Positions 1 to 64,000 of a stretch of DNA of 64,000 nucleotides are shown here, piece by piece. How positions within the stretch are numbered: the first letter of the stretch is position 1; each line of letters opens with the position of its first letter. The notes under the pieces are model-generated. The model was not told where the DNA came from. It ran no database searches and saw only the letters and a list, made by a program, of their open reading frames with translations. Source of the DNA: an uncultured Tateyamaria sp. (GTDB lineage: Bacteria; Pseudomonadota; Alphaproteobacteria; Rhodobacterales; Rhodobacteraceae); NCBI RefSeq assembly GCF_947503415.1, contig NZ_CANNDS010000004.1, positions 62,001 through 126,000 of the forward strand, in the 5' to 3' direction. The position numbers and the translations under genes are program-made.

Positions 1-294
1 TGTGCCCCTCGCGCATGCGTGGGCGGTGATCTGCGCGTTTGGGCGCGTGCGTGCGCGGTGATTGGCCGGATTGGGGCGCTTGATATTGCATAACAGGCGC
101 CGTTTGAGGCGGCATTTAGGCGGCTTTGCCACTCGCGCCTTGGAGTTTTCAGTTAGAAGAAGCGGGGCGTCGGGAAACAAGTGCGCAGAGTGTGAAGGCG
201 ATTGGCTGGAGCACCGAGATGAGCGCCAGGATGTTCGCGAAGTGGGTTGCAGGCGCAGTTTGTCGGCAAGTCACCTGTACGGTATGCTCCGAAG
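1..294. other. No supported gene at left edge
   Basis: Open frames exist in several phases, but none shows a recognisable domain, a ribosome site or protein-like composition. The first 70 bases are very GC-rich and contain two imperfect copies of a GCGCGGTGAT-like word. I see no RNA gene here. Confidence 0.4.
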
Positions 295-879
295 TCACTG
301 CAGGCTACGGTGTGTCGCCCATTGGACAAACGGTGCGAGGAATATGGCCGCAACCAGCGCCGCATACCCCAGAATAAGAAATCTATAGATATCTCTGGCA
401 CGGCGGAATTGATCAATCTGGCTTGTTGCCTCTTCTGGTGAGCGCTCTGACAGGTTCGGCTGCAATGCGAAAACGTTCGTGGGTTCGAGCAGGGCAATTG
501 CCAACCATCCGATCACCACGACCCAATGCACGCAATAGAGGCGTCCGCGTGACAGCGCACCATGCCAGTTGCCTGTAAGCGCCTGCCAAGGTCCGAGGCA
601 CGCCAGAACGAATAGTGGAACGCCAATGAGTGATAGAACGAGCTGAGGGGGCCGTCCGCTGAGCGCGGCTATGGCCTCTGACAATGTGTGCGGGTCTGAC
701 ATGAAGTGTGTGACCGTGGCGTAAACGATGGACACGCCAATGGACACCAGACTGAGTGCCACGAGGCTTGCTGCGTGGAGTGCCGCGGAGACACCATTGC
801 GATACAGCCGCAAGCTGATCATGCCCAAGAGTAAAAGACAGATGACGGAAACAGCGTCCAGCGTCGGCGGAAGAAACAT
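295..879 (-). CDS. Hypothetical multi-pass membrane protein
   Basis: A protein of about 194 residues with hydrophobic segments near residues 6-22, 33-55, 78-98, 117-135 and 168-188, so probably five membrane spans. I do not recognise a family. An in-frame start 10 codons upstream (at 909) would lie inside the ctaD terminator hairpin, so the ATG at 879 is the better start, although no strong ribosome site precedes either. It lies directly downstream of ctaD in the same direction, but the intervening terminator suggests separate expression. An oxidase link is only a guess from position. Confidence 0.6.
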   Translation of the reverse strand: MFLPPTLDAVSVICLLLLGMISLRLYRNGVSAALHAASLVALSLVSIGVSIVYATVTHFMSDPHTLSEAIAALSGRPPQLVLSLIGVPLFVLACLGPWQALTGNWHGALSRGRLYCVHWVVVIGWLAIALLEPTNVFALQPNLSERSPEEATSQIDQFRRARDIYRFLILGYAALVAAIFLAPFVQWATHRSLQ

Positions 880-894
880 CAATTCAGATCTACC

Positions 895-930
895 ATTAAA
901 AAAGGGCACCGGTCGCCACCGGAGCCCTTT
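895..930 (-). terminator. Rho-independent terminator of ctaD
   Basis: Arms GGGC-A-CCGGT and ACCGG-A-GCCC (904-913 and 918-927) close over a 4-base loop with one A-A mismatch. On the minus strand the stem is followed by a run of six T residues (complement of 898-903). It sits 23 bases past the ctaD stop. Confidence 0.8.
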
Positions 931-952
931 GCCTTTTCACGTCAGCCCACGC

Positions 953-2626
953 TTAGTGCGAGTGCTGTTTGTCCCAGTCTTCTTGCTTGGGTAGGATTTC
1001 GAACGTGTGCTCTGGCGGTGGGCTGGGCAGGGTCCATTCCAGCGTATCCGCGTATTCATTCCATGGGTTGTTCTCTGTCACCCGTGCGCCTGCGCGCAGG
1101 GAATAGGCGATGACGCCGAAGAAGAACAGGAACGAGGCAAAGCTCAGGAACGCTCCCCAGGACGACCACTGGTTCCAGTAGGCGAACTGTTCAGGGTAGT
1201 CGATGTAGCGGCGTGGCATGCCCTGACGACCCAAGAAGTGCTGGGGGAAGAAGGTCAGGTTGGCCCCGATGAACATCGCCCAGAAGTGCAGCTTGCCTGC
1301 CCATTCGGGATACATGCGACCCGTCATTTTGGGGAAGTAGAAGTAGACCCCGGCGAAGATAGCGAAGACTGCGCCCAGCGACATCACGTAGTGGAAGTGA
1401 GCCACCACGTAGTATGTGTCGTGGTAGTAGCGGTCCACAGCCGCCTGGCTCAGCACGATGCCTGTCACGCCACCGACGGTGAACAGGAACAGGAAGCCGA
1501 AGGCCCAGAGCATAGGTGTCTTCAGCTCAACCGAGCCGCCCCACATGGTGGCGATCCAGCTGAAAACTTTCACCCCTGTCGGCACCGCGATCACCATCGT
1601 GGCCAGCATGAAGTAGGCCTGTTGGTTCAGCGACATGCCGACCGTGTACATGTGGTGCGCCCACACGACGAAGCCCAGGGCACCGATCGCGATGATCGCC
1701 CAGACCATCGGCAGGTAGCCGAAGACAGGCTTGCGCGAGAACGTGGCGATCACGTGGCTGATGATGCCAAAGCCGGGCAGGATGATGATGTAGACCTCCG
1801 GGTGGCCAAAGAACCACAGGATGTGCTGGTAAAGCACGGGGTCACCGCCACCGGCCGGATCAAAGAAGGTGAAGCCGAAGTTGCGGTCCATCAGCAACAT
1901 GGTGATCGCGCCCGCCAGAACTGGCAGGGACAGCAGGATCAGCCACGATGTGACGAAGATCGACCATGAGAAGAGCGGCACCTTGAAGAGCGTCATGCCT
2001 GGGGCACGCATGTTCAGGAAGGTGGTGATCATGTTGATTGCACCCAAGATCGACGACGCGCCCGAGACGTGGACCGCGAAGATCGCCAGATCCATCGACA
2101 TGCCCTGCTCATTGGTCGACAGCGGCGGGTACAGAACCCAGCCCACGCCGGACCCCAACTGGCCATTCCCCCCCGGTGCGAGGACCGAGCAGACCGCCAA
2201 CGTTGTCCCAGCCACATAAAGCCAGAAGGACAGGTTGTTCATGCGGGGGAACGCCATGTCCGGCGCGCCGATCTGCAAGGGCATGAAATAGTTGCCAAAT
2301 CCACCGAAGAGGGCGGGGATCACCACGAAGAACATCATGAGAATGCCGTGACCGGTGATCAAAACATTCCAAAGGTGCCCGTTGGGTGTGCATGTTCCAG
2401 CCTCGGCTGCGAACAGGCGTGCGCCTTCCATACACATGTACTGGACGCCCGGATCCATCAGTTCGAGGCGCATGTACACTGTGAATGCGACCGAGATGAA
2501 GCCGACAAAGGCCGATACGATCAGGTACAGAATACCGATATCTTTGTGGTTGGTGGACATGAACCAACGGGTGAAAAACCCCCGTTCGTCTTCGTGCTCG
2601 TGCCCGTGAATGGCTGCGTCTGCCAT
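953..2626 (-). CDS. ctaD: Cytochrome c oxidase subunit I (aa3 type)
   Basis: Catalytic subunit of the terminal haem-copper oxidase in the inner membrane; it reduces O2 to water with electrons from cytochrome c and pumps protons. The 557-residue product is full length with twelve expected membrane helices. Visible ligands are His93 (low-spin haem), His275 with Tyr279 in HPEVY (the CuB His-Tyr pair), His324-His325 in WAHHMY (CuB), and His410 and His412 in AHFHYV (haem a3 and a). These are the family's invariant positions. The frame is open 74 codons further upstream, but the ATG at 2626 has a perfect AGGAGG eight bases before it and starts the usual soluble N-terminus. No other oxidase subunit gene is adjacent, which is common for ctaD in this group. 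Confidence 0.97.
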
Positions 2627-2994
2627 GCGGTGCCTCCTGGCTGTTGGTTTCTTCATACGCGGGGTTCCCGTTCCGCGCACGGATTCTTGAGTGGTTCTAG
2701 AGTTTTGGCGTGCCCGCATCAATGGAAGATGCACGTATAAGCCGGGATGAATTGTCGCGTGTGAAACATCTTGCATGATGTGCGTGAGTCCGGATTTCGA
2801 ACTATGGTGTCGCGTCACGCGCGTTTCGTGATCGGCGACAATTGCCAAAGGGCCGTCGGGTATCGTTTCCGGAACCCCCTTTGTGCCTTATTAAGAACAC
2901 ATGAACGGGACCTTTAAGACTTTGTTCATCCCTCGATAAGCCCGATTCCAAGGCCATTCCTACCCTTCAAGCGCATCAAAGCGCAGACGAGCGA
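2627..2994. promoter_or_regulatory. Divergent intergenic region, ctaD / RTX gene
   Basis: 368 bases between the starts of ctaD (minus) and the RTX-Hint gene (plus). It must hold both promoters. I see no confident sigma70 boxes, tRNA or small gene; AT-rich stretches near 2880-2940 are the likeliest promoter zone for the plus-strand gene. Confidence 0.4.
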
Positions 2995-5484
2995 GTGCAG
3001 GATATGGCAACCAACGACAATACGAACCCCGGGACCGAGGGCGACCAGGTCATTTCCGGCACGACCGGCGCAGACACGCTGACCGGTGCCCTTGGCGACG
3101 ACACCATTACTGGTGGCGCTGGTGCGGACGTACTCAGCGGTGACGGACCGGTTGAGGGCGCGTGGCACTTCGAAACCTTTGATTTCGATTTCAGCTCGTC
3201 AGCCGGGCAGGCGTTTAACATCGAAAATGGTGTGCGCACGGCATCGGGCTACGTCTCCGACTTCAATGAGGGCGGATTGACGAACACGGTGCGCGGCACC
3301 ACCGGTAACCCTGAGGATTTCGGGGTCATCTACACCAGCACACTGAATGTCACGAGCGGTGGGACCTACCGCTTGACCACATCTTCGGATGACGGATCGA
3401 CCATTCAAATCTTTGATTCCAATGGCAATCCACTGCAGTTTGCCAACCAGACCGGCGGCACGCTCGACTATCTGAACAACGACTTTCACCAAGCCAACAC
3501 AACTCGGTTCGGCGATGTCACCCTCGACCAGAACGAGACTTATACAATTCAGATCCGTTACTGGGAAAACCGAGGCGGTGACACGCTGTCGGCGACGATC
3601 AACGGACCGGATACGGGGAATGCCACACAGAACCTTCTGACCTCACCCATGATCGGCACACCGCCGGGGCCGGAGTATTCGGTCACCGGCACGCCTGCGG
3701 GTGTGGAGGGCGACGATGTCATCGATGGCGGTGCGGGCGACGACACGATTACCGGCGATGGCGGCAATGACAGCCTTTCGGGCGGCGCGGACAATGACAG
3801 TGTCGATGGCGGACGCGGCGACGATCTGGTCGAAGGGGATGGAGGGGCCGATACGCTTGATGGTGGATCCGGCAGTGATGAGGTCACGGGCGGCCAAGGC
3901 AGCGACAGCCTGACCGGCGGGACAGGGGACGACACGCTTGAGGGCGGCGACGACAACGACACTCTGGAAGGCGAACAGGGATCTGACAGCCTGACGGGCG
4001 GCGCCGGTGCCGACAGCCTGGTCGGCGATGACGGGTCAGATACAACCACGCTCTATTCCGATGATTTCGAAAACGGGGCTGACGGTTGGACCAACAACAC
4101 GACCGAGACGGACCCGGACCTTGGCACATCACTCGGTCGCTTTGGTGCAGGCGATGGTACGATTGCCACCCAGCGTACATTCGAGTTGGGTGAAGATGCC
4201 CAGCAAGTGCAGGTCGAATTTGACGCGCTGCTTCTGGACAGCTGGGATGGCGAAGATTTCATTATCACGCTGAACGGGGAAGAGGTGCGCTTCAGTCATC
4301 TCGCGGGGGACACGTCCTCTCCGGCGAGCCAGAGCTTTGTGGGCGCGGACGGGGCCACCTACACGCTGGATTTCACCAACGCGGCAACGGGTGAACTTGG
4401 TTACACCAACGACGCATCGGTATCGAACTCGCAAGACACGATCATGAACGTCGTGATCACGATCGACACGCCGCCCGTGACGCTTGATCTTGGCTTTGGC
4501 AGCACGTTGAATTCGAGCCTCAGCAATGAAAGCTTTGCGATCGACAATGTCAGTGTCGCACGGGTGGACACGGCCAACGACACGCTGACAGGGGGCACGG
4601 GCAACGACACGCTGACCGGCGGGGCAGGCGACGACGTCTATGTGTTCAACGCAGGTGACGGCAACGATGTCATCACCGATTTCAACGCCGGCAACAGCGG
4701 ATCGATTGGTGACGGCGATCAGACCAACAACGACTTCATTGACCTAAGCGCCTACTACACCCACATCCACGAGTTGCGTGACGACTTCGCGGACAACGGG
4801 GTGCTGGACCAGTCCGCGGGCGACTTCGGCGACAACACGGCATTGGGCGGGTCGATCGGCATGACCGGCGTGACCGGAACCGACCTGACCTTCGACAATA
4901 CAAACGTGGCCTGTTTTACCGCTGGTGCGTTGATCGAAACAGTCGACGGTCCGGTGCCAGTGGAGAACCTGCGGCGCGGCATGCGATTGCGCACGTGGGA
5001 CAACGGGGATCGTCCGGTGCGGGCGGTCCTGCGGCGCAAGGTGGATGGATCAGGTGATCTTGCACCGATCCGCATTTCGGCCGGTGCGCTCGACAACAGA
5101 CGTGATCTGATCGTGTCGCCCGCGCACCGGATGCTGATCTCGGATTGGCGGGCGCAAATGCTCTTTGGTGCCGATGAGGTGCTGGTGAGTGCAGCGAACC
5201 TTGTTCGGGGGGACAGGATTTACCGAACCCCGTGCAGGCAGGTGACATACTACCACATCTTGATGGATCGGCACGAGGTCATCTTTGCCGAAGGGGCGGC
5301 CACTGAAACCTTCCACCTGACCCGTGAGGCGGTGGACGCGGCCGAGTTCGAGGACAGTGAAGAGGGGGCCGTCGCCGCCGAGATCGCGCGCCTGTTCCCG
5401 GAGCTTTTGATGTGCGCCAGCCGATGCGTGCGTCCCGTCATGAAAGGATATGAGGCCAAAGCGCTCGCAGGTATGCTTGGCTGA
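2995..5484 (+). CDS. RTX-repeat protein with PA14-like and C-terminal Hint domains
   Basis: 829 residues, acidic, no Sec signal. Order: short GGxGxD repeats (about 15-45), a PA14-like beta domain (about 50-215, with TSSDDGSTIQIFD), a long block of nonapeptide calcium-binding repeats (about 235-345), a second jelly-roll-like domain (about 350-520), a few more repeats (about 525-560), and a Hint domain from Cys640 (ACFTAGALIET) with the conserved SPAHRML block. RTX proteins usually leave by type I secretion, and Hint domains are related to self-processing inteins and hedgehog. I infer an exported, possibly self-cleaving, carbohydrate-binding or adhesin-like protein. No type I exporter is adjacent. 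The start is uncertain: GTG at 2995 or ATG at 3004, neither with a well-spaced ribosome site. Confidence 0.85.
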   Translation: MQDMATNDNTNPGTEGDQVISGTTGADTLTGALGDDTITGGAGADVLSGDGPVEGAWHFETFDFDFSSSAGQAFNIENGVRTASGYVSDFNEGGLTNTVRGTTGNPEDFGVIYTSTLNVTSGGTYRLTTSSDDGSTIQIFDSNGNPLQFANQTGGTLDYLNNDFHQANTTRFGDVTLDQNETYTIQIRYWENRGGDTLSATINGPDTGNATQNLLTSPMIGTPPGPEYSVTGTPAGVEGDDVIDGGAGDDTITGDGGNDSLSGGADNDSVDGGRGDDLVEGDGGADTLDGGSGSDEVTGGQGSDSLTGGTGDDTLEGGDDNDTLEGEQGSDSLTGGAGADSLVGDDGSDTTTLYSDDFENGADGWTNNTTETDPDLGTSLGRFGAGDGTIATQRTFELGEDAQQVQVEFDALLLDSWDGEDFIITLNGEEVRFSHLAGDTSSPASQSFVGADGATYTLDFTNAATGELGYTNDASVSNSQDTIMNVVITIDTPPVTLDLGFGSTLNSSLSNESFAIDNVSVARVDTANDTLTGGTGNDTLTGGAGDDVYVFNAGDGNDVITDFNAGNSGSIGDGDQTNNDFIDLSAYYTHIHELRDDFADNGVLDQSAGDFGDNTALGGSIGMTGVTGTDLTFDNTNVACFTAGALIETVDGPVPVENLRRGMRLRTWDNGDRPVRAVLRRKVDGSGDLAPIRISAGALDNRRDLIVSPAHRMLISDWRAQMLFGADEVLVSAANLVRGDRIYRTPCRQVTYYHILMDRHEVIFAEGAATETFHLTREAVDAAEFEDSEEGAVAAEIARLFPELLMCASRCVRPVMKGYEAKALAGMLG

Positions 5485-5576
5485 TGCCTTCTTCTGACTG
5501 GAAATACCACGGGGGAGCCTGAAAGGCGGGGGCGGAGCCCCTTGAGCAATGATGCCGCCGTCAGGCGTCTGTTGGA

Positions 5577-6233
5577 TCAAGTGGGTGGGTGAAAGACCGT
5601 TTCAAACGTCTGACGCAAAGCGAGATCGACGTCATCCATCGTCACAGGCAACCCAAGGTCTACCAGCGATGTCACCCCATGGTCTGCAATACCGCAGGGC
5701 ACGATGCCGCCAAAATGCGACAGATCCGGTTCGACATTGATACTGAGCCCGTGGAAGCTGATCCATTTGCGCAAACGGATGCCGATGGCTGCGATCTTGT
5801 CCTCGGCCACGTCACCGCCCCCAGCGGGCGGCTTTTCAGGCCGTTCGACCCAGACGCCAACGCGACCCTCGCGGATCTCGCCCTTTACGTTAAAGGTATC
5901 CAGCGTGGCGATCACCCATGCTTCCAGATCCTGTACGAAGGCCCGCACATCATGTCCGCGCTTGCCAACATTGAGCAGCGTATAGGCCACGCGCTGACCC
6001 GGTCCATGGTAAGTGTATTGCCCACCACGGCGCGTCTGGAACACCGGGAAGCGATCGGGGTCTGTCAGATCATCTGCCTTTGCCGACGTGCCCGCCGTGT
6101 AGAGCGGCGGGTGTTCCAGCAGCCAGATGCATTCGTCGGCCTTTCCTGCCGCAATCGCCGTGGCGCGCTCTTCCATCCAGGCCTCAGCCTCGCGGTAGTC
6201 GGTCAGCCCCGGTGTCGTGATCCATTCGACCAT
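5577..6233 (-). CDS. lipB: Octanoyltransferase (lipoyl(octanoyl) transferase)
   Basis: Transfers octanoyl from acyl carrier protein to the lipoyl domains of 2-oxoacid dehydrogenases and GcvH, the first step of endogenous lipoate synthesis in the cytosol. The 218-residue length is standard. The [12 protein letters not shown] block is at 69-80, catalytic Lys146 lies in DKIAAIG, His161 in SFHG, and nucleophile Cys180 in GIVPCGI. The gene starts three bases after the stop of the DsbA-family gene, so the two are probably cotranscribed. It converges on the RTX gene with a 92-base gap containing a short GGGGC/GCCCC hairpin (5529-5541). Confidence 0.96.
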
Positions 6234-6236
6234 GGC

Positions 6237-6896
6237 TCAGGCCGCCTCTTCCTCGGCCAGTTTGCGCAGTATCTGCGCGCAATTTTCAGCCCCTTGCGCC
6301 CCCGTGACCAAGTATTTGCCGCCAAAAACCATGGACGGCACGCCCGAGATGCCGCGCGAAGTCCAGAACGCCTGTTTCTCCCGTACCGTGGCGGCAAGGG
6401 CACCGCTGGCCAGGACCTCTTCGGCGTCCGCCCGGTTGAGGCCGACGCCCTCCGCTACATCAAGCAACACTGCCCGGTCCGAAACATCGCGCGCTTCGGT
6501 GAAATGGGCACGGAACAGCGCCATTTTCAGCGGGTGCTGCAACCCTTGCGCCAATGCGAAGTCCAAGAGTTGATGCGCGTCAAAACTGTTGACGATGCGG
6601 CTGTCGGGCGAAAACACGAAATCGATGCCAAGGCTTCGCCCCAGCGCTTGCAGATGCGCCCGGTTCTGCGCCGACTGTTCGGGGGAAGAGCCGTATTTTT
6701 CCGCTATGTGTTCTGCCAGGTTCTGCCCTTCGGTTGGCATGGCCGGGTTCAACTCAAACGGGTGCCAACGCACCCGTGCGCCCATGCCTGTCACACCCAG
6801 TGCTTGCTCCAATTGGCGAAATCCGACGATGCACCAAGGGCACATGACGTCCGAGACGATGTCGACATCGATGACATTTTCTGGGGATTCGGCCAT
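6237..6896 (-). CDS. DsbA-family oxidoreductase, FrnE-like
   Basis: A 219-residue thioredoxin-fold protein with the redox motif CPWC near the N-terminus (VSDVMCPWC) and the long helical insertion of the DsbA/FrnE/2-hydroxychromene-carboxylate-isomerase superfamily. There is no signal peptide, so it should act in the cytosol as a dithiol oxidoreductase or isomerase; the exact substrate cannot be told. In-frame ATGs lie at 6926, 6914 and 6896. I prefer 6896 because AGGA stands nine bases before it and the domain begins soon after. It is upstream of and nearly contiguous with lipB. Confidence 0.87.
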   Translation of the reverse strand: MAESPENVIDVDIVSDVMCPWCIVGFRQLEQALGVTGMGARVRWHPFELNPAMPTEGQNLAEHIAEKYGSSPEQSAQNRAHLQALGRSLGIDFVFSPDSRIVNSFDAHQLLDFALAQGLQHPLKMALFRAHFTEARDVSDRAVLLDVAEGVGLNRADAEEVLASGALAATVREKQAFWTSRGISGVPSMVFGGKYLVTGAQGAENCAQILRKLAEEEAA

Positions 6897-7048
6897 TTTC
6901 ACGTGTCCTGACATGCGGATGTGCATGTTACATCACCCCGCGACCGCAAAGTTTCAAGCACTTGCCTGTTTTCCAGCCAAGGTAGGGAAATAATGACTCC
7001 CCAACGGGCCGCGACTTGATAACATGTGCGCATATCTGGAGGTCCATT

Positions 7049-8425
7049 ATGTTTACAAAGTCCATTGCAACGTCTTGTGTCATTTTATCGATGGCCATTG
7101 TTCCCGCATCGCGTGCAACAGCGGACGCTGGTGATTTCGTTGCCGGTGCAATTATCGGCGGCATTGTCGGTCATGCAGCCACGAAGCAGAACCAACGCAG
7201 AAAAGCGACGCAGCGCACCTATACGCGCAAAACCTACAAGCCGCGTCTGCCGTCGACGCAGGAAGGCCGCGAAATCCAGGCCTCACTGAATTACTTCGGC
7301 TTCAATGCCGGGACAGTCGATGGCCAACTCGGGCGCAGATCGCGCAATGCTGTGTCGGCGTACCAGGCTTATCTCGGTTATCCGTCGACCGGTCAGTTGA
7401 CCCCGTTTGAGCAAAACCTGCTGATCAGTTCCTACAACCGTGCACAGGCGGGCGGATACGCCGTCAACCAGCAGATCGCATCCACACCTGATGGCACCCG
7501 CGGCCTGCTCAAATCCTACCGGGCCGAACTGGCCGGGCAACCGACGCAGCCGGCCTTTCCGCAGCAAGCGCCCGCCACAACAATCGTTGTGGCGCCTCAA
7601 CCCGTAGCACCGACCGTTGGCACAACGACAACCACGACGGTTGTTGCTGCCGCCCCCGATGCTGAAGCGCCTGTCGCAGTGGCAAAGGCCGAGCCGGAAG
7701 CGCAAGGTCTGCCCAACTTCCTTGGCGGTGGCGCAACCGCATCCCTTGCATCGCATTGCAACACCGTGTCGCTGCTGACCAACACGAATGGCGGCTTCAC
7801 CACCGCTGCGGCCATGACCGATCCTAAAGTTGCGCTGAACGAACAGTTCTGCCTGGCCCGGACCTATGCCATTGCCAGCAGTGAAGAGATGATTTCCAAG
7901 GTGCAGGGGTTCACGCCTGATCAGATTGCCGCGCAATGCGAACAGTTTGGTCCGGCCATGCAACCCTACGTCGCCGCTCTGGCCCTCAAGTCCCAGCCTG
8001 AGGTGGTTCAGGACGTCGCCGGTTTCATCCTGACCACCGGAATGTCGCCCGCTCAACTCAAGGGCACAGCCCAGATTTGCATGGGCGTGGGATACCGGAC
8101 GGACAACATGGATGTCGCACTTGGGTCAGCCCTGATGCTGTTTGCCATGGGTGATCATGTCTATGGTGAGATCATGGGCCACCACCTTGCCCAAGGGTTC
8201 GGCACCGCACCGCGCGTCGACTCTGCCCGGGTCTGGTATGCCGAAGGTCTGAAAGCTGTCGATGCGGGCGCGCCTGCCGTCTTCGCCCCCGGTCAGCCGG
8301 AGCGTGTGGAATTGCTGCGTCAGGCATCTTTACAGCTGGGCACGTCAAATTCCGGACTTGTCGCACCCACACAACCGACCGTGCAACCTGCGTCCTTGCC
8401 GACCTTTGGTTTGGCCAGCGACTGA
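7049..8425 (+). CDS. Secreted peptidoglycan-binding-domain protein
   Basis: 458 residues beginning with a cleavable-type signal peptide (MFTKSIATSC, hydrophobic core, then SRATADA). Next comes a glycine-zipper-like stretch (VAGAIIGGIVGHAA), a basic segment, and a PG_binding_1-type repeat at about 70-125 (ASLNYFGFNAGTVDGQLGRR). A Pro/Ala/Thr-rich linker follows, then a C-terminal region of unknown fold with several Cys. The start is fixed by CTGGAGG six bases before the ATG at 7049. I infer a periplasmic cell-wall-associated protein; no catalytic domain is recognised. It is transcribed alone and ends in a strong terminator. Confidence 0.8.
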   Translation: MFTKSIATSCVILSMAIVPASRATADAGDFVAGAIIGGIVGHAATKQNQRRKATQRTYTRKTYKPRLPSTQEGREIQASLNYFGFNAGTVDGQLGRRSRNAVSAYQAYLGYPSTGQLTPFEQNLLISSYNRAQAGGYAVNQQIASTPDGTRGLLKSYRAELAGQPTQPAFPQQAPATTIVVAPQPVAPTVGTTTTTTVVAAAPDAEAPVAVAKAEPEAQGLPNFLGGGATASLASHCNTVSLLTNTNGGFTTAAAMTDPKVALNEQFCLARTYAIASSEEMISKVQGFTPDQIAAQCEQFGPAMQPYVAALALKSQPEVVQDVAGFILTTGMSPAQLKGTAQICMGVGYRTDNMDVALGSALMLFAMGDHVYGEIMGHHLAQGFGTAPRVDSARVWYAEGLKAVDAGAPAVFAPGQPERVELLRQASLQLGTSNSGLVAPTQPTVQPASLPTFGLASD

Positions 8426-8448
8426 CACACATCACAATGTGAAATGAG

Positions 8449-8481
8449 GAAACCGGGGCCAAAAACGGGCCCCGGTTTTTT
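8449..8481 (+). terminator. Rho-independent terminator
   Basis: Ten-base-pair stem AACCGGGGCC / GGCCCCGGTT (8451-8460 and 8468-8477) with a 7-base loop, followed by a T run to 8481. It ends the peptidoglycan-binding-protein gene and precedes tRNA-Leu. Confidence 0.9.
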
Positions 8482-8547
8482 CTTTGGGTTTTCGCCCTTG
8501 GCAACGCGCGCGTTCGCGGCTAAAGACCGCCTACCAAGTCAAGGCGT

Positions 8548-8634
8548 GCGGCCGTGGCGGAATTGGTAGACGCGCAGCGTTGAGGTCGCTGTGAGGTAAC
8601 ACTCGTGCGAGTTCGAGTCTCGCCGGCCGCACCA
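8548..8634 (+). tRNA. tRNA-Leu (GAG)
   Basis: 87 bases with CCA encoded. The acceptor arms are GCGGCCG and CGGCCGC with discriminator A. The anticodon stem CAGCG/CGCTG encloses loop TTGAGGT, giving anticodon GAG. A long variable arm (class II, as for Leu) and the T-arm GTTCGAGTC are present. No repeated 3' end of this tRNA was noticed further along the window, so it is not evidently an integration site. Confidence 0.97.
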
Positions 8635-8806
8635 ACTTTTTGCCCATTGCCTTTGGTGACTTGAGGCAGACGTGGCTCAAAGCCTTTCGTTCACCCCGCT
8701 TCCCTAAGATTCCGTCCTTACTTCACGCATTATGCTGCCGCTTTTGCGGTTTCGCTGCCGGTTGGCCTGTGCTTGCATGGTGCCGATGGAACGGGAGACG
8801 CACGGG

Positions 8807-9925
8807 ATGGACGGACCGCTATATGGTGTGAAGGTCATCGAATTCGCTGGGTTGGGACCTGCGCCTCTGGCAGGGCAACTCTTGGCCGATATGGGGGCCG
8901 ATGTGGTGGTTATCGACCGTGTCTCTGGCCCAGCCGATCCGTATGACGTGAACCGACGCGGCAAGCGATCGGTGGCGTTGAACCTGAAGTCTTCCGAGGG
9001 ATTGGAAATTGCGCAGGATCTGCTGGCGCAGGCTGATATCCTGATCGAAGGGTTTCGACCCGGCGTGATGGAGCGTTTGGGCCTTGGGCCTGCCGATGTG
9101 TCCGACACTCTTATTTTTGGGCGTATGACAGGATGGGGGCAGGAGGGACCGCTGGCCCAGACTGCGGGGCATGACCTGACCTATCTGGCGCAGACCGGTG
9201 TTTTGAGCTTGCTTGCCACGCCCGATGGACCGCCGCGCCCACCCTTGAACCTTGTGGCCGATTATGGCGGTGGGTCAATGTTTCTGGTCTTTGGCGTGCT
9301 CTCTGCCCTGATTGCGAGGGGCCGGACGGGCAAGGGGCAGGTCGTCGACGCGGCCATGGTTGATGGCGTGCCCGCGATGATGGGGCTGTTGCATGGGTTC
9401 ATGGCGTCCGGGTTCTGGACCGACAGGCCGGGGCAAAACTGGCTGGACGGAGGGGCGCCGTTTTATCGGTGTTACCGCTGTGCCGATGATCGCGATGTCG
9501 CAGTGGGGGCGCTGGAGCCACAGTTTTATGCAGCCTTGTTGGCGGGGTTGGGTCTGGAGGGGGCAGAATTGCCGGATCAAAATGATCGCGCGGGATGGCC
9601 TATGTTGACGGCGCGCTTTGAGGAGGTTTTTGTCGGCAAGTCGCGGGATGCTTGGGCGAAAGTGTTCGCGGGCACTGACGCGTGCGTGGCCCCAGTCCTG
9701 ACAATAAAAGAAGCGCGGTCCGATCCGCATTTGGCTGCGCGTGGCACCTATGTGGCACCGGGAGAGGTCTGGCAGGCCGCACCTGCGCCGCGCTTCAGTG
9801 ACAGCGTGCCGCGCGTGCCTGTGCCTCCTGCTGCACCGGGGGCGGATGCGCAGGCTGTGCTTTTGGAACTAGGCTATGATGCCGCGCGGGTGGCGGCGCT
9901 GAAGGCCGAAGGCGTTTTGACATGA
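8807..9925 (+). CDS. CaiB/BaiF CoA-transferase family protein, alpha-methylacyl-CoA racemase-like
   Basis: 372 residues of the family III CoA-transferase fold (GVKVIEFAGLGPAP opening, then LLADMGADVVVID). It carries the racemase-type pair: His in AGHDLTYLAQTG and Asp in LVADYGGGSMFL. These fit alpha-methylacyl-CoA racemase, which inverts the C2 methyl centre of branched-chain acyl-CoAs before beta-oxidation, better than formyl- or carnitine-CoA transferase. The frame is open further upstream; the ATG at 8807 begins the conserved domain and has GGGAG nine bases before it. The stop overlaps the next gene by four bases (ATGA), so the two are translationally coupled. Confidence 0.86.
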   Translation: MDGPLYGVKVIEFAGLGPAPLAGQLLADMGADVVVIDRVSGPADPYDVNRRGKRSVALNLKSSEGLEIAQDLLAQADILIEGFRPGVMERLGLGPADVSDTLIFGRMTGWGQEGPLAQTAGHDLTYLAQTGVLSLLATPDGPPRPPLNLVADYGGGSMFLVFGVLSALIARGRTGKGQVVDAAMVDGVPAMMGLLHGFMASGFWTDRPGQNWLDGGAPFYRCYRCADDRDVAVGALEPQFYAALLAGLGLEGAELPDQNDRAGWPMLTARFEEVFVGKSRDAWAKVFAGTDACVAPVLTIKEARSDPHLAARGTYVAPGEVWQAAPAPRFSDSVPRVPVPPAAPGADAQAVLLELGYDAARVAALKAEGVLT

Positions 9926-11097
9926 AAGCGCTGATCGTCGGCGGCGGGATTGGCGGACTGTCTGCTGCCATTGCTTTGCGCTTGCGCGGTTGGGATGTGA
10001 CCGTGTTTGAGCAGGCCTCGGCGTTGACCGAGGTGGGCGCGGGATTGCAGATTTCACCCAACGGATGGCGCGTATTGGATGCGCTGGGGGTGTCGCCGTA
10101 TCTGGCAGACACAATGTTCGAGCCTGAGGCAATCGAGATGCGTTTGGGTGTCTCGGGCACCCGCGTTTTCCGCTTGCCGATGAAGGGATATGCGCGTCAG
10201 CGCTGGGGTGCGCCGTATCTGCATGTGCATCGGGCTGATCTGGTCAATGCGCTTGCCGCGCGGTTGTCGGAATTGGCGCCTGAGGCTGTACAGACAGGCC
10301 GGGCTGTATCGGGATATGCGCCGGACGGAGCCGTCTTGTTTGAGGATGAAACGCGCGTGGCCGGTGATCTGGTCGTGGGGGCAGATGGGCTGCATTCCGT
10401 GATCCGCCAGCAGATGCTGGGGCCTGATGCGCCGCGCTATACCGGCAATGTGGCGTGGCGGGCCGTGGTGCCTTTGACGGAATTGCCTGCGCCGCCGCCG
10501 CCCACGGCCTGTGTCTGGGCGGGCGACAAGCGCCATGCGGTGACCACGCGGTTGCGGGCCGGCCGACTGGCGAATTTCGTCGGCATGGTGGAGGAACCGA
10601 ACCCGTCGCCCGAGGGGTGGCGGATTGAGGGCAGCAGGGACGATGCCATGGCCGCCTTTGCCGGGTGGGACCCCATCATCGCGGGTTTGATTTCGAAGGC
10701 CCCTGTATTGAACCGATGGGCCCTGTTTGACCGCGCGCCGTTGCCGCGCTGGCATGAGGGGCGCGTGACACTTCTGGGCGATGCGGCGCATCCAATGTTG
10801 CCGTCCATGGCCCAAGGCGCGGTGCAGGCGCTGGAGGATGCGTGGACTCTGGCCGCCGTGTTGGACGGGGCGGCTGATGTGGCAGGGGCATTGCAGCGCT
10901 ATTTCGACCTGCGCATCGACCGTGTGTCGCGGATACAGGCCGGGTCAGCGGCGAATGCGCGGATGTTTCACAAGGCGTCGGGCCTGGGCCGGATCGGGTT
11001 TTACGGGCCGATGGCGCTGGGGGCCCGCATTGCGCCGGGCCTGATCCATGCCCGGCAGGACTGGGTGTACCGTCACGATGTGACCCGAACGGGTTAG
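9922..11097 (+). CDS. FAD-dependent monooxygenase, salicylate/3-hydroxybenzoate hydroxylase-like
   Basis: 391 residues of the class A flavoprotein monooxygenase family. The dinucleotide-binding GGGIGGL is at 7-13, the DG motif is GADGLHSVIR, and the second FAD motif GDAAHPMLPSMAQGA lies near 285-299. Such enzymes use NAD(P)H and O2 to hydroxylate, often decarboxylatively, aromatic acids in the cytosol. The substrate cannot be assigned; no ring-cleavage dioxygenase is nearby. It is coupled to the upstream racemase-like gene. Its 3' end overlaps that of the opposing AraC gene by four bases. Confidence 0.87.
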   Translation: MKALIVGGGIGGLSAAIALRLRGWDVTVFEQASALTEVGAGLQISPNGWRVLDALGVSPYLADTMFEPEAIEMRLGVSGTRVFRLPMKGYARQRWGAPYLHVHRADLVNALAARLSELAPEAVQTGRAVSGYAPDGAVLFEDETRVAGDLVVGADGLHSVIRQQMLGPDAPRYTGNVAWRAVVPLTELPAPPPPTACVWAGDKRHAVTTRLRAGRLANFVGMVEEPNPSPEGWRIEGSRDDAMAAFAGWDPIIAGLISKAPVLNRWALFDRAPLPRWHEGRVTLLGDAAHPMLPSMAQGAVQALEDAWTLAAVLDGAADVAGALQRYFDLRIDRVSRIQAGSAANARMFHKASGLGRIGFYGPMALGARIAPGLIHARQDWVYRHDVTRTG

Positions 11098-12101
11098 GGC
11101 CGGGCCCCCTCGCGCACCGATTGAGGGGTCTGGCCTGTCCACGTGCTGAAGGCCCGGTAGAACGAATTTGGATCGCGGTAGGCCAGCAGGTAGCTGATTT
11201 CGGCCACGTTCAGCTCGGTCGAGGTCAGGTAGGTGCGGGCAAGGTCCGTGCGGGTGCTGTCGAGCACCTTTTGAAAGGTGGTGCCCTCGTCGCGCAGGCG
11301 CCGTTGCAGGCTGCGGGTGCTAAGCCGCATGCGGCGGGCGGCGGCGTCGATGCTGGCCTCGCCGGCGGGCAGCATCTCGGCCAATGTGGTGCGCAGGCGG
11401 GCGGCGACAGCCTGTTGTGCTGTCTGCGCTTGTATCTGCCGCTTGAAGCCCGGTTCGAGTTGCGCCCATTGGGCCGGGTCGGCAGAGAGCAGTTTGCGCT
11501 CGGCATCTTCGGGTCGGAGGTCCATGCGGGTGGTGCCACCGGTGTCGATGGCGATGCCAAGAAACGCTTCGAGTGCGTCATGGCACGGCAGGCGTTCGGG
11601 AAGCCGCGCCGACAATGGCACGATATGGCGGCCCGTGCAGGCGCGTATGGCTTCCATCAGGAAGGTGAGTTCGGTCGCGGCGAAGCTGGCGGGCAGGGGC
11701 AGCGCGGGCTGGTTCGAGGTCTTGGTGATCTCAAGCGATCGATCCGGTCCGCGCTTGAGGCCGAGAAACAGAGGGCCCGTCAGCGGTTTGAACAGGGACA
11801 GACGTTCAAGGCCGATGGCCACAGTGGGGCTGCAGGTGAAGGCGAAGAAGGCCGGGTTGAACGGGCCGCGGGCATAGGCACGGCCCAGAAACAACGGGGT
11901 GTCGTCGCGATCGGCTTCGGCAAGGATGGCATTCCATCCCGCGAAGTAGTGACGGGCGGTGACGCCGCGCCCTTCATTTTGCAGGAAGTCCGGTGGAAAG
12001 CGCATTCGTCGCATGACGGCGACGGGCTCCACGTGCAGAAGGCCGCAGAGTTGTTCGGTCGTGCGGGCAATCTTGTAGTGGGTGTCGTGGGACGCGGTCA
12101 T
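11094..12101 (-). CDS. AraC-family transcriptional regulator
   Basis: 335 residues. The N-terminal two thirds match the effector domain typical of OruR/ArgR-type AraC proteins (AraC_N). The C-terminal 90 residues hold the double helix-turn-helix, with SIDAAARRMRLSTRSLQRRL for the first and VAEISYLLAYRDPNSFYRAF for the second. It is convergent with the monooxygenase gene, with tail overlap. The ligand and target are unknown; control of the neighbouring racemase/monooxygenase pair is possible but unproven, since it is not divergent from that promoter. Confidence 0.9.
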   Translation of the reverse strand: MTASHDTHYKIARTTEQLCGLLHVEPVAVMRRMRFPPDFLQNEGRGVTARHYFAGWNAILAEADRDDTPLFLGRAYARGPFNPAFFAFTCSPTVAIGLERLSLFKPLTGPLFLGLKRGPDRSLEITKTSNQPALPLPASFAATELTFLMEAIRACTGRHIVPLSARLPERLPCHDALEAFLGIAIDTGGTTRMDLRPEDAERKLLSADPAQWAQLEPGFKRQIQAQTAQQAVAARLRTTLAEMLPAGEASIDAAARRMRLSTRSLQRRLRDEGTTFQKVLDSTRTDLARTYLTSTELNVAEISYLLAYRDPNSFYRAFSTWTGQTPQSVREGARP

Positions 12102-12183
12102 GGACGCACTGTGCCGCGAATGCAGAAACCGCGCCAGAGGTTTGGCGCGGTTTGCAAGTGCAATGGCGGGGTTTGCTGGTGGC

Positions 12184-14136
12184 CTAGCCCTTGTTCATCC
12201 GGTTTTCGATCAGATCGTCGACCACGGACGGATCGGCAAGGGTCGAGGTGTCGCCGAGTGCGCCGAAATCATCCTCGGCGATCTTGCGCAGGATGCGGCG
12301 CATGATCTTGCCCGAGCGGGTTTTGGGCAGGCCGGGGGCCCATTGGATCAGATCGGGTGAGGCGATGGGACCGATTTCCTGACGCACCCAGGTGCGCAGT
12401 TCAGTGCGCAATTCTTCCGTAGGCTCTTCACCGCTCATCAACGTGACATAGCAGTAGATGCCCTGGCCCTTGATGTCGTGCGGATAGCCGACCACTGCGG
12501 CCTCGGCGACTTTGGCATGGGCCACCAGTGCGCTTTCCACCTCGGCCGTGCCCATGCGGTGGCCCGACACGTTGATGACGTCATCGACGCGACCCGTGAT
12601 CCAGTAATCGCCGTCTTCGTCGCGGCGGCAGCCGTCGCCGGTGAAGTAGTAGCCCTTGTAGTCGGAGAAATAGGTTTTCTCGAACCGTTCGTGGTCGCCC
12701 CAGACCGTGCGCATCTGGCCCGGCCAGCTGTCGGCGATGACCAGCACGCCTTCGACCCCGTTGCCTTCGATGATCTCTCCGCTCGCAGGTTCCAGGACAA
12801 GGGGTTTGATGCCGAAGAACGGTTTCATGGCGGCACCCGGTTTGGTGGCGTGGGCACCGGGCAGGGGGGTCATCAGGTGGCCGCCGGTTTCGGTTTGCCA
12901 CCATGTGTCGACGATGGGGCAGCGCCCACCGCCGACCACGTCATTGTACCAGTTCCACGCTTCGGGGTTGATGGGTTCGCCGACCGTTCCCAACAGCTTG
13001 AGAGAGGACAGGTCGCATTTGGTGACATAGTCGTTGCCCTGGCCCATAAGCGCGCGGATGGCGGTGGGCGCTGTGTAGAATTGCGCCACCTTGTGCTTTT
13101 CGCAGACCTGCCAAAAGCGCGAGGCGTCGGGGTAGGTGGGCACGCCTTCGAACATGAGCGTCGTGGCGCCGTTGGCCAGCGGGCCATAGACGATATAGCT
13201 GTGGCCCGTGACCCAGCCCACATCCGCCGTACACCAGTAGATATCGCCGTCCTTGTAGTCGAATGTGATCTCGTGGGTGAGTGCTGCATAGACGATATAG
13301 CCGCCCGTGCTGTGCACCACGCCCTTGGGCTGACCGGTCGAGCCTGAGGTATAAAGGATGAAAAGCGGGTCTTCGGCCCCCATTTCTTCGGGCGGGCAGT
13401 CGGCATCGACCTTGGCCGTCTCTTCGTGCAGCCAGTGATCCAGCCCGTCGCGCCAGGCAATCTGCTGGCCGGTGCGCTGGACCACAAGGCAGTGCGTGTC
13501 GTGCATCACGTTGATCAGCGCCTGGTTCACGTTGTCCTTGAGGTTGGTCACGCGGCCCCCGCGCGGGGCACCGTCGGACGTAATGACAACCTTCGCGTCA
13601 CAGCCCGACACACGCGCCGCCAGCGCATCAGGCGAGAATCCCGCAAACACGATGGAGTGGATGGCGCCGATGCGCGCGCACGCCAGCATGGCATAGGCGG
13701 CCTCAGGGATCATCGGCATGTAGATCACCACCCTATCGCCCTTGCCCACGCCCAATCCCTTGAGCACGTTGGCCATCTTGCACGTCTCGGCATGCAGTTC
13801 GGTATAGGTGATGTGCTTGGCATCGTCCTCAGGGCTGTCAGGTTCCCAGATGATCGCCGTCTGGTTGCCCCGTGTGGCAAGGTGCCGATCAATGCAGTTT
13901 GCGGCCACGTTCAGAGTGCCATCGGCGTACCAGTTGATGTTCACATTGCCAAAGTCATAGGACACGTCCTTGACCTGGCTGTAGGGTTTGATCCAGTCAA
14001 TGCGCTTGCCATGCTCGCCCCAGAAGGCGACTGGATCAGCGATAGATGCGGCATACATCTGATCGTATTTCGCGGCATCCACATGGGCGTTTGCCGCCAG
14101 ATAAGGATTGGGCGCGTGGGTTTTGGTGACGGACAT
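12184..14136 (-). CDS. acs: Acetyl-CoA synthetase (AMP-forming)
   Basis: 650 residues, the normal Acs length. It activates acetate with ATP and CoA to acetyl-CoA via acetyl-AMP in the cytosol. Visible are the adenylate-forming P-loop [15 protein letters not shown] (about 265-280), the acetate pocket region with [10 protein letters not shown], the hinge region [17 protein letters not shown], and the regulatory lysine in [11 protein letters not shown] (about Lys610), which is acetylated in known homologues. The frame is open 18 codons upstream, but the ATG at 14136 has GGGAGG four bases before it. Transcribed alone, divergent from the TRAP operon across 316 bases. Confidence 0.97.
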
Positions 14137-14452
14137 GGTTCCTCCCGGGTCGTGGTGTCGTGTCAAAGAGGGGCGTGACGTATCTGCCATCCTCCATGGC
14201 TGTGATACGCGTCGTGCGGTCCTCCTCCGCTTTGGCGGTGATCATACGCAAAGCGACAAAGAAGTGAACAAGCTGGGCGCGGCAAACCGGTGAGAATTGA
14301 TCTGAGCCGAGTGTGGCTGTTCTGCGGGCATGGCTGTGGCAGTGGGCAAGGCTGGGCGCGGTCTGGATCGACATCCCCTTGGCAGACCCGCATCACCACG
14401 CTAGCTTCCCCATCAAGCGGGCCACCACGTCTCGCATCAAGGGAGAAACATC

Positions 14453-15469
14453 ATGAACAAGATCGCAGTAGGCGGCATCGTTGCCGCCGTGTCGTGCACC
14501 TTTGCGCTCGAAGCCGCAGCCACCGAATGGAACGTGTCGGTCTGGGGCAAGCGCCGCGCCTTTACCGAACATGTCGAAAAACTCGCCGAACTGGTCAGCG
14601 AAAAGACCAATGGCGAGTTCACCATGAACATCAGCTATGGCGGGCTGTCCAAGAACCGCGAAAACCTTGACGGGATTTCCATCGGAGCCTTCGAGATGGC
14701 GCAGTTCTGCGCAGGCTATCACCGCGACAAGAACCGCGTGATCACCGTGCTGGAACTGCCGTTCCTGGGGGTCGAAAACCTCGAACAAGAAGTGGCCGTC
14801 TCCTCGGCCGTCTATGCCCACCCCGCTGCCGCTGAAGAGATGGCGCAGTGGAACGCCAAGCTGCTGATGACCTCGCCCATGCCGCAATACAATCTTGTGG
14901 GCACCGGCGATCCGCGTGACGATCTGGCCGATTTCGAAGGCATGCGCGTTCGGGCTACCGGCGGCATCGGCAATGCGTTTTCGGCCGTGGGCGGTGTGCC
15001 CACGTCGGTGACGGCAACCGAAGCCTATCAGGCAATGGAATCAGGTGTTGTGGACACGGTGGCCTTTGCCCAGCACGCGCACCTGTCCTTCGGCACAATC
15101 AACCAGGCCGACTGGTGGACCGCCAACCTGAACCCCGGCACCGTGAACTGCCCTGTGGTGGTGAACATCGACGCCTATGACAGCCTGTCGGACGAACACA
15201 AGGCGGCCCTCGACAGCTCGGTGCCTGAGGCGTTGGACCACTACCTTGCCAACTACGCCGAACTGCTGGAGCGCTGGGACAGCGTGCTGGAAGAAAAGGG
15301 CGTGCAGAAGGTCGAAATCGACGACGCCGTGATCGCAGAGTTCCGGTCCAAGGCCGCTGACCCGATCCGCGACCAGTGGATCGCCGACATGGAAGGCCAG
15401 GGCCTGCCCGGTCAGGAGCTGTATGATCTGGTCGTGAAGACACTGGCCGACGCCAAAGGCGGCAGCTAA
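14453..15469 (+). CDS. dctP: TRAP transporter substrate-binding protein (DctP family)
   Basis: 338-residue periplasmic receptor with a signal peptide (MNKIAVGGIVAAVSC, then ALEAAATEW). The DctP fold is visible in WGKRRAFTEHVEKLAELV, the RVRATGG block carrying the carboxylate-binding Arg, and AYQAMESGVVDTVAF. It delivers an organic acid or related solute to the DctQM permease. The exact substrate cannot be told. The ribosome site GGGAG lies about eight bases before the ATG. First gene of dctPQM; a strong hairpin follows it. Confidence 0.93.
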   Translation: MNKIAVGGIVAAVSCTFALEAAATEWNVSVWGKRRAFTEHVEKLAELVSEKTNGEFTMNISYGGLSKNRENLDGISIGAFEMAQFCAGYHRDKNRVITVLELPFLGVENLEQEVAVSSAVYAHPAAAEEMAQWNAKLLMTSPMPQYNLVGTGDPRDDLADFEGMRVRATGGIGNAFSAVGGVPTSVTATEAYQAMESGVVDTVAFAQHAHLSFGTINQADWWTANLNPGTVNCPVVVNIDAYDSLSDEHKAALDSSVPEALDHYLANYAELLERWDSVLEEKGVQKVEIDDAVIAEFRSKAADPIRDQWIADMEGQGLPGQELYDLVVKTLADAKGGS

Positions 15470-15478
15470 GCCGATTGG

Positions 15479-15504
15479 CGGGGCAGGCCGTTTGGTCTGC
15501 CCCG
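15479..15504 (+). other. Intercistronic hairpin between dctP and dctQ
   Basis: An 11-bp stem, CGGGGCAGGCC paired with GGTCTGCCCCG, with one wobble and a four-base loop (GTTT). No T run follows, so it is more likely an mRNA stabiliser or partial terminator that keeps the binding protein in excess over the permease, as often seen in binding-protein operons. Confidence 0.7.
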
Positions 15505-15531
15505 TACACGCTATAAAAACAGGGGGCAGGC

Positions 15532-16161
15532 ATGGCAGGTGCATCCACGGTGCTCGAAGATTCGAGCCTTCTGAGCCGTTTGGACCGGGGACTTGTGCCC
15601 ATCGAAAAAGTCATGGCCCTGCTCAGCGGCATTGCCGCGTTTTCCCTGATGTTCCTTGCCGCCTATTCGGTGTCGGCCCGCGAATTCTTTGAAAAACCGC
15701 TGCTGGGATATGTCGACTACATCGAAGCACTGATGCCGTTGATCGCGATTATGGGCGTGTCCTATGTCCAGCGGAACGGCGGCCATATCCGCATGGACAT
15801 CATCGTGGGCGCGATGCGTGGGCGGCTCTTGTGGTTCGTCGAACTAGTGATGGTGCTTTTGATGCTTGTGCTGATGATCGCCCTTGTGTGGGGCGCGTGG
15901 GCGCATTTCGACCGCTCCTTTGACTGCGCACGACCCTTTTGCAGCCGCGACAGTTCGATTGACGTGTCGTTGCCCATCTGGCCGTCCAAGCTGATTGTAC
16001 CGGTCGCCTTTGCCGTCCTGTGCGCGCGGCTGGTGTTGCAGGCCGTGGGCTATGCGCGCGCCTTCTGGCTCAACCTTGAAAGCCCGGTGGCGGTGCCGCT
16101 GATCCAATCGGTGGCAGCCCAGGCCCGCGCCGAAGCCGAAGCCCTGGACGGAGCAGACTGA
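15532..16161 (+). CDS. dctQ: TRAP transporter small permease subunit
   Basis: 209 residues with four hydrophobic helices (about 28-45, 60-80, 100-122, 155-175), the DctQ topology. The QRNGGHIRMDII block after helix 2 is a signature of the family. It pairs with the large subunit in the inner membrane for sodium-driven uptake. A cysteine-bearing loop CARPFCSRDSS between helices 3 and 4 is longer than usual. Its stop shares one base with the start of dctM. Confidence 0.92.
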   Translation: MAGASTVLEDSSLLSRLDRGLVPIEKVMALLSGIAAFSLMFLAAYSVSAREFFEKPLLGYVDYIEALMPLIAIMGVSYVQRNGGHIRMDIIVGAMRGRLLWFVELVMVLLMLVLMIALVWGAWAHFDRSFDCARPFCSRDSSIDVSLPIWPSKLIVPVAFAVLCARLVLQAVGYARAFWLNLESPVAVPLIQSVAAQARAEAEALDGAD

Positions 16162-17558
16162 TGGATCCGATCACGATTGGCCTGTGGACCACGGGCGGCA
16201 TGCTGTGCCTTGTCTTTCTGGGGATGCGCGTGGCCTTTGCCGCCGGTCTGGCAGGGTTCGTGGGTCTTGTCTGGCTGCGCTGGAACGGCTTCAACTATGA
16301 TCCAGGACGCTTTGGAAAGGCGCTGGAAATCAGCGTTAAGGTTGCAGGGCAGGTGCCCCATTCCAAAGTGTCGGCCCATGCGCTGTCGCTGATCCCGACA
16401 TTCATCCTGATCGGCTATCTCGCCTACTATGCCAAGCTGACCACGGCGCTGTTCGATGCCGCCAAGAAGTGGATCGCATGGGTGCCAGGCGGTCTGGCCG
16501 TCTCGACCGTCTTCTCGACCGCAGGCTTTGCCGCCGTGTCGGGGGCGTCCGTCGCCACGGCTGCCGTCTTCGCCCGCATCGCCATCCCCGAGATGCTCAA
16601 GATCGGCTATAACAAGCAATTCGCGGCGGGCGTGGTGGCCGCAGGTGGCACGTTGGCGTCGCTGATCCCGCCCTCGGCCATCCTTGTCATTTACGCCATC
16701 ATCGTCGAACAGGACGTGGGCAAGCTGCTGCTCGCCGGGTTCATTCCCGGTGCGTTCTCAGCGATCGTCTACGCGGTTCTGATCATCGGCATCGCGGTCA
16801 TCTTCAAGACCGTGGGCCCGCCTGTGACAGGCTTCACGTGGAAAGAACGCTTTCTCGCCCTGCCGCCCGCGCTGCCCATCGTGGCCGTGGTCGTGATCAT
16901 CATCTTCTTCGTCTACAACCCCTTTGGAGACGCGTGGGGCACCCCGACCGAAGGCGGGGCCGTGGGGGCCTTCATCGTCTTTCTCATGGCGCTTTATCGC
17001 GGCATGCGCTTGAACGAATTGAAGGACGCGTTGATCGAGACCGCCAAGCTGACGGTGATGATCTTCACCATCATCTGGGGCGTTCTGATCTATGTGCGCT
17101 TTCTCGGGTTTGCCGACCTGCCGGGCGCATTCTCGGACTGGATCACGTCATTGACCGTGTCGCCCATGCTGATCCTCGTGTGCATCCTGCTGGCCTATGC
17201 GGTGTTGGGCATGTTCATGGACGCCATCGGTATGCTGCTATTGACCCTGCCCGTGGTTTATCCGGCCGTCATGGCGCTGAACGGGGGCGAGTTTGTGAGC
17301 GCCGAGGACAGCACCTTTGGCATGTCCGGCCCCATGTGCGCCATCTGGTTCGGGATATTGGTGGTCAAAATGGCCGAGTTCTGTCTGATCACTCCGCCCA
17401 TCGGCCTCAACTGTTTTGTTGTGGCAGGCGTGCGCGACGATCTGAGCGTACAGGATGTGTTCCGCGGTGTGACCCCGTTCTTCATCGCAGATGCCATCAC
17501 CATCGCTCTGCTTGTTGCCTTCCCTGCGATCGTTCTGTGGTTGCCGTCACTGGCGTAA
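16161..17558 (+). CDS. dctM: TRAP transporter large permease subunit
   Basis: 465 residues, strongly hydrophobic with about 12-13 membrane segments, DctM/IT superfamily. Family blocks seen are GFAAVSGASVATAAVFARIAI, the AAGGTLASLIPPS loop, and LITPPIGLNCFVVAGV near the C-terminus. It forms the sodium-coupled translocation channel with DctQ. Translation is coupled to dctQ through TGATG. It is the last gene of the operon and the last clear backbone gene before base composition drops. Confidence 0.94.
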   Translation: MDPITIGLWTTGGMLCLVFLGMRVAFAAGLAGFVGLVWLRWNGFNYDPGRFGKALEISVKVAGQVPHSKVSAHALSLIPTFILIGYLAYYAKLTTALFDAAKKWIAWVPGGLAVSTVFSTAGFAAVSGASVATAAVFARIAIPEMLKIGYNKQFAAGVVAAGGTLASLIPPSAILVIYAIIVEQDVGKLLLAGFIPGAFSAIVYAVLIIGIAVIFKTVGPPVTGFTWKERFLALPPALPIVAVVVIIIFFVYNPFGDAWGTPTEGGAVGAFIVFLMALYRGMRLNELKDALIETAKLTVMIFTIIWGVLIYVRFLGFADLPGAFSDWITSLTVSPMLILVCILLAYAVLGMFMDAIGMLLLTLPVVYPAVMALNGGEFVSAEDSTFGMSGPMCAIWFGILVVKMAEFCLITPPIGLNCFVVAGVRDDLSVQDVFRGVTPFFIADAITIALLVAFPAIVLWLPSLA

Positions 17559-18169
17559 CTCACCCCGTCTCCGTTCAAAGCGTTCTGCAGGAGAGGGCTG
17601 ACCGCCTCTGTGCTTGGCAAAACCCACCACACGGCTTATGTCGCGCGCCATGGCCACACATGCCGACATAACCCGCGCTGCACGCCTGTCCGTTGCCCCA
17701 ATGATGGATTGGACGGTTTTACTATTAATTTAAAATAGTTAATCGAAGTCGTGTGCACCATATGTGCAATGTGAAATCGCCCTCTGGCGCGATCTGTCGG
17801 GTGTTTGGCGGTTGGGTGAGCTTGATTAAATCGAAGGGCGTTGAAACCGGAAGGCCTTGGAAGCCTAGCTAACCCTGCAACGGCATTTGGTCATTCGTCC
17901 TGCGCCACGCGGATCAAAGATTTAGTGAGTGTAAGGTCGGCTTGAGGCTGGGTGACGCCCATCCGTGTTGGCCTTGGGACCCTCCTTGATAGACAACTGT
18001 TTCATTTACGGTGCAAAGTCGACCGTCGCTGCGTTCGAGGTCAATGCCTTAGATGCGGGACAAAAGTAACGAAGATTTGTAGCAGTATTTCCGTTCTAGA
18101 AAAATGGACGGTCACAAACGCAAGTCGACCAAATGCGCTGGCACAACCAAGGATTCAACCTACTGTGCC
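17559..18169. other. Gene-poor junction between backbone and low-GC island
   Basis: About 610 bases without a supported gene. The first 130 bases keep backbone composition; from about 17700 the sequence becomes AT-richer (ACTATTAATTTAAAATAG). No tRNA, integrase remnant or clear direct repeat was seen. A 73-codon frame at 17952-18173 has no recognisable features. This is the likely left border of the accessory island. Confidence 0.45.
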
Positions 18170-18709
18170 CTAACTAAGGCGGCGGCAAGTTGCCCGATAT
18201 CTTGGCTCAGAACCTAGGATTTCAACCGGGTCAGTAATTGATGCCAAAACCCACCTACTCATGTGACGAAAGCACTGCCTTGTTCTACTGGCCAATGCTC
18301 CTTCGGCACTCAAATCACCTCTAATGCACGCCAAGTTTGCCCAGTTCTCCGAAATTGCCCTATCTGAGGCGGTTGTGGATATGGTCAAGAAATAGCCATT
18401 CGGGACAAACTGTCTAACCTCAATTGGCCTTCCATCTAATAGTTCCCAGGTTTCTGAAGTGCTCGCGCTCAACTGGTTTGACAACTCGGCAGCACAATCC
18501 CCTGAAGCACATCTCATGAGATCGCATATAGGAAGACGTAGTTCTCTCGTTTGGTTGGTTGCTCCACCTGCCGCACCTTGATTTTCACTGAAAGTCGCTT
18601 CAGTTGCAACAACTTCGACTGTGGGTGTTTGAATGGTAACATCTAAGTAGATATCGCATGCCCCCACGAAAAACGTGAGGGCTGCAACGGAGTGTCGCCA
18701 ATCAGTCAT
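18170..18709 (-). CDS. Putative lipoprotein of unknown function
   Basis: 179 residues. The N-terminus MTDWRHSVAALTFFVGAC resembles a lipoprotein signal with Cys18 as the acylation site, though the lipobox (VGAC) is not ideal. The mature part is rich in Ser, Thr and Cys (several Cys pairs) and matches no family I know. Its start overlaps the end of the 490-residue gene upstream by eight bases, so the two are coupled and probably act together at the envelope. Codon use is AT-richer than the backbone. Confidence 0.55.
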   Translation of the reverse strand: MTDWRHSVAALTFFVGACDIYLDVTIQTPTVEVVATEATFSENQGAAGGATNQTRELRLPICDLMRCASGDCAAELSNQLSASTSETWELLDGRPIEVRQFVPNGYFLTISTTASDRAISENWANLACIRGDLSAEGALASRTRQCFRHMSRWVLASITDPVEILGSEPRYRATCRRLS

Positions 18710-20174
18710 TGGCCATTACTCCACGCGCTTTGAGGCTTTCGACATGCCGATCGGACATGGTATCTGCGCGCTCAAACGCTTCGATTCTGCTATCCCAGAT
18801 GTCGTCCAAGGCATCATTGATGACGGTATGATAACCAATGATGCGAATGTTGTCGGGACCATCAGAAAAAGTAAGATCATGGCCTCGGGCTTCAACCTTT
18901 TGGCGTTCTACGTGCTTATGATAGGAACCTCCTCCGCCGAAACCTATCCCAAAGACGGAAGCGGATGCAGATCCACCGGCTTTGAAGTCTTTTTCATAAT
19001 CATACTGCCATTCTTGTTCGCTCTTAAATGTGACTGACAATCCACGACAGACAACCAAATGCGTGGGGAATATCTTTAAGGTGCCGTCCTCTCCAAGCCA
19101 GCGTTCGAACAAGTTGAAGTTTTGCTTGATGAGTGAGTTCTTAAAGATGGAAGGAGTGAACCACGTGTCCGCTATGTAAGGTATGGCCATCAAGGCATCG
19201 ACGCTAACGGTCATCTCGTTGGATGCGGCAAATTCTTCCTCAATCTGTTCATGGGAAGAAACCTGTGACTTAAATTTAAATGGCCCGTATCCGACGCTTA
19301 GTGATGCGCTCCAATCCGTGGTGATGCTTTCCGACGCTTCGGAAACACTTGTGATACCGGATGAGAGTTGACCAAAATCGGCACTAGCAATTGTCTGGAT
19401 AGATAGTGCAGGTGTCATCATATGTTCATTTATGAACAGGTTGGAATCGTGTGCTGGTTTCGAAGCAAAGTAGACAACGCCAAACTTGTCGCGCTCTTCT
19501 GGATATGCAGTGTCTTCAAAGCGAGGATAGCGCATTGTTGCGGCAGGGCTAATCAGCTTCTTATACGCTTCCAATATCTCTTTGTGATCAGCATCATCGT
19601 ACTCTTGATCTCGTAGTCCTACTTGAAGGGCCAACTTGAGAAGCCGTCTTTCTCGCACTTCCTTTAGCCGAAACGATTCTGGTTGGCCCTGAACCCAATG
19701 AGTTTCCTCAGCTAAATCACCCGGATCAATCTTCTTTAGTTCAGCGTACCTTGCCCATTTTTCGCCAAGACGCTCTTGGATTTTTTCTTCCTTTTCACCT
19801 AGGTTTTCAATTTCGACCTCTAGTTCGTCGATTCGCTCCAGAATTTCCTCGTCTAACTCATTGGTTTCAACTAACGTAAGTGCCTTTGAAAGAAATGAAC
19901 GGTATTCATCTGACAATTTTGAACGAAGTTGCAATCCGCTACCAAGGCTATCACTAGTTGGTTGAGGTTCGATTGCAGCATTGAATGCACGATTGATCAT
20001 TCCTCGAGAAAACCACTCGTACTCAGTCGATACATCAAGTGGAATGGCCGAAGCTTGAATTTGATACTTGCCGTTAGGCGCTAGCTCTCCTAGCGACGAC
20101 TTAATGATTGAATAGAAGTGATCAATTGATAAGTTCCAGTTCTTTAGGACATCGACTTCTTGAATCTGTGACAT
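18702..20174 (-). CDS. Unknown 490-residue protein with coiled coil and Gly/Ser-rich beta segments
   Basis: I do not recognise the family. The ribosome site GAGGGTG precedes the ATG at 20174. Residues about 100-155 form a charged coiled coil (NELDEEILERIDELEVEIEN). Residues about 255-310 alternate hydrophobic and polar residues (TTDWSASLSVGYGPFKFK), and near 400-425 there is a small-residue run (AGGSASASVFGIGFGGGG). Such paired amphipathic and Gly/Ser-rich strands are seen in some beta-pore-forming and autotransporter-like proteins, but this is only an analogy. There is no signal peptide. It is coupled to a putative lipoprotein gene and divergent from a SARP-like regulator. Confidence 0.6.
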   Translation of the reverse strand: MSQIQEVDVLKNWNLSIDHFYSIIKSSLGELAPNGKYQIQASAIPLDVSTEYEWFSRGMINRAFNAAIEPQPTSDSLGSGLQLRSKLSDEYRSFLSKALTLVETNELDEEILERIDELEVEIENLGEKEEKIQERLGEKWARYAELKKIDPGDLAEETHWVQGQPESFRLKEVRERRLLKLALQVGLRDQEYDDADHKEILEAYKKLISPAATMRYPRFEDTAYPEERDKFGVVYFASKPAHDSNLFINEHMMTPALSIQTIASADFGQLSSGITSVSEASESITTDWSASLSVGYGPFKFKSQVSSHEQIEEEFAASNEMTVSVDALMAIPYIADTWFTPSIFKNSLIKQNFNLFERWLGEDGTLKIFPTHLVVCRGLSVTFKSEQEWQYDYEKDFKAGGSASASVFGIGFGGGGSYHKHVERQKVEARGHDLTFSDGPDNIRIIGYHTVINDALDDIWDSRIEAFERADTMSDRHVESLKARGVMAND

Positions 20175-20463
20175 GTTGCACCCTCTGATTGATTCGTTTT
20201 CGGATGGAAGTTCAAAGCTCCACCTACGCTCAGAGTGAAGGTGCCTCGTAACTTGAGAGTCTCTGGGGTGTTAACGATGCGTTAATTCGATAGCTGACTC
20301 TATATATTGTGGTTTTTTTTGGGGTAGTCATAAAATGTAGTTCAGCAAAACGTGCGATGACCCACCGAGAAGCCGATGTTGGAACAAGGGCGTTAGGACT
20401 GCGACCTTTACACACGTAGTCGCGTCGAGAATACTGCGGCTTGTATTTGATAGGGGCCCTTTG
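20175..20463. promoter_or_regulatory. Divergent AT-rich promoter region
   Basis: 289 bases between the 490-residue protein gene (minus) and the SARP-like regulator (plus). AT-rich tracts (TATATATTG near 20300, followed by a run of eight T) and no convincing gene. It should hold both promoters and any site for the adjacent DNA-binding protein. Confidence 0.45.
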
Positions 20464-22065
20464 ATGGCGGGCTATTACATAAATATCTTTGGTCTGTTTA
20501 AGATCGCTGATGAACAAGGCCATGAAGTGTTACTGCATGGCCAAAAGGAGCGAGCCTTGCTCGTTCTACTTGCTATGTCTCCTGGATTTGCGCGTTCTCG
20601 GAATTGGCTCAAAGCACATCTCTGGAGCGACAGGCAGGAGAAGCAAGCATCCTCAAGCTTGCGGCAGGCACTATGGCGGATCAGGAAGGCGTTCCCAGAG
20701 GAAAAACAACTCATTGATGCTGATGCCGACGCAATCTGGCTCAATCAAAACTATATTTTGGGGATCAACAACGAAGACAGTAACCGTCTCGAGCTTTTTG
20801 AAGGAGCTGATGTAAGAGACCAGGGTTTTGAAGAATGGCTTTCAATGGCTAGGGTCGGTGCGACTGTTCGAGATATTGCAGTTTCAGTGCCAAGATTGCC
20901 CTGTGTGGTAGTTAATCCCCCAGTCGTAAACGGTATAACCGTAACCCACGATACTAACTCAGATGATCTTATCGAAGATATCATTCATCTTCTATGTAAC
21001 GGCGGCCTAGTTGACGTATTTGACGCAAGAAATTTGAAAGATGATCAAAGCCGAAGCCTTTCGTCTCCATCGCTACGGCGAGATGCACTCATACATTGGA
21101 AATTTCAGTACAGGCATGGCTTAGTCGAAATAGGCGTGCGTGTGGTTGAATTTGGGACAAATCGCGTACTGGCGATGCTAAGGCGGACTTTTTCCGAAAT
21201 CGACCTTGCTAGCGGAAGTGCGACAAGGTTTGAAATTTTGGCCGGAGTTACCGATGCGATTGAAACTGCAGCCTTTGAAACCAGCGAGCAAATTGGCCAA
21301 CCAGAAACGATTTTCAAAGCTGTGCATCAACTCATGAGCCATTCTTTGGAGGGGCAACAATCGGCAAGGCGCTATCTAGAGGAGCTCACAAAGGTAAGAA
21401 ATCACCCTGTCGCTACCGCTTGGTGTGCGTTCTCATATGCGGTTGGGGTTGGTGAACGGTACGAGCGATTAGATAACGCGTTTTTTGAGAAGGCTCGAAG
21501 CCTTTGCAGTCTTGCAACGAATGCAGCTCCGACAAATGCTGTAGTGCATGCCATAATTGGGCATGTCTGCGGGTTTGTATTCCGGGATTTTCACGAAGCT
21601 TCTGAACACCACAACCTAGCTCGCGAATTAGCTCCTGGGCTTCCAATAATTTGGGATTTCTCAGCGATGAATGCCTTGTACACTGGCGAGTCGGAGACGG
21701 CATATAGATTTGCGCACCAAGCATCCCGCTTGGGTCGACATAGTTCGCTTCGGCCATACTACGATACTTCGGTCATGATGTGCGCAGCGGCTACTGGGCG
21801 TCATGCAGAAGCAATTGAGGTTGGTAAGAGGGTGCTGACTAAGATTCCTAAAATACTGCCTGTTATGCGCCACTTGACTGGTTCAATGGCTGCACTCGGT
21901 GACTATGATGGTTCGTTATCAATGATGAGAGAGGTTGGGAAGTATGATCCGGAGTTTTCATTGGATGCATTGAGTAATCCGACGTACCCGATCATAGCTA
22001 AGGATAGTATCGAACTAATTAGGAATGCATTCATTAGAACTGGCCGTACTTATTCGATGAATTAA
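20464..22065 (+). CDS. SARP-like regulator: winged-helix DNA-binding domain plus TPR-like region
   Basis: 533 residues. The N-terminal 95 residues fit an OmpR/SARP-type winged helix (INIFGLFKI, KERALLVLLAM, SSLRQALWRIRKAFP, then LIDADADAIWLN). The middle part (about 150-270) resembles the periplasmic-like domain seen in CadC/adenylate-cyclase-type regulators. The C-terminal 200 residues are helical repeats of TPR type (ALGDYDGSLSMMREVGKYDP). I infer a transcription factor that senses a protein or small ligand through the repeats. AGGGG lies seven bases before the ATG; an alternative TTG is one codon earlier. It is followed 16 bases later by the PAP2 gene, so likely an operon. Confidence 0.75.
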   Translation: MAGYYINIFGLFKIADEQGHEVLLHGQKERALLVLLAMSPGFARSRNWLKAHLWSDRQEKQASSSLRQALWRIRKAFPEEKQLIDADADAIWLNQNYILGINNEDSNRLELFEGADVRDQGFEEWLSMARVGATVRDIAVSVPRLPCVVVNPPVVNGITVTHDTNSDDLIEDIIHLLCNGGLVDVFDARNLKDDQSRSLSSPSLRRDALIHWKFQYRHGLVEIGVRVVEFGTNRVLAMLRRTFSEIDLASGSATRFEILAGVTDAIETAAFETSEQIGQPETIFKAVHQLMSHSLEGQQSARRYLEELTKVRNHPVATAWCAFSYAVGVGERYERLDNAFFEKARSLCSLATNAAPTNAVVHAIIGHVCGFVFRDFHEASEHHNLARELAPGLPIIWDFSAMNALYTGESETAYRFAHQASRLGRHSSLRPYYDTSVMMCAAATGRHAEAIEVGKRVLTKIPKILPVMRHLTGSMAALGDYDGSLSMMREVGKYDPEFSLDALSNPTYPIIAKDSIELIRNAFIRTGRTYSMN

Positions 22066-22081
22066 ATCAAGGACTTGTGCT

Positions 22082-23053
22082 ATGTTGCCTCCATTCGGTT
22101 TGTTTTCAATTGCGATACGACGTTTAGCGTCCCGCTCAGAACCGATGAGTGATTGGATGCCTGAGTTAAGCGAAGACGATAGGAAGCAAGCGTTTCTTGA
22201 TTGGCGGGATCAAGTAAGGAAAGATCTTTCCAATGTGATTTGCCCTTTTCTTAGAAGAAGTGGGGGAGGACAGAGGCCGACTTGGGACGGGATTCCGATA
22301 GTTGAGGCAGAGGAAATCATTAAAGCAGAACTTGACGTAATTATCCAAAACTTCCAAGGATCGGCTCCTACCATTCGGGACAAAGCCCCGGTCATTAGTT
22401 CCCCAGAATTTGGTTCAACTCAGCTTGAACAATTCTTGGTTGAAGACAAACCAAGTCAACCAGCAGCAATAAACCTAAGAGACTACGTGTCAGGGTTGTC
22501 TCAAGAACAGTTTGAGAAAACTCGCGCAGCGGTAGACGACGCTTACAGTAGCAAAAAACTTCCAGGACTATTCTGGTTCAAAAATGAGTTCATGAGGGTG
22601 CGACCTCACCAAGCTGCATTAATATTGGGTCGGGAAGATTTCATAAACTACCCGGCGCTGAGTGCCAGACATTCTTCTTTTTGTAGTGGCCACTGCCTTG
22701 AAGGAATACTCTTCAGTGCGGCAATCGAGGAATACTGGAGGTCTAGTTCAGTAAGTTATTCACCCGTTCAGCTTGAAGAGTTGGCTCAATACGCAGTCGA
22801 TTTTGGAGATAGGCGGGTTTTTGCTGGTGTCCACTATCCATCGGACAATATTGGTTCTTGGATAATTTCGCTTAGGCTCGCCAAGTATATATTCAGTGAT
22901 AGTGGCCAGACACTTGCTTTCATTAGACGTGCCATCATTGAAAAAAGTAAAGTATTTGAAGTAATCGACGTTCAATATGAAAAGTTTGAGGCGCTTGTGC
23001 CCTTACGCAACTTATTGCGAATTGAGTTGAGCATGGACGATGTAATTAGCTGA
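22082..23053 (+). CDS. PAP2-superfamily phosphatase / haloperoxidase-like protein
   Basis: 323 residues. All three motifs of the PAP2/vanadium-haloperoxidase superfamily are present: KX6RP as Lys167...Arg174-Pro175, SGH as Ser202-Gly203-His204, and RX5HX3D as Arg245...His251...Asp255 (GVHYPSD). Members are acid phosphatases, lipid phosphate phosphatases or haloperoxidases. It has no obvious membrane helices or signal peptide, so a soluble enzyme is likely, closer to the haloperoxidase or bacterial acid phosphatase side. The N-terminal 130 residues are not recognised. It is cotranscribed with the SARP-like gene and shares its low GC. Confidence 0.75.
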   Translation: MLPPFGLFSIAIRRLASRSEPMSDWMPELSEDDRKQAFLDWRDQVRKDLSNVICPFLRRSGGGQRPTWDGIPIVEAEEIIKAELDVIIQNFQGSAPTIRDKAPVISSPEFGSTQLEQFLVEDKPSQPAAINLRDYVSGLSQEQFEKTRAAVDDAYSSKKLPGLFWFKNEFMRVRPHQAALILGREDFINYPALSARHSSFCSGHCLEGILFSAAIEEYWRSSSVSYSPVQLEELAQYAVDFGDRRVFAGVHYPSDNIGSWIISLRLAKYIFSDSGQTLAFIRRAIIEKSKVFEVIDVQYEKFEALVPLRNLLRIELSMDDVIS

Positions 23054-23209
23054 CGAGCTCAAACTACTGAAAATTTTGAGCGCTGAGCTGAGCCTTCCGT
23101 ATCTCGACTTTGCTAGTCTATCTGACCTGCCCCCCAAGGCGTCTGCGGTCAGGGTTAATTCTGCCGTCTTTTTATCACAAAGGCGGGCTGGGTGCGCCTT
23201 GCAATATCA

Positions 23210-23376
23210 TCAGTCCTGCTGGGACTTCATCCCGATTTCGCTGTGTGGGCGTTCCTCATTGTAAGCTCCACTGAAAGCCTCCAATTTTTCTGGCGCATCT
23301 GCCTGCAAATTCGGGCCTTCTAACAGGTCCAGAATGTCCTGGAAGAGTTCATAATCTCTGCTCTTGGCTATTAACG
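23210..23376 (-). pseudogene. Remnant of an IS3-family transposase (OrfB C-terminus)
   Basis: Reading the minus strand, a frame of about 55 codons ends ADAPEKLEAFSGAYNEERPH, then SEIGMKSQQD and a TGA stop. The YNEERPHS block is the hallmark of the rve_3 C-terminus of IS3/IS481-type transposases. There is no start, catalytic DDE core or terminal inverted repeat around it, so it is a decayed fragment. It marks past insertion activity between the PAP2 gene and the signalling cluster. Confidence 0.6.
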
Positions 23377-23429
23377 ACGAAGGTGTCAGAGACTAGAGCA
23401 GCCTGTGTCAACTACGAATCTTTAAGATA

Positions 23430-25622
23430 TCATCTAAGACTAAGTTTCCAGAGGGAAATCTCTCCCTCAGCGCTGCGACCATGCACCTCGCCCGGAATAG
23501 AAAAAACCTGCTTGATTTCGGCGCCAGTCACTACTTGACCGGGATAAAAGATTGGGAATCCAGGCGGGTAGGGTGTGATGAAACTGCCAACAACGTACTG
23601 GTCAGTGTCATTCAATTCCTCGCTCTTCGTCGGCACGGCAAGCCGACCAGTTTTCGAGAACAACATGTCTCTCATAGCCCAGCCGCCTTCAGTTATGACA
23701 CCCTTCGGGTATTCTAGTGGTTTATGGTCCTTGCCGAGGCAAAACTGTAGATTTGGAATAGACATTCTGTCTATCTCACTTGAAACCTCATCTGGATTGG
23801 AATCTGCTACGATGAGCTTAAGTTTGCTCAGAAGGCTAGTAATTCTACTCTTCTTGAAGCCCGGCATGAACATAAACATTAGAGAGTCTTCGCCATACTT
23901 GTTAACCTGAACACGTCCGATATTCCACATTCTCGTTTTTGCTGCAGCAGAGCTGACATTAAGCTTGTGGAATATTGTCAGTTTTGTTGGATCCTTAACA
24001 AGATTGGCTTCAGTCTCGCGGGCTCTTCCATGTGGCGGTGTTGGGTCGAAATATTGTTTTACAGACCCCCATTTATTTCCAAACAAAAGCCCTTTCAGGT
24101 CGTTGATAGCTTTCACGCTATCTTGTATCAGCGTTCCTCCTTCAAGAGCCATTTGCCTTCTAGCAATGTCGAATGAGGCAACGATAGGCGCGCTTGGGCT
24201 AGTTGTTGTGCGGGCAAGGTAACTTTGCTTAAATCGCTGTGTTTCAAGTCCCGAAGCCTGATTATCTCCATCCAAAAAGTGATCACTTTCTAGAATAACC
24301 GAAGCTTGCCTCAGCGCCGTGAGTGTTTTGTGTACCGACTGAGTGACGTATACTCTAGGTTTCACATTGCCTGGAAGTTGGGCATGCGTTGCGGCAAACA
24401 TTCCAGTAAACCGAATTAACCCCGGATCAAACCGAGCGAAAGAAAACCACGCCTCATCAAAAACATACACAAATTGATCTGCCAGATTTGATAGACCAAT
24501 ACCGCGAAGAAATTGATCGATTGCTTCAACATACTCCGTGGCATTTAGGACATAGCCATCAAATGTGCAGTTGGTTAATACCAATCCTTTGATTTTTTCG
24601 ACATAGCCATCTTTCGCGGCAGTTTTGAGCAAATCAAGAACGCTACTAAGGGCAACAGGCCCGAAAACGTCGGGATCAACGGCGACCTCAGGATTGACGT
24701 AGAGGGGTATCGCGTTCTGCATTGCTGCGCTGTAGTGGTGTGATATGTGGCAGTTTCTATCAACAATTACCACATCTCCATCATCAAATAGTGCGGACCA
24801 AAGGATTGAATTCGCTCCAGTAGTTCCGTTCGTGCAAAACCGTGCCTTCCGAGCGCCGAATGCCTTCGCAAATAGGTTTTGTGACTCTACGATGCAGCCA
24901 TTGGGAGCAAGCAAGCTGTCGAGAGGCTCAAGCGTTAGCGAAGCCTCCGCAGAAAAGAGGTTTTGCCCAAATTTCTCTATGAATCCCGAGCTTGTGATGG
25001 ATCGATTTTGCCCATCCCCCACGCCGAGAGCATGAAAAATTTCTTTGTCCATGCTGGCATACTTCAGCAGACCATCCCATGTCGGAGACTGTGCATTTAT
25101 CTGGAGGTGTTCTGTTATTTTCCTCGCCAAAAGATCAATCCCACCTTGATGGTCAAGGTCGCCTTTTTCGATTGCCGTCTCGAATGCATCAAAGTCCGTT
25201 TCATTTGTCTCCAGGCTGTTGTGGGCTGTGATTAGGCAACAGAACGCATGCGGAATATATTTTTTGATTTCTCTGCACAGCGAAATTCCGTCTGGTTTTG
25301 GGCCGTCATTGGCCGACCAGTTTAGTTCAAACTTCCAGTCAACCAAAAAGATGATGCTTGAATCATAGGCTTCTGAGGCGGCGGCCGAATCGGTAGCTTC
25401 ACCAAAGATGCGCGCGCGAACTCGGTCGAGATACGACTTAAGTCCTTCATTTTGGTTTGGAAAGATCCCTTCGACGGTTGGCTGAATAACGACATCTGAG
25501 TCGCCGAGTTCCAGCGGGTTGGTGCGCCACCATAGGGAGGTCTCAAGAGAGGTCAGGATCTGACGAACGCTTGCTTCATCGTCGTCTATAGTTACTATTG
25601 TAGGCTCATACACTTTGTTCAT
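23430..25622 (-). CDS. Receiver domain fused to Orn/Lys/Arg-type PLP decarboxylase
   Basis: 730 residues. Residues 1-175 form an enlarged receiver domain with the acidic cluster Asp13-Asp15 (TIDDDEAS), phospho-acceptor Asp95 (FLVDWKF), Thr133 (LITAH) and a possible Lys153. Residues 200-560 are a fold-type I PLP enzyme of the group III decarboxylases: TNGTTGANS, VDRNCHISHHYS, Asp389 in VFDEAWFSF, and the PLP lysine Lys432 in SVHKTLTALRQAS. The C-terminal domain keeps the PYPPGFPIFYPGQ block. The expected reaction is decarboxylation of a basic amino acid to a polyamine or agmatine. The ATG at 25622 has AGGAGA five bases before it; the frame is open 44 codons more. Divergent from the kinase gene, starts 24 bases apart. 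I infer phosphorylation-controlled enzyme activity. Confidence 0.85.
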   Translation of the reverse strand: MNKVYEPTIVTIDDDEASVRQILTSLETSLWWRTNPLELGDSDVVIQPTVEGIFPNQNEGLKSYLDRVRARIFGEATDSAAASEAYDSSIIFLVDWKFELNWSANDGPKPDGISLCREIKKYIPHAFCCLITAHNSLETNETDFDAFETAIEKGDLDHQGGIDLLARKITEHLQINAQSPTWDGLLKYASMDKEIFHALGVGDGQNRSITSSGFIEKFGQNLFSAEASLTLEPLDSLLAPNGCIVESQNLFAKAFGARKARFCTNGTTGANSILWSALFDDGDVVIVDRNCHISHHYSAAMQNAIPLYVNPEVAVDPDVFGPVALSSVLDLLKTAAKDGYVEKIKGLVLTNCTFDGYVLNATEYVEAIDQFLRGIGLSNLADQFVYVFDEAWFSFARFDPGLIRFTGMFAATHAQLPGNVKPRVYVTQSVHKTLTALRQASVILESDHFLDGDNQASGLETQRFKQSYLARTTTSPSAPIVASFDIARRQMALEGGTLIQDSVKAINDLKGLLFGNKWGSVKQYFDPTPPHGRARETEANLVKDPTKLTIFHKLNVSSAAAKTRMWNIGRVQVNKYGEDSLMFMFMPGFKKSRITSLLSKLKLIVADSNPDEVSSEIDRMSIPNLQFCLGKDHKPLEYPKGVITEGGWAMRDMLFSKTGRLAVPTKSEELNDTDQYVVGSFITPYPPGFPIFYPGQVVTGAEIKQVFSIPGEVHGRSAEGEISLWKLSLR

Positions 25623-25646
25623 CAACTTCTCCTGCTGTCGGAAACC

Positions 25647-26735
25647 ATGCTTACCGCCGAAGAACAACAAATCAAGGACTTGCTTCGAATGGCACTGCCT
25701 CACGATTTCGGGCAGACCATTACGTTTCTTGATCGTCGCGCTAGGGTACTTCAAGATGCTTCCGGGCCGTCCGGGGTCTTACGGGAGTTTGAGGCGACCA
25801 TCAAATTCTCGCGCCGACCCGAGAAAATGATTGTCTTGCTTGACGCAATTGACAACGAGTTCAATCTTTTCTGGGATACAAACTATGAGGAGTTCGACCA
25901 TTTCAAGATTGACGGAGTATTCGACAAGTTGATCGCCCCCAGACTTGATGATGTAATAGACTTGGCGGAGGAGTTTTCCAGGTTGTTAGAAAGAATTGAC
26001 TATCAACGACCGAGTCGTGCTAGGCGACCTCGGGTGAGGAAAGTGATATCTCTTTGCGATGAAGCGTGCGACGACATAGAGTATTTTGGCCGACGCAGCA
26101 AGCATTACGTAAAAGGTATGATTGAGCTCCTTGAGTTCACACCTGTGGCAAATCCAGAGCATACAAACCTAAACAACTTTTTTTCTCAGCAGCGGCGATT
26201 CATGTTGGACTCGGAACGACAATCGTCTTTGGTGGTGTTGAATCACCTTCCAACGCTCAAAATTGATTATTCTCATTGCTTTTCGTTGTTCTCAAATTTG
26301 ATTAAGAATTCGTTGAAATATCGACGGGGTGAAACTTGCATGATCTTCGTCGCTGCAGAGGATCCATCCTACGACGAAGATTTAGCTGTTCGGTGGCCAA
26401 TTCCCGACTTCATGCCTTTGGGTCGAGTTCCTGATGGTATGTTTGCGATACACTTTGTTGATATGGGAATTGGGATTGATCCAAAAAAAATTAAGTCGAT
26501 ATTCAAGCCGTTCAAAAGAGGGCTGCGTCCAAACCAAGAGGCATCAACAAGGCCCAAAGTAAAGAAAGGCGGAGTTTCAAGCCGCGATGAGTTTTCTGGC
26601 ATGGGCATAGGGCTTGCGATAGTCAAACGCGTTGTTGACCTGTACGATGGCGCTGTCTATGCATCATCGCACGAGGGTGTGGGTACCTGCATCACAGTGA
26701 ATCTTCCGTTGAAGATGATGCAAGGGAGGACATGA
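25647..26735 (+). CDS. Atypical soluble histidine kinase
   Basis: 362 residues without membrane segments. The C-terminal HATPase_c domain is intact: N box with Asn221 (SLFSNLIKNSLKY), G1 box VDMGIGID (271-278), F box IFKPFKRG, G2 box GMGIGLAIVKRVV (318-330). The phospho-acceptor is less clear. His19 in LPHDFGQ resembles an H box, but the helical stretch to the second dimerisation helix (GMIELLEF, 157-164) is longer than usual, so the DHp domain carries an insertion or is degenerate. It is likely to phosphorylate the receivers encoded next to it. It is followed one base later by the receiver gene, so they form an operon. Confidence 0.8.
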   Translation: MLTAEEQQIKDLLRMALPHDFGQTITFLDRRARVLQDASGPSGVLREFEATIKFSRRPEKMIVLLDAIDNEFNLFWDTNYEEFDHFKIDGVFDKLIAPRLDDVIDLAEEFSRLLERIDYQRPSRARRPRVRKVISLCDEACDDIEYFGRRSKHYVKGMIELLEFTPVANPEHTNLNNFFSQQRRFMLDSERQSSLVVLNHLPTLKIDYSHCFSLFSNLIKNSLKYRRGETCMIFVAAEDPSYDEDLAVRWPIPDFMPLGRVPDGMFAIHFVDMGIGIDPKKIKSIFKPFKRGLRPNQEASTRPKVKKGGVSSRDEFSGMGIGLAIVKRVVDLYDGAVYASSHEGVGTCITVNLPLKMMQGRT

Positions 26736-26736
26736 C

Positions 26737-27195
26737 TTGCCAAAGAAAAAGTTGATGGTTGTCGTGTATGAAGACGATGCAGAAATGAAAGACTTGGTTG
26801 AAGAAGCTAAGGCGGCTCTTATGGAGCGCGGCAACTCCAGCCATTCGCGCGTTCAATGTATTGTTCCTCACCTGATGGTGAATCAAGAAGAGTTTGATGG
26901 TTGGCTGTCGTCTGGTGGCGTCGATGATGCGTACATAGCAGTGGTTGATTTACAGATTGATGAGGACGATTGGGAAGGTGTGAGAGCAGTCGAAGCCCTC
27001 CGGAAGTCACGCGAGTATGAAGACTTCCCGATCGTTGTTTTCTCAAAGACTTCGAATAAACACGCTAGGGAACGTGCGTACACTGCCGGCGCGACTTCTT
27101 ATGTGAAGAAACCGATCAACCGCGATCGACTAGTACAATCGCTCTCAGATATACTTGTCTATTGGGTTGATTTGCATGAGAAACGCGTTGCCTGA
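26737..27195 (+). CDS. Stand-alone response regulator receiver protein
   Basis: 152 residues, one receiver domain and no output domain. Asp13-Asp14 form the acidic pocket, Asp71 (AVVDLQID) is the phospho-acceptor, and Ser103 (VFSKTS) and Lys125-Pro126 (YVKKPI) complete the switch. The beta1-alpha1 region is longer than usual. It starts with TTG: GGGAGG stands seven bases before 26737, and the only nearby ATG (26755) would cut into the first strand. Its end overlaps the next gene by 20 bases. Candidate roles are phosphate shuttle, phosphate sink or protein-interaction switch. Confidence 0.82.
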   Translation: MPKKKLMVVVYEDDAEMKDLVEEAKAALMERGNSSHSRVQCIVPHLMVNQEEFDGWLSSGGVDDAYIAVVDLQIDEDDWEGVRAVEALRKSREYEDFPIVVFSKTSNKHARERAYTAGATSYVKKPINRDRLVQSLSDILVYWVDLHEKRVA

Positions 27196-28363
27196 GGATG
27201 ATTTTCTTCTACTTCATGTAGACGACGATGCTGCGGATCTTCTGGAGTTCTCTGAGTTTCTCGAGTCAACAGGTAGTAGTAAATATCAGCTTATTAGCGA
27301 AGCTCGCCCAACCTTAGCGCTCGCCCGCTTGGCAGAGAAGAACAATATCAGCTTATGCATTGTCGATCTAGAGCTCGACGACCAAGATGCTTCTGATTTC
27401 AACGATACTGTTTGGGATGGTTTTGCGTTTGTTACCCTAGGCAAAATACTGAGCCCGAGTACAAATTTTATCGTATTGTCGCATCGTGTTGGGCCCTTCA
27501 CCAAAAAGCGCGCAGCCGAGGTTGGATGTTTTGGCATTCTTCAAAAAAGGAAGTTGACAGATACAGCGGCCGTTCAAGTGATAGAGCAATTGGAGTACGC
27601 TTGCCTATATAGCAAAAATTTCTTGCGATTTCAGAGTGAGGCACGCCTTAACTTTTCCAACGCGATTGCTCATACCCTTCGTCGAGAGTTGCGCAAGTGG
27701 AGAAATGATTTGAAGATGATCAAGGAGGAGAGTGGCGCACCTTTCTCCGTTGTTCAAGTCGGCACGATTGACAAAGCAATTCGCGAGAATGATTATCTTG
27801 AGGCGAAGCTGGAGCGTGTGCTTCAGTTTTATACTCGAGATCAAATCACGCCAGAAGATGTAGTGATTTCGAACTTTCTTGAAGAATTCTTAGGACGCAT
27901 CAATACGGTGCAGAATTTGCGCCCTTCGATTGACGTAGAACTCGAGATTGGCAGCTTTGACCGGCAGCTATTGTCGATTGCATTGGAGAACCTCTTGGAG
28001 AATGCAAATAAGGCAATAAGCCATCTTGGTGAGCAAGGATGGGTTGAGTTTAATGCCACTCTTGGCGTTTTCAGATCTGGCGTGGAGTATTTGAAGGTAG
28101 AAGTCTTGGACAATGGGGTTGGACTAAGTCCGGGCGAAGAGAAAATGGCCCTTAAGCCGAATTATTCGGGGGAAAACTTGGCTGATAGAGGTGTTAGTTT
28201 TGGGATTGGCTGTGCGGAAGCTGCAAAAATAGCGAGGCTTCACTGGAATCGCGATATGTCGGGTAGTCTGCGTCTTGACAGAGGTCCTGAAGGAATTGGA
28301 TGCCGCGCTACTTTTATTGTTCCCTTGAGAGCAGATAGAGAGTTGGCCCCCTTGGTATCTTGA
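27176..28363 (+). CDS. Receiver-histidine kinase hybrid
   Basis: 395 residues. The N-terminal receiver has Asp17-Asp19, phospho-acceptor Asp64 (CIVDLELDD), Ser102 (VLSHR) and Lys124 (LQKRK). A DHp-like helix follows with His166 (SNAIAHTLRRELRKW). The HATPase_c domain has Asn272 to Asn277 (ENLLENANKAI), Asp312-Gly316 (LDNGVGLS) and GVSFGIGCAEAAKIA. There are no membrane or PAS segments, so its input is probably phosphotransfer or protein contact. Start: the ATG at 27176 begins the receiver; a TTG at 27155 is possible. It is the third gene of the kinase operon. Together with the divergent receiver-decarboxylase it makes three receivers and two kinases in 5 kb. Confidence 0.82.
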   Translation: MRNALPEDDFLLLHVDDDAADLLEFSEFLESTGSSKYQLISEARPTLALARLAEKNNISLCIVDLELDDQDASDFNDTVWDGFAFVTLGKILSPSTNFIVLSHRVGPFTKKRAAEVGCFGILQKRKLTDTAAVQVIEQLEYACLYSKNFLRFQSEARLNFSNAIAHTLRRELRKWRNDLKMIKEESGAPFSVVQVGTIDKAIRENDYLEAKLERVLQFYTRDQITPEDVVISNFLEEFLGRINTVQNLRPSIDVELEIGSFDRQLLSIALENLLENANKAISHLGEQGWVEFNATLGVFRSGVEYLKVEVLDNGVGLSPGEEKMALKPNYSGENLADRGVSFGIGCAEAAKIARLHWNRDMSGSLRLDRGPEGIGCRATFIVPLRADRELAPLVS

Positions 28364-28659
28364 CCAAAGTCCGGAAAAGTCAACTCACATGGTTTTATTT
28401 GATGTAAGGGCCATCTGACATTTATCTTAGATCAAATTGCGGAAATCTCGATTAAGCGTTTGTCGTTTTTGTTTGAGTGCACTGTTTTGGGGTTGGCATG
28501 ATTGTATGATATTTGATGCGGGTCTTTCTTAACCCCTTCCGCTTGGTGCGCTAATGGAGGATCGGACCGACTCCCTAGTAACCTGAGGCAGGTAGGGGGT
28601 GCCTATGTGCGATCCATGTGCAATGCGATCCGCCAAGAGACTTACGATTTCACAGATAC
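28364..28659. other. Intergenic junction between island and ICE trb region
   Basis: 296 bases between convergent genes. Composition changes from AT-rich (to about 28500) to GC-rich. No tRNA, integrase or certain terminator was seen. The imperfect inverted words around 28573-28600 (CCCTAGTAACCT / AGGTAGGGG) could form a weak hairpin. If the ICE ends here an attR core should lie in this interval; I cannot identify one. Confidence 0.4.
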
Positions 28660-28932
28660 TTAGCCCTGATCGGAATCCAGTGGCTTCGGTGGGTCTGGCT
28701 TCTTGCGGTTGGCCCTCGATCCCGCCTTGCGCGCTGCAGCGAACCCGCGGTCCGTGGCCATGAAGCGGTCGAGCATGGGGGCGACGAGGCGGGCGGGCTC
28801 AAGATCCTGTCCGGTCTGTTGGCCGAGGACAGCCGCGTAGTCGCAAAGGTCACGGTGTACATCAGCGGGAAGTTCGACGGTCAGCTTGACCGGCTTGTCG
28901 TCATGGATCGGGCCAAGCTTCAGTTTCGTCAT
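28660..28932 (-). CDS. DUF2274 family protein
   Basis: 90 residues starting MTKLKLGPI, with KPVKLTVELPADVHRDLCDY, which resembles a ribbon-helix-helix-like strand-helix pattern, and a basic Lys/Arg-rich tail. DUF2274 genes are regularly found just after trbI in Tn4371-type and rhizobial ICEs. Its ATG overlaps the trbI stop by four bases. The role is unknown; a DNA-binding or transfer-accessory function is plausible. Confidence 0.85.
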   Translation of the reverse strand: MTKLKLGPIHDDKPVKLTVELPADVHRDLCDYAAVLGQQTGQDLEPARLVAPMLDRFMATDRGFAAARKAGSRANRKKPDPPKPLDSDQG

Positions 28933-30128
28933 CGGACTTCTCCCAAGGGCTCGAGGATCAGGTCGCGGGTGACCATGACGCGGACCGGGAAGCCCGGGCG
29001 TATGGTCAGTGTCGGCGGGACGGCGAGCTGCTGGCGGACGATCTCGTCCCCGGTCCGTCCGATCGTGTCCTGCGCGGCCTCGCGGATGGCGCGGGCGACA
29101 TCGTCTTCGGTTTCTGCGCCACTTTCCAGGCCGAGGTTCAGGATCGTGGCGAGGCCAGCAGCAAGGAAGACGCGACCCCAATGATAGTTGACCCGGTCCT
29201 GCAGGCCGGACGCGCCTGTTCCGTCAGTACCGGGCGCGCGCTCCAGCACAATGGAGCGACCATCCGGAAGGATTAGGCGGGTCCAGACCAGAAGCAGACG
29301 GCTTTGCCCGGAGGCGATGCGGCTGTCGTATTCTCCCAGAAGCCGAGCGCCTTGCGGGATCAGCAAGTACCGCCCTGAGGGGCTATCAAAGACATTCGAC
29401 GTCACCTGGGCCGAGATCTGGCCCGGTAGATCGGAGTGCAGGCCGGTGATCAGGGCGGCCGGGATCACCGTTCCGGCCTGCAGGATGTAGGGGCTGGGCG
29501 GTGCCGTGATGCGTTGTGCACTCACGGTTTCCGTGTTTCCGGGTCGGGTGAGGAACGCCTCTCGGTTTGAGACCGGATCGCTTGCCGTCGGGCTGCCCAA
29601 TGTGGAGGGGAAGAGCACGCCGGTCGCGGGGGGCGTCGATGTGGGCTGTGCTCCGCCGCGTTGCACGGTTTGCGCCTCGGCGAAAAGGGCGCTCAGCCTG
29701 GCGGCGTCGAGTTCCTGAAGGCGGCGTTGTTCCTCGGGATCGACTGTGGGGGCCAAAGGACCGGAAAGGGGCGGTGCCGGGACCGGCTGGCCGCGATCTT
29801 GCGCCCCAAGGATGGCGCGGCCCAGCTCACCGGGCAAGGGTGGGCCGAGACGCGGGACATCTGCGTAATCCCGAGGCAGTGTGGACAGCCCTTCAGCCGC
29901 CTGAATGCGTTCGGTGGAAAAGAGCTCGGTCTGGGTGCCCTCCTGCCGGTTGTTCTGCAGGGCCACGATCAGGATTGCGCCCAGACCCAGACCGCCGATT
30001 GCGGTGGCAAGGGCGATGGCCCGGCGGGACAGGCGCATGACACGGGGCGGATCGGGCCTGAGGCGGAGTTCCTGGGCGATGTCTTGCTCGGTCCGTGGTG
30101 GCTCCGGCATATCAGGGGTTTGTGTCAT
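28929..30128 (-). CDS. trbI: Conjugal transfer protein TrbI (VirB10-like)
   Basis: 399 residues. A short cytoplasmic N-terminus is followed by one membrane helix (about 38-58), a Pro-rich periplasmic stretch, and the VirB10/TrbI C-terminal barrel-like domain (ILQAGTVIPAALITGLHSDL, LLIPQGARLLGEYDS). It bridges inner and outer membrane in the type IV secretion channel. The start at 30128 overlaps the trbG stop (ATGA); the frame is open far upstream but that part is antisense-like. Penultimate gene of the trb operon. Confidence 0.93.
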   Translation of the reverse strand: MTQTPDMPEPPRTEQDIAQELRLRPDPPRVMRLSRRAIALATAIGGLGLGAILIVALQNNRQEGTQTELFSTERIQAAEGLSTLPRDYADVPRLGPPLPGELGRAILGAQDRGQPVPAPPLSGPLAPTVDPEEQRRLQELDAARLSALFAEAQTVQRGGAQPTSTPPATGVLFPSTLGSPTASDPVSNREAFLTRPGNTETVSAQRITAPPSPYILQAGTVIPAALITGLHSDLPGQISAQVTSNVFDSPSGRYLLIPQGARLLGEYDSRIASGQSRLLLVWTRLILPDGRSIVLERAPGTDGTGASGLQDRVNYHWGRVFLAAGLATILNLGLESGAETEDDVARAIREAAQDTIGRTGDEIVRQQLAVPPTLTIRPGFPVRVMVTRDLILEPLGEVR

Positions 30129-31105
30129 CGCTCCGCCTCCGGCTGGGGCGCGCGCGGCGGGCGCTGATCGCCATCCGTCCGTACGATCCGCACGACCTGC
30201 TGTTGTCTTTCGCCGAGACGCAATTCCGCGGCTCCGAAGAGCCTGTCCACGATCAGCACATTGCCGCGCACGCGGGTGTTGACGATCTGGCTGCGCCCAT
30301 CCGCGCCGATCACGAAGAGCGGGGGCATTTCGCCCTGGGCGATACCGGGTGGAAAGACGACATAGACACGCCGTCCATCGTCGAAGACCGAGACCGGCCG
30401 CCAGGGTGGGGCGTCGCCCTGCAAGCCATAGCGGTAGTGCCGTTCGGCCTCGTGCGGGATCGCCGGGCGGCGAATTGTTGGGGTGCGGGGCGTGGTTCGC
30501 ACCTCTGGATAGGCCCATGCAACGCTGGGCATCCAAGTCTCTTCGTCGGCGTGCAACTCGATGTGATAGGTGCGCCGGTTGGTGTTGACGACGAGATTGG
30601 TGGAGATGTCGGGGCGGGTGGGTTTCACGAGGATATGGACGCGCTCGGTGCGACCCGCACCGCTGGTGGTATCACCGATGATCCAGCGCGCGGTGTCGCC
30701 CGCCGCGATCGGGCCGGGGCCGGTCAGGCGTTCGCCGGGTTCGAGCGCGATATTCGTGATCTGGCCGGGTGCTGCATAGATCTGGTAGAGCGCGCCTTCG
30801 CTCCACGGAAAAACCTGCATGGCGTTGTAATAGCCCTGCTGGCGGGGTTCGACCCGGGCGGCGGCATTTGCGGCGATGATGCGCGCCTCGGGCGTATCCG
30901 CTTCCGGATCGCCGCCGCGGGAGGGCGTCCAGGCGGGGGGCGTGTGAACCGGGCGGGGCGGCCCCTCGGCCGGGGGTGGTGCCGGCGGCGGAGCGAGTGC
31001 CGGGATGTGATCATCGTAGGCGATTTCGGGCGGGCGTTGCCCCGTGCAGGCGGTCAGCGCCGTGGCCGCGATGAGAAGAACGGGGATGGGGCGAAGTCGG
31101 GTCAT
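30125..31105 (-). CDS. trbG: Conjugal transfer protein TrbG (VirB9-like)
   Basis: 326 residues with a lipoprotein-like signal (MTRLRPIPVLLIAATALTAC), a proline-rich segment after it, and the VirB9/CagX beta domain in the C-terminal half (PSVAWAYPEVR region, then HYRYGLQGDAPPWRPVSVFDD). It is an outer-membrane-associated part of the mating channel. It overlaps trbF and trbI by four bases each. Confidence 0.92.
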   Translation of the reverse strand: MTRLRPIPVLLIAATALTACTGQRPPEIAYDDHIPALAPPPAPPPAEGPPRPVHTPPAWTPSRGGDPEADTPEARIIAANAAARVEPRQQGYYNAMQVFPWSEGALYQIYAAPGQITNIALEPGERLTGPGPIAAGDTARWIIGDTTSGAGRTERVHILVKPTRPDISTNLVVNTNRRTYHIELHADEETWMPSVAWAYPEVRTTPRTPTIRRPAIPHEAERHYRYGLQGDAPPWRPVSVFDDGRRVYVVFPPGIAQGEMPPLFVIGADGRSQIVNTRVRGNVLIVDRLFGAAELRLGERQQQVVRIVRTDGDQRPPRAPQPEAER

Positions 31106-31785
31106 TGGGCATTCTCCCTCGACCAGTTGATGGCATGGACATAGACGCCGAGGGGGTTGGCCCGCAGGCGCTCCGCATCGCGCGGCGGTTGGATCACGAC
31201 GGTCAGGATGGCGGTCCAGCGATCGGTGCTGGCGAGTTGACCGTTTTCGTATCGCCGCTCGATCCAGGCGACGCGGAAGCTCGTATCCGAGGCGCGGATG
31301 ACGCTCGAGACTTCGACGGAGACCTGCGTGTCGCCGACCTGCGCGAAGGGATCGTTCACCCGGGCATGGTCATTCAGCGCGACAGCGCCGCGGTCCGTGG
31401 CGAAATCGTAGGCACGAAGCCAGTTCTGGCGCAGCACGATCGGATCGGCAGGGACCTGCCGGACATGCTCAACGAAGCGGGCGAGATGCCACGCGATCTG
31501 CGGATCGGTCGGGCGATACTCGGCCAGCGCCGGGGCGACGGCCTGTGCCGCACCAAGATTGTCGACCTCGACCACGTAGGGGACGACGCTGCTGCGTGTC
31601 GATTGCCAGGCGAGCGCCGCGCTGAGCCCGGCGGACAGGGCGAGGCATCCGAGCGCCATAAGGCGCCAGTTGCGGGCCTGGACGCGGGCCGAGCCGATGC
31701 GCTCGTCCCAGACCTGGGCGGCCTTCTGGTAGGGGGTGACAGGCTCGGGCGTGGTGCCATAGCGGACACTGGGGCGTCGGAACAT
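31102..31785 (-). CDS. trbF: Conjugal transfer protein TrbF (VirB8-like)
   Basis: 227 residues, one membrane helix at about 40-60 (LMALGCLALSAGLSAALAW) and a periplasmic VirB8-type domain (WHLARFVEHVRQVPADPIVLRQ is split by the usual helices). It is an assembly factor of the type IV channel. The start at 31785 follows from coupling to trbL through TGATG; the longer frame upstream is inside trbL. Confidence 0.9.
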   Translation of the reverse strand: MFRRPSVRYGTTPEPVTPYQKAAQVWDERIGSARVQARNWRLMALGCLALSAGLSAALAWQSTRSSVVPYVVEVDNLGAAQAVAPALAEYRPTDPQIAWHLARFVEHVRQVPADPIVLRQNWLRAYDFATDRGAVALNDHARVNDPFAQVGDTQVSVEVSSVIRASDTSFRVAWIERRYENGQLASTDRWTAILTVVIQPPRDAERLRANPLGVYVHAINWSRENAQ

Positions 31786-33071
31786 CAGGAGGACCTTTCG
31801 GAGAGGCTGACGACCGTGCCGCCGCCGCCATGGTCTCCGGAGCGGATGACATGGGCGGCGGTCGAGAGGCCGTGTTGAAGGGATTGCTGGCGCTTCATCC
31901 GGCGCGCCCAATCGGGTGGGCCGTCATTGGCCGGGGCGGGCAGGGCGCCACCCGCAATGCGCCCGCCGGTGGCGGCATAGGCTGCGCGGGCGCCGGACTG
32001 CGCGCCGTCCGAGATCGCGCGCCGGAGCGGGCTGAACGCGGCGACGGCACCGGTCTTGCCGACAGCGGCCACGCCACCGACGGACTTGCCCAACGCTGTG
32101 CTGCGGGACGCGGCACCAAGTTGGTAAGCGGTCGCGGTTCCGCTGCCAACCGCACTGGCACCACGCAAGGCCGCGCCACCGGTGCCAAGTGCCATCCGGG
32201 TCCCGGCGACACCGGCGACCGCGGCCCCGCCCACGGCGATACCGGTGCCGACAGCTGCGCCTGCGCCAAGCTGTGGCCCGCCCGAGACAATGCCATTGGC
32301 GATGCCGGGGCCGAAGATACCGAGTGCGAGAAGCGCCAGCGCGCCGAGGACCACGGACATCGCGTCGTTGATTGTGGGTTCACCCGCAAACCCGGCGGTG
32401 AACTCGCTGAAGATGGTCGACCCGATGCCGACGATCACGGCCAGGACCAGAACCTTGACGCCGGAGGAAATGACGAGGCCCAGCACGCGTTCGGCCATGA
32501 ACGCGGTCTTGTTGAAGAGGCCGAAGGGCACGAGGATGAAACCCGCCAGCGTGGCCAATTTGAATTCGATCAGGGTGACGAAGAGCTGGATCGCGAGGAT
32601 GAAGAACGAAAGCAGGACCACCAGCCAGGCGAAGAACAGGATCCCGATCTGGATGAAGTTCTCGAAGACGGCGACGAACCCGGAGAGTTCGGCGATGGAG
32701 GCAAGGATCGGCTGGCCGGCCTCGAGCCCCACCTGCGCGATGCGGCCGGGCTGAAGCAGTTCACTAGCGGAGATCGTGCCGCCGGTGGCGACCAGGCCAA
32801 GGCCCGCGAAACTGTCGAAAACGATCCGGGCCAGCGTGTTCCAGTTGCCGATGATATAGGCGAAGACCCCGACGAAGAGGGTCTTTTTCACCAGCCGGGC
32901 GATGATGTCGTCATCCGCGCCCCAGGCCCAGAACAGGGCGGCCAGCGTGATGTCGATGACGATCAGCGTGGTGGCGAGAAAGGCGACGTCGCCGCCGAGA
33001 AGGCCGAAGCCGGAATCGATGTAGGAGGCGAAAACCTCGAGAAACCGGTCGATGACACTGACGCCGCCCAT
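31785..33071 (-). CDS. trbL: Conjugal transfer protein TrbL (VirB6-like)
   Basis: 428 residues. The N-terminal 270 residues are hydrophobic with six or seven membrane helices, and the C-terminus is a Gly/Ala-rich, low-complexity tail, typical of TrbL. It is a polytopic inner-membrane part of the mating channel. The ribosome site is GGAGTGAGG before ATG 33071. It sits between the small TrbK-like gene and trbF, in the usual order. Confidence 0.92.
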   Translation of the reverse strand: MGGVSVIDRFLEVFASYIDSGFGLLGGDVAFLATTLIVIDITLAALFWAWGADDDIIARLVKKTLFVGVFAYIIGNWNTLARIVFDSFAGLGLVATGGTISASELLQPGRIAQVGLEAGQPILASIAELSGFVAVFENFIQIGILFFAWLVVLLSFFILAIQLFVTLIEFKLATLAGFILVPFGLFNKTAFMAERVLGLVISSGVKVLVLAVIVGIGSTIFSEFTAGFAGEPTINDAMSVVLGALALLALGIFGPGIANGIVSGGPQLGAGAAVGTGIAVGGAAVAGVAGTRMALGTGGAALRGASAVGSGTATAYQLGAASRSTALGKSVGGVAAVGKTGAVAAFSPLRRAISDGAQSGARAAYAATGGRIAGGALPAPANDGPPDWARRMKRQQSLQHGLSTAAHVIRSGDHGGGGTVVSLSERSS

Positions 33072-33075
33072 CGCC

Positions 33076-33345
33076 TCACTCCGTTCCGGCCGGCTCTGGC
33101 GCCAGATCGAAGAAGCGCTGCCGGGCCGCCTCCCAGGCGGCGCGGCATTCGGTGTCGGCTGCGTAGTCTTCGGGCGTCAGGTCACGGCAACGCGCGAGGA
33201 TGCCGCGCAAGGCGTCATCCCTGACCACATTCCCGGTGTCGGTGGGCAGGACCGTGCGTGTCAGTTCGACGGCGGCGGCGAGGGCGGCAAGGCCGCCGAT
33301 ACCGAAGGCGACAAGGCGCAGAGTTCGCGGGGTGTCGAGGGCCAT
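33076..33345 (-). CDS. TrbK-like small protein (alternative entry-exclusion type)
   Basis: 89 residues: an N-terminal membrane helix (LRLVAFGIGGLAALAAAVEL) and a periplasmic part with two Cys (ILARCRDLTPEDYAADTECR). Its place between trbJ and trbL and this Cys pattern fit the TrbK-alt family named for rhizobial and alphaproteobacterial ICEs. Entry exclusion is inferred from position and size. GGGGAG precedes the ATG at 33345. Confidence 0.78.
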   Translation of the reverse strand: MALDTPRTLRLVAFGIGGLAALAAAVELTRTVLPTDTGNVVRDDALRGILARCRDLTPEDYAADTECRAAWEAARQRFFDLAPEPAGTE

Positions 33346-33349
33346 ACGC

Positions 33350-34132
33350 TTACTCCCCGAACAGCCGTACTGTGCCGGGGGAGTAGCCGCCGCCGTAATC
33401 GAGGAACCGCGCGAGGTTCTCGCGGCCCTGCGCCTCGGCGGAGGCGATGCGGGCGGCTTCCAGCGCTTCGGCACGGTTCTGCGCGGCGATGGCTGCCGTC
33501 AGATCGGCGATCTGTGTCGATTGCAATGCGAGCAGTTGGTTGCCAGCCTGCGCGACCTGCAGGGCCCCAACGGCTCCTTGGCTTTCGCGGATGAGCGCTT
33601 CCATGTGAGTTCGCGCGCCGTCGATATTGCCCACGACCCCGGCCTGCACGCGCAACGCGTCTTCGAAGCCCGCGACGGAGGTCTCCCACCGCTCGCGCGC
33701 GCCTGCTATCATCGCGTCGAAATCGCCCTGCGCTGCGGCAGCACCGTAGTCCTGCGTGAAGGCCTGTTCGATAGTGGCCACGTCGAAGGCGAGGCTCTGG
33801 GCATCGGCCAAGAGGCGCTGCGTCTCGCCGATGGCGTCCTGCAGCTGCGCCAGTGACGAATGCGGCAGGTTCGCGAGGTTCAGCGCATCGTTCATCAGCA
33901 TTTGCGCCTGGTTCTGGATCTGCGCGATCTGGTTGTTGATCTGCTCCAGCGCGCGGGCAGCCGAGAGGATGTTTTCGGCGTGGTTCCGCGGATCGTAGAC
34001 GATCCGGCCACCACCGCCGAAGAAGAAGGCCTGGGCCGGTGTCGATAGAACCGGTGTTAGGACGAGGGCGCTGGCCATCAATGCGGCGGCGAGTTTGCGG
34101 GGCCGGGCAGGGCGCTCAGGATTGCGGGTCAT
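33350..34132 (-). CDS. trbJ: Conjugal transfer protein TrbJ (VirB5-like)
   Basis: 260 residues with a signal peptide (hydrophobic core LAAALMASALVLTPVL, cleavage after PAQA) and a long alpha-helical mature part (NNQIAQIQNQAQMLMNDALN). It is a VirB5-like pilus-tip or surface component. The start at 34132 overlaps the end of trbE by 17 bases. Confidence 0.9.
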   Translation of the reverse strand: MTRNPERPARPRKLAAALMASALVLTPVLSTPAQAFFFGGGGRIVYDPRNHAENILSAARALEQINNQIAQIQNQAQMLMNDALNLANLPHSSLAQLQDAIGETQRLLADAQSLAFDVATIEQAFTQDYGAAAAQGDFDAMIAGARERWETSVAGFEDALRVQAGVVGNIDGARTHMEALIRESQGAVGALQVAQAGNQLLALQSTQIADLTAAIAAQNRAEALEAARIASAEAQGRENLARFLDYGGGYSPGTVRLFGE

Positions 34133-36596
34133 GTTCTGTCTCCTTTTGGTCAGGGTGAGGGGGTGTCGGAGCTGCTGGTGCGATGTCGGGCCCGAGCAGG
34201 TCGACGGCCCAATCAAGACCGCGATGACGCAGCCAGGCGGCGGCAAAGTCATTCTGGCCATGGGTGGCGATAAGATTGCTGATTGCGGCCTGATCGGCCT
34301 TGGAAGAGGCGGCGGTGAAGGCCAGCGCCACCTCGCCGAGGCCCAGGGAAAAGAGCCGGTTTCCGCGGCGAGACTGGCAGTAGTAGTCGCGCTTCGGCGT
34401 CGCGCGGGCGACGATGTCGATCTGGCGGTCGTTTAGCCCGAAATTCTGGTAGATTCGGGCGATCTGGGGTTCGAAGGCGCGCTCGTTGGGCAGGAAGACG
34501 CGCGTGGGGCAGCTCTCGATGATGGCAGGCGCGATGAGGGACCCGTCGATATCGGCCAGCGATTGGGTGGCGAAGATCACGGAGGCGTTCTTCTTTCTCA
34601 GCGTCTTCAGCCATTCACGCAGCTGCCCGCCGAAATTGGCATCGTCCAGCGCCAGCCAGCCCTCGTCGATCAGGATCATCGTGGGCCGCCCGTCGAGCCG
34701 CGCCTCGATCCGGTGGAAGAGATAGGCCAGCACGGCGGGGGCGGCCGCTGATCCGATCAACCCTTCGGTCTCAAAGGCGAGCACCTCGGCGCTGCCCAGG
34801 TCTTCGGCCTCAGCATCGAGAAGCCGTCCGAAAGGCCCGCCGAGGCAGAAGGGCTTGAGCGCGCGTTTCAACTCGGTCGATTGCAGCAGGACCGAGAGGC
34901 CGGTCAGTGTGCGCTCCTCGCGCGGGGCCGAGGCGAGCGAGCTCAAAGCCGACCAGAGATGGTCCCGCGCGCCTGGGTCGATCGTCGCGCCTTCCCGTCC
35001 GAGGATTCCCGCGAGCCAGTCCTGCGCCCAGGCGCGTTCGGACGCGTCTTCGATCCGCGCCAGTGGCTGCAGTTGAACCGCCGGGTCCTCGTCGGCCAGT
35101 GCATCGCCCAGGTTCTCCCAATCCCCGCCCATAGCGAGCGTGGCGCAACGGATCGAGCCGCCGAAGTCGAAGGCGAAGACCTGCGCGCCCGGGTATCGGC
35201 GGAATTGCAGCGCCATGAGGGCCAGCAGAACCGATTTGCCCGCCCCGGTCGGGCCAACGATCAAGGTATGGCCGACATCGCCCACATGGGTGGAGAAGCG
35301 AAACGGGGTCGTGCCGTCGGTTTCGGCGTGGAACAGCGGCGGGCCGTCCAGATGGTCGTTCCGGTCCGGCCCCGCCCAGACCGCCGAGATCGGGATCATT
35401 TGGGCGAGGTTCAGCGTCGAGATGGGAGGTTGGCGGACATTGGCGTAGAGATGGCCGGGCAGGGAGCCGAGCCAGGCCTCGAGCGCGTTCAGAGTTTCCG
35501 GGATGCAGGTAAAATCGCGCCCCTGCACGATCTTCTCTACCGCCTTGAGCTTCGCTTCGGCCGCCCGCGGGTCTTCGTCCCAGACGGTGATCGTGGCGGT
35601 GACATAGGCCGCACCCGCCACATCGGCACCGAGTTCCTGCAGCGCCTCGTCCGCATCTGCCGCCTTGTTGGCCGCGTCGCTGTCGAGCAAGGTCGAGGCC
35701 TCGTTGGTCATCACCTCCTTCAGGATCGCGGCGACCGACTTGCGCTTGGCGAACCACTGTCGCCGAATGCGGGTGAACACCCGGGCGGCATCCGTCTTGT
35801 CGAGGCAGATCGCGCGCGTGCACCAGCGATACTCGAACCCTTGCCCGTTCAACTCGTCGAGCAGTCCGGGCCAGGTAGCGCTTGGCAGCCCAATGATGCT
35901 CAGGGTCTTGAGATGTGCGGCCCCGAGGCGGGGTGTCAGCCCACCCACAAGAGGGTCATCGGTCAGCACCGCGTCCAGATGCATAGGGACCTCCGGGACG
36001 CGGACGCGCTGGCGCCGGGTCGAAACGGTTGAATGCAGATAGGTCAGGGTCTCTTCATCGGCGAGCCAGGCGATTTCCGGCATGAACCTGTCGAGCAGAT
36101 CGGTCAGCCGGTCGGCGCGGCTGACAAAGGCGGAGATCAGGTCCTGAGGCTTGGTGCTGCGATCCGGTGCGTTCTCAAGCAGCCAGCCTTCGGCGCGGCT
36201 CGCGTCGTCAGCGGGCGGCATCCAGACCAGGGTCAGGAAATACGCGCTCTCGAAATGTGCCCCCGCTTCTTCGAACTGCGCGCGCCGTTCGGCATCGACA
36301 AGGGCCGAGACCGGATCGGGAAACTCGGAGACGGGATAGTCCTGTGCCGGGATCCGTTGTGCTTCCACGAAGACGGCCCAGCCGGACCCAAGCCGACGCA
36401 GCGCGCTGTTGAGCCGGGCCGATGTTGCAACCAGTTCGGCGGGCGTGGCGGAGTCCAGATCAGGCCCCCGAAACCGCGCGGTGCGTTGCAGGCTGCCGTC
36501 CTTGTTCAGGATGACGCCGGGCGCGACAAGCGCGGCCCAGGGCAGGAAGTCGGTCAGTAGGGCGGATTTGGAGCGGTATTCGGCCAGACGCATCAT
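34116..36596 (-). CDS. trbE: Conjugal transfer ATPase TrbE (VirB4-like)
   Basis: 826 residues, the full VirB4/TrbE size. Walker A is GPTGAGKSVLLALMALQ (about 445-460) and Walker B is MILIDEGWLALDD (about 635-650), with the downstream motif FATQSLADIDGS. It powers pilus assembly and substrate transfer at the inner membrane. Two successive ATGs (36596, 36593) could start it; GGAG lies about nine bases before the first. It follows trbD closely. Confidence 0.95.
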   Translation of the reverse strand: MMRLAEYRSKSALLTDFLPWAALVAPGVILNKDGSLQRTARFRGPDLDSATPAELVATSARLNSALRRLGSGWAVFVEAQRIPAQDYPVSEFPDPVSALVDAERRAQFEEAGAHFESAYFLTLVWMPPADDASRAEGWLLENAPDRSTKPQDLISAFVSRADRLTDLLDRFMPEIAWLADEETLTYLHSTVSTRRQRVRVPEVPMHLDAVLTDDPLVGGLTPRLGAAHLKTLSIIGLPSATWPGLLDELNGQGFEYRWCTRAICLDKTDAARVFTRIRRQWFAKRKSVAAILKEVMTNEASTLLDSDAANKAADADEALQELGADVAGAAYVTATITVWDEDPRAAEAKLKAVEKIVQGRDFTCIPETLNALEAWLGSLPGHLYANVRQPPISTLNLAQMIPISAVWAGPDRNDHLDGPPLFHAETDGTTPFRFSTHVGDVGHTLIVGPTGAGKSVLLALMALQFRRYPGAQVFAFDFGGSIRCATLAMGGDWENLGDALADEDPAVQLQPLARIEDASERAWAQDWLAGILGREGATIDPGARDHLWSALSSLASAPREERTLTGLSVLLQSTELKRALKPFCLGGPFGRLLDAEAEDLGSAEVLAFETEGLIGSAAAPAVLAYLFHRIEARLDGRPTMILIDEGWLALDDANFGGQLREWLKTLRKKNASVIFATQSLADIDGSLIAPAIIESCPTRVFLPNERAFEPQIARIYQNFGLNDRQIDIVARATPKRDYYCQSRRGNRLFSLGLGEVALAFTAASSKADQAAISNLIATHGQNDFAAAWLRHRGLDWAVDLLGPDIAPAAPTPPHPDQKETEHDPQS

Positions 36597-36600
36597 CGGC

Positions 36601-36870
36601 TCAGACTCCGAACCAGGAGGGGTAGCGCAGATGTCTGCGCGCCACCTCGGCGATCTGTGCGTCCCGCTTCGCGGCCCAGACCGCGAGAAGGTGGCCCACT
36701 AGCCAGAATGCGAGGCCAACGAGCCAGAGCCGCAAGCCGAGCCCGATGGCGGCCGCCAGGGTGCCATTGGCAATGGCGATGGTGCGCGGCGCACCGGCCA
36801 GCAGGATCGGATCGATCAAGGCGCGGTGCACCGGCGCGAAATAGCCGGGAATGTCGTTGGGGTTCTCCAT
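36601..36870 (-). CDS. trbD: Conjugal transfer protein TrbD (VirB3-like)
   Basis: 89 residues with one long or two short membrane helices (AIGLGLRLWLVGLAFWLVGH), beginning MENPNDIPGYFAPVHRAL, the TrbD signature. Its ATG shares one base with the trbC stop. Inner-membrane component that works with TrbE. Confidence 0.9.
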   Translation of the reverse strand: MENPNDIPGYFAPVHRALIDPILLAGAPRTIAIANGTLAAAIGLGLRLWLVGLAFWLVGHLLAVWAAKRDAQIAEVARRHLRYPSWFGV

Positions 36871-37196
36871 CAGATGAGCGCTCCGCCGCCAAAGGAGAAG
36901 AAGGACAGAAAGAAGCTCGAGGCCGCGAAGGCGATGGACAGCCCGAAGACAATCTGCACCAGCCGCCGGAACCCGCCTGAACTGTCGCCAAAGGCCAGTG
37001 TCAGGCCCGTGACGATGATGATGATCACTGCGACGATCTTGGCGACCGGGCCTTCGATCGACTCGAGGATGGTTTGCAAGGGGGCTTCCCATGGCATGCC
37101 GGACCCGGCGGCGAGCGCTGGCTCGGGCAGGGCAAAAGCGAGGAGGCCGAGGGCGGTTGCGCCAAGGGCTGTGCGAAATGATGGCAGAAGGGTCAT
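36870..37196 (-). CDS. trbC: Conjugal transfer pilin TrbC (VirB2-like)
   Basis: 108 residues: signal peptide (LGATALGLLAFALPEPALAA) followed by two hydrophobic helices, the prepilin organisation. It would be the major subunit of the mating pilus. It overlaps trbB by four bases. Confidence 0.9.
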   Translation of the reverse strand: MTLLPSFRTALGATALGLLAFALPEPALAAGSGMPWEAPLQTILESIEGPVAKIVAVIIIIVTGLTLAFGDSSGGFRRLVQIVFGLSIAFAASSFFLSFFSFGGGALI

Positions 37197-38176
37197 GGAT
37201 GGCTTCCTTGTATTGGTGGGAAAACAGGGGTGAGGGCGTAATCGCCCGTGGTGGTCAGGCCGGTGACACGCGCCAATTCAGAGAGGCGACGTTCGGCGCC
37301 CCGTCCGGACAGAACAGCGATCAGATCGATGGTTTCTGCGATCAGCGCGCGCGGAACTGTCACCACCGCCTCTTGGATCAGCTGTTCGAGCCGCCGCAAC
37401 GCGCCGATGGCGGACCCGGCGTGGATCGTGCCGATCCCGCCCGGATGGCCGGTGCCCCAGGCTTTCAGCAGGTCGAGCGCTTCGGGGCCGCGCACCTCTC
37501 CGATGGGGATGCGATCAGGCCTCAGCCGCAGCGACGCGCGCACGAGATCGGACAAGGTCGCGACCCCGTCCTTGGTGCGGAGAGCCACGAGGTTGGGGGT
37601 CAGGCATTGCAGCTCGCGCGTGTCCTCGATCAGCACCACGCGGTCCGAGGTCTTGGCGATCTCCGCCAACAGCGCATTGGTGAGGGTCGTCTTGCCGGTT
37701 GAGGTCCCACCCGCGACAAGAATATTGGCCCGGCCGATGATCCCCTCGCGCAGGTGACCCGCGGCGTCAGCCGAGAGAATTCTGCCGGAAACGTAGTCGT
37801 CGAGGGTGAACACCGCGACGGCGGGCTTGCGAATGGCAAATGTGGGTGCAGAAACAACTGGTGGCAGCAAACCCTCGAAGCGCTCGCCCGTGTCTGGCAA
37901 TTCAGCCGAAACACGCGGGGCCGCGGGATGCACCTCCGCACCGACGTGATGCGAGACAAGACGGATGATGCGCTCGCCATCGGCAGGGGACAGGAACGCG
38001 CCTGTGTCGCTCAGTCCATCGGCAAGACGGTCAACCCAGAGCCGCCCGTCAGGGTTCAGCATCACCTCGACGACGCCCGCATCTTCGAGCCATGCAGCGA
38101 TGCCAGGCCCAAGGGCCGTGCGCAACATGCGTGCGCCGCGGGAAGACGTTTCTGATTTGAAAGGCGTAACGGTCAT
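37193..38176 (-). CDS. trbB: Conjugal transfer ATPase TrbB (VirB11-like)
   Basis: 327 residues of the GSPII_E/VirB11 family. Walker A is GGTSTGKTT (156-164), the Asp box [10 protein letters not shown], and Walker B/His box [12 protein letters not shown] with [12 protein letters not shown]. It is a hexameric ATPase at the base of the channel. It is the first gene of the trb operon; in relatives it directly follows the CopG-like gene after traG, but here 9 kb of defence genes lie between them. Confidence 0.95.
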
Positions 38177-38356
38177 AATCGGCCCCGTAATGGTTCACGG
38201 GACCGATCAAGAAGACCGTTATTTGGTTACGGGCAACAGCTCTGCAGGCGTAGTAGCGTCATCGGTTAGAACGAAAGGGCTTCGGCGAAATCAAGTCCTC
38301 CAAACCAGGGCGTTCCGGAGCGACTTGAACCGCGATCATCGGAACGAATACGAATC

Positions 38357-39829
38357 CTAATCCACACTCACGGCTTCAAAGCTCGCGAGGGCGGATCGAA
38401 GGTTCTCCATGATCTCTTCTGCCAGAACTTCGGGCTCGGGAAGATTTTCGTGATCAGTCATTGACGCATCACGAAGCCAGAAAAGATCGAGGCTTGCCTT
38501 GTCACGTGCCAGTAATTCTTCCCGGTCAAATGAGCGCCAGCGCCCATCTGGGCTTTCTTCGCTCCAGGTCGGGCTGCGTTCATATCGATTTTCGGGTTTG
38601 TAGCACGAGACAAATTCTTGGAGGTGCACGTACGTCAGGGGCTTCTGCTTCAAGGTATGATGCACGTTCGTCCTGTAATCGTAGTACCAGACCTTGGAGG
38701 TCTGCGGATCGGGGCTGGCCGCGCGGTTGTCGAAGAAAACCACGTTCGCTTTTACGCCCTGCGCATAGAAGATGCCCGTGGGCAGGCGAAGAATGGTGTG
38801 CAGATCGGTCGTTTGAAGCAGTTTGCGCCGGATGGTCTCTCCCGCGCCGCCTTCGAACAGAACATTGTCAGGCACGACCACGGCGGCTTGGCCGGTTGTT
38901 TTCAGCATGGTCCGGATATGTTGGACGAAGTTCAGCTGTTTGTTCGATGTGGTCGCCCAGAAATCCTGCCTGTTGTAGGTCAGGTCGTCCGTCTCCTGCT
39001 CGCCCTCCGCATTGGTGAAGCTCATCGAACTCTTTTTGCCGAAAGGCGGGTTCGCAAGAACGTAGTCGAAGGTTTCCGATGGTGGGGAGATCAGTGCGTC
39101 CGCGGGGGACACAAGAGTGTCCCCGGTCATTTCTCCGATCCCGTGCAGGAACATATTCATCAGGCAAAGGCGCCGGGTCCCGGCGACGATCTCGTTACCG
39201 AAGAAAGTCGAATGCTTGAGGAAAGACTTCTGGTCCTTGTCGAGAGCATGGTTGTCCGGGTCTGTCAGGAAATCGTGAGCGGCGAGGAAGAAACCGCCTG
39301 TCCCACATGCCGGATCTGCAATTGTTCTGCCTGGCTCGGGACGGACACAGTCAACCATTGCTCGGATCAGGGCGCGCGGGGTGAAATACTGGCCCGCTCC
39401 TGACTTCGTATCCTCGGCGTTGCGTTCCAGCAGCCCTTCGTAGATGTCGCCCTTCACGTCGGCGCCCAGCATCACCCATTTCGTGCTGTCCACCATGTCA
39501 ATCAGGCGGAACAGCTTGGCCGGATCGGTGATCTTGTTCTGCGCCTTGGTGAAAATCTGGCCGAGCATACCCTTTTGCTCGCCTAGCTTGCGCAACAGCA
39601 TAACGTAATGCGCTTCCAGTTCCGCTCCCCGCCGCGAGGTCAGACTGGTCCAGTCATACCCCGCCGGGATCCCCACATCGCGGCTGTAGGGGGGCTTGGC
39701 GTATTCGTCCGCCATCTTGAGGAAGATGAGGTAGGTGAGCTGCTCCAGGTAGTCGCCATAGCCGACGCCGTCGTCGCGCAGCGTGGTGCAGAAGCTCCAG
39801 ACCTTGGACACAATAGGGACGGTGTTCAT
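38357..39829 (-). CDS. hsdM: Type I restriction-modification methyltransferase subunit
   Basis: 490 residues. SAM-binding motif DPACGTGGF (172-180), catalytic NPPF (260-263) and GQYFTPR (147-153) mark an N6-adenine methyltransferase of the HsdM family, with the N-terminal helical HsdM_N domain. With HsdS it methylates the target and protects host DNA. It is unusually the last gene of the operon, separated from hsdS by three other genes. The ATG overlaps the upstream DUF262 gene by four bases. The 180 bases after its stop, before trbB, hold no gene. Confidence 0.95.
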   Translation of the reverse strand: MNTVPIVSKVWSFCTTLRDDGVGYGDYLEQLTYLIFLKMADEYAKPPYSRDVGIPAGYDWTSLTSRRGAELEAHYVMLLRKLGEQKGMLGQIFTKAQNKITDPAKLFRLIDMVDSTKWVMLGADVKGDIYEGLLERNAEDTKSGAGQYFTPRALIRAMVDCVRPEPGRTIADPACGTGGFFLAAHDFLTDPDNHALDKDQKSFLKHSTFFGNEIVAGTRRLCLMNMFLHGIGEMTGDTLVSPADALISPPSETFDYVLANPPFGKKSSMSFTNAEGEQETDDLTYNRQDFWATTSNKQLNFVQHIRTMLKTTGQAAVVVPDNVLFEGGAGETIRRKLLQTTDLHTILRLPTGIFYAQGVKANVVFFDNRAASPDPQTSKVWYYDYRTNVHHTLKQKPLTYVHLQEFVSCYKPENRYERSPTWSEESPDGRWRSFDREELLARDKASLDLFWLRDASMTDHENLPEPEVLAEEIMENLRSALASFEAVSVD

Positions 39830-41676
39830 TGTTCCTCACCTGCGTTCGATACAACTCCTGTTTGATCCAGTTGTGCAGCTTTGCCCATCGCTCTTTCGAC
39901 CAACCTGAGAAGTTCGGCTTTTCGACCAGAATAGAACGCATCGAAATCGTCAGCACGAAGCAGATCAGCAGGGATACGGTGCGATGCGAGGAGAGCGTTC
40001 ATTGCCGGATCGTCTAGCGTAACCTGTTTGTGCTTTTGAAGAGCGGTCAGGTATTCGGATGGCGCTTTACGCCCAATCATCCGGTTTGCCTTGTAGGAAA
40101 TGGGGGTCTTGTTGACGATGGCATTGTAAGTGTTCGCCTTGATCCCATTGTCTTCACACCACGCCCTGGGAAATATGTGATGAATATCCAGTGCAATATC
40201 TTCGTCATCCAGCTCCTTGATCGTCGCTTTCCAGAAGAAGTCGCGGGCACCTTCCCTGAGGACAAGGATATTCAGTCCCTTGTAGGCGGCGCTGTTTCGA
40301 GAGCGAAGCGTATCTAGGCGGCTTTCCTGGAATGCGGCTTCGCTGATTGTCCTTGGAAGGCCGTCAATCAGTTCATAAGCCTCGTCATCTAGATCACTTA
40401 AGAGCCAAGGCATCAGCTCTTCAAAATCGTTGGCGATCCGCGTTTCGACGGCCCCGCCATACAGCTCACCCAAGACGCCGCACCAGAACCAACGGGAGAG
40501 ACGATCATGGACTTTCGGTTCCAGCCACCGCTCCTTGATCTGAGACAGAACGGCAGCGAGGGGCACAAGCTGCGTACGGTACGGCAGCTCGCGTCCGTCA
40601 AAGAAACATTCCTTGCGCATGAACTTCGCGGCCAGCTTGAAGCCCTCTTCAACGAGAGGGGCCCATTTTTCGTAGTCTTCAAGCGTAAGCGAAAGCACGG
40701 TCACGCGCTTGGCGCTTACCGCAGAAATCATCTTGCCCTTCTTTCCCGCCTCGATATCGGCTTTACGCCTTTCCGAACTTTGCAGGATCGAGATTGCTTG
40801 CAGGAAGTCTGCAGCTTCGGTCCCCTTCAGGATCGGCTCTTCGCTCAGCCGTTGGTAGCGCCCTTCGACATTTCGCAATGTACTCCCATACCAATCATCC
40901 CGTAGGTTAAAACCATCTGCAGCGAAGGTCGCCGTCATCAACTCGAATACCGATAGCGGCACGCCGCCGGTGTTCACCTTTTCGAAAACCAGGCAAACCG
41001 CTTCTTTCGATGTGGCCTTGCCCAGTGTGATCGCGGGCAGCTGATAGCTTCGGAATGCGGTCAGCACTTTCTTTCGGAACGCCATGAAGTCACCGAATTT
41101 CTCAGGTGCGAATTCGTGCAAAGCCTCTTCCCATGCATCCGAACTCAGGATTTGCGAGCATGGAAAATGGAAATTCTTGATCTCCAACTCGCGTGTCGAA
41201 AGATCGAGGACCACATCGCGGTCGAAATTCGTCTTGATCTTCTTGTCTTCGGGGACTGAGATGAATGCCTCTTCAAGCCGATCATCTTCTAGTGCCATGG
41301 CGATATCGATGTAATAATGGCGGCTTATCGCCTTGCCCTTTTCGTTGAACGTCTTGACGGGCTTTTCGAGCGAGAGCACTTGAGTCAGCGACGTCAGACG
41401 CTGTTGCCCGTCGAGGATCAACTTTTCAGGCTCTGGTATCGGGCCCTTGAAATCAACATTCTCGACCGGTCGGACCTGAAAACGCACGTCGCCGCCTGTA
41501 TCGAGCATCATGACCGCGCCGACGGGAAAGGAACGGGCTATGCTTACCAGCAGGGATTTGACATGCTCATCGTCCCAGACCCAGCCGCGCTGAAAATCAG
41601 GGAGCTGGATCATGCCGCTCGTCACATCGGACAGAACTTGAGGCAGAGGGAGTTTGGTGCTGTCGAATGTACTCAT
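39826..41676 (-). CDS. DUF262 / HNH (DUF1524-like) protein, GmrSD-type
   Basis: 616 residues. The N-terminal DUF262 (ParB-like nucleotide-hydrolysing fold) has LPDFQRGWVW (25-34) and DGQQRLTSL (89-97). The C-terminal part has an HNH-like nuclease motif DIHHIFPRAWC (497-507) with Asn residues downstream (YNAIVNKTPIS, NRMIG). This is the arrangement of GmrS-GmrD-type restriction enzymes, which cut modified phage DNA using NTPs. Here it lies inside a type I RM operon, one base after the PD-(D/E)xK gene and overlapping hsdM. I infer an additional anti-phage nuclease acting on modified DNA. Confidence 0.85.
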   Translation of the reverse strand: MSTFDSTKLPLPQVLSDVTSGMIQLPDFQRGWVWDDEHVKSLLVSIARSFPVGAVMMLDTGGDVRFQVRPVENVDFKGPIPEPEKLILDGQQRLTSLTQVLSLEKPVKTFNEKGKAISRHYYIDIAMALEDDRLEEAFISVPEDKKIKTNFDRDVVLDLSTRELEIKNFHFPCSQILSSDAWEEALHEFAPEKFGDFMAFRKKVLTAFRSYQLPAITLGKATSKEAVCLVFEKVNTGGVPLSVFELMTATFAADGFNLRDDWYGSTLRNVEGRYQRLSEEPILKGTEAADFLQAISILQSSERRKADIEAGKKGKMISAVSAKRVTVLSLTLEDYEKWAPLVEEGFKLAAKFMRKECFFDGRELPYRTQLVPLAAVLSQIKERWLEPKVHDRLSRWFWCGVLGELYGGAVETRIANDFEELMPWLLSDLDDEAYELIDGLPRTISEAAFQESRLDTLRSRNSAAYKGLNILVLREGARDFFWKATIKELDDEDIALDIHHIFPRAWCEDNGIKANTYNAIVNKTPISYKANRMIGRKAPSEYLTALQKHKQVTLDDPAMNALLASHRIPADLLRADDFDAFYSGRKAELLRLVERAMGKAAQLDQTGVVSNAGEEQ

Positions 41677-41677
41677 A

Positions 41678-42142
41678 TCAATCCTTGTGCACTACGAGTT
41701 CGTCGCTATCACGCGCAATCTCCCAGAATTCCACGTCATGGGGGATCATGTGCGCCTGGGTCCGCCGAAAATACCCCAGTAGGGTTTCTTCACGCCCCGG
41801 CCGAAGGCTCTGCTCGACGAAAAATATCTTCCGGTAATCGGGAGGTGCCATGTGGAAATAAAACATGGCTTCCGCCCAATTCTTCATCTTGGCGCTCGGT
41901 ACGTTGCCGCCGGCGGTCCATGTTTGTGATTTGCACTCCACAATCACCTTGGGTGTCTCTGACCCAAGATCGAAGGCGTGGCGCTTGCTAACTCTTCCCA
42001 AACCACAGGGCACCTTGTGGTTCAACGTCAGTGCTAGCCCGTGTTCCGCCAAGACACGCTGCGCGCGCAATTCGAAAGCGCGCCCGACGTGGGCGTTGCT
42101 GATCGATCCCTCTCTCTGAAAGTTATTCAACCGGCGGTCCAT
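41678..42142 (-). CDS. Small PD-(D/E)xK nuclease-like protein
   Basis: 154 residues. Glu24, Asp58 (HAFDLG) and Glu69-Cys70-Lys71 (VIVECKSQTW) form the E...D...ExK pattern of the restriction-endonuclease-like fold, and GR-rich helices follow. I do not recognise a named family. The ATG at 42142 lies 20 bases inside the end of the DUF4917 gene, so translation is coupled and the two may work together. The frame is open much further upstream, but that part is antiparallel to conserved DUF4917 sequence. Confidence 0.7.
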   Translation of the reverse strand: MDRRLNNFQREGSISNAHVGRAFELRAQRVLAEHGLALTLNHKVPCGLGRVSKRHAFDLGSETPKVIVECKSQTWTAGGNVPSAKMKNWAEAMFYFHMAPPDYRKIFFVEQSLRPGREETLLGYFRRTQAHMIPHDVEFWEIARDSDELVVHKD

Positions 42143-43115
42143 CCCAGACGTGTGCTGTCTCCGAGTCAAAGAAAGTGTAGTTGACGTCATCCCCTCCGAG
42201 CTTCTTGTACTTTGCGAGTTCTGCATCCAACGCCGTGACCTTTTCTGCATCCGGCTGGAAGACGCCGAAATAGACGTGCTTGGCCTTAGAGCCGAAAATC
42301 GCATGATAAATGTGGGCATCGTTTGGGTCGGCGCTGTGTCCGAACACAAAGACTGCGCCGGTGGTTTCCTGCAATGTACGGTAGCAATGGCGGAGATACT
42401 CGACGGAGTTGATCTTTCGCAGTTTTGACGTCGAGGTTCCTTCTGCGACATAGAGAGGGAGGCGACCCTTGTTCGCTATTTCATGGGTGATATTGGCAAT
42501 GACTCCATCGCCATCGTTCAACGCCTTGTAGACTTCGCCAATCTCGTTCTGGAAAAGGTGAAGTCCACCGTGTAGATTAAAGGTTCGGCAATAGGCGCCT
42601 TCCACAAACGGACCTTTGAACCGGCCGTCTTCGGTATATTCACCAAGGCCAAACCCATCGGTAAGAAGGCCTTTTTCGAGGTTCACCCAATAGAGCAAAA
42701 GGTCATAGTTCAGGGTAAAGACCTGACCCTTTGCAAAATGCTTCAGGAAGGCGGCGGCACTCTCGTATTGAAAATCGAGGTCTTCTCGATGCGCCGGGTG
42801 GGTCGCGTTGACCGCAGCAACCAAGGCTTCTCGGACAATTTGAGCATCCGCAATCAGTTGATCTGCATGACCGTCGTTGCCGTATGCGCGTTCTACCACG
42901 GCGGCATCTTCCATGGCGCGAATGACGGCCTCGAAATCGACAGTGCCAAGTTGGTCAAACAGCGCTTTGATCGGGCTGCCCTCTTCCAGCTGGGCCTCCG
43001 CCAGAAGGTTGGCGTAGTTGAAGTACTGTGCTGAGAAGCCGTTGCCGATCAGGAGCGCCTTGTCGTCGCCCTCCGTCGCCTTGATGGCATCCTGAAAGCT
43101 GATGACGTCAGGCAT
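42123..43115 (-). CDS. DUF4917 / SIR2-like protein
   Basis: 330 residues. The motifs GNGFS (24-28), TLNYD (134-138) and NLHGGLHLF (180-188) match SIR2-like_2/DUF4917 domains, in which a Rossmann fold binds NAD. Many SIR2-like proteins in defence islands degrade NAD+ on phage infection; DUF4917 itself is less studied, so that role is an inference. It overlaps hsdS by eight bases and the PD-(D/E)xK gene by 20, so it is cotranscribed with the restriction system. Confidence 0.8.
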   Translation of the reverse strand: MPDVISFQDAIKATEGDDKALLIGNGFSAQYFNYANLLAEAQLEEGSPIKALFDQLGTVDFEAVIRAMEDAAVVERAYGNDGHADQLIADAQIVREALVAAVNATHPAHREDLDFQYESAAAFLKHFAKGQVFTLNYDLLLYWVNLEKGLLTDGFGLGEYTEDGRFKGPFVEGAYCRTFNLHGGLHLFQNEIGEVYKALNDGDGVIANITHEIANKGRLPLYVAEGTSTSKLRKINSVEYLRHCYRTLQETTGAVFVFGHSADPNDAHIYHAIFGSKAKHVYFGVFQPDAEKVTALDAELAKYKKLGGDDVNYTFFDSETAHVWDGPPVE

Positions 43116-44664
43116 GGGCGGTCTTCCGTTTCTTGGTCCTGGGAGTCATGGCGCGGTCGGCCTTGATCCGCTCGAGCAGGGCCGAGGCGGGTTCGTCCTT
43201 GGCGTCCTGGGGGACGAGCTGGCCGGAGAAGGCTTTTTTCAAGATGGATTGGCGGAGGGCGTCGGCGCGGGCGAGGGCGGCGTCAATCTCGGCTTCCAGC
43301 GCGTCGGCGGCTTCGAGTTTTTCGTCGAGGATGCGGACGATTTCGGCTTGTTCAGCCTTGTTCAATGGAAACTTCACCAAAACAGATTTGATCTTTCCAT
43401 GATTGAGGGAGATGCCGCTGTCTGAAATTCCTGATTTCAATTCGTCGATCTCGCGCAACGTCAGAGGAGAGTTCAGAGCAAACTCTAATAGACGCGGTAA
43501 GATGGCGGTTTCGTCGCAACGAAAGCGGTAAACCGTGTCGCAAAGCATGATCCGGTGACGTGTCGCTGGCACGAGACACACCACGCCGGTTCGTGCTCTC
43601 GGTCCCTTTCGGGTCATCAGGAAATCTCCAGCCTTTATTTCAATTTCTGGCCGGGGTTCAAAGCGGGCTGGTAGAAGCTTGATTTCCTTATCCGAATACC
43701 TGTGATGTTGGACCGCGGTGGTTGTAACAATTGTCCAGTCGTCAGGCGCAATTGGTCGACCGTCATCACACTTTGGGCTCCAGCCTTGTTGCACTTTACC
43801 GATGAGTGCTCCAAGCGGCAACTCTGCCCACCCCTCGTCCTTGACCGAAACCGTTGGTGGATCAATTTCCGCTAAGCGCTTCGGTTTCGCGGGTTTCTTG
43901 CCCTTCTCGCCACCGGCGTGCCATGTGGCGAGGGCATCTTGCCAGGCGTCGAGGGCGGTTTTGTAGCGGGTGTCGCGTTCGCGCTGGATGCGGGCGAGGA
44001 GGGTTTTGGGGTCTTTCAGTTTGTCTGCGTTCTTGGCGCGCCAGTCGGCGGTGAGACGGCCTTCGAAGGCCGATTTCAGCAGGGACTGTCGGTAGAGGCC
44101 GAGGGTGGTGCGCGCCGTGTGCAGGCTCTCGACCCCCTTGTCGATCTCGTCGAACATCGCCTCGATCTTCTCCACGATGCGACGTTGTTCGTTGGTGGGG
44201 GCGATCGGCAACTCGAATGATGCAAGGCGCGGCATCTCGATGCTGTGAACTGTTGTTCCGCCCTTTCGACACTTGTCGAGGATGCTTTGCTCGAAAGCTC
44301 GCATTCCCCATGCGATATATTCCGAACCAATGCCATCCGGGAGAGCGAGCGCCTTGAGGTCTTGGTTGAGCGTGCTCTCAACAGCGGTGACCGCAATGGG
44401 GAGAGTGTGCGCAAGGATTCCCGAGCGGGTCACGATCAGGACCGATCCCGCAGGCACCAGCTTCGCCGCAGAGTTTTCGACCGCTTCCTCTGTGATGCCG
44501 TCAATGGCCTTGCGAATGACCTTCGTTTTCATGTCCTTTGGGGAAACCCATGGAATGGGACCATTCCAGAAACGAGGGTTGGCTTTGGAGGGTGTGCCAC
44601 CCCCGATCCATGTTCCGAAATCTGAGAACTTCGCGTTAGCCCATGTGGCAGGCAATTCCGTCAT
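43108..44664 (-). CDS. hsdS: Type I restriction-modification specificity subunit
   Basis: 518 residues with two target-recognition domains (about 1-150 and 270-440), each followed by a conserved helical spacer (NEQRRIVEKIEAMFDEIDKG and KAEQAEIVRILDEKLEAADA). The half-sites together give a bipartite recognition sequence that cannot be read from the protein. The ATG overlaps the hsdR stop by four bases. The linker between the halves has a Lys/Pro-rich stretch (GEKGKKPAKPKRL). Confidence 0.94.
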   Translation of the reverse strand: MTELPATWANAKFSDFGTWIGGGTPSKANPRFWNGPIPWVSPKDMKTKVIRKAIDGITEEAVENSAAKLVPAGSVLIVTRSGILAHTLPIAVTAVESTLNQDLKALALPDGIGSEYIAWGMRAFEQSILDKCRKGGTTVHSIEMPRLASFELPIAPTNEQRRIVEKIEAMFDEIDKGVESLHTARTTLGLYRQSLLKSAFEGRLTADWRAKNADKLKDPKTLLARIQRERDTRYKTALDAWQDALATWHAGGEKGKKPAKPKRLAEIDPPTVSVKDEGWAELPLGALIGKVQQGWSPKCDDGRPIAPDDWTIVTTTAVQHHRYSDKEIKLLPARFEPRPEIEIKAGDFLMTRKGPRARTGVVCLVPATRHRIMLCDTVYRFRCDETAILPRLLEFALNSPLTLREIDELKSGISDSGISLNHGKIKSVLVKFPLNKAEQAEIVRILDEKLEAADALEAEIDAALARADALRQSILKKAFSGQLVPQDAKDEPASALLERIKADRAMTPRTKKRKTAHA

Positions 44665-47411
44665 GCCGAAAGCGCCTCATTCATCTCGGTCATGACCTCG
44701 TCCATGCCGTCGCCGAACAGCGCATACATCTGCCCCATCCCGCCCTTGCCGTCGAAGGGAGCCATTTCCAGATCGTCGCGCTCGATGGTGAAGGAGGTGG
44801 CGAGGTGGTCGCGGATCATGCGCAGCCAGTCCATCTGTTCCTCGGTGAATTTCTCGCCCGCGCCCGAGTGGCGGTTCAGCACCCAGTTCTGGAAGTTGCG
44901 CCGCACCCGTTCGGAATGGCGGGTGAGGGTTTCATCCAGCCCGGAGACGCGGCGGATCAGCGCCACCAGCGCAGTCAGGTCGCTGGCCGGGTTGCTGCCC
45001 TTGTAGTCGTCGAGATGCGCATAGGCGCGCCAGACGGTGAGCGGGGCGAGGCGCGGGCGATCCTCGGTCAGTTTCTTCAGCACGTCCTTGACCATGGCGT
45101 AGGTGACCTGTGCCCGGCGGGCGGGGGTGTTGAAGTAGATGGCCAGCGCCTCGATCTCATCCCGGTTCTCGGTCAGGTACGCCTCGAACTCCTGCGTGAT
45201 CTGTTTGGCGTTCTCGGCCACGTCGCCCGCCCATTCGGCGCGCAGAAGCGTGTCGAGGTTGTCATGGTCGATGGTCTGTTCGTTGTCGCGGCGGATCGTA
45301 TCCATCAGGTTGATGAGCGGGCCGGTGAAGACGTTGGCGGCGTGTTTGATCCGTTCCTCGCGCGCGGCCTGCATAGCTGCATCGTCGGGCTCGGGGTGGC
45401 CGGCGGCCTTGGCGTCGGCCTCCACCTTGTCTGGGTCGATGGCGTCGAAGAGGTCGCGCACGATGGCGGTGAGGGAGGTGCCGGCCTCGGTCGTGATCTT
45501 CTCCTGATCCTCGGCCCCAAGCTTGTTGTCGAGCCGCGACAGACGGGCGGCAAGCGAACTGACGGTTTCCTCGGACCGGTCGCCCATCATAAGGCCCATG
45601 GCGAGGTCTTTGAAGGGGATCGAGGGCTTGGTGTCGAGCGGCTGGCTGGCCGTCTTGAGCGACTTGGTGACGCCGACGGCATCGACGATGACGTAATGCG
45701 TCTTGGCCTGGGCCGACGGGGAGACCTTTTTCAGGTCGTCGGGTTTGAGGACACGGGTGCCGCGGCCCTTCATCTGCTCGAAGTAGTTCTTCGACTTCAC
45801 GTCGCGCATGAAGATCAGGCATTCGAGCGGTTTCACGTCGGTGCCGGTGGCGATCATGTCCACGGTGACGGCGATGCGCGGGTAATAGTCGTTGCGGAAG
45901 GCGGAGAGTGAGGATTTGGGGTTCTTCGCGCCATTGGTGATTTTGCGGCAGAAGTCGTTGCCCTCGCCGAACTCCTGCCGGACGGTCTGGATGATGTCGT
46001 CGGCGTGGCTGTCGGTCTTCGCGAAGATCAACGTTTTCGGCAGTTCCTTGCGGCCGGGGAAGATCTCGGGCCACTTGTCGTGGAAGGTGCGGATGACGGT
46101 TCGGATCTGGTCGGGGTTCACGACAGACCGGTCGAGCTGGGTGGCGGCATAGGCCTCGTCCTCGTCCTGCGTCTCCCAACGTCGGGCCCGGGTTTCCCGT
46201 TCGCGTTTCTCGATCAGCTGCTCGGCTTTGAGCGTCTCGCCGCCTTGGGTGATCTGGGTCTCGATCAGGTAGATTTCGTTGCCCACGTTGACCTTGTCGG
46301 CAACGGCCTTCTCATGGGTGTATTCGCTGACGACGTTCTTCTGGAAGAAGCCGTAGGTGCGGTTGTCGGGCGTGGCGGTCAGGCCGATCAGGTAGGCGTC
46401 AAAGTATTCGATGACCTGGCGCCAGAGGTTGTAGATGGAGCGATGGCATTCATCGATGACCACTACGTCGAAATATTCCGGCGGCAGCTTGGCGTTGTAG
46501 ACGACCGGTAAGGGTTCCTTGCGGCGCCATTTCTGCTCTGCGGGGTTTTCGTCCTCCGCGCCTTCGTTCAGTTCCTCGCCCTTGAGTGTGGCGTACATGC
46601 GCTGGATCGTGGAGATGACGACCTGGCTGTCGTTCGCGATGGAGGGCGAGGTGAGGCGCTGGACATTGTAGAGTTCGGTGAACTTGCGGTTGTCGTCGTT
46701 CGGGATGAAGGCCATGAACTCCTGTTCTGCCTGCTCGCCGAGGTTCTTGGTATCGACGAGGAACAGGATGCGTCGCGCGCCAGCGTGTTTCAGCAAGCGG
46801 TAAACCTGCGTGATCGCCGTGAAGGTCTTGCCCGAGCCGGTGGCCATCTGGACGAGGGCTCGGGGCTTGTCGGATTTGAGTGAGGTCTCGAGGTTCGTGA
46901 TCGCTTTGATCTGGCAGTCGCGCAGGCCGTCTGGGTTTAGGTCCGGCAGGGCTGCGATACCCGCGCGAAGGCTCTTTGGCGCTTCTGCCCATGATTTCAG
47001 GGTTTCTGGGCGGTGAAAGTTGAAAACCTCACGCGAGCGAGGATTGGGGTCGCGGGCGTTGGTGAAACGCGTCACTTGGCCAGTACTCTCGTAGAGGAAA
47101 GGGAGCGGTTGTGCGTTGTTGACCCATTTCAGCTTGGCGTTGGCGTAACCCTCGGATTGCTCCTCGACCGAAGTCAGGCGGACACCCCAGTTGTCGGGCT
47201 TGGCTTCGACCACGCCGACCGCGTGCCTGTCGGCGAAGAGAACGTAGTCAGCGGGACCAATGTCCGTCTGGTACTCACGCACGGCCACGCCAAGCCCGGC
47301 GTTGAAATCAAGCGCGTCCTTGTCCTGCACAAGCCAACCGGACGCCTGCAGGCGTTCATCGATCCGGTCCCGGGCGAGCTGCTCGGGGGTTTGGTTGACA
47401 TCAGGTGACAC
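44661..47411 (-). CDS. hsdR: Type I restriction enzyme endonuclease/translocase subunit
   Basis: 916 residues. The N-terminal HsdR_N nuclease region holds DYVLFADRHAVGVVEAKPD with the ExK core. The helicase motor has motif I QMATGSGKTFTA, motif II DECHRSIY, motif III LTATPD and late motifs (MIATGTDVKPLECLIF and QMKGRGTR). It translocates and cuts unmethylated DNA with HsdM and HsdS. It starts with GTG at 47411 (first residues MSPDVNQTPEQLA). It is the first gene of the operon; the 126 bases before it should hold the promoter. Confidence 0.95.
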   Translation of the reverse strand: MSPDVNQTPEQLARDRIDERLQASGWLVQDKDALDFNAGLGVAVREYQTDIGPADYVLFADRHAVGVVEAKPDNWGVRLTSVEEQSEGYANAKLKWVNNAQPLPFLYESTGQVTRFTNARDPNPRSREVFNFHRPETLKSWAEAPKSLRAGIAALPDLNPDGLRDCQIKAITNLETSLKSDKPRALVQMATGSGKTFTAITQVYRLLKHAGARRILFLVDTKNLGEQAEQEFMAFIPNDDNRKFTELYNVQRLTSPSIANDSQVVISTIQRMYATLKGEELNEGAEDENPAEQKWRRKEPLPVVYNAKLPPEYFDVVVIDECHRSIYNLWRQVIEYFDAYLIGLTATPDNRTYGFFQKNVVSEYTHEKAVADKVNVGNEIYLIETQITQGGETLKAEQLIEKRERETRARRWETQDEDEAYAATQLDRSVVNPDQIRTVIRTFHDKWPEIFPGRKELPKTLIFAKTDSHADDIIQTVRQEFGEGNDFCRKITNGAKNPKSSLSAFRNDYYPRIAVTVDMIATGTDVKPLECLIFMRDVKSKNYFEQMKGRGTRVLKPDDLKKVSPSAQAKTHYVIVDAVGVTKSLKTASQPLDTKPSIPFKDLAMGLMMGDRSEETVSSLAARLSRLDNKLGAEDQEKITTEAGTSLTAIVRDLFDAIDPDKVEADAKAAGHPEPDDAAMQAAREERIKHAANVFTGPLINLMDTIRRDNEQTIDHDNLDTLLRAEWAGDVAENAKQITQEFEAYLTENRDEIEALAIYFNTPARRAQVTYAMVKDVLKKLTEDRPRLAPLTVWRAYAHLDDYKGSNPASDLTALVALIRRVSGLDETLTRHSERVRRNFQNWVLNRHSGAGEKFTEEQMDWLRMIRDHLATSFTIERDDLEMAPFDGKGGMGQMYALFGDGMDEVMTEMNEALSA

Positions 47412-47537
47412 GCATAACGCCTGAAATTGCTATACTTTTTCAATCATGGTGCTCAGTGAGCGAAAATGCAATTGGCGAGCGTACGGGTAGGGTGCCTAAT
47501 TCCCGCTGTTGGACCGAGATGCGCCGGAGCAAGACGT

Positions 47538-47975
47538 TCAGTCGATGCTGTCGGTTGAGCCTGTTCGTTCTGCCGGAGAATCTTGGATGATCTCTTTGGT
47601 CAGCGTTGAGCCCTTCGCCAATCGACGCGAGAGCGTTTGAATAAAGCCGCCATACCGCTCCTTGCCCTTCGCCTTGGCGGCCGCGTAGGTGTCATCGGGC
47701 AGCGGGGGCGTCGTCGTCAGCCAGAAGCGGACGAACAGCGCCAGTGCCTCGGTAGTGATTTCCTGGTCACGTTCCAGCCTCTCAAGCGACCGAGTCAGGC
47801 GGTCCAGCCGGCGGACGATCGCGGCTTCGCTCTGCTCGGCGCCGTCGGGGGAGAGGAACGACGCAAGTGCCGCTTCGATGATCTGTGTCTTCGGAACGCG
47901 CCGCCGCACCGACAGTCCGTCGAGTTCATCGAAGAGCGTGGCGTCCACATAGGCGGTGATCTTGGCCTTCTTCAC
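47538..47975 (-). CDS. CopG-like ribbon-helix-helix protein of the tra region
   Basis: 145 residues. The N-terminus (KKAKITAYVDATLFDELDGL, then RRRVPKTQIIEAALASFL) is a ribbon-helix-helix DNA-binding domain; the rest is helical and charged. In Tn4371-type and rhizobial ICEs a gene of this type lies between traG and trbB and probably regulates transfer genes. It is ten bases from the end of traG, in the same direction. Its usual neighbour trbB has been displaced by the restriction operon. Confidence 0.83.
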   Translation of the reverse strand: MKKAKITAYVDATLFDELDGLSVRRRVPKTQIIEAALASFLSPDGAEQSEAAIVRRLDRLTRSLERLERDQEITTEALALFVRFWLTTTPPLPDDTYAAAKAKGKERYGGFIQTLSRRLAKGSTLTKEIIQDSPAERTGSTDSID

Positions 47976-47984
47976 GAGTTCACC

Positions 47985-49976
47985 TCACAGCTCGATGCCG
48001 TCGTCGGGGTCAAGCGCCGCCTGTCTTGCGACCGTTCGGAACTGCGTTCGCATGGCGCGGGCGCGTTGAGCCTCATCGTCAGCTTCGTCGTCGAGATCTG
48101 CGAACTCCTCGCGCGCGAACGGGAGCTCGGGGGCGACGTCTTCATGATGTGGGACCTCGGGTTCGCGGCGGATTCCGCCGTTGGTGTCGTCGCTGGATTT
48201 CTCCTTGTTGGTTTGAGGAGACGGTAAGATCGGCCGAAGGCTGCTCCAGTCGTCCGTCAAGGCCGATGAAGGCACGCGCCGCACTTCTTCTGGAGGCAAC
48301 TGTATCCTTTCCTTCAGTTGCGCGTCCCGGAAGTACCGCACCTTCCGCGCTCGGATCGGTGGCGCGCCTGATACGAGGACGATTTCGTCGTCGGGCGGGA
48401 GCTGCATGATCTCGCCGGGGGTGAGCAGGGCGCGGGCGGTTTCCTGGCGCGAGACCATCAGATGTCCGAGCCAGGGCGACATGCGGTGCCCGGCATAGTT
48501 CTTCATCGCGCGCAGTTCGGTGGTGGTGCCGAGGGCGTCGGACAGGCGCTTCGCCGTTCGCTCGTCATTGGTGGCGAAGGCGACGCGGACATGGCAGTTG
48601 TCGAGGATGGCATTGTTCTGGCCATAGACCTTTTCGATCTGGTTCAGCGACTGCGCGATCAGGAACGCCTTGAGGCCGTAGCCGGCCATGAAGGCCAATT
48701 GGCTTTCGAAGAAGTCGAGACGGCCGAGGGCAGGGAACTCGTCGAGCATGAACAGCAGGCGGTGCTTGCGGTCGGTGTTGTGCAGTTCTTCGGTCAGACG
48801 ACGACCGATTTGGTTCAGGATCAAGCGGACCAGTGGTTTTGTGCGGGAAATGTCCGATGGCGGCACCACGAGGTAGAGCGTGTATGGTTGTTCGCCGGAA
48901 ACCAGATCGCCGATGCGCCATTCGCAGCGGGAGGTGACGGCAGCGACGACCGGGTCACGGTAGAGGCTGAGAAAGGACATTGCCGTGGACAGGACGCCGG
49001 AGCGTTCGTTCTCGGATTTGTTCAGCAGCTCGCGGGCGGCCTGAGCGACAACTGGATGCGGGCGATCTCCGAGATGGGCCGTCTGCATCATTGCAGTCAG
49101 TGTGGCAGCGATGGGACGCCGAGGATCTGACAGGAAGGCGGCGACGCCTGCCAGGGTCTTGTTCTTCTCGGCATAGAGAACATGAAGGATCGCGCCGACC
49201 AGAAGGGAATGGCTGGTCTTCTCCCAATGGTTCCGTCGCTCGAGCTGGCCTTCGGGATCGACGAGGATGTCTGCGATGTTTTGCACGTCCCGCACCTCGC
49301 GCTCCCCGCGACGAACCTCGAGCAGCGGATTGTAGGCGGCGCTGGCTGCGTTGGTCGGATCGAATAGCAGGACGCGCCCGAACCGCGCCCGCCATCCGGA
49401 CGTGAGCTGCCAGTTCTCGCCCTTGATGTCGTGGACAATCGCGGAGCCGGGCCAGGTCAGCAGGCTTGGGATCACCAGGCCGACGCCCTTGCCGGAGCGG
49501 GTGGGCGCGAAGCAAAGCACGTGTTCCGGACCATCATGCCTGAGGTAGCGCTTGTCGAGACGGCCCAGCACGACCCCATCGTCTGCGAACAGCCCGGCGG
49601 CGGTGATATCCTTGGGGCCTGCCCATCTGGCAGAGCCATAGGTTGTCACGTCGCTCGCCTCGCGCGCCCGCAAGACGGACAGCAAGATGGCGACGGCAAT
49701 CGCGGCTATCCCACCTGCGCCGGCGATTGCAGCTCCTTCCATAAAGACGCGGGGCGCGTAGGCATCATACCAATACCACCAGGTGAAGACCTGCCACGGG
49801 CGATAGATCGGCAGGCCGAACAGGGCGGTGAAGGGCGCGCCAAGCTGGGGTTGGTACCCCAGACGAAACGCGACCCATTGCGTCGCTGCCCAGACGAAGA
49901 GCAGCGCCACGATGCTGACAATGAGGATCTGGCCCCAGAGGATCTTGGTGGCCGATGACGTGTCCTGACGGCTCAT
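47985..49976 (-). CDS. traG: Type IV coupling protein TraG (VirD4-like)
   Basis: 663 residues. Two N-terminal membrane helices (about 15-35 and 82-102) are followed by the TraG/VirD4 ATPase: Walker A in CFAPTRSGKGVGLVIP (155-170), Walker B LLFMLDEFPALG, and the GYGLKAFLIAQSLNQI motif. It brings the relaxase-DNA complex to the mating channel. The 17 bases between it and the relaxase gene hold its ribosome site (AGAAAGGACAT). Confidence 0.96.
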   Translation of the reverse strand: MSRQDTSSATKILWGQILIVSIVALLFVWAATQWVAFRLGYQPQLGAPFTALFGLPIYRPWQVFTWWYWYDAYAPRVFMEGAAIAGAGGIAAIAVAILLSVLRAREASDVTTYGSARWAGPKDITAAGLFADDGVVLGRLDKRYLRHDGPEHVLCFAPTRSGKGVGLVIPSLLTWPGSAIVHDIKGENWQLTSGWRARFGRVLLFDPTNAASAAYNPLLEVRRGEREVRDVQNIADILVDPEGQLERRNHWEKTSHSLLVGAILHVLYAEKNKTLAGVAAFLSDPRRPIAATLTAMMQTAHLGDRPHPVVAQAARELLNKSENERSGVLSTAMSFLSLYRDPVVAAVTSRCEWRIGDLVSGEQPYTLYLVVPPSDISRTKPLVRLILNQIGRRLTEELHNTDRKHRLLFMLDEFPALGRLDFFESQLAFMAGYGLKAFLIAQSLNQIEKVYGQNNAILDNCHVRVAFATNDERTAKRLSDALGTTTELRAMKNYAGHRMSPWLGHLMVSRQETARALLTPGEIMQLPPDDEIVLVSGAPPIRARKVRYFRDAQLKERIQLPPEEVRRVPSSALTDDWSSLRPILPSPQTNKEKSSDDTNGGIRREPEVPHHEDVAPELPFAREEFADLDDEADDEAQRARAMRTQFRTVARQAALDPDDGIEL

Positions 49977-49993
49977 GTTGATGTCCTTTCTGC

Positions 49994-51751
49994 TCAGAGG
50001 CTTAGCCCGCGCTTGCGTCCGAGGCTCCAGTCGATCCCGCCGCTGGGCGTCAACGTGCCCGTGACAGTCTGGCCGAGATGGCGTTCGAGTTGCGGGGTCC
50101 AGGGGACAAGCGAGAAGCCAAGACCATCGTCGATCATGGCGAAGCGGCCAGATGCGAGATCGAGGCGTTGGCGAAACGTCCCTGCGACTGGCTCTCCCTC
50201 GGTCGGCTTGTAACGGGGGAGGCCGGTTTGTGTGCTGAGATCTTTAGCGATGGTGTCTAGTTCGCGGTTGCGCAGAGTGGCCAGCAGATCGCGGGCAAAG
50301 GTGACCCGCTGACCTTGCCGTCGGGCGAGGCCTGCGGCGACAAGATGATCTGCGCGCCGCTCCAAGGCTTGGCGAACCTCTGCGCCAAATCCAGCACCGC
50401 TCAGCGGTGCGCGGTCACGGGCAAGATGCAGGCGGTCGAGCCAGGTCGCGCCATCGGCCTCGATCTGGGCGGCCAGCGACAGATCGGAACGACCGACAAG
50501 AGACAATTGCGGTGTCCCGTCCGTCTTGCCCTTCCATAGACGGGTTTCGACAATGCCACCTTGCGACGTGTCGCCGGTCGCATCGAGATCCCGGAAACGC
50601 AGGTGATGCACGCGACCGTCCACACCATCGATGATCGCGTAACCGGTCCCGGCGTGATCGTCATGAAAGCCGCGTTTCACGAGCCGCCCGAGGATCGGTG
50701 CGGTGGGCGTGCCTTCGATGGCGAAATCAGCCGCTGCGCGGTTGCGGTCGGCGCCCACGGCGCGGTGCATCTGTTTGATGATGTCGCCGCGCATCCCAAG
50801 CTCGCGCAGAGTGTCCTCGGCATTCGGTTTCAACTCCCAGACGGCAGGGGCGATTTGTTCGGCCAGCCCAAGCCTCTCCAGTGCCTGGGCACGCCCGATC
50901 ATCAAGCGACGCAATTCCGGATCGCGGGGCTCCGGCGTGCCGCGCCGCAGGTCGGCGATGCCGGCATGGTCGTCCGCCAGGAATCGCAGGCCGCGGTCGA
51001 GATCGGTCCAGCGCTCTGCCGTGACCTGCGTTTCCAGCGCTTGGGAAATCTCGCGCGCGCTGCGGGGTCCCAGTTCCAGTTGTACGAGCTCCTCCGCGCG
51101 CGCCCGAAACCCCTGGCTGATGTAATCGCGCGAGATCACAAGGTCCCGCCCATCGTCGGCCTTTCCGCGCAGCAGGATGTGTACATGCGGATTGTCGGTG
51201 TTCCAGTGATCGACAGCTACCCAGTCCAGTCTGGTCCCGAGGTCCCGTTCGGCACGGGTCATCAGATCCCGGGTGAAGGCGCGCAGATCCTCGAGGTCGC
51301 CCGCGTCTTCCGGCGAGACGATGAACCGGAAATGATGCCGGTCGCCTTCGCAGCGCGCCGCAAACCCGTCCCGGTCGAGATCGTCGCGTTCAGACCCGAA
51401 CATGTCTGCGTCGCGCGCGTCTTGGCCGACGCCGTCTCGCTGTAGGTAGCCGAGGTGCTTGGCCATGGGGGCGGAGCGAAAGCGCTTGCCCTGGTGGCGC
51501 ACGATGCGGGCATTGACTACGACGCGCCGAGATGTGCGGGACATGTTCAGCGCTGCTCTCCGAAAGCGCCCACGTCCGAATGAACTGGAAGTCGATTGAG
51601 ATTGCTTCGCTCCGAAACGATAGCCTGTGTGACCAGACTTGCGGGCAGCGCGCATTACCTCACTGACAAAGCGTGTCGTTTGCTTCGAGGTCCTGCCGCC
51701 GTCGCGGATACGCCCGGGTCGGATACGAAGGTCGTCGTTGCGCCTGGTCAT
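49994..51751 (-). CDS. Conjugative relaxase, DUF3363 / VirD2-like (RlxS type)
   Basis: 585 residues. The N-terminal half has the relaxase metal-binding histidines His182, His189 and His191 (DHWNTDNPHVHILLRG) and a candidate catalytic Tyr102 (HLGYLQRDGV); the C-terminal half is DUF3363. This is the RlxS family of Tn4371-like ICEs, which nicks at oriT and pilots the strand. Start: the ATG at 51751 begins the conserved MTRRNDDLRIRPGR; a GTG 11 codons earlier is possible. The oriT is expected near here but I cannot point to it. Confidence 0.9.
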   Translation of the reverse strand: MTRRNDDLRIRPGRIRDGGRTSKQTTRFVSEVMRAARKSGHTGYRFGAKQSQSTSSSFGRGRFRRAALNMSRTSRRVVVNARIVRHQGKRFRSAPMAKHLGYLQRDGVGQDARDADMFGSERDDLDRDGFAARCEGDRHHFRFIVSPEDAGDLEDLRAFTRDLMTRAERDLGTRLDWVAVDHWNTDNPHVHILLRGKADDGRDLVISRDYISQGFRARAEELVQLELGPRSAREISQALETQVTAERWTDLDRGLRFLADDHAGIADLRRGTPEPRDPELRRLMIGRAQALERLGLAEQIAPAVWELKPNAEDTLRELGMRGDIIKQMHRAVGADRNRAAADFAIEGTPTAPILGRLVKRGFHDDHAGTGYAIIDGVDGRVHHLRFRDLDATGDTSQGGIVETRLWKGKTDGTPQLSLVGRSDLSLAAQIEADGATWLDRLHLARDRAPLSGAGFGAEVRQALERRADHLVAAGLARRQGQRVTFARDLLATLRNRELDTIAKDLSTQTGLPRYKPTEGEPVAGTFRQRLDLASGRFAMIDDGLGFSLVPWTPQLERHLGQTVTGTLTPSGGIDWSLGRKRGLSL

Positions 51752-51998
51752 GGTCGTGCACGCTCGCAGAACAAGATGCCGCACAAATAATATCTTAAAA
51801 TCAGCTCTCTAGGTGAAGTCCTGAGGCACGCAGTTTGGATGTGCGGCGCAAACCCTCGCAGAAAAACAACAGCTTGAGGTCCGCTTGCGGCACCTCTTTT
51901 ATCTTGCGCTCTTTCTGTTGAGACCCTGTGCGTCGGCTCTCTCCGGCACATTCCTGCGACCGGGTATTCCAGATCTCGCCATGGTGCGATTTCGCGGA

Positions 51999-52703
51999 TC
52001 ATGGCGTTTGCCCTCGGCTGTGAGGCACGAAGATGCCGTTTCGAGACGTGTCAGACGCAATCCCTTGGGTGTCATCGCCGAGGGGGTTACCTGCCTCAGC
52101 CGTTGCCGCGAACAGCGGGGCGTCGCGCCAGTCCTGTGTCCTGTGCGGGCGGCTGACTGCCCGCGCGACGTCAGTTCCATTGGCGATGAGTGGCGCGAGG
52201 ATGGCGAGGTAATTGCGGGTTTCAAGCGGTAGGGCGCGCCCGGTATCAACGTGCTCTTGGTAGCGCGTAGGCCCGGCATTGTAGGCAGCGAGAAAGCCGG
52301 GCGACCCGAAGCGGTCGTACATCTGTCGCAGATAGGCTGTACCGGCTAGGATGTTGTCGCGTGGATCGAAGGGATCTTCGCCAAGCCCATAAGCTGCGCG
52401 CAACTCGGCCCAAGTGCCGGGCATGATCTGCATAAGCCCCATAGCGCCCGCGTGGCTGACAGCGCGTGGATTGCCCGCACTTTCAACCTCAATGACGGCA
52501 CGGATCCACGGCTGTGGGATGCCGAACCTGCGCGCGGCGTCAACGATATGGATGTCGATGGGTTGCTGCTCAGATGCTGGAACACTGCGGTCCTGAGCGA
52601 TCACGGCGGACGGTGCCGCGGTGATCGGCATGCAGAGGATCAGTGCAAGCACGGTAGTAACGCCCGCGTGCAGACGGCTGTGACCGCGTTCAAGACGACG
52701 CAT
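51999..52703 (-). CDS. Lytic transglycosylase (SLT domain)
   Basis: 234 residues with a signal peptide (core GVTTVLALILCMPITAAP) and a Slt domain: catalytic Glu74 in EVESAGNP, then GAMGLMQIMPGTW, AGTAYLRQMYDRFG and AAYNAGPTRY. It opens the cell wall for pilus assembly. GGGAGGG stands about eight bases before the ATG at 52703, which overlaps the traF gene end by 14 bases. The 200 bases between its stop and the relaxase start hold no gene. Confidence 0.92.
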   Translation of the reverse strand: MRRLERGHSRLHAGVTTVLALILCMPITAAPSAVIAQDRSVPASEQQPIDIHIVDAARRFGIPQPWIRAVIEVESAGNPRAVSHAGAMGLMQIMPGTWAELRAAYGLGEDPFDPRDNILAGTAYLRQMYDRFGSPGFLAAYNAGPTRYQEHVDTGRALPLETRNYLAILAPLIANGTDVARAVSRPHRTQDWRDAPLFAATAEAGNPLGDDTQGIASDTSRNGIFVPHSRGQTP

Positions 52704-53217
52704 CTTCCGCCCTCCCATATGTCCAAAGAGGGATGGCGCGTCCGAGGATCGTGTCCGCTGAAAAGGGCCCGAAATACCGTCCATCGAGGCTGTCCGCGAC
52801 ACCTGCGACGAGCAAGAAAACCTCGTCTGACCCTAGCGTGATGCATCCTGTCCAACGGGGAAGTGGGCGACCGTGCCGGTCAGCCGATGCTGCCTGGGCA
52901 ACAACGGTACCGTCGATGGCGATATCAACGCCGTCGCGACAGACGGTCATGCCTGAGACGGCCGCGACGCGCTTCAACAACAAGGTATCCACACCGACAT
53001 AGCCGCGCTCAACCACCCAGGATGACAAGTCTTCCGGCAGGCGCACGGCAACGAGATCGCCCAACGATGGCGGGTTCGACGCTCGAACAACGTAAAGTCC
53101 GACCGGCACGCTTGCTGAGGCATTCCAGATCAGACGCGGTGTGCGGTCGATCTGTGCGACTGAGAGCAAACCGAGGGACAAACCGGCCACGAGGAGGGAA
53201 GGGGCCGCCGCGCTCAT
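52690..53217 (-). CDS. traF: Conjugative transfer signal peptidase TraF (S26 family)
   Basis: 175 residues with an N-terminal membrane helix (SLLVAGLSLGLLSVAQI). The catalytic Ser is in SASVPVGLYVV and the Lys in LLLKRVAAVSG, the S26 dyad; C-terminal SDEVFLLVAGVADSLDGRYF is the substrate-loop box. TraF processes and cyclises the pilin in related systems. It overlaps DUF2840 by four bases. Confidence 0.92.
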   Translation of the reverse strand: MSAAAPSLLVAGLSLGLLSVAQIDRTPRLIWNASASVPVGLYVVRASNPPSLGDLVAVRLPEDLSSWVVERGYVGVDTLLLKRVAAVSGMTVCRDGVDIAIDGTVVAQAASADRHGRPLPRWTGCITLGSDEVFLLVAGVADSLDGRYFGPFSADTILGRAIPLWTYGRAEDASS

Positions 53218-53672
53218 GTCGTCACCATGCGACGCTTGAGCCAGGCGGCATGCCGGGCAGGGGTGTAGGGCCGGGGCTCCAATGCAGCGGTCACGCGGTT
53301 GTGAACGTGCCGCCAATGGTCGGGGCAGACATCTTCGGGCGCGATGCCATAGCTTTCCACGATGTCGATGGACCGAAGCGCAGCCTCGACCTTGGGCCAG
53401 CCGGAGAGGCGCAGCAAAATCTCGCCACCGGGCGTTACGTAGGGCACCGTGGAGCAGGGCTCGCCTGCATCGACGGCGCGCATAATGTCGATCCGGCTTT
53501 CAACGGTGCCGTAGTCGTTCGACGACCAGCGGACGAGCGCGAAGATTGCGCCGGGGGCGAAGGCCACGCGCTTTTCCGTGCGCGTCAGGATGGTTTCCTC
53601 GGCCTTCCGACCGAAACGGATCCAGCGCTCGATACGCCCTTCGATCCAGGTGAGGTGGACAAGTGTCTGCAT
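53214..53672 (-). CDS. DUF2840 family protein
   Basis: 152 residues starting MQTLVHLTWIEGRIERWIRF, with FAPGAIFALVRWSSNDYGT and DIVESYGIAPEDVCPDHWRH. DUF2840 genes stand between the excisionase-like gene and traF in many alphaproteobacterial ICEs; their function is unknown. It is coupled to traF and follows the helix-turn-helix gene by four bases. Confidence 0.88.
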   Translation of the reverse strand: MQTLVHLTWIEGRIERWIRFGRKAEETILTRTEKRVAFAPGAIFALVRWSSNDYGTVESRIDIMRAVDAGEPCSTVPYVTPGGEILLRLSGWPKVEAALRSIDIVESYGIAPEDVCPDHWRHVHNRVTAALEPRPYTPARHAAWLKRRMVTT

Positions 53673-53676
53673 CGGC

Positions 53677-53958
53677 TCAGCGCCCCCGCCGCAGGTAGGC
53701 TGGCGAAACGGCGGCATGGCGTTTGGCAGGCAGAACGCGATCGTCGGTCTCGTCCGAGGTCGAGGTCTTCTCGCCCCGTGTGACCCAGGCCTGCAGATCG
53801 TCGACCGCGTAGACGACACGCCCGCCGATTTTCGAATAGCGCGGGCCGGTCCCGTAGGTCCGGTGTTTTTCCAGCGTACGGCCAGACAGGCCGAGAAAGC
53901 GGGCGGCTTCCGGGGTTCTGAGGTAGCGTGGGGGAAGTCCTTCGTTGGGGTCGGGCAT
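53677..53958 (-). CDS. MerR/AlpA-type helix-turn-helix protein
   Basis: 93 residues. YLRTPEAARFLGLSGRTLEK followed by YGTGPRYSKIGGRVVYAVDD is the winged helix of AlpA/excisionase-like proteins, and the tail is basic. It could be a directionality factor or a regulator of the tra operon it leads. It is the first gene of a run ending at traG. Confidence 0.87.
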   Translation of the reverse strand: MPDPNEGLPPRYLRTPEAARFLGLSGRTLEKHRTYGTGPRYSKIGGRVVYAVDDLQAWVTRGEKTSTSDETDDRVLPAKRHAAVSPAYLRRGR

Positions 53959-54134
53959 TTGAGCATCTCCGGTGGCTAGGCCGCGCGACGGCGCGTCGCG
54001 GGCTGTCGGAGGTCATCAAAACGGAAGATTGCTATGGGGAGGGATGACGAAGATCGCGGCACGAAAACGTCACCCCCAAAGGCCAACAGGATCAGGGTCT
54101 GGCGAAGGCTCGATTTATGGAGGTCTTGCGGTTA

Positions 54135-54879
54135 TCACTTGCGCGGTTTTGAGCGCCCAGTTGGTCCACGACCGAGAAGGAGAAAGCGACAGCCTTTGGT
54201 GGTCAGATGCGTTCCATGGGCCGACAGTCGGGTGATCTGTGCCTTGAGGGAGCTGGTCTTCCAATGCTCGCGCGATACAGCCTCCGCGCCGAACAAATGC
54301 CGCGCGATCGTCTGGTAGCTGGCACGGTCCCGGCGTGCATCGAGCGTGCGCAATGCAAGCTGTATGCGCCGTCGCTGCTGCGGCGTCAGGGACGGAGCGG
54401 ATCGTTTGCGGTACAACAGCTGCGCGCGAAGCGCCTTGAGTGCGTCCACGCGTGCCGACCAGTGTTCGTCCAGCGGCACCAGAATCCCAATCGGGCGTTG
54501 CAGGCTTTTGGCATCCAGCACAAGCAATGCGCCTGTTGCGAGGCGCACATACATCAAACCGTCCTGCATTCCGATGATGGTCAGATCATTTCTATCGATA
54601 CGTGGCGCGGTGGTGTGGCCGCCGGGGACCGGCACAGCATATCCGACCGCTGCCGGGGCGATTGAAGGCGTCCAGAACACAGGTGCATTGGGTGCGTCGA
54701 TGTCCGGATCAACCGGGAAATCGCAACCCCCATGCGGCCGGTGATGTCAATCCATCCCGCATTTGCGGGTAATTGGCGCGATAGTCGGAATTGCGGCGCA
54801 AGCATTCCCAGGCTAGCCCGGACAGGTCGAGACTGTCGAAATGCTTGTACGCCGTTTCGTCTTGCCAATCCTTGGTCAT
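54135..54879 (-). pseudogene. Frameshifted DUF6499-DUF2285 (RovC-like) regulator
   Basis: Two adjacent minus-strand frames encode the two halves of one known protein type. The first (from ATG 54879) reads MTKDWQDETAYKHFDSLDL...LAWECLRRNSDYR...WGLRFPG and stops. The second, in another phase, continues VDPDIDAPNAPVFWTPSIAP and ends in the DUF2285 DNA-binding part (FGAEAVSREHWKTSSLKAQI). Removing one G from the CCCGG at about 54711-54715 restores one 247-residue frame. So either a real frameshift mutation, a programmed shift, or a sequencing error. An alternative is that the second half (54135-54680) is expressed alone. Such proteins regulate transfer in ICEs. Confidence 0.75.
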
Positions 54880-55010
54880 GGCGAAGCTCCGCGTCAGCTG
54901 TTTCGATGTACCATTAGTATAGCTTGAGGACACGTCAAAACGACGGCAGGAACGGTTGCTCTGCGCAACCTGCGCGAGTGTTCGCCGATCTCAGACGGAT
55001 CGGGCGATGT

Positions 55011-55283
55011 TCAGCCATTCCGGCCCTCGAGCAGCTTGCGATAGCCGTGCTCCGTCATCCAGCGGGCGCGGGCGAGGTGGCTGTCGTACATCTTTTTGGC
55101 ACGCTCTGGTTCTTCGGTGGCATCTATACCGAACAGAATCTCACTGACTTCCTGCAGGCTTGCACCGCTTTCAGCGGCGTCGAACAGGCGCAGGTAAAGC
55201 GTCATATGTGCGTGGTCGTAATCGGTCAGCTCATCGCTTTCTGGTGCGAGATCAGCGATCGGCGTGGTGCCGGTGGCAGACAT
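55011..55283 (-). CDS. Small ICE-associated protein, DUF2285-like
   Basis: 90 residues beginning MSATGTTPIADLAPESDELT. The part LYLRLFDAAESGASLQEVSE, then ILFGID and DSHLARARWMTEHGYRKLL resembles the C-terminal DNA-binding repeat of DUF2285/RovC proteins. The assignment is from pattern only. GAGGGGG lies before the ATG at 55283; an upstream in-frame ATG (55316) lacks one. Divergent from the XRE gene across a 140-base region with an inverted repeat. Confidence 0.72.
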   Translation of the reverse strand: MSATGTTPIADLAPESDELTDYDHAHMTLYLRLFDAAESGASLQEVSEILFGIDATEEPERAKKMYDSHLARARWMTEHGYRKLLEGRNG

Positions 55284-55320
55284 GATTCCCCCTCGCCGTT
55301 GGGCGTTAAGGCTCATAACA

Positions 55321-55340
55321 GCACATCAGATTGCATGTGC
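55321..55340. promoter_or_regulatory. Inverted repeat between divergent regulator genes
   Basis: GCACAT and ATGTGC arms, perfect six-base inverted repeat with an eight-base spacer, 38 bases upstream of the 55283 start. Spacing and position fit an operator for the XRE protein encoded on the other side, an inference. Confidence 0.4.
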
Positions 55341-55378
55341 AAGGTCGGATTGTGGTCAGTCGAACTGCAGATGAGTAC

Positions 55379-55384
55379 TATAAT
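55379..55384 (+). promoter_or_regulatory. Candidate -10 box (TATAAT) for the XRE gene
   Basis: A perfect TATAAT 39 bases before the XRE start. No good -35 hexamer lies 16-18 bases upstream, so activation or a different factor may be needed. The overlapping minus-strand word TATAGT could serve the divergent gene. Confidence 0.35.
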
Positions 55385-55423
55385 ACGTCGCACCAAAATA
55401 CGCGATAGGTTCTTTACTCGCGG

Positions 55424-55642
55424 ATGGACATCCGCGTTGTTTTTGCAAGGAATCTCAAGCACTACCGCCAATTGCGCGGGCTAACACAGGCCGCGTTGGC
55501 GGCGGTAATGGATGTCGACCGCGCGCATGTCAGCTCGATGGAGCGAGGTCAGCAGAATGTCACGTTGCAGACCCTACAGCGGGTCGCAGCGCATCTGGAG
55601 GTGGCCCCAGCGAAGCTGATCGAAGAACACTCGGAACCCTAA
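55424..55642 (+). CDS. XRE-family helix-turn-helix regulator
   Basis: 72 residues, almost entirely a Cro/C1-type helix-turn-helix: LKHYRQLRGLTQAALAAVM, then DRAHVSSMERGQQNVTLQTL and LQRVAAHLEVAPAKLIEE. It is the only plus-strand gene in the ICE part of the window. It is probably an ICE regulator acting on the divergent promoter; no antitoxin partner is adjacent on the same strand. Confidence 0.88.
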   Translation: MDIRVVFARNLKHYRQLRGLTQAALAAVMDVDRAHVSSMERGQQNVTLQTLQRVAAHLEVAPAKLIEEHSEP

Positions 55643-55737
55643 TAGAGTTACAGGATCACGGAATCCCTATCTGATATCGGAGGACGGATTGGATGGAGGC
55701 GCTTGACTGCTTGGAGGCACGAGTTTGGTGTGGAAAC

Positions 55738-56295
55738 CTACGCTTCACTTGAAATAGGTGGCAAGAAAAGCCGGGAGAATGCCCGCGTCGCCAAGGTGTG
55801 TGTCACAACTTGCAGCGGGATTCCCAGCTCAAGCGCGATGTCTGCGGAGGCGAGCATTGCCTCTTGCTGATGGGTTTTGATTTCTTGAGTCGATCTTTCC
55901 GGTCGGACCCGAATTGTGTCGGCGGTGCGCCGAGAACGGATCACCTCTGGGTCGTCTTGAAGGAACAGGATCGAGCGCACGTTCATTTCGGCGAAGACCG
56001 AGGCAGGAATTCTCTGAAGGCCGGAACCGGTATCCATTACTGTGTGACCGTCGAGCACGACCAGTCCTTCGTGCCCAGAAACGTTTCGGTGAAAAGCCCG
56101 GACCAAGAGTTCCTGGTTGTCCAAAACCGCGCCAGTTCGCAACTCCTCTGACGATTGAACCTGCTGCTGAACCAGCGCGAGTTCTTCCTTGATTAGCTTG
56201 CTGGCCTCCAGGTGCAGAAACGGCCTCGTGTCCATAGCTGTTTTCAGGAAAGTCGATTTTCCGACGCCAGAGATTCCAACGAATGCGATTGTCAT
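55738..56295 (-). CDS. P-loop NTPase / nucleoside-kinase-like protein
   Basis: 185 residues. Walker A GISGVGKST (7-15) and GLVVLDGHTVMD as Walker B-like; the C-terminal half has Arg-rich lid residues (VIRSRRTADTIRVRPERS), like AAA_18/adenylate-kinase-fold proteins. The substrate is unknown. It shares one base with the stop of the PIN-GNAT gene, so it is the third gene of a coupled cassette. It could be a toxin-modifying kinase or an NTP sensor; I cannot choose. Confidence 0.72.
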   Translation of the reverse strand: MTIAFVGISGVGKSTFLKTAMDTRPFLHLEASKLIKEELALVQQQVQSSEELRTGAVLDNQELLVRAFHRNVSGHEGLVVLDGHTVMDTGSGLQRIPASVFAEMNVRSILFLQDDPEVIRSRRTADTIRVRPERSTQEIKTHQQEAMLASADIALELGIPLQVVTHTLATRAFSRLFLPPISSEA

Positions 56296-57839
56296 TACAG
56301 CACCTCAAATCCCAGATTTAACCGTTGCAGGAGGGCTTCCAAAGGGCCGCGGTTGATCTGAAATATCGCCTGGCTGGGGTGGGCTTGCATCACCCCGAAT
56401 TCTTGAAGGTCGGCCAGTTTGACAGGTTCGTCGAAATATCCAGCAAGCAGGAAGTTGATGACCTTGACCGGCTTGTCCGCCGTCGCTTCCCATTTTTCGA
56501 GTTGCACCTCGCTATAGACTGACCGTCTCTGCGCGAGCTGCATGAGTTCCTTTGTGGATTGCGCCAACTCCATGTTTTCAAAGACACCGACTGCTGTGAT
56601 GGCCTGGGATGGAGGACCGTCTGACTTGCCCTTGTAGAAGAAGAGCAGTGCCCCAGGTTGGTTCAAATTGGCGGCAGAGCGGCTGAGATAGACTTTTCGG
56701 ATTGTGTTGCCGGGGCGGCTGGGACCACCCGACAGGCCGACATGCTCAAACATATCCGCCTGCCTGACGTCCTTCAGTTCGGGGAACAATTCGTCATGAT
56801 AGGCTTCTTGGATCGGAATGCCATATCCCCGCACGAGCGGCTCGGCGGAGAACCTCGGATAGTTTGCCCGCTGAACATCGAAAATCACCTCGCCTTCAGG
56901 AACGATCAGCTTGTCTGAGGAAAAGGCTTTTTCGTAGACCAACTCACCGTCGGCGCGCTCGACCGTTTGCTGAAACCCGTAATATTCGAGCAGTTCGATA
57001 AGCGCACCCTGTTTTGGGTAGGTCGTCAGATAGGCGACGTCATAGCCATTGCTCTGTGCGAACCAGAGCACCTGTTTGAGCAGCAACTCTCCGAGCTTGA
57101 TGCCCCGGTTTTCGGGCCCGACTTTGAACGTGCAAATCTTGAGCACTTTGTCGCCGGGGAGGGTCGCGTCGGTATCCGCGCGGGTTTCATCTTTTCGGAT
57201 CAGTATCCCGGCGATGCCGTCACCGCCCGGTCGGGTCACAATCCAGCATTTTCGAAGCTGTTCAACGCATTTCTTCCACCATGCGTCAAAGCCATCGTAG
57301 TCTCCGCGTAGGCTCTCAAATATCGGGTCGTCGGGAGGGATCGTATGCGCCTCGACTTCCTCGGTATATCGGATTGGCACATCGACCGGCTCATAGGTCG
57401 ATTTCAGAAGCGAGGCCGCATCGGCCACGAAAAGCAGGCGGTCGGACAGCTCCGGTGCGTGTTTGCGCGCGCGCTCGTGAAGCTTTCGATCTTCCGTTAC
57501 GAGAAAGTCAGCGACATCCAAACTGAGAGCGTGCAGGAGCGTTGCATCGACGACATCGTTCGGCTTGCGCAGCTCACCGAATTTCGCGGCGAGGTTGGCT
57601 TCGGTCAGTCCGCGCACCTTCGACAGAGGGGCGAATTTCGCAAACTTGCTGAGCGAGATTCGCCGACGGCTTTCGTCTTTATCCCGGGCGATGTCATCTT
57701 TCGCGGCTTCATGCACGAAGACTTTTACGCTGTGTTTTGAGGCGAGCTGCAGGAACTGCGAGAAATTCGGGTTTATTTCGCGATCATCTTCGAGGCCAAT
57801 GAATACATTTGTATCAATGAGGTAGCGAGGATGACTCAT
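56295..57839 (-). CDS. PIN domain - GNAT acetyltransferase fusion protein
   Basis: 514 residues. N-terminal PIN nuclease (1-145) with LIDTNVF (Asp9), Glu44, Asp95/Asp98 (KPNDVVDAT) and Asp117 (VTEDRKL), the acidic metal-binding set. A GNAT domain lies at about 195-310, with acetyl-CoA loop ENRGIKLGELLL (243-254) and EYYGF near 285. The C-terminal 190 residues are not securely assigned; an ASCH/EVE-like fold is possible. PIN enzymes cut RNA and are common toxins. It overlaps the upstream XRE-ASCH gene by 26 bases, which resembles an antitoxin-toxin order. Confidence 0.8.
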   Translation of the reverse strand: MSHPRYLIDTNVFIGLEDDREINPNFSQFLQLASKHSVKVFVHEAAKDDIARDKDESRRRISLSKFAKFAPLSKVRGLTEANLAAKFGELRKPNDVVDATLLHALSLDVADFLVTEDRKLHERARKHAPELSDRLLFVADAASLLKSTYEPVDVPIRYTEEVEAHTIPPDDPIFESLRGDYDGFDAWWKKCVEQLRKCWIVTRPGGDGIAGILIRKDETRADTDATLPGDKVLKICTFKVGPENRGIKLGELLLKQVLWFAQSNGYDVAYLTTYPKQGALIELLEYYGFQQTVERADGELVYEKAFSSDKLIVPEGEVIFDVQRANYPRFSAEPLVRGYGIPIQEAYHDELFPELKDVRQADMFEHVGLSGGPSRPGNTIRKVYLSRSAANLNQPGALLFFYKGKSDGPPSQAITAVGVFENMELAQSTKELMQLAQRRSVYSEVQLEKWEATADKPVKVINFLLAGYFDEPVKLADLQEFGVMQAHPSQAIFQINRGPLEALLQRLNLGFEVL

Positions 57840-58605
57840 GCTTTATAGCTTCTCGCAACAATGGGTTTGCGTAAACGAATGACTGTGGCGGTGCGAACTC
57901 AAATCGGTCACGCAACTCGTCCAATCCAATTGCACGTGGCAACTGGTGAACATTTCCAAGCTGGATGACAACACCTTCATCTAGCCCAGAAAAATAGGCG
58001 TCAAAGTCGTCGCGTTCAATGCACGCGACAGGAGAATACCTCTCCCACATTTCTCCCAGGGAAATTTTCTCTACGCCCATGATGCGTGCCGTTCCTGTTA
58101 GCGCGCGGGTAGGACTGGTTGAATAGATATAGGCGAGTGTCCCCTTCGGAACCTGGACCGGAAAACGACGGCGCAACTCCACCGTTTTCGCACCTTCCAA
58201 TATGGGCGTCGAGTACTGAGGCTTAATGCTTAGGACGACATCACGGCTAGTCTTGAAGGGGGCCTCCTCAAAGAGTGGGAACAGCAACTGGTCATCATTG
58301 GTGTGCTCGACATCGAAGGCTTCCAGCACACGCAGCATTACCGGCGAGGTGGCATCAAAACTAGCGTCGATCCGCAGTTTCGCACCCAATCCGGCGACGA
58401 ACTTCTTGAGCATCACGGTGCTGACATCATCACGGTTCTCGATCCGCGAGATGGCCGAGCGACTGGCGCCAATCTGCCCGGCGAGCTGGCTCTGGGTCAT
58501 GCCCGCGAGCTCTCTCAGCTCCCGCAATCTGCGCCCAAGCGAAATCTCCACATCCCCGGCAGAAAACGGCCTAGTTTCAATGATTTTTCCTGAAAGTTTT
58601 TTCAC
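57814..58605 (-). CDS. XRE helix-turn-helix plus ASCH domain protein
   Basis: 263 residues. The helix-turn-helix at about 25-80 (RLRELRELAGMTQSQLAGQI, SRSAISRIENRDDVS) is followed by an ASCH domain at about 140-215 (VLSIKPQYSTPILEGAKTVELRRRF, here split by the usual strands; SPTRALTGTARIMGVEKI). ASCH domains bind RNA or modified nucleotides. It probably represses its own operon, and the palindrome TTGTGCACAA is 38 bases upstream. Start: GTG at 58605 with AAGG eight bases before; the longer frame (to 58677) would read through the palindrome and is less likely. Confidence 0.78.
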   Translation of the reverse strand: MKKLSGKIIETRPFSAGDVEISLGRRLRELRELAGMTQSQLAGQIGASRSAISRIENRDDVSTVMLKKFVAGLGAKLRIDASFDATSPVMLRVLEAFDVEHTNDDQLLFPLFEEAPFKTSRDVVLSIKPQYSTPILEGAKTVELRRRFPVQVPKGTLAYIYSTSPTRALTGTARIMGVEKISLGEMWERYSPVACIERDDFDAYFSGLDEGVVIQLGNVHQLPRAIGLDELRDRFEFAPPQSFVYANPLLREAIKHESSSLPH

Positions 58606-58643
58606 GAGGCTGCCTTTTTGAATAGAGTAACATCCACTAAATG

Positions 58644-58653
58644 TTGTGCACAA
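58644..58653. promoter_or_regulatory. Perfect palindrome TTGTGCACAA (operator candidate)
   Basis: Ten-base perfect palindrome in the AT-rich promoter zone before the XRE-ASCH gene. Its left half reads TTGTGC on the minus strand and may double as a -35 box. Autoregulation by the XRE domain is inferred. Confidence 0.4.
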
Positions 58654-58943
58654 GAATAATGTGACACCTATAACCATGGATGGTTACGACACCGTAACAG
58701 GTTTCATGCCAAAGGGTATTGGCAGCGAGCCACCGTCGACTACTAACGTCTTTAGAGCTGGCTCGTCCCGCGAGACAGGCCTCCCGTCCAGACCCAGATT
58801 ATGCGCCTGCAGCGAAAGGCCGGTTTGGCGGGCCGCACTGCAGAGATCAGGACATTGGACTCAATGTCCCGAAAGGGTCGGACCCGTTGCGTTCAAGCAT
58901 GATCGCGAGTCGCTCGCGTTCAGTACATGAGGAGCAAAGGTCA
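58654..58943. other. Gene-free stretch between the toxin-like cassette and DUF736
   Basis: About 290 bases without a supported gene. A small inverted repeat GTTAC-GACACC-GTAAC occurs at 58682-58697. A 94-codon plus-strand frame (58646-58930) has no recognisable features. Confidence 0.35.
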
Positions 58944-58968
58944 CCCCGCCCGGTGATCCCGGGCGGGG
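58944..58968 (-). terminator. GC-rich hairpin after the DUF736 gene
   Basis: Perfect ten-base arms CCCCGCCCGG / CCGGGCGGGG with a five-base loop, 11 bases past the DUF736 stop. No T run follows, so it may act as a terminator only with other factors or as an mRNA 3' stabiliser. Confidence 0.6.
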
Positions 58969-58978
58969 TCGTCTGCTG

Positions 58979-59317
58979 TCAGTCGCCGTTGCGGCGGGTG
59001 TTGGGGCGCGACCAGATGAGGCTGAAGGTCTCTTCGCCGCCTTCGATTACCGTGTCGTCGAAGAGGTTGGCGTAGATCGGCTGGGTGAAGCTCGGGTCGT
59101 CGAGCTTGAGGCTCAGGTAGTCGCGGCCCTCGGTCGAGCGCTTGGACCAAGCGGCGCCGATCTCGGCACGGCCGACGAAGACACGGTGGGAGGGGGCGTT
59201 GTCGTTGGGGGTGCTGTCCTCGGGGACGATGCGGACAGCTTTCGCCTGAACGCTGAGGGTGACGATTTCTCCGACGTATTCGCTGCCGGTTTTCTTGAAG
59301 GTTCCGATGGTGGCCAT
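58979..59317 (-). CDS. DUF736 family protein
   Basis: 112 residues, beginning MATIGTFKKTGSEYVGEIVT and containing GRAEIGAAWSKRSTEGRDYL and KLDDPSFTQPIYANLFDD, the DUF736 signature. It is a very common small protein of alphaproteobacterial ICEs and plasmids, of unknown role. It is preceded by about 240 untranslated bases that resemble the upstream region of the DUF2493 gene, and followed by a strong hairpin, so it is probably a single-gene transcript. Confidence 0.93.
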   Translation of the reverse strand: MATIGTFKKTGSEYVGEIVTLSVQAKAVRIVPEDSTPNDNAPSHRVFVGRAEIGAAWSKRSTEGRDYLSLKLDDPSFTQPIYANLFDDTVIEGGEETFSLIWSRPNTRRNGD

Positions 59318-59561
59318 GTCATGTCTCCTTTTGGCTTGTCCGAGCCCGCGCCCTTCGCGGCCTCGATGGCGATCGTCACGACCGGGGCGATCCGCCGACG
59401 CAGCCCCTGTGGCCCGAAGCGCCAGCGGAGGACGGCAAGGCCGGTCTTTCTTGCCGCGCGAGGAATGGCGGACCCGATATTTTTCGGGGGCGCCAGGGGA
59501 AGAAAGTCCGGACCGGCCGTTGCGGCCAAGGCGGTCGAGGCGTCAGCCGATCCCGGTCAGA
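59318..59561 (-). promoter_or_regulatory. Conserved leader upstream of DUF736 (copy A)
   Basis: Shares ordered blocks with the region before the DUF2493 gene: CCGCGCCCTTCGCGGCC (59346-59362, itself a hairpin CCGCG/CGCGG), an AAGCGC..GCGGAGGACGGC block (59415-59436) and AAGTCCGGA (59504-59512). No protein-like frame covers it consistently. It may be a structured 5' leader or a repeated regulatory element. Confidence 0.5.
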
Positions 59562-59974
59562 TCAGCCGCTGAGAGGCCCGCATGGGACGCATGGCGCAAG
59601 CCATGGGAGAAGGAATGACAGGCTAACTTTGGGCCGCGCAAGATCCTGGCAGCATGCGTCGTGCAAAGACAGGCTATGGCGTGCAGGCGGAAATGGTGCA
59701 TGTCCTGGACGTGCCTCGCTACTCCGGGATTGCCCGCTCTCGCCGTGTCTGTGTTTGTCTACCGCGATGTTCGGCCTGCCGCCGATCCAGGTGCATGCGC
59801 GACCGGGGCCATGCGCCATGACGTGGGTCTCAGTGATCTGGCTTTGCTCAGCCGGTCCTGCCCAACCGCAACGCTGCGGTGACGGCGAGGATTGAGACCT
59901 TTTGCAGCAATCGGTTGCGGCGCACACTGACGATGTGGCGGACGGCACGCACCGGCGCAAGCATCACAGGGCGT
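59562..59974. other. Gene-free stretch
   Basis: About 410 bases between the DUF736 leader and the membrane-protein gene. Open frames on both strands lack recognisable features and ribosome sites; composition is mixed. It should include the DUF736 promoter. Confidence 0.4.
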
Positions 59975-60427
59975 TCAGTGTTCATCGAAAGACCTGTGTG
60001 GATGCGAGTCTGACATGGCGTTGACCTCGGACAAGCCCGACACCCGCGCCCAAGCTGTACCGCCGATTATGAGCGCGCCCAGCCAAGACAAGAAGGTGAT
60101 AGCGGTGTCGCTTGCGCTGCCAAACTCGGCAAGACCCTTTGCCGCGTGAAACCCCGCTATCCCGGCGGGCACCGCGTAGATCAGACCGATGGCGAGTTTG
60201 AGCGGAGCCCAACGGATGCGGTCAAAGGCGAATTCACCCAGAGCCGCGACGAAGCCGCCGATGAAGAGGCCCGCAATGATCGACAGAAAAACGCCTTGGC
60301 CCGTTTCATACAGATACATGCCGGACGTCAGCCCGATGGCGAAGGGTAGGGCATAGACGGCCAGATTGAACAGGATCCAGCAGAGGGCACCAAGGCCGAA
60401 CAGAGTGAATAGGGTGGAGAAAAACAT
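59975..60427 (-). CDS. ICE-associated membrane protein of unknown function
   Basis: 150 residues with four hydrophobic helices (about 6-36, 44-66, 75-98, 108-128) and a His-rich tail (DSHPHRSFDEH). AAAGGAGT precedes the ATG at 60427 by six bases. I do not recognise a named family, but small proteins of this kind accompany DUF2493 genes in related elements. Confidence 0.78.
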   Translation of the reverse strand: MFFSTLFTLFGLGALCWILFNLAVYALPFAIGLTSGMYLYETGQGVFLSIIAGLFIGGFVAALGEFAFDRIRWAPLKLAIGLIYAVPAGIAGFHAAKGLAEFGSASDTAITFLSWLGALIIGGTAWARVSGLSEVNAMSDSHPHRSFDEH

Positions 60428-60502
60428 GAGGCACTCCTTTCGAGAACAAGGATCGCGCCGCCACCTCCTCCATTGGCACGGGCAGATCATAGCAGAAAAC
60501 GG

Positions 60503-60528
60503 CCCACCCCGGGAGGGTCCGGGGCGGG
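60503..60528 (-). terminator. Rho-independent-like terminator after the DUF2493 gene
   Basis: Arms CCCACCCCGG and CCGGGGCGGG with one mismatch and a six-base loop; on the minus strand it is followed by CCGTTTTC. It lies 18 bases past the DUF2493 stop. Confidence 0.6.
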
Positions 60529-60545
60529 CGTCGGCGAAAATCCGG

Positions 60546-61472
60546 TCATGCCGGTGGGGCGGCTTTCGGCCGGAAGTCGAAGAGGGGAATGCCCATCGCG
60601 CGGGCTTTGTCGGCGAGATTTTCGGTGATGCCCGAGCCCGGGAAGACGATGAGCCCGATGGGCAGGGTGTCAAGCAACTGGTCGTTGCGCTTGAAGGGGG
60701 CCGATTTGCCGTGCCGCGCCCAGTCGGGTTTGAAGACGATCTGCGTCACGCCGCGGTTGTCGGCCCAGGCGGCGGCGATCCGTTCGGCCCCGCGCGGCGC
60801 GCCGCCATGAAGCAGGATCATGTTAGCGTGTTTCGCATGGACGCGGTCGAGGGCTGCCCAGATGGCCGTGTGATCATTGAAGTCGAGTCCGCCGCTAAAT
60901 GCGATCTCAATGCCTTGGGGCAGGAGTGGTTCCAGATCGACCCTACGTTTTGCGGCCAAGTGATCGCGGCTGTCGATCAAAGAGGCGGTCAGGGTGCGGC
61001 GGCTCACATGGCTGCCCGTGTGCGGATGCCAGGTCTGGCCGAGATGGATCTCGAACAACTCGGCCGCGAGATCGCGCATGGCCTCAAAGGCATTGCGCCG
61101 CTCGATCAGCGTGAGGCCCTCGGCGATCAGGGTCTCAAGTTCGACCGACCGGACCTCGGACCCGTCCTGTTCGCGCTGTGCGCGTTTTTGGGCCTGTTCG
61201 TTGCTGTCGAGATCCCGGCCTGTCCGCGTCGCCATGCGGTGAAACAGGTTCGTAGTGGACCAGAGCAGATCTTCGAGGTCGGGTTCCAACCGCGTGTCGG
61301 ACAGCGTCGAGACGAGCGCGTCGAAAATGTCGGCGATGGCGGTGCGAATGGCGTCGGGCTCCGGCAAGGGACGGGGATCGGGCTCGTTGGTGAAGGGGCG
61401 CCAGCCGTAGAGCTGAAGTTCCTCGAGCACGACGGCGGTAGAAGATCGGGTCTGAAGATGTGTGTCGGTCAT
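60546..61472 (-). CDS. DUF2493 (SLOG-like) family protein
   Basis: 308 residues. The C-terminal 120 residues form a Rossmann-like SLOG/YpsA-type domain (IEIAFSGGLDFNDHTAIWAA, MILLHGGAPRGAERIAA, LIVFPGSGITENLADKA) that would bind a nucleotide-type ligand. The N-terminal 180 residues are helical and specific to ICE versions. SLOG domains are linked to nucleotide sensing in conflict systems; the role here is unknown. It has its own leader (shared with DUF736) and terminator. Confidence 0.9.
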   Translation of the reverse strand: MTDTHLQTRSSTAVVLEELQLYGWRPFTNEPDPRPLPEPDAIRTAIADIFDALVSTLSDTRLEPDLEDLLWSTTNLFHRMATRTGRDLDSNEQAQKRAQREQDGSEVRSVELETLIAEGLTLIERRNAFEAMRDLAAELFEIHLGQTWHPHTGSHVSRRTLTASLIDSRDHLAAKRRVDLEPLLPQGIEIAFSGGLDFNDHTAIWAALDRVHAKHANMILLHGGAPRGAERIAAAWADNRGVTQIVFKPDWARHGKSAPFKRNDQLLDTLPIGLIVFPGSGITENLADKARAMGIPLFDFRPKAAPPA

Positions 61473-61723
61473 GATGTCGTCTCCGGTTGTCGAAGACCGC
61501 GCCTCTCGCGGCCTTCCCGGGCAACGGAAAAGCGGGGGCCGGGCGGGTCTGCATTCTCAGGGGTCCCCGTCGCGCCCGCGCGACGGGGTGGAACCGAAGC
61601 GCAGCGGAGGACGGCCATTGCCGTTGCGGGCCCGTCCGGGCTCTGCTCCGTTTTGCCCGCTCTCGGAAGTCCGGAAGGCGTGGCTCTGATCGCGGAGGCG
61701 CTGGCCGGCTGGGCCGACTCCGA
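61473..61723 (-). promoter_or_regulatory. Conserved leader upstream of DUF2493 (copy B)
   Basis: Contains CCGCGCCTCTCGCGGCC (61497-61513; 15 of 17 bases as in copy A), the AAGCGCAGCGGAGGACGGC block (61597-61615) and GAAGTCCGGA (61666-61675), in the same order and similar spacing as copy A. An extra GC-rich hairpin CCCCGTCGCG / CGCGACGGGG occurs at 61565-61587. Confidence 0.5.
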
Positions 61724-62767
61724 TCAATCGATGGCGTGGTCGAGGAAGGTCACGGCATCTTCGGGCGCCAGTTGCGGACGCAGATGCGCGTGCAACGCGT
61801 CGCGGTCATTGGCCCGCAGATCGTCATTGAAATCGCCAAGACAGGGGGAGAGATGGACGGCGTCGATCCCGGCCCCAATGGCCCGATGCGCCAGTTGGTC
61901 CGCGGCGGACAGGCCTGCCGGGTCGGCATCAACGGCGATGTAAAGGCGGCGAAGGTCGGCGGGCAGTTGTAGGGCTGCGAGATGATTGGCAGACAGAGCC
62001 GCCACCGCAGGCAACTCCGGCAGCGCAAGATGCAGGGAGAGAATGGTCTCCAGCCCTTCGCCCGCGGCCAGCACGCCGTTCGGCTCGCCCACGCGGACAC
62101 CATGGCCGAGGAGATTGCCCATGGCCTTGCGCGGTGGACTGACTGGGGCCTTCTCTGCCGAGACAGGATCGAGCCAGGTGCGATGCAGGCCTGTGAGCCG
62201 TCCGTCGAGGTCCGTCACCTTGGCGAGCAGGGCGGGCCAGGTCTCGGGCGGGTCTGTCAGCGCGTGATCCTCGCGCCAGTAGAAGCAGTTCGGGTGAAAA
62301 CGGAGACTGTCGAGATGGCCTAGCCCGGTGAGGCCGCGCCCTGCGAGATAGCGTTCCGCCAAGGTGCCCGACATCGGCTGGCCCATGGCCCAGAGCCGCC
62401 GCGCGGCCTCGGGTGAGCCGCGAGAGGCTGGCGGATTGTTGGCGCGGTGCCTGTCCGTCTGCGGCAGGCTGAGAAACCTGCGCGCTTCTTCCAGCGTGTC
62501 CCTCAGGGAGGTGATCCCCATGTTCAGGGCGATCAGGTCCAGAAGGTCTCCGTGCTGCCCGGTTGCGGAATCGGTCCACTTGCCAGCCGCACCAAGGCCG
62601 GAGTTCGGACCGGTCAGCCGAACGTAGAGGCTGCGGCCCGGCGTATTCTGCACATCGCCTACGATCCAGTAGCGGCCATGTTTGCGCCCGTTCGTGAGGT
62701 AGTGACGGCAGACGGCCTCGGCATCCTCGGCAAGGCGGCGGGAGACGTCGGCGGCAGGGCTGTGCAT
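61724..62767 (-). CDS. Toprim-domain protein (primase-like)
   Basis: 347 residues. The N-terminal 110 residues resemble the zinc-free primase-like region seen in ICE Toprim proteins (GDVQNTPGRSLYVRLTG). The Toprim domain at about 230-320 has catalytic Glu237 (AAGEGLETIL) and Asp280/Asp282 (IAVDADPAG). It is likely a DNA primase or related enzyme acting on transferred single strands, an inference. It lies 99 bases downstream of the ParB-like gene, with a terminator between them. Confidence 0.85.
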   Translation of the reverse strand: MHSPAADVSRRLAEDAEAVCRHYLTNGRKHGRYWIVGDVQNTPGRSLYVRLTGPNSGLGAAGKWTDSATGQHGDLLDLIALNMGITSLRDTLEEARRFLSLPQTDRHRANNPPASRGSPEAARRLWAMGQPMSGTLAERYLAGRGLTGLGHLDSLRFHPNCFYWREDHALTDPPETWPALLAKVTDLDGRLTGLHRTWLDPVSAEKAPVSPPRKAMGNLLGHGVRVGEPNGVLAAGEGLETILSLHLALPELPAVAALSANHLAALQLPADLRRLYIAVDADPAGLSAADQLAHRAIGAGIDAVHLSPCLGDFNDDLRANDRDALHAHLRPQLAPEDAVTFLDHAID

Positions 62768-62792
62768 GCTTTGTGCCTCCTGTCGTGGATAG

Positions 62793-62822
62793 AAAAGGGG
62801 CCCGCCATTTCTGGCGGACCCC
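62793..62822 (-). terminator. Rho-independent terminator after the ParB-like gene
   Basis: Stem GGGG-C-CCGCC / GGCGG-A-CCCC with one mismatch and loop ATTTCT; on the minus strand a TTTTC run follows. It separates the ParB-like and Toprim transcripts. Confidence 0.75.
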
Positions 62823-62866
62823 GGCTGCCGGAACTCGGGGGACAGGAGCTCCGACCTGCTCGTAGG

Positions 62867-64000
62867 TCACTCGGCGGCTGTCTTGGCGAAGGCGTCACCG
62901 GCGACGGGATCATCTTCCCCCGTAGGCTCGGAATCTCCGATAGCCGGTTCGCCGCCGTCTTCCGCCGATTGCGCTTCGCTGCTGTCGGGATCGTCTTCCG
63001 AAGGGTCATCGTCGGAGCGGTCTGCGTCGTCGACCAGCTCGATCTCCGGGGCATCCTCTTCCGGCAGCGGCGGCGTGCGCAGAGGTTCGGGCAGCCAGCC
63101 GGTGCCGGAGAGCTGGTCCTCGGCGGCGGTCACCATCTCGGTCTTCTTCAGCCCGGCGATCCGGTCGGCGGCATCCTCACCTTTCGCCTCGCGCACGGCT
63201 TCCAGGATGCGCGCCTTGGTCACGCGGCCGAGGTAGGTGTCACCCGTGGCCGTCCAGCCCGCCTTGGCCATGTCGAGCCCGATGGTCCCGGCCAGCACAT
63301 CCGCATGCGCGATGGCGCGCGGCCGGCGATTGTAGGGATCTTGGACGGCATTGACGCTCATCGCCACGCAATGGGCGAAGAGCGCCTCGCAGCTGCAGCT
63401 GTCGAACTCGGTCAGCGCCTCCCAGAGGTCCTCGGATGCCTTCGGAAGGTTGCGCGCCCAGGTCTCGTGGCGCTGGTCGATGGCCTGCGTGTAGGCCGTG
63501 TCGCCGAGGCCCGGCACCTGCGATCCGAACCCCGCGTTGCGCGGTTCGATCTCGACGCAGCTGTCGACAGCGTAGCGATAGAAGAGCCGCAGGACCATCG
63601 CGTGCAGCGCCGCGAGGAAGGCGACCTGCGGGTCCTGGGCCAGTGCGTTGCGCAGCGCCAGGGTCCGATGGGCCGTCAGTTCCATGACGAGGCGGTCGGA
63701 GAGCGGTCTCAGGCCGTCGTCCTCTTCCTCCTCGTCCGTAGTGGACGCGACGGTGTCATCAGCGTCCTCGACCGGCGCCGTTTCTGGTGCGACCTCGCCG
63801 GTGTCCTCCACCTCCTCGACCTGATCATCTTCGGGCCGCACGTAGCCGCGCTCAACGCGCAGCCGCCCGGAGCTGTCGATGCTGACGAAGGCTCCTGCCA
63901 GCGCGAGGTCGTCGGCCTCGTATCGGATCGGGCGCGCCTCGAATGCCTCCATCGCCTCCTCGATCTCGCCCAATCGGGCATCGACATCGTCGGGCAGTTC
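62867..64000 (-). CDS. ParB-like partition protein, C-terminal part (runs off the window)
   Basis: At least 377 residues are in frame to the window edge with no start reached (the edge reads ELPDDVDARLGEIEEAM), so the N-terminal ParB/Spo0J domain lies outside. The visible part has an acidic linker (VEDADDTVASTTDEEEEDD), a helical middle (VAFLAALHAMVLRLFYRYAV, SCEALFAHCVAMSVNAVQDP) and a very acidic tail ending FAKTAAE. This matches the C-terminus of the large ParB-like proteins of alphaproteobacterial ICEs. Assignment rests on context and this pattern; the 3' end is at 62867. Confidence 0.75.
   Translation of the reverse strand, partial: ELPDDVDARLGEIEEAMEAFEARPIRYEADDLALAGAFVSIDSSGRLRVERGYVRPEDDQVEEVEDTGEVAPETAPVEDADDTVASTTDEEEEDDGLRPLSDRLVMELTAHRTLALRNALAQDPQVAFLAALHAMVLRLFYRYAVDSCVEIEPRNAGFGSQVPGLGDTAYTQAIDQRHETWARNLPKASEDLWEALTEFDSCSCEALFAHCVAMSVNAVQDPYNRRPRAIAHADVLAGTIGLDMAKAGWTATGDTYLGRVTKARILEAVREAKGEDAADRIAGLKKTEMVTAAEDQLSGTGWLPEPLRTPPLPEEDAPEIELVDDADRSDDDPSEDDPDSSEAQSAEDGGEPAIGDSEPTGEDDPVAGDAFAKTAAE

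Follow-up and report, generated by a model that had tools for sequence, protein, structure and literature searches.

Response regulators of the CheB and PleD type combine an intact receiver with a catalytic output domain and a kinase. In Detocs, the TPR-carrying sensor kinase DtcA is accompanied by a lone receiver, DtcB, and by a receiver-PNP protein, DtcC. By comparison, we know of no partner kinase for winged decarboxylases of the E. coli type. Passages of PMC9966839 and PMC10952713 describe Detocs as defence two-component systems with an ATP nucleosidase. For the Lys/Arg/Orn decarboxylases, a receiver origin of the wing is described in part of PMC8503589, and, according to passages of PMC8983666, the wing of known decarboxylases works in assembly; a section of a review reports that the oligomeric state of Rv2531c shifts with PLP. 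In P2CS, Lys, Arg, and Orn decarboxylase figure among the probable enzymes of two-component proteins (in a passage of PMC2716373). Among the papers listed by our literature searches, none described a kinase-linked decarboxylase response regulator, and passages of PMC12632262 and PMC7159879 say nothing on a decarboxylase-kinase combination. Genomic islands integrated in dusA are described in part of PMC4482086.

The window, by which we mean the whole analyzed stretch of 64,000 nucleotides, contains a receiver-decarboxylase fusion gene of 730 amino acids (23430..25622, minus strand; defined from ORFs, Pfam, and a fold model) that is divergent from three plus-strand genes. These encode the histidine kinase HK1 (25647..26735), with an H-box PHDFG containing His19, a helical insert, and an HATPase domain; a lone receiver of 152 amino acids (26737..27195), in which D13, D71, and K125 are kept; and a receiver–histidine kinase hybrid (27188..28363), which overlaps the lone receiver. 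The ORF list bears out the reading frames and gene order given by the first-pass annotation. The hybrid was listed with a start at 27155, whereas its homologues favour TTG 27188. For the fusion, ATG 25622 is most likely the start, because AGGAG lies just upstream on the minus strand and the homologues begin at the same site; the listed TTG 25754 appears unneeded. The gap between the divergent start codons is then 24 bp (25623..25646) with an HK1 start at 25647, or 66 bp with one at 25689. Judging from its sequence, we propose, with a probability of roughly 0.7, that this locus is a two-component system that acts directly through an enzyme, a PLP-dependent decarboxylase of basic amino acids.

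The enzyme part of the fusion matches Pfam OKR_DC_1 with 194 bits. In an alignment of 120 listed homologues out of 456 (23 family members, 3 further rows of the same count, and 94 other relatives), the catalytic K432 and D389 are present in 120 of 120, the codon of the PLP lysine 432 lying at 24327..24329 on the minus strand. The assignment as an Orn/Lys/Arg-type decarboxylase with an intact PLP lysine, made at first sight of the sequence, therefore holds. The fold model of the fusion aligns with Rv2531c over residues 4 to 730 (rmsd 3.4) and with LdcI over residues 6 to 727 (rmsd 8.4), and it places the N-terminal receiver-like domain in the same position as the wing of Orn/Lys/Arg decarboxylases. 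The protein appears to join an intact phospho-receiver to an apparently active PLP decarboxylase.

The receiver domain is enlarged (residues 1-176; 25095..25622, minus strand, from the alignment and profile comparison). Counting the own sequence, 22 of 23 family members retain its full residue set, D13, D14, D95, T132, and K153, over a range of ~28-83% identity; the codon of the putative phospho-acceptor Asp95 is at 25338..25340 on the minus strand. The first-pass annotation had correctly named Asp13-15 and Asp95, while the threonine that it put at 133 sits at 132. K153, the receiver lysine, was not on its list. The one exception is the truncated P0017, in which the acceptor is gone and Gly stands at 95. 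None of the 94 other listed relatives, which are mostly of ~900 amino acids and Rv2531c-like, has the full set, and Asp95 is missing in all 94; P0047 and P0105, which were tested, are full-length Rv2531c relatives. The family alignment comprises 23 of the first 24 homologues, P0022 being excluded for its long extension, and the receiver profile was built from 13 of the 23. Profile evidence is weak: Pfam Response_reg matches 2 of 23 family members below threshold (best E 0.037), matches of the receiver profile to response-regulator PDB structures are weak and mostly above E 0.01, and so is the similarity when profiles are compared to the lone receiver and to other receivers (probability 60%). 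Residues, these weak profile matches, and the fold model point to an enlarged CheY-type receiver.

In a tree of 50 rows, including 19 of the 94 other relatives, the 23 family members form one clade (100/100), joined by P0025 (99/93), while P0022 and P0027 fall beside the ~900-amino-acid class (92/84). Because the tree is midpoint-rooted and the program flagged long branches, a loss of receiver chemistry in the relatives is only a suggestion.

The partner genes have recognizable signaling domains. Pfam finds the HATPase domain of HK1 with 60 bits and Response_reg in the lone receiver with 38 bits; the hybrid matches HATPase with 34 bits and the receiver model below threshold (23 versus 30 bits), and its D23-D25, D71, S109, K131, and H173 are invariant in five of five sequences, own included. 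HK1 is one of a ten-member family that is sharply separate from other kinases. By eye, it looks soluble and shows no membrane sensor; its helical insert spans approximately residues 44-125, after the H-box helix, and no Pfam TPR model matches the protein.

Of the nine decarboxylase homologues nearest to the fusion, six share a contig size with an HK1 homologue, compared to 0 of 40 for other kinase matches, linkage being read from equal contig sizes and not from gene order inside those contigs. On these counts, the pairing of HK1 with the decarboxylase looks conserved. A chance neighbourhood was considered and, given the same six matches, is unlikely. The remaining three close homologues (P0005, P0006, and P0010) have no matching HK1, and three HK1 homologues, on contigs of 34,669, 5,829, and 1,723 bp, have no matching decarboxylase. 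Once near-copies were dropped, the distance correlation was weak (r 0.64, 6 of 120 permutations). Conservation of the neighbouring kinase and receiver genes, a check suggested by the first-pass annotation, appears to hold for HK1; linkage of the hybrid is seen for just two of the nine. As contrary to its proposal, the first-pass annotation had named homologues with a lost acceptor and no linked kinase; the acceptor is lost in 1 of 23 family members, and linkage to HK1 falls from 6 of 9 among close homologues to 0 of 14 among the distant P0011-P0024, where the search is weak.

Our model would run as follows. HK1 would read an internal signal, perhaps via its helical insert, and autophosphorylate on His19, as its conservation and fold suggest. 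The phosphate would then pass to Asp95 of the fusion, either directly or via the lone receiver and the hybrid, which may serve as relay, branch, or sink. Given the known role of the wing, the phosphorylated receiver could alter the assembly of dimers into a larger ring and so turn decarboxylation on or off; with its intact catalytic residues, the enzyme would convert Lys, Arg, or Orn into an amine and CO2, consuming a proton. The module travels as cargo of a conjugative element. The decarboxylase is probably switched by phosphorylation, of which its well-known relatives appear incapable.

An integrative conjugative element of ~51.8 kb sits in dusA and carries the locus as cargo at its left end. 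The element has transfer genes, an att-like copy, and an integrase gene at the 5' end of dusA. Searching for exact repeats revealed no att site, and a mismatch-tolerant search uncovered an attL-like copy of the 5' end of dusA, which marks the left boundary of the element (17689..17717, plus strand; best 24-mer 21/24 identical); the right boundary falls beyond the window, near window position 69,460. The cargo block that holds the locus (18001..28400, edges approximate from 2-kb steps) has a GC content of about 47%, compared to about 60% on either side. It is followed on the minus strand by conjugative transfer genes (28660..38176), bounded by Pfam matches to DUF2274 and a T2SSE-type ATPase, between which the translations appear to be trb/virB genes; by a second cargo of type I restriction-modification genes together with one GmrSD gene and one DUF4917 gene (38357..47411); and by a coupling protein (T4SS-DNA_transf, TraG type) and a DUF3363 protein that has a sub-threshold relaxase match (47985..51784).

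In overlapping genome sets, the close family of the fusion was found only in its own genome: 1 of 394 at the family level (43 others with distant matches, E<=1e-40), 1 of 385 at the class level (11 others distant, E<=1e-60), 1 of 398 at the phylum level (3 others distant), and 1 of 20 at the genus level (2 others distant). Two of the three distant phylum-level matches (L134 and L136) have degenerate receivers by eye. A scan of genome contigs confirmed 165 relatives, of which 80 were kept, all with <=32% identity. HK1 was found in 0 of 394 genomes of a set that is evidently without its own genome, which is not an independent negative. A phage origin was rejected, as among viral contigs 30 pattern matches of the decarboxylase and 13 of HK1 yielded no confirmed case; a phage collection gave 8 matches, all distant. 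A plasmid gene was rejected too: the 5-kb locus was unmatched in a plasmid collection, where matches to the decarboxylase (381 records) and to HK1 (15 records) all had <80% coverage. Since the locus is mobile cargo of a dusA conjugative element, an accessory stress or defence role is more likely than core metabolism.

A possible, if tentative, special case of the two-component reading is a Detocs-like anti-phage system. An infection-sensing kinase would signal through the receiver to turn the decarboxylase on, which would harm or arrest the cell by depletion of basic amino acids or a shift in amines or pH, and the lone receiver would drain stray phosphate. The resemblance to Detocs seen by the first-pass annotation stands for the layout, with a lone receiver gene present in the operon (26737-27195), but the effector differs: its domain is OKR_DC_1, and no PNP domain is among the Pfam matches. 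No TPR model matches HK1, which does carry a helical insert. The sporadic distribution fits this idea, and type I restriction and GmrSD genes, as well as PADLOC candidate families, are found in the same element, a suggestive defence context. However, restriction genes often travel as cargo, those of this element are 10 kb from the locus, and PADLOC found no match for the four genes themselves, in a version that may lack Detocs models. Moreover, the effector is a metabolic decarboxylase, and we know of no precedent for such an enzyme as a killing effector.

The fusion is unlikely to be an ordinary winged decarboxylase of acid or polyamine metabolism, in which the receiver residues would serve folding or oligomer contacts and the kinases would act elsewhere. 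Known wings do serve assembly (passages of PMC8983666). CadA and LdcC of E. coli, moreover, have an Asp at the acceptor position, in an IFDW motif, so the earlier statement that wing domains are normally without phospho-acceptors is right for the complete set, which by eye none of the five E. coli K-12 enzymes has, but not for that single Asp. Against this reading, the complete set persists across the divergent family while missing from the other listed relatives, and the linkage to HK1 looks conserved. In addition, E. coli K-12 cadA, speF, and adiA adjoin or stand near antiporter genes, whereas a Pfam scan of nine ORFs from 18.2 to 29.2 kb found no transporter domain; an ordinary acid-resistance cassette was rejected on the same scan. 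It is very unlikely that the fusion serves the relay as a phosphate sink or scaffold, with a PLP part that senses an amino acid or PLP and feeds back on the kinases: a relay with two additional receivers and two kinases is larger than a single output requires, and Rv2531c changes its oligomeric state with PLP (in the review passage above), but the invariant catalytic Lys and Asp argue for turnover.

A clade with full receiver chemistry and a dedicated kinase allows a direct test of how the wing arose. If the two-component reading is true, it would add an unusual enzyme to two-component outputs, with amine production switched without transcription. If phage-protective, the locus would widen the effector set of phosphorelay defence. 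It is doubtful, though conceivable, that the four genes form a mobile circuit for immunity or stress, akin to Detocs, with a kinase-switched decarboxylase effector, and that the family also preserves the original phospho-regulated state of winged decarboxylases, the phosphate chemistry having later been lost in Rv2531c-like and E. coli-type wings.

Compared to known systems, the fusion shares with LdcI/CadA, LdcC, AdiA, SpeF, and SpeC an N-terminal receiver-like domain, the same PLP core, and a C-terminal domain, and the model matches the fold of winged decarboxylases along nearly the whole chain. Its complete receiver set separates it from the wings of the five E. coli K-12 enzymes, and its neighbourhood from cadA, speF, and adiA; unlike the fusion, the ~900-amino-acid Rv2531c-like enzymes have an N-terminal extension and a degenerate receiver. 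The layout of the locus resembles that of Detocs in that a kinase and a lone receiver accompany a receiver-enzyme fusion as effector; a decarboxylase replaces the PNP, a hybrid kinase is added as a fourth gene, and the TPR match is missing. Like the dusA islands, this element has an integrase gene next to dusA and repeats the 5' end of that gene in att-like form; it differs in being conjugative and in its decarboxylase-kinase cargo. Finally, the fusion resembles regulators of the CheB and PleD type in its intact receiver, catalytic output domain, and kinase.

The locus spans 23430-28363 and, as the first-pass annotation had described, comprises a receiver-decarboxylase fusion on the minus strand and three other genes on the plus strand. 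The fusion (730 aa) starts at an ATG at 25622 preceded by AGGAG, and divergent from it are the histidine kinase gene HK1 (25647-26735), a lone receiver of 152 aa (26737-27195), and a receiver-kinase hybrid (27188-28363; listed from 27155, with 27188 being the start in homologues). If HK1 begins at 25647, 24 bp separate its start codon from that of the fusion; HK1 could alternatively begin at the later ATG at 25689. The sequence suggests a single operon on the plus strand, where each of the three genes abuts or overlaps the next. We consider it likely (probability about 0.7) that the locus is a two-component system with a PLP-dependent basic amino-acid decarboxylase as its direct output.

Both the receiver and the enzyme residues of the fusion are intact. 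The acceptor Asp95 and the D13/D14 pair, proposed at first pass, were borne out by the alignment, in which the complete set (D13, D14, D95, Thr/Ser132, and K153) is present in 22 of the 23 family members, our sequence included, and in two of three longer relatives. Loss of the acceptor among family members, also raised at first pass, was confined to P0017, a shortened form with Gly at 95. Among the 120 listed homologues, the remaining 94, mostly about 900 aa long, had neither Asp95 (0/94) nor the full set (0/94); the two homologues tested, P0047 and P0105, aligned with Rv2531c along almost the whole of their length (832 and 732 bits). The full set was likewise sought in the alignment by eye in five E. 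coli K-12 enzymes and found in none. The wings of E. coli CadA and LdcC, inspected by eye, keep an Asp at the phospho-acceptor position within an IFDW motif but lack the acidic pair and the Lys. A receiver profile built from 13 of the 23 family receiver parts gave 30 matches to solved chains at E ≤ 1 (best E 0.002), and 29 of these carry the name of a receiver or response regulator, with PleD and NtrX counted as such. Two results count against receiver identity: the Pfam receiver model matched only 2 of the 23 members, both below threshold, and profile comparison of the fusion receiver with other receivers reached only 60% probability.

The core-domain tree has intact receivers in two places: one is the 23-member clade with P0025, and the other is P0022 and P0027, which stand next to the ~900-aa class; the Lys of P0022 is missing in the tree's alignment. 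On one reading, phosphorylation may be ancestral and later lost, though the tree has long branches and is rooted at the midpoint. A further class of ~660-690-aa decarboxylases from other genomes of the phylum (L134, 8964-10949; L136, 8858-10924) has receivers that appear by eye partly degenerate, the one in L134 keeping an Asp and not the Thr and Lys; this class may perhaps be an intermediate between the intact and the lost state of the receiver.

HK1 contains a HATPase domain (Pfam), and its fold is that of a histidine kinase, with ZraS as the best match (E 3.6e-10). In the structure model (pLDDT 83.7), the N-terminal PHDFG motif with His19, invariant in 10/10 sequences, lies in a long helix. 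The homologues end sharply, with ten (own included) at E ≤ 2.4e-55 and the next at 1.7e-9. Because the protein search reports the longest contig for each protein, linkage to the decarboxylase could be read indirectly, with equal contig sizes as a proxy. A contig equal in size to that of a decarboxylase homologue was found for 7 of the 10 HK1 homologues (own included) as compared to 0 of 40 other kinase matches, and the hybrid kinase had two of these contig sizes in common and a third with HK1 alone. By the same measure, no matching decarboxylase was found for three HK1 homologues and no matching HK1 for P0005, P0006, and P0010. HK1 and decarboxylase distances correlated across seven pairs (r 0.98; 3/5,040 permutations) and across the five divergent pairs (r 0.64; 6/120 permutations). 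Judged on equal contig sizes, the kinase partner of the fusion recurs: the expectation that it is kept beside fusion homologues held for six of the nine close ones (P0002-P0010) and not for P0011-P0024 (0/14), which are so distant that the search becomes weak.

As mobile cargo, the locus belongs to an integrative conjugative element in dusA that runs from window position 17689 to about 69460; the right end of the element lies in own-genome sequence beyond the window (L125). The sequence at about 69,458 is the start of dusA (Pfam Dus, 284 bits), which a tyrosine integrase (79 bits) adjoins. A copy of the dusA start (21/24 identical) lies at 17,694 and is the sole site with at least 19/24 within 15,000-69,400; the element is therefore about 51.8 kb long. 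In four same-genus genomes, the interval from the TRAP-transporter genes (end near 17,560) to the ~69,458-equivalent sequence is 1.4-7.6 kb and holds other sequence. Of the 20 genomes of the genus, ours counted, 19 have the TRAP flank, and the decarboxylase family occurs in ours only (1/20). GC content is about 47% at 18-28 kb versus about 60% around it. Besides two cargo blocks, the element has genes for conjugation, for a coupling protein, and for a DUF3363 (relaxase-like) protein. Type I restriction-modification genes are interleaved with a GmrSD-type and a DUF4917 gene (38357-47411, minus). Among 22 scanned element proteins, PADLOC matched at least the PDC-M11A, PDC-S21, and mads families (25 of 193 families listed). 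A 490-aa protein (18702-20174, minus) with no Pfam family above cut-off shows by eye a coiled-coil stretch and then a Ser/Gly-rich part resembling a beta-sheet or pore-forming domain. The low-GC block also encodes a regulator, whose winged-helix and TPR matches are sub-threshold, and after it a PAP2-type phosphatase (20461-23053, plus). A 514-aa protein (56295-57839, minus), adjoined by genes for an XRE-ASCH and an AAA protein, matches phrog_10674, of unknown function, over its full length (5.6e-194) and acetyltransferase types more weakly.

In the mechanism we propose, HK1 would transfer phosphate to Asp95 of the fusion, and phosphorylation would control decarboxylase activity via wing-mediated assembly. 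Assembly would be a natural control point because the wing stabilizes the arginine decarboxylase decamer (PMC8983666) and Rv2531c alternates between tetrameric and dimeric states (PMC12910592).

The first-pass annotation had likened the locus to Detocs, a defence two-component system. The layout is indeed similar to that of Detocs, but the effector differs, and thus we do not class the locus as Detocs; a defence role is plausible, if rather unlikely. By fold and residues, the fusion, a predicted enzyme, belongs with the winged decarboxylases. It is already known that the wing derives from a receiver (PMC8503589), and P2CS entered these decarboxylases in 2009 as probable two-component enzymes (PMC2716373). 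As far as the literature searched shows, the novelty lies in a clade that combines the complete receiver chemistry with a dedicated kinase.
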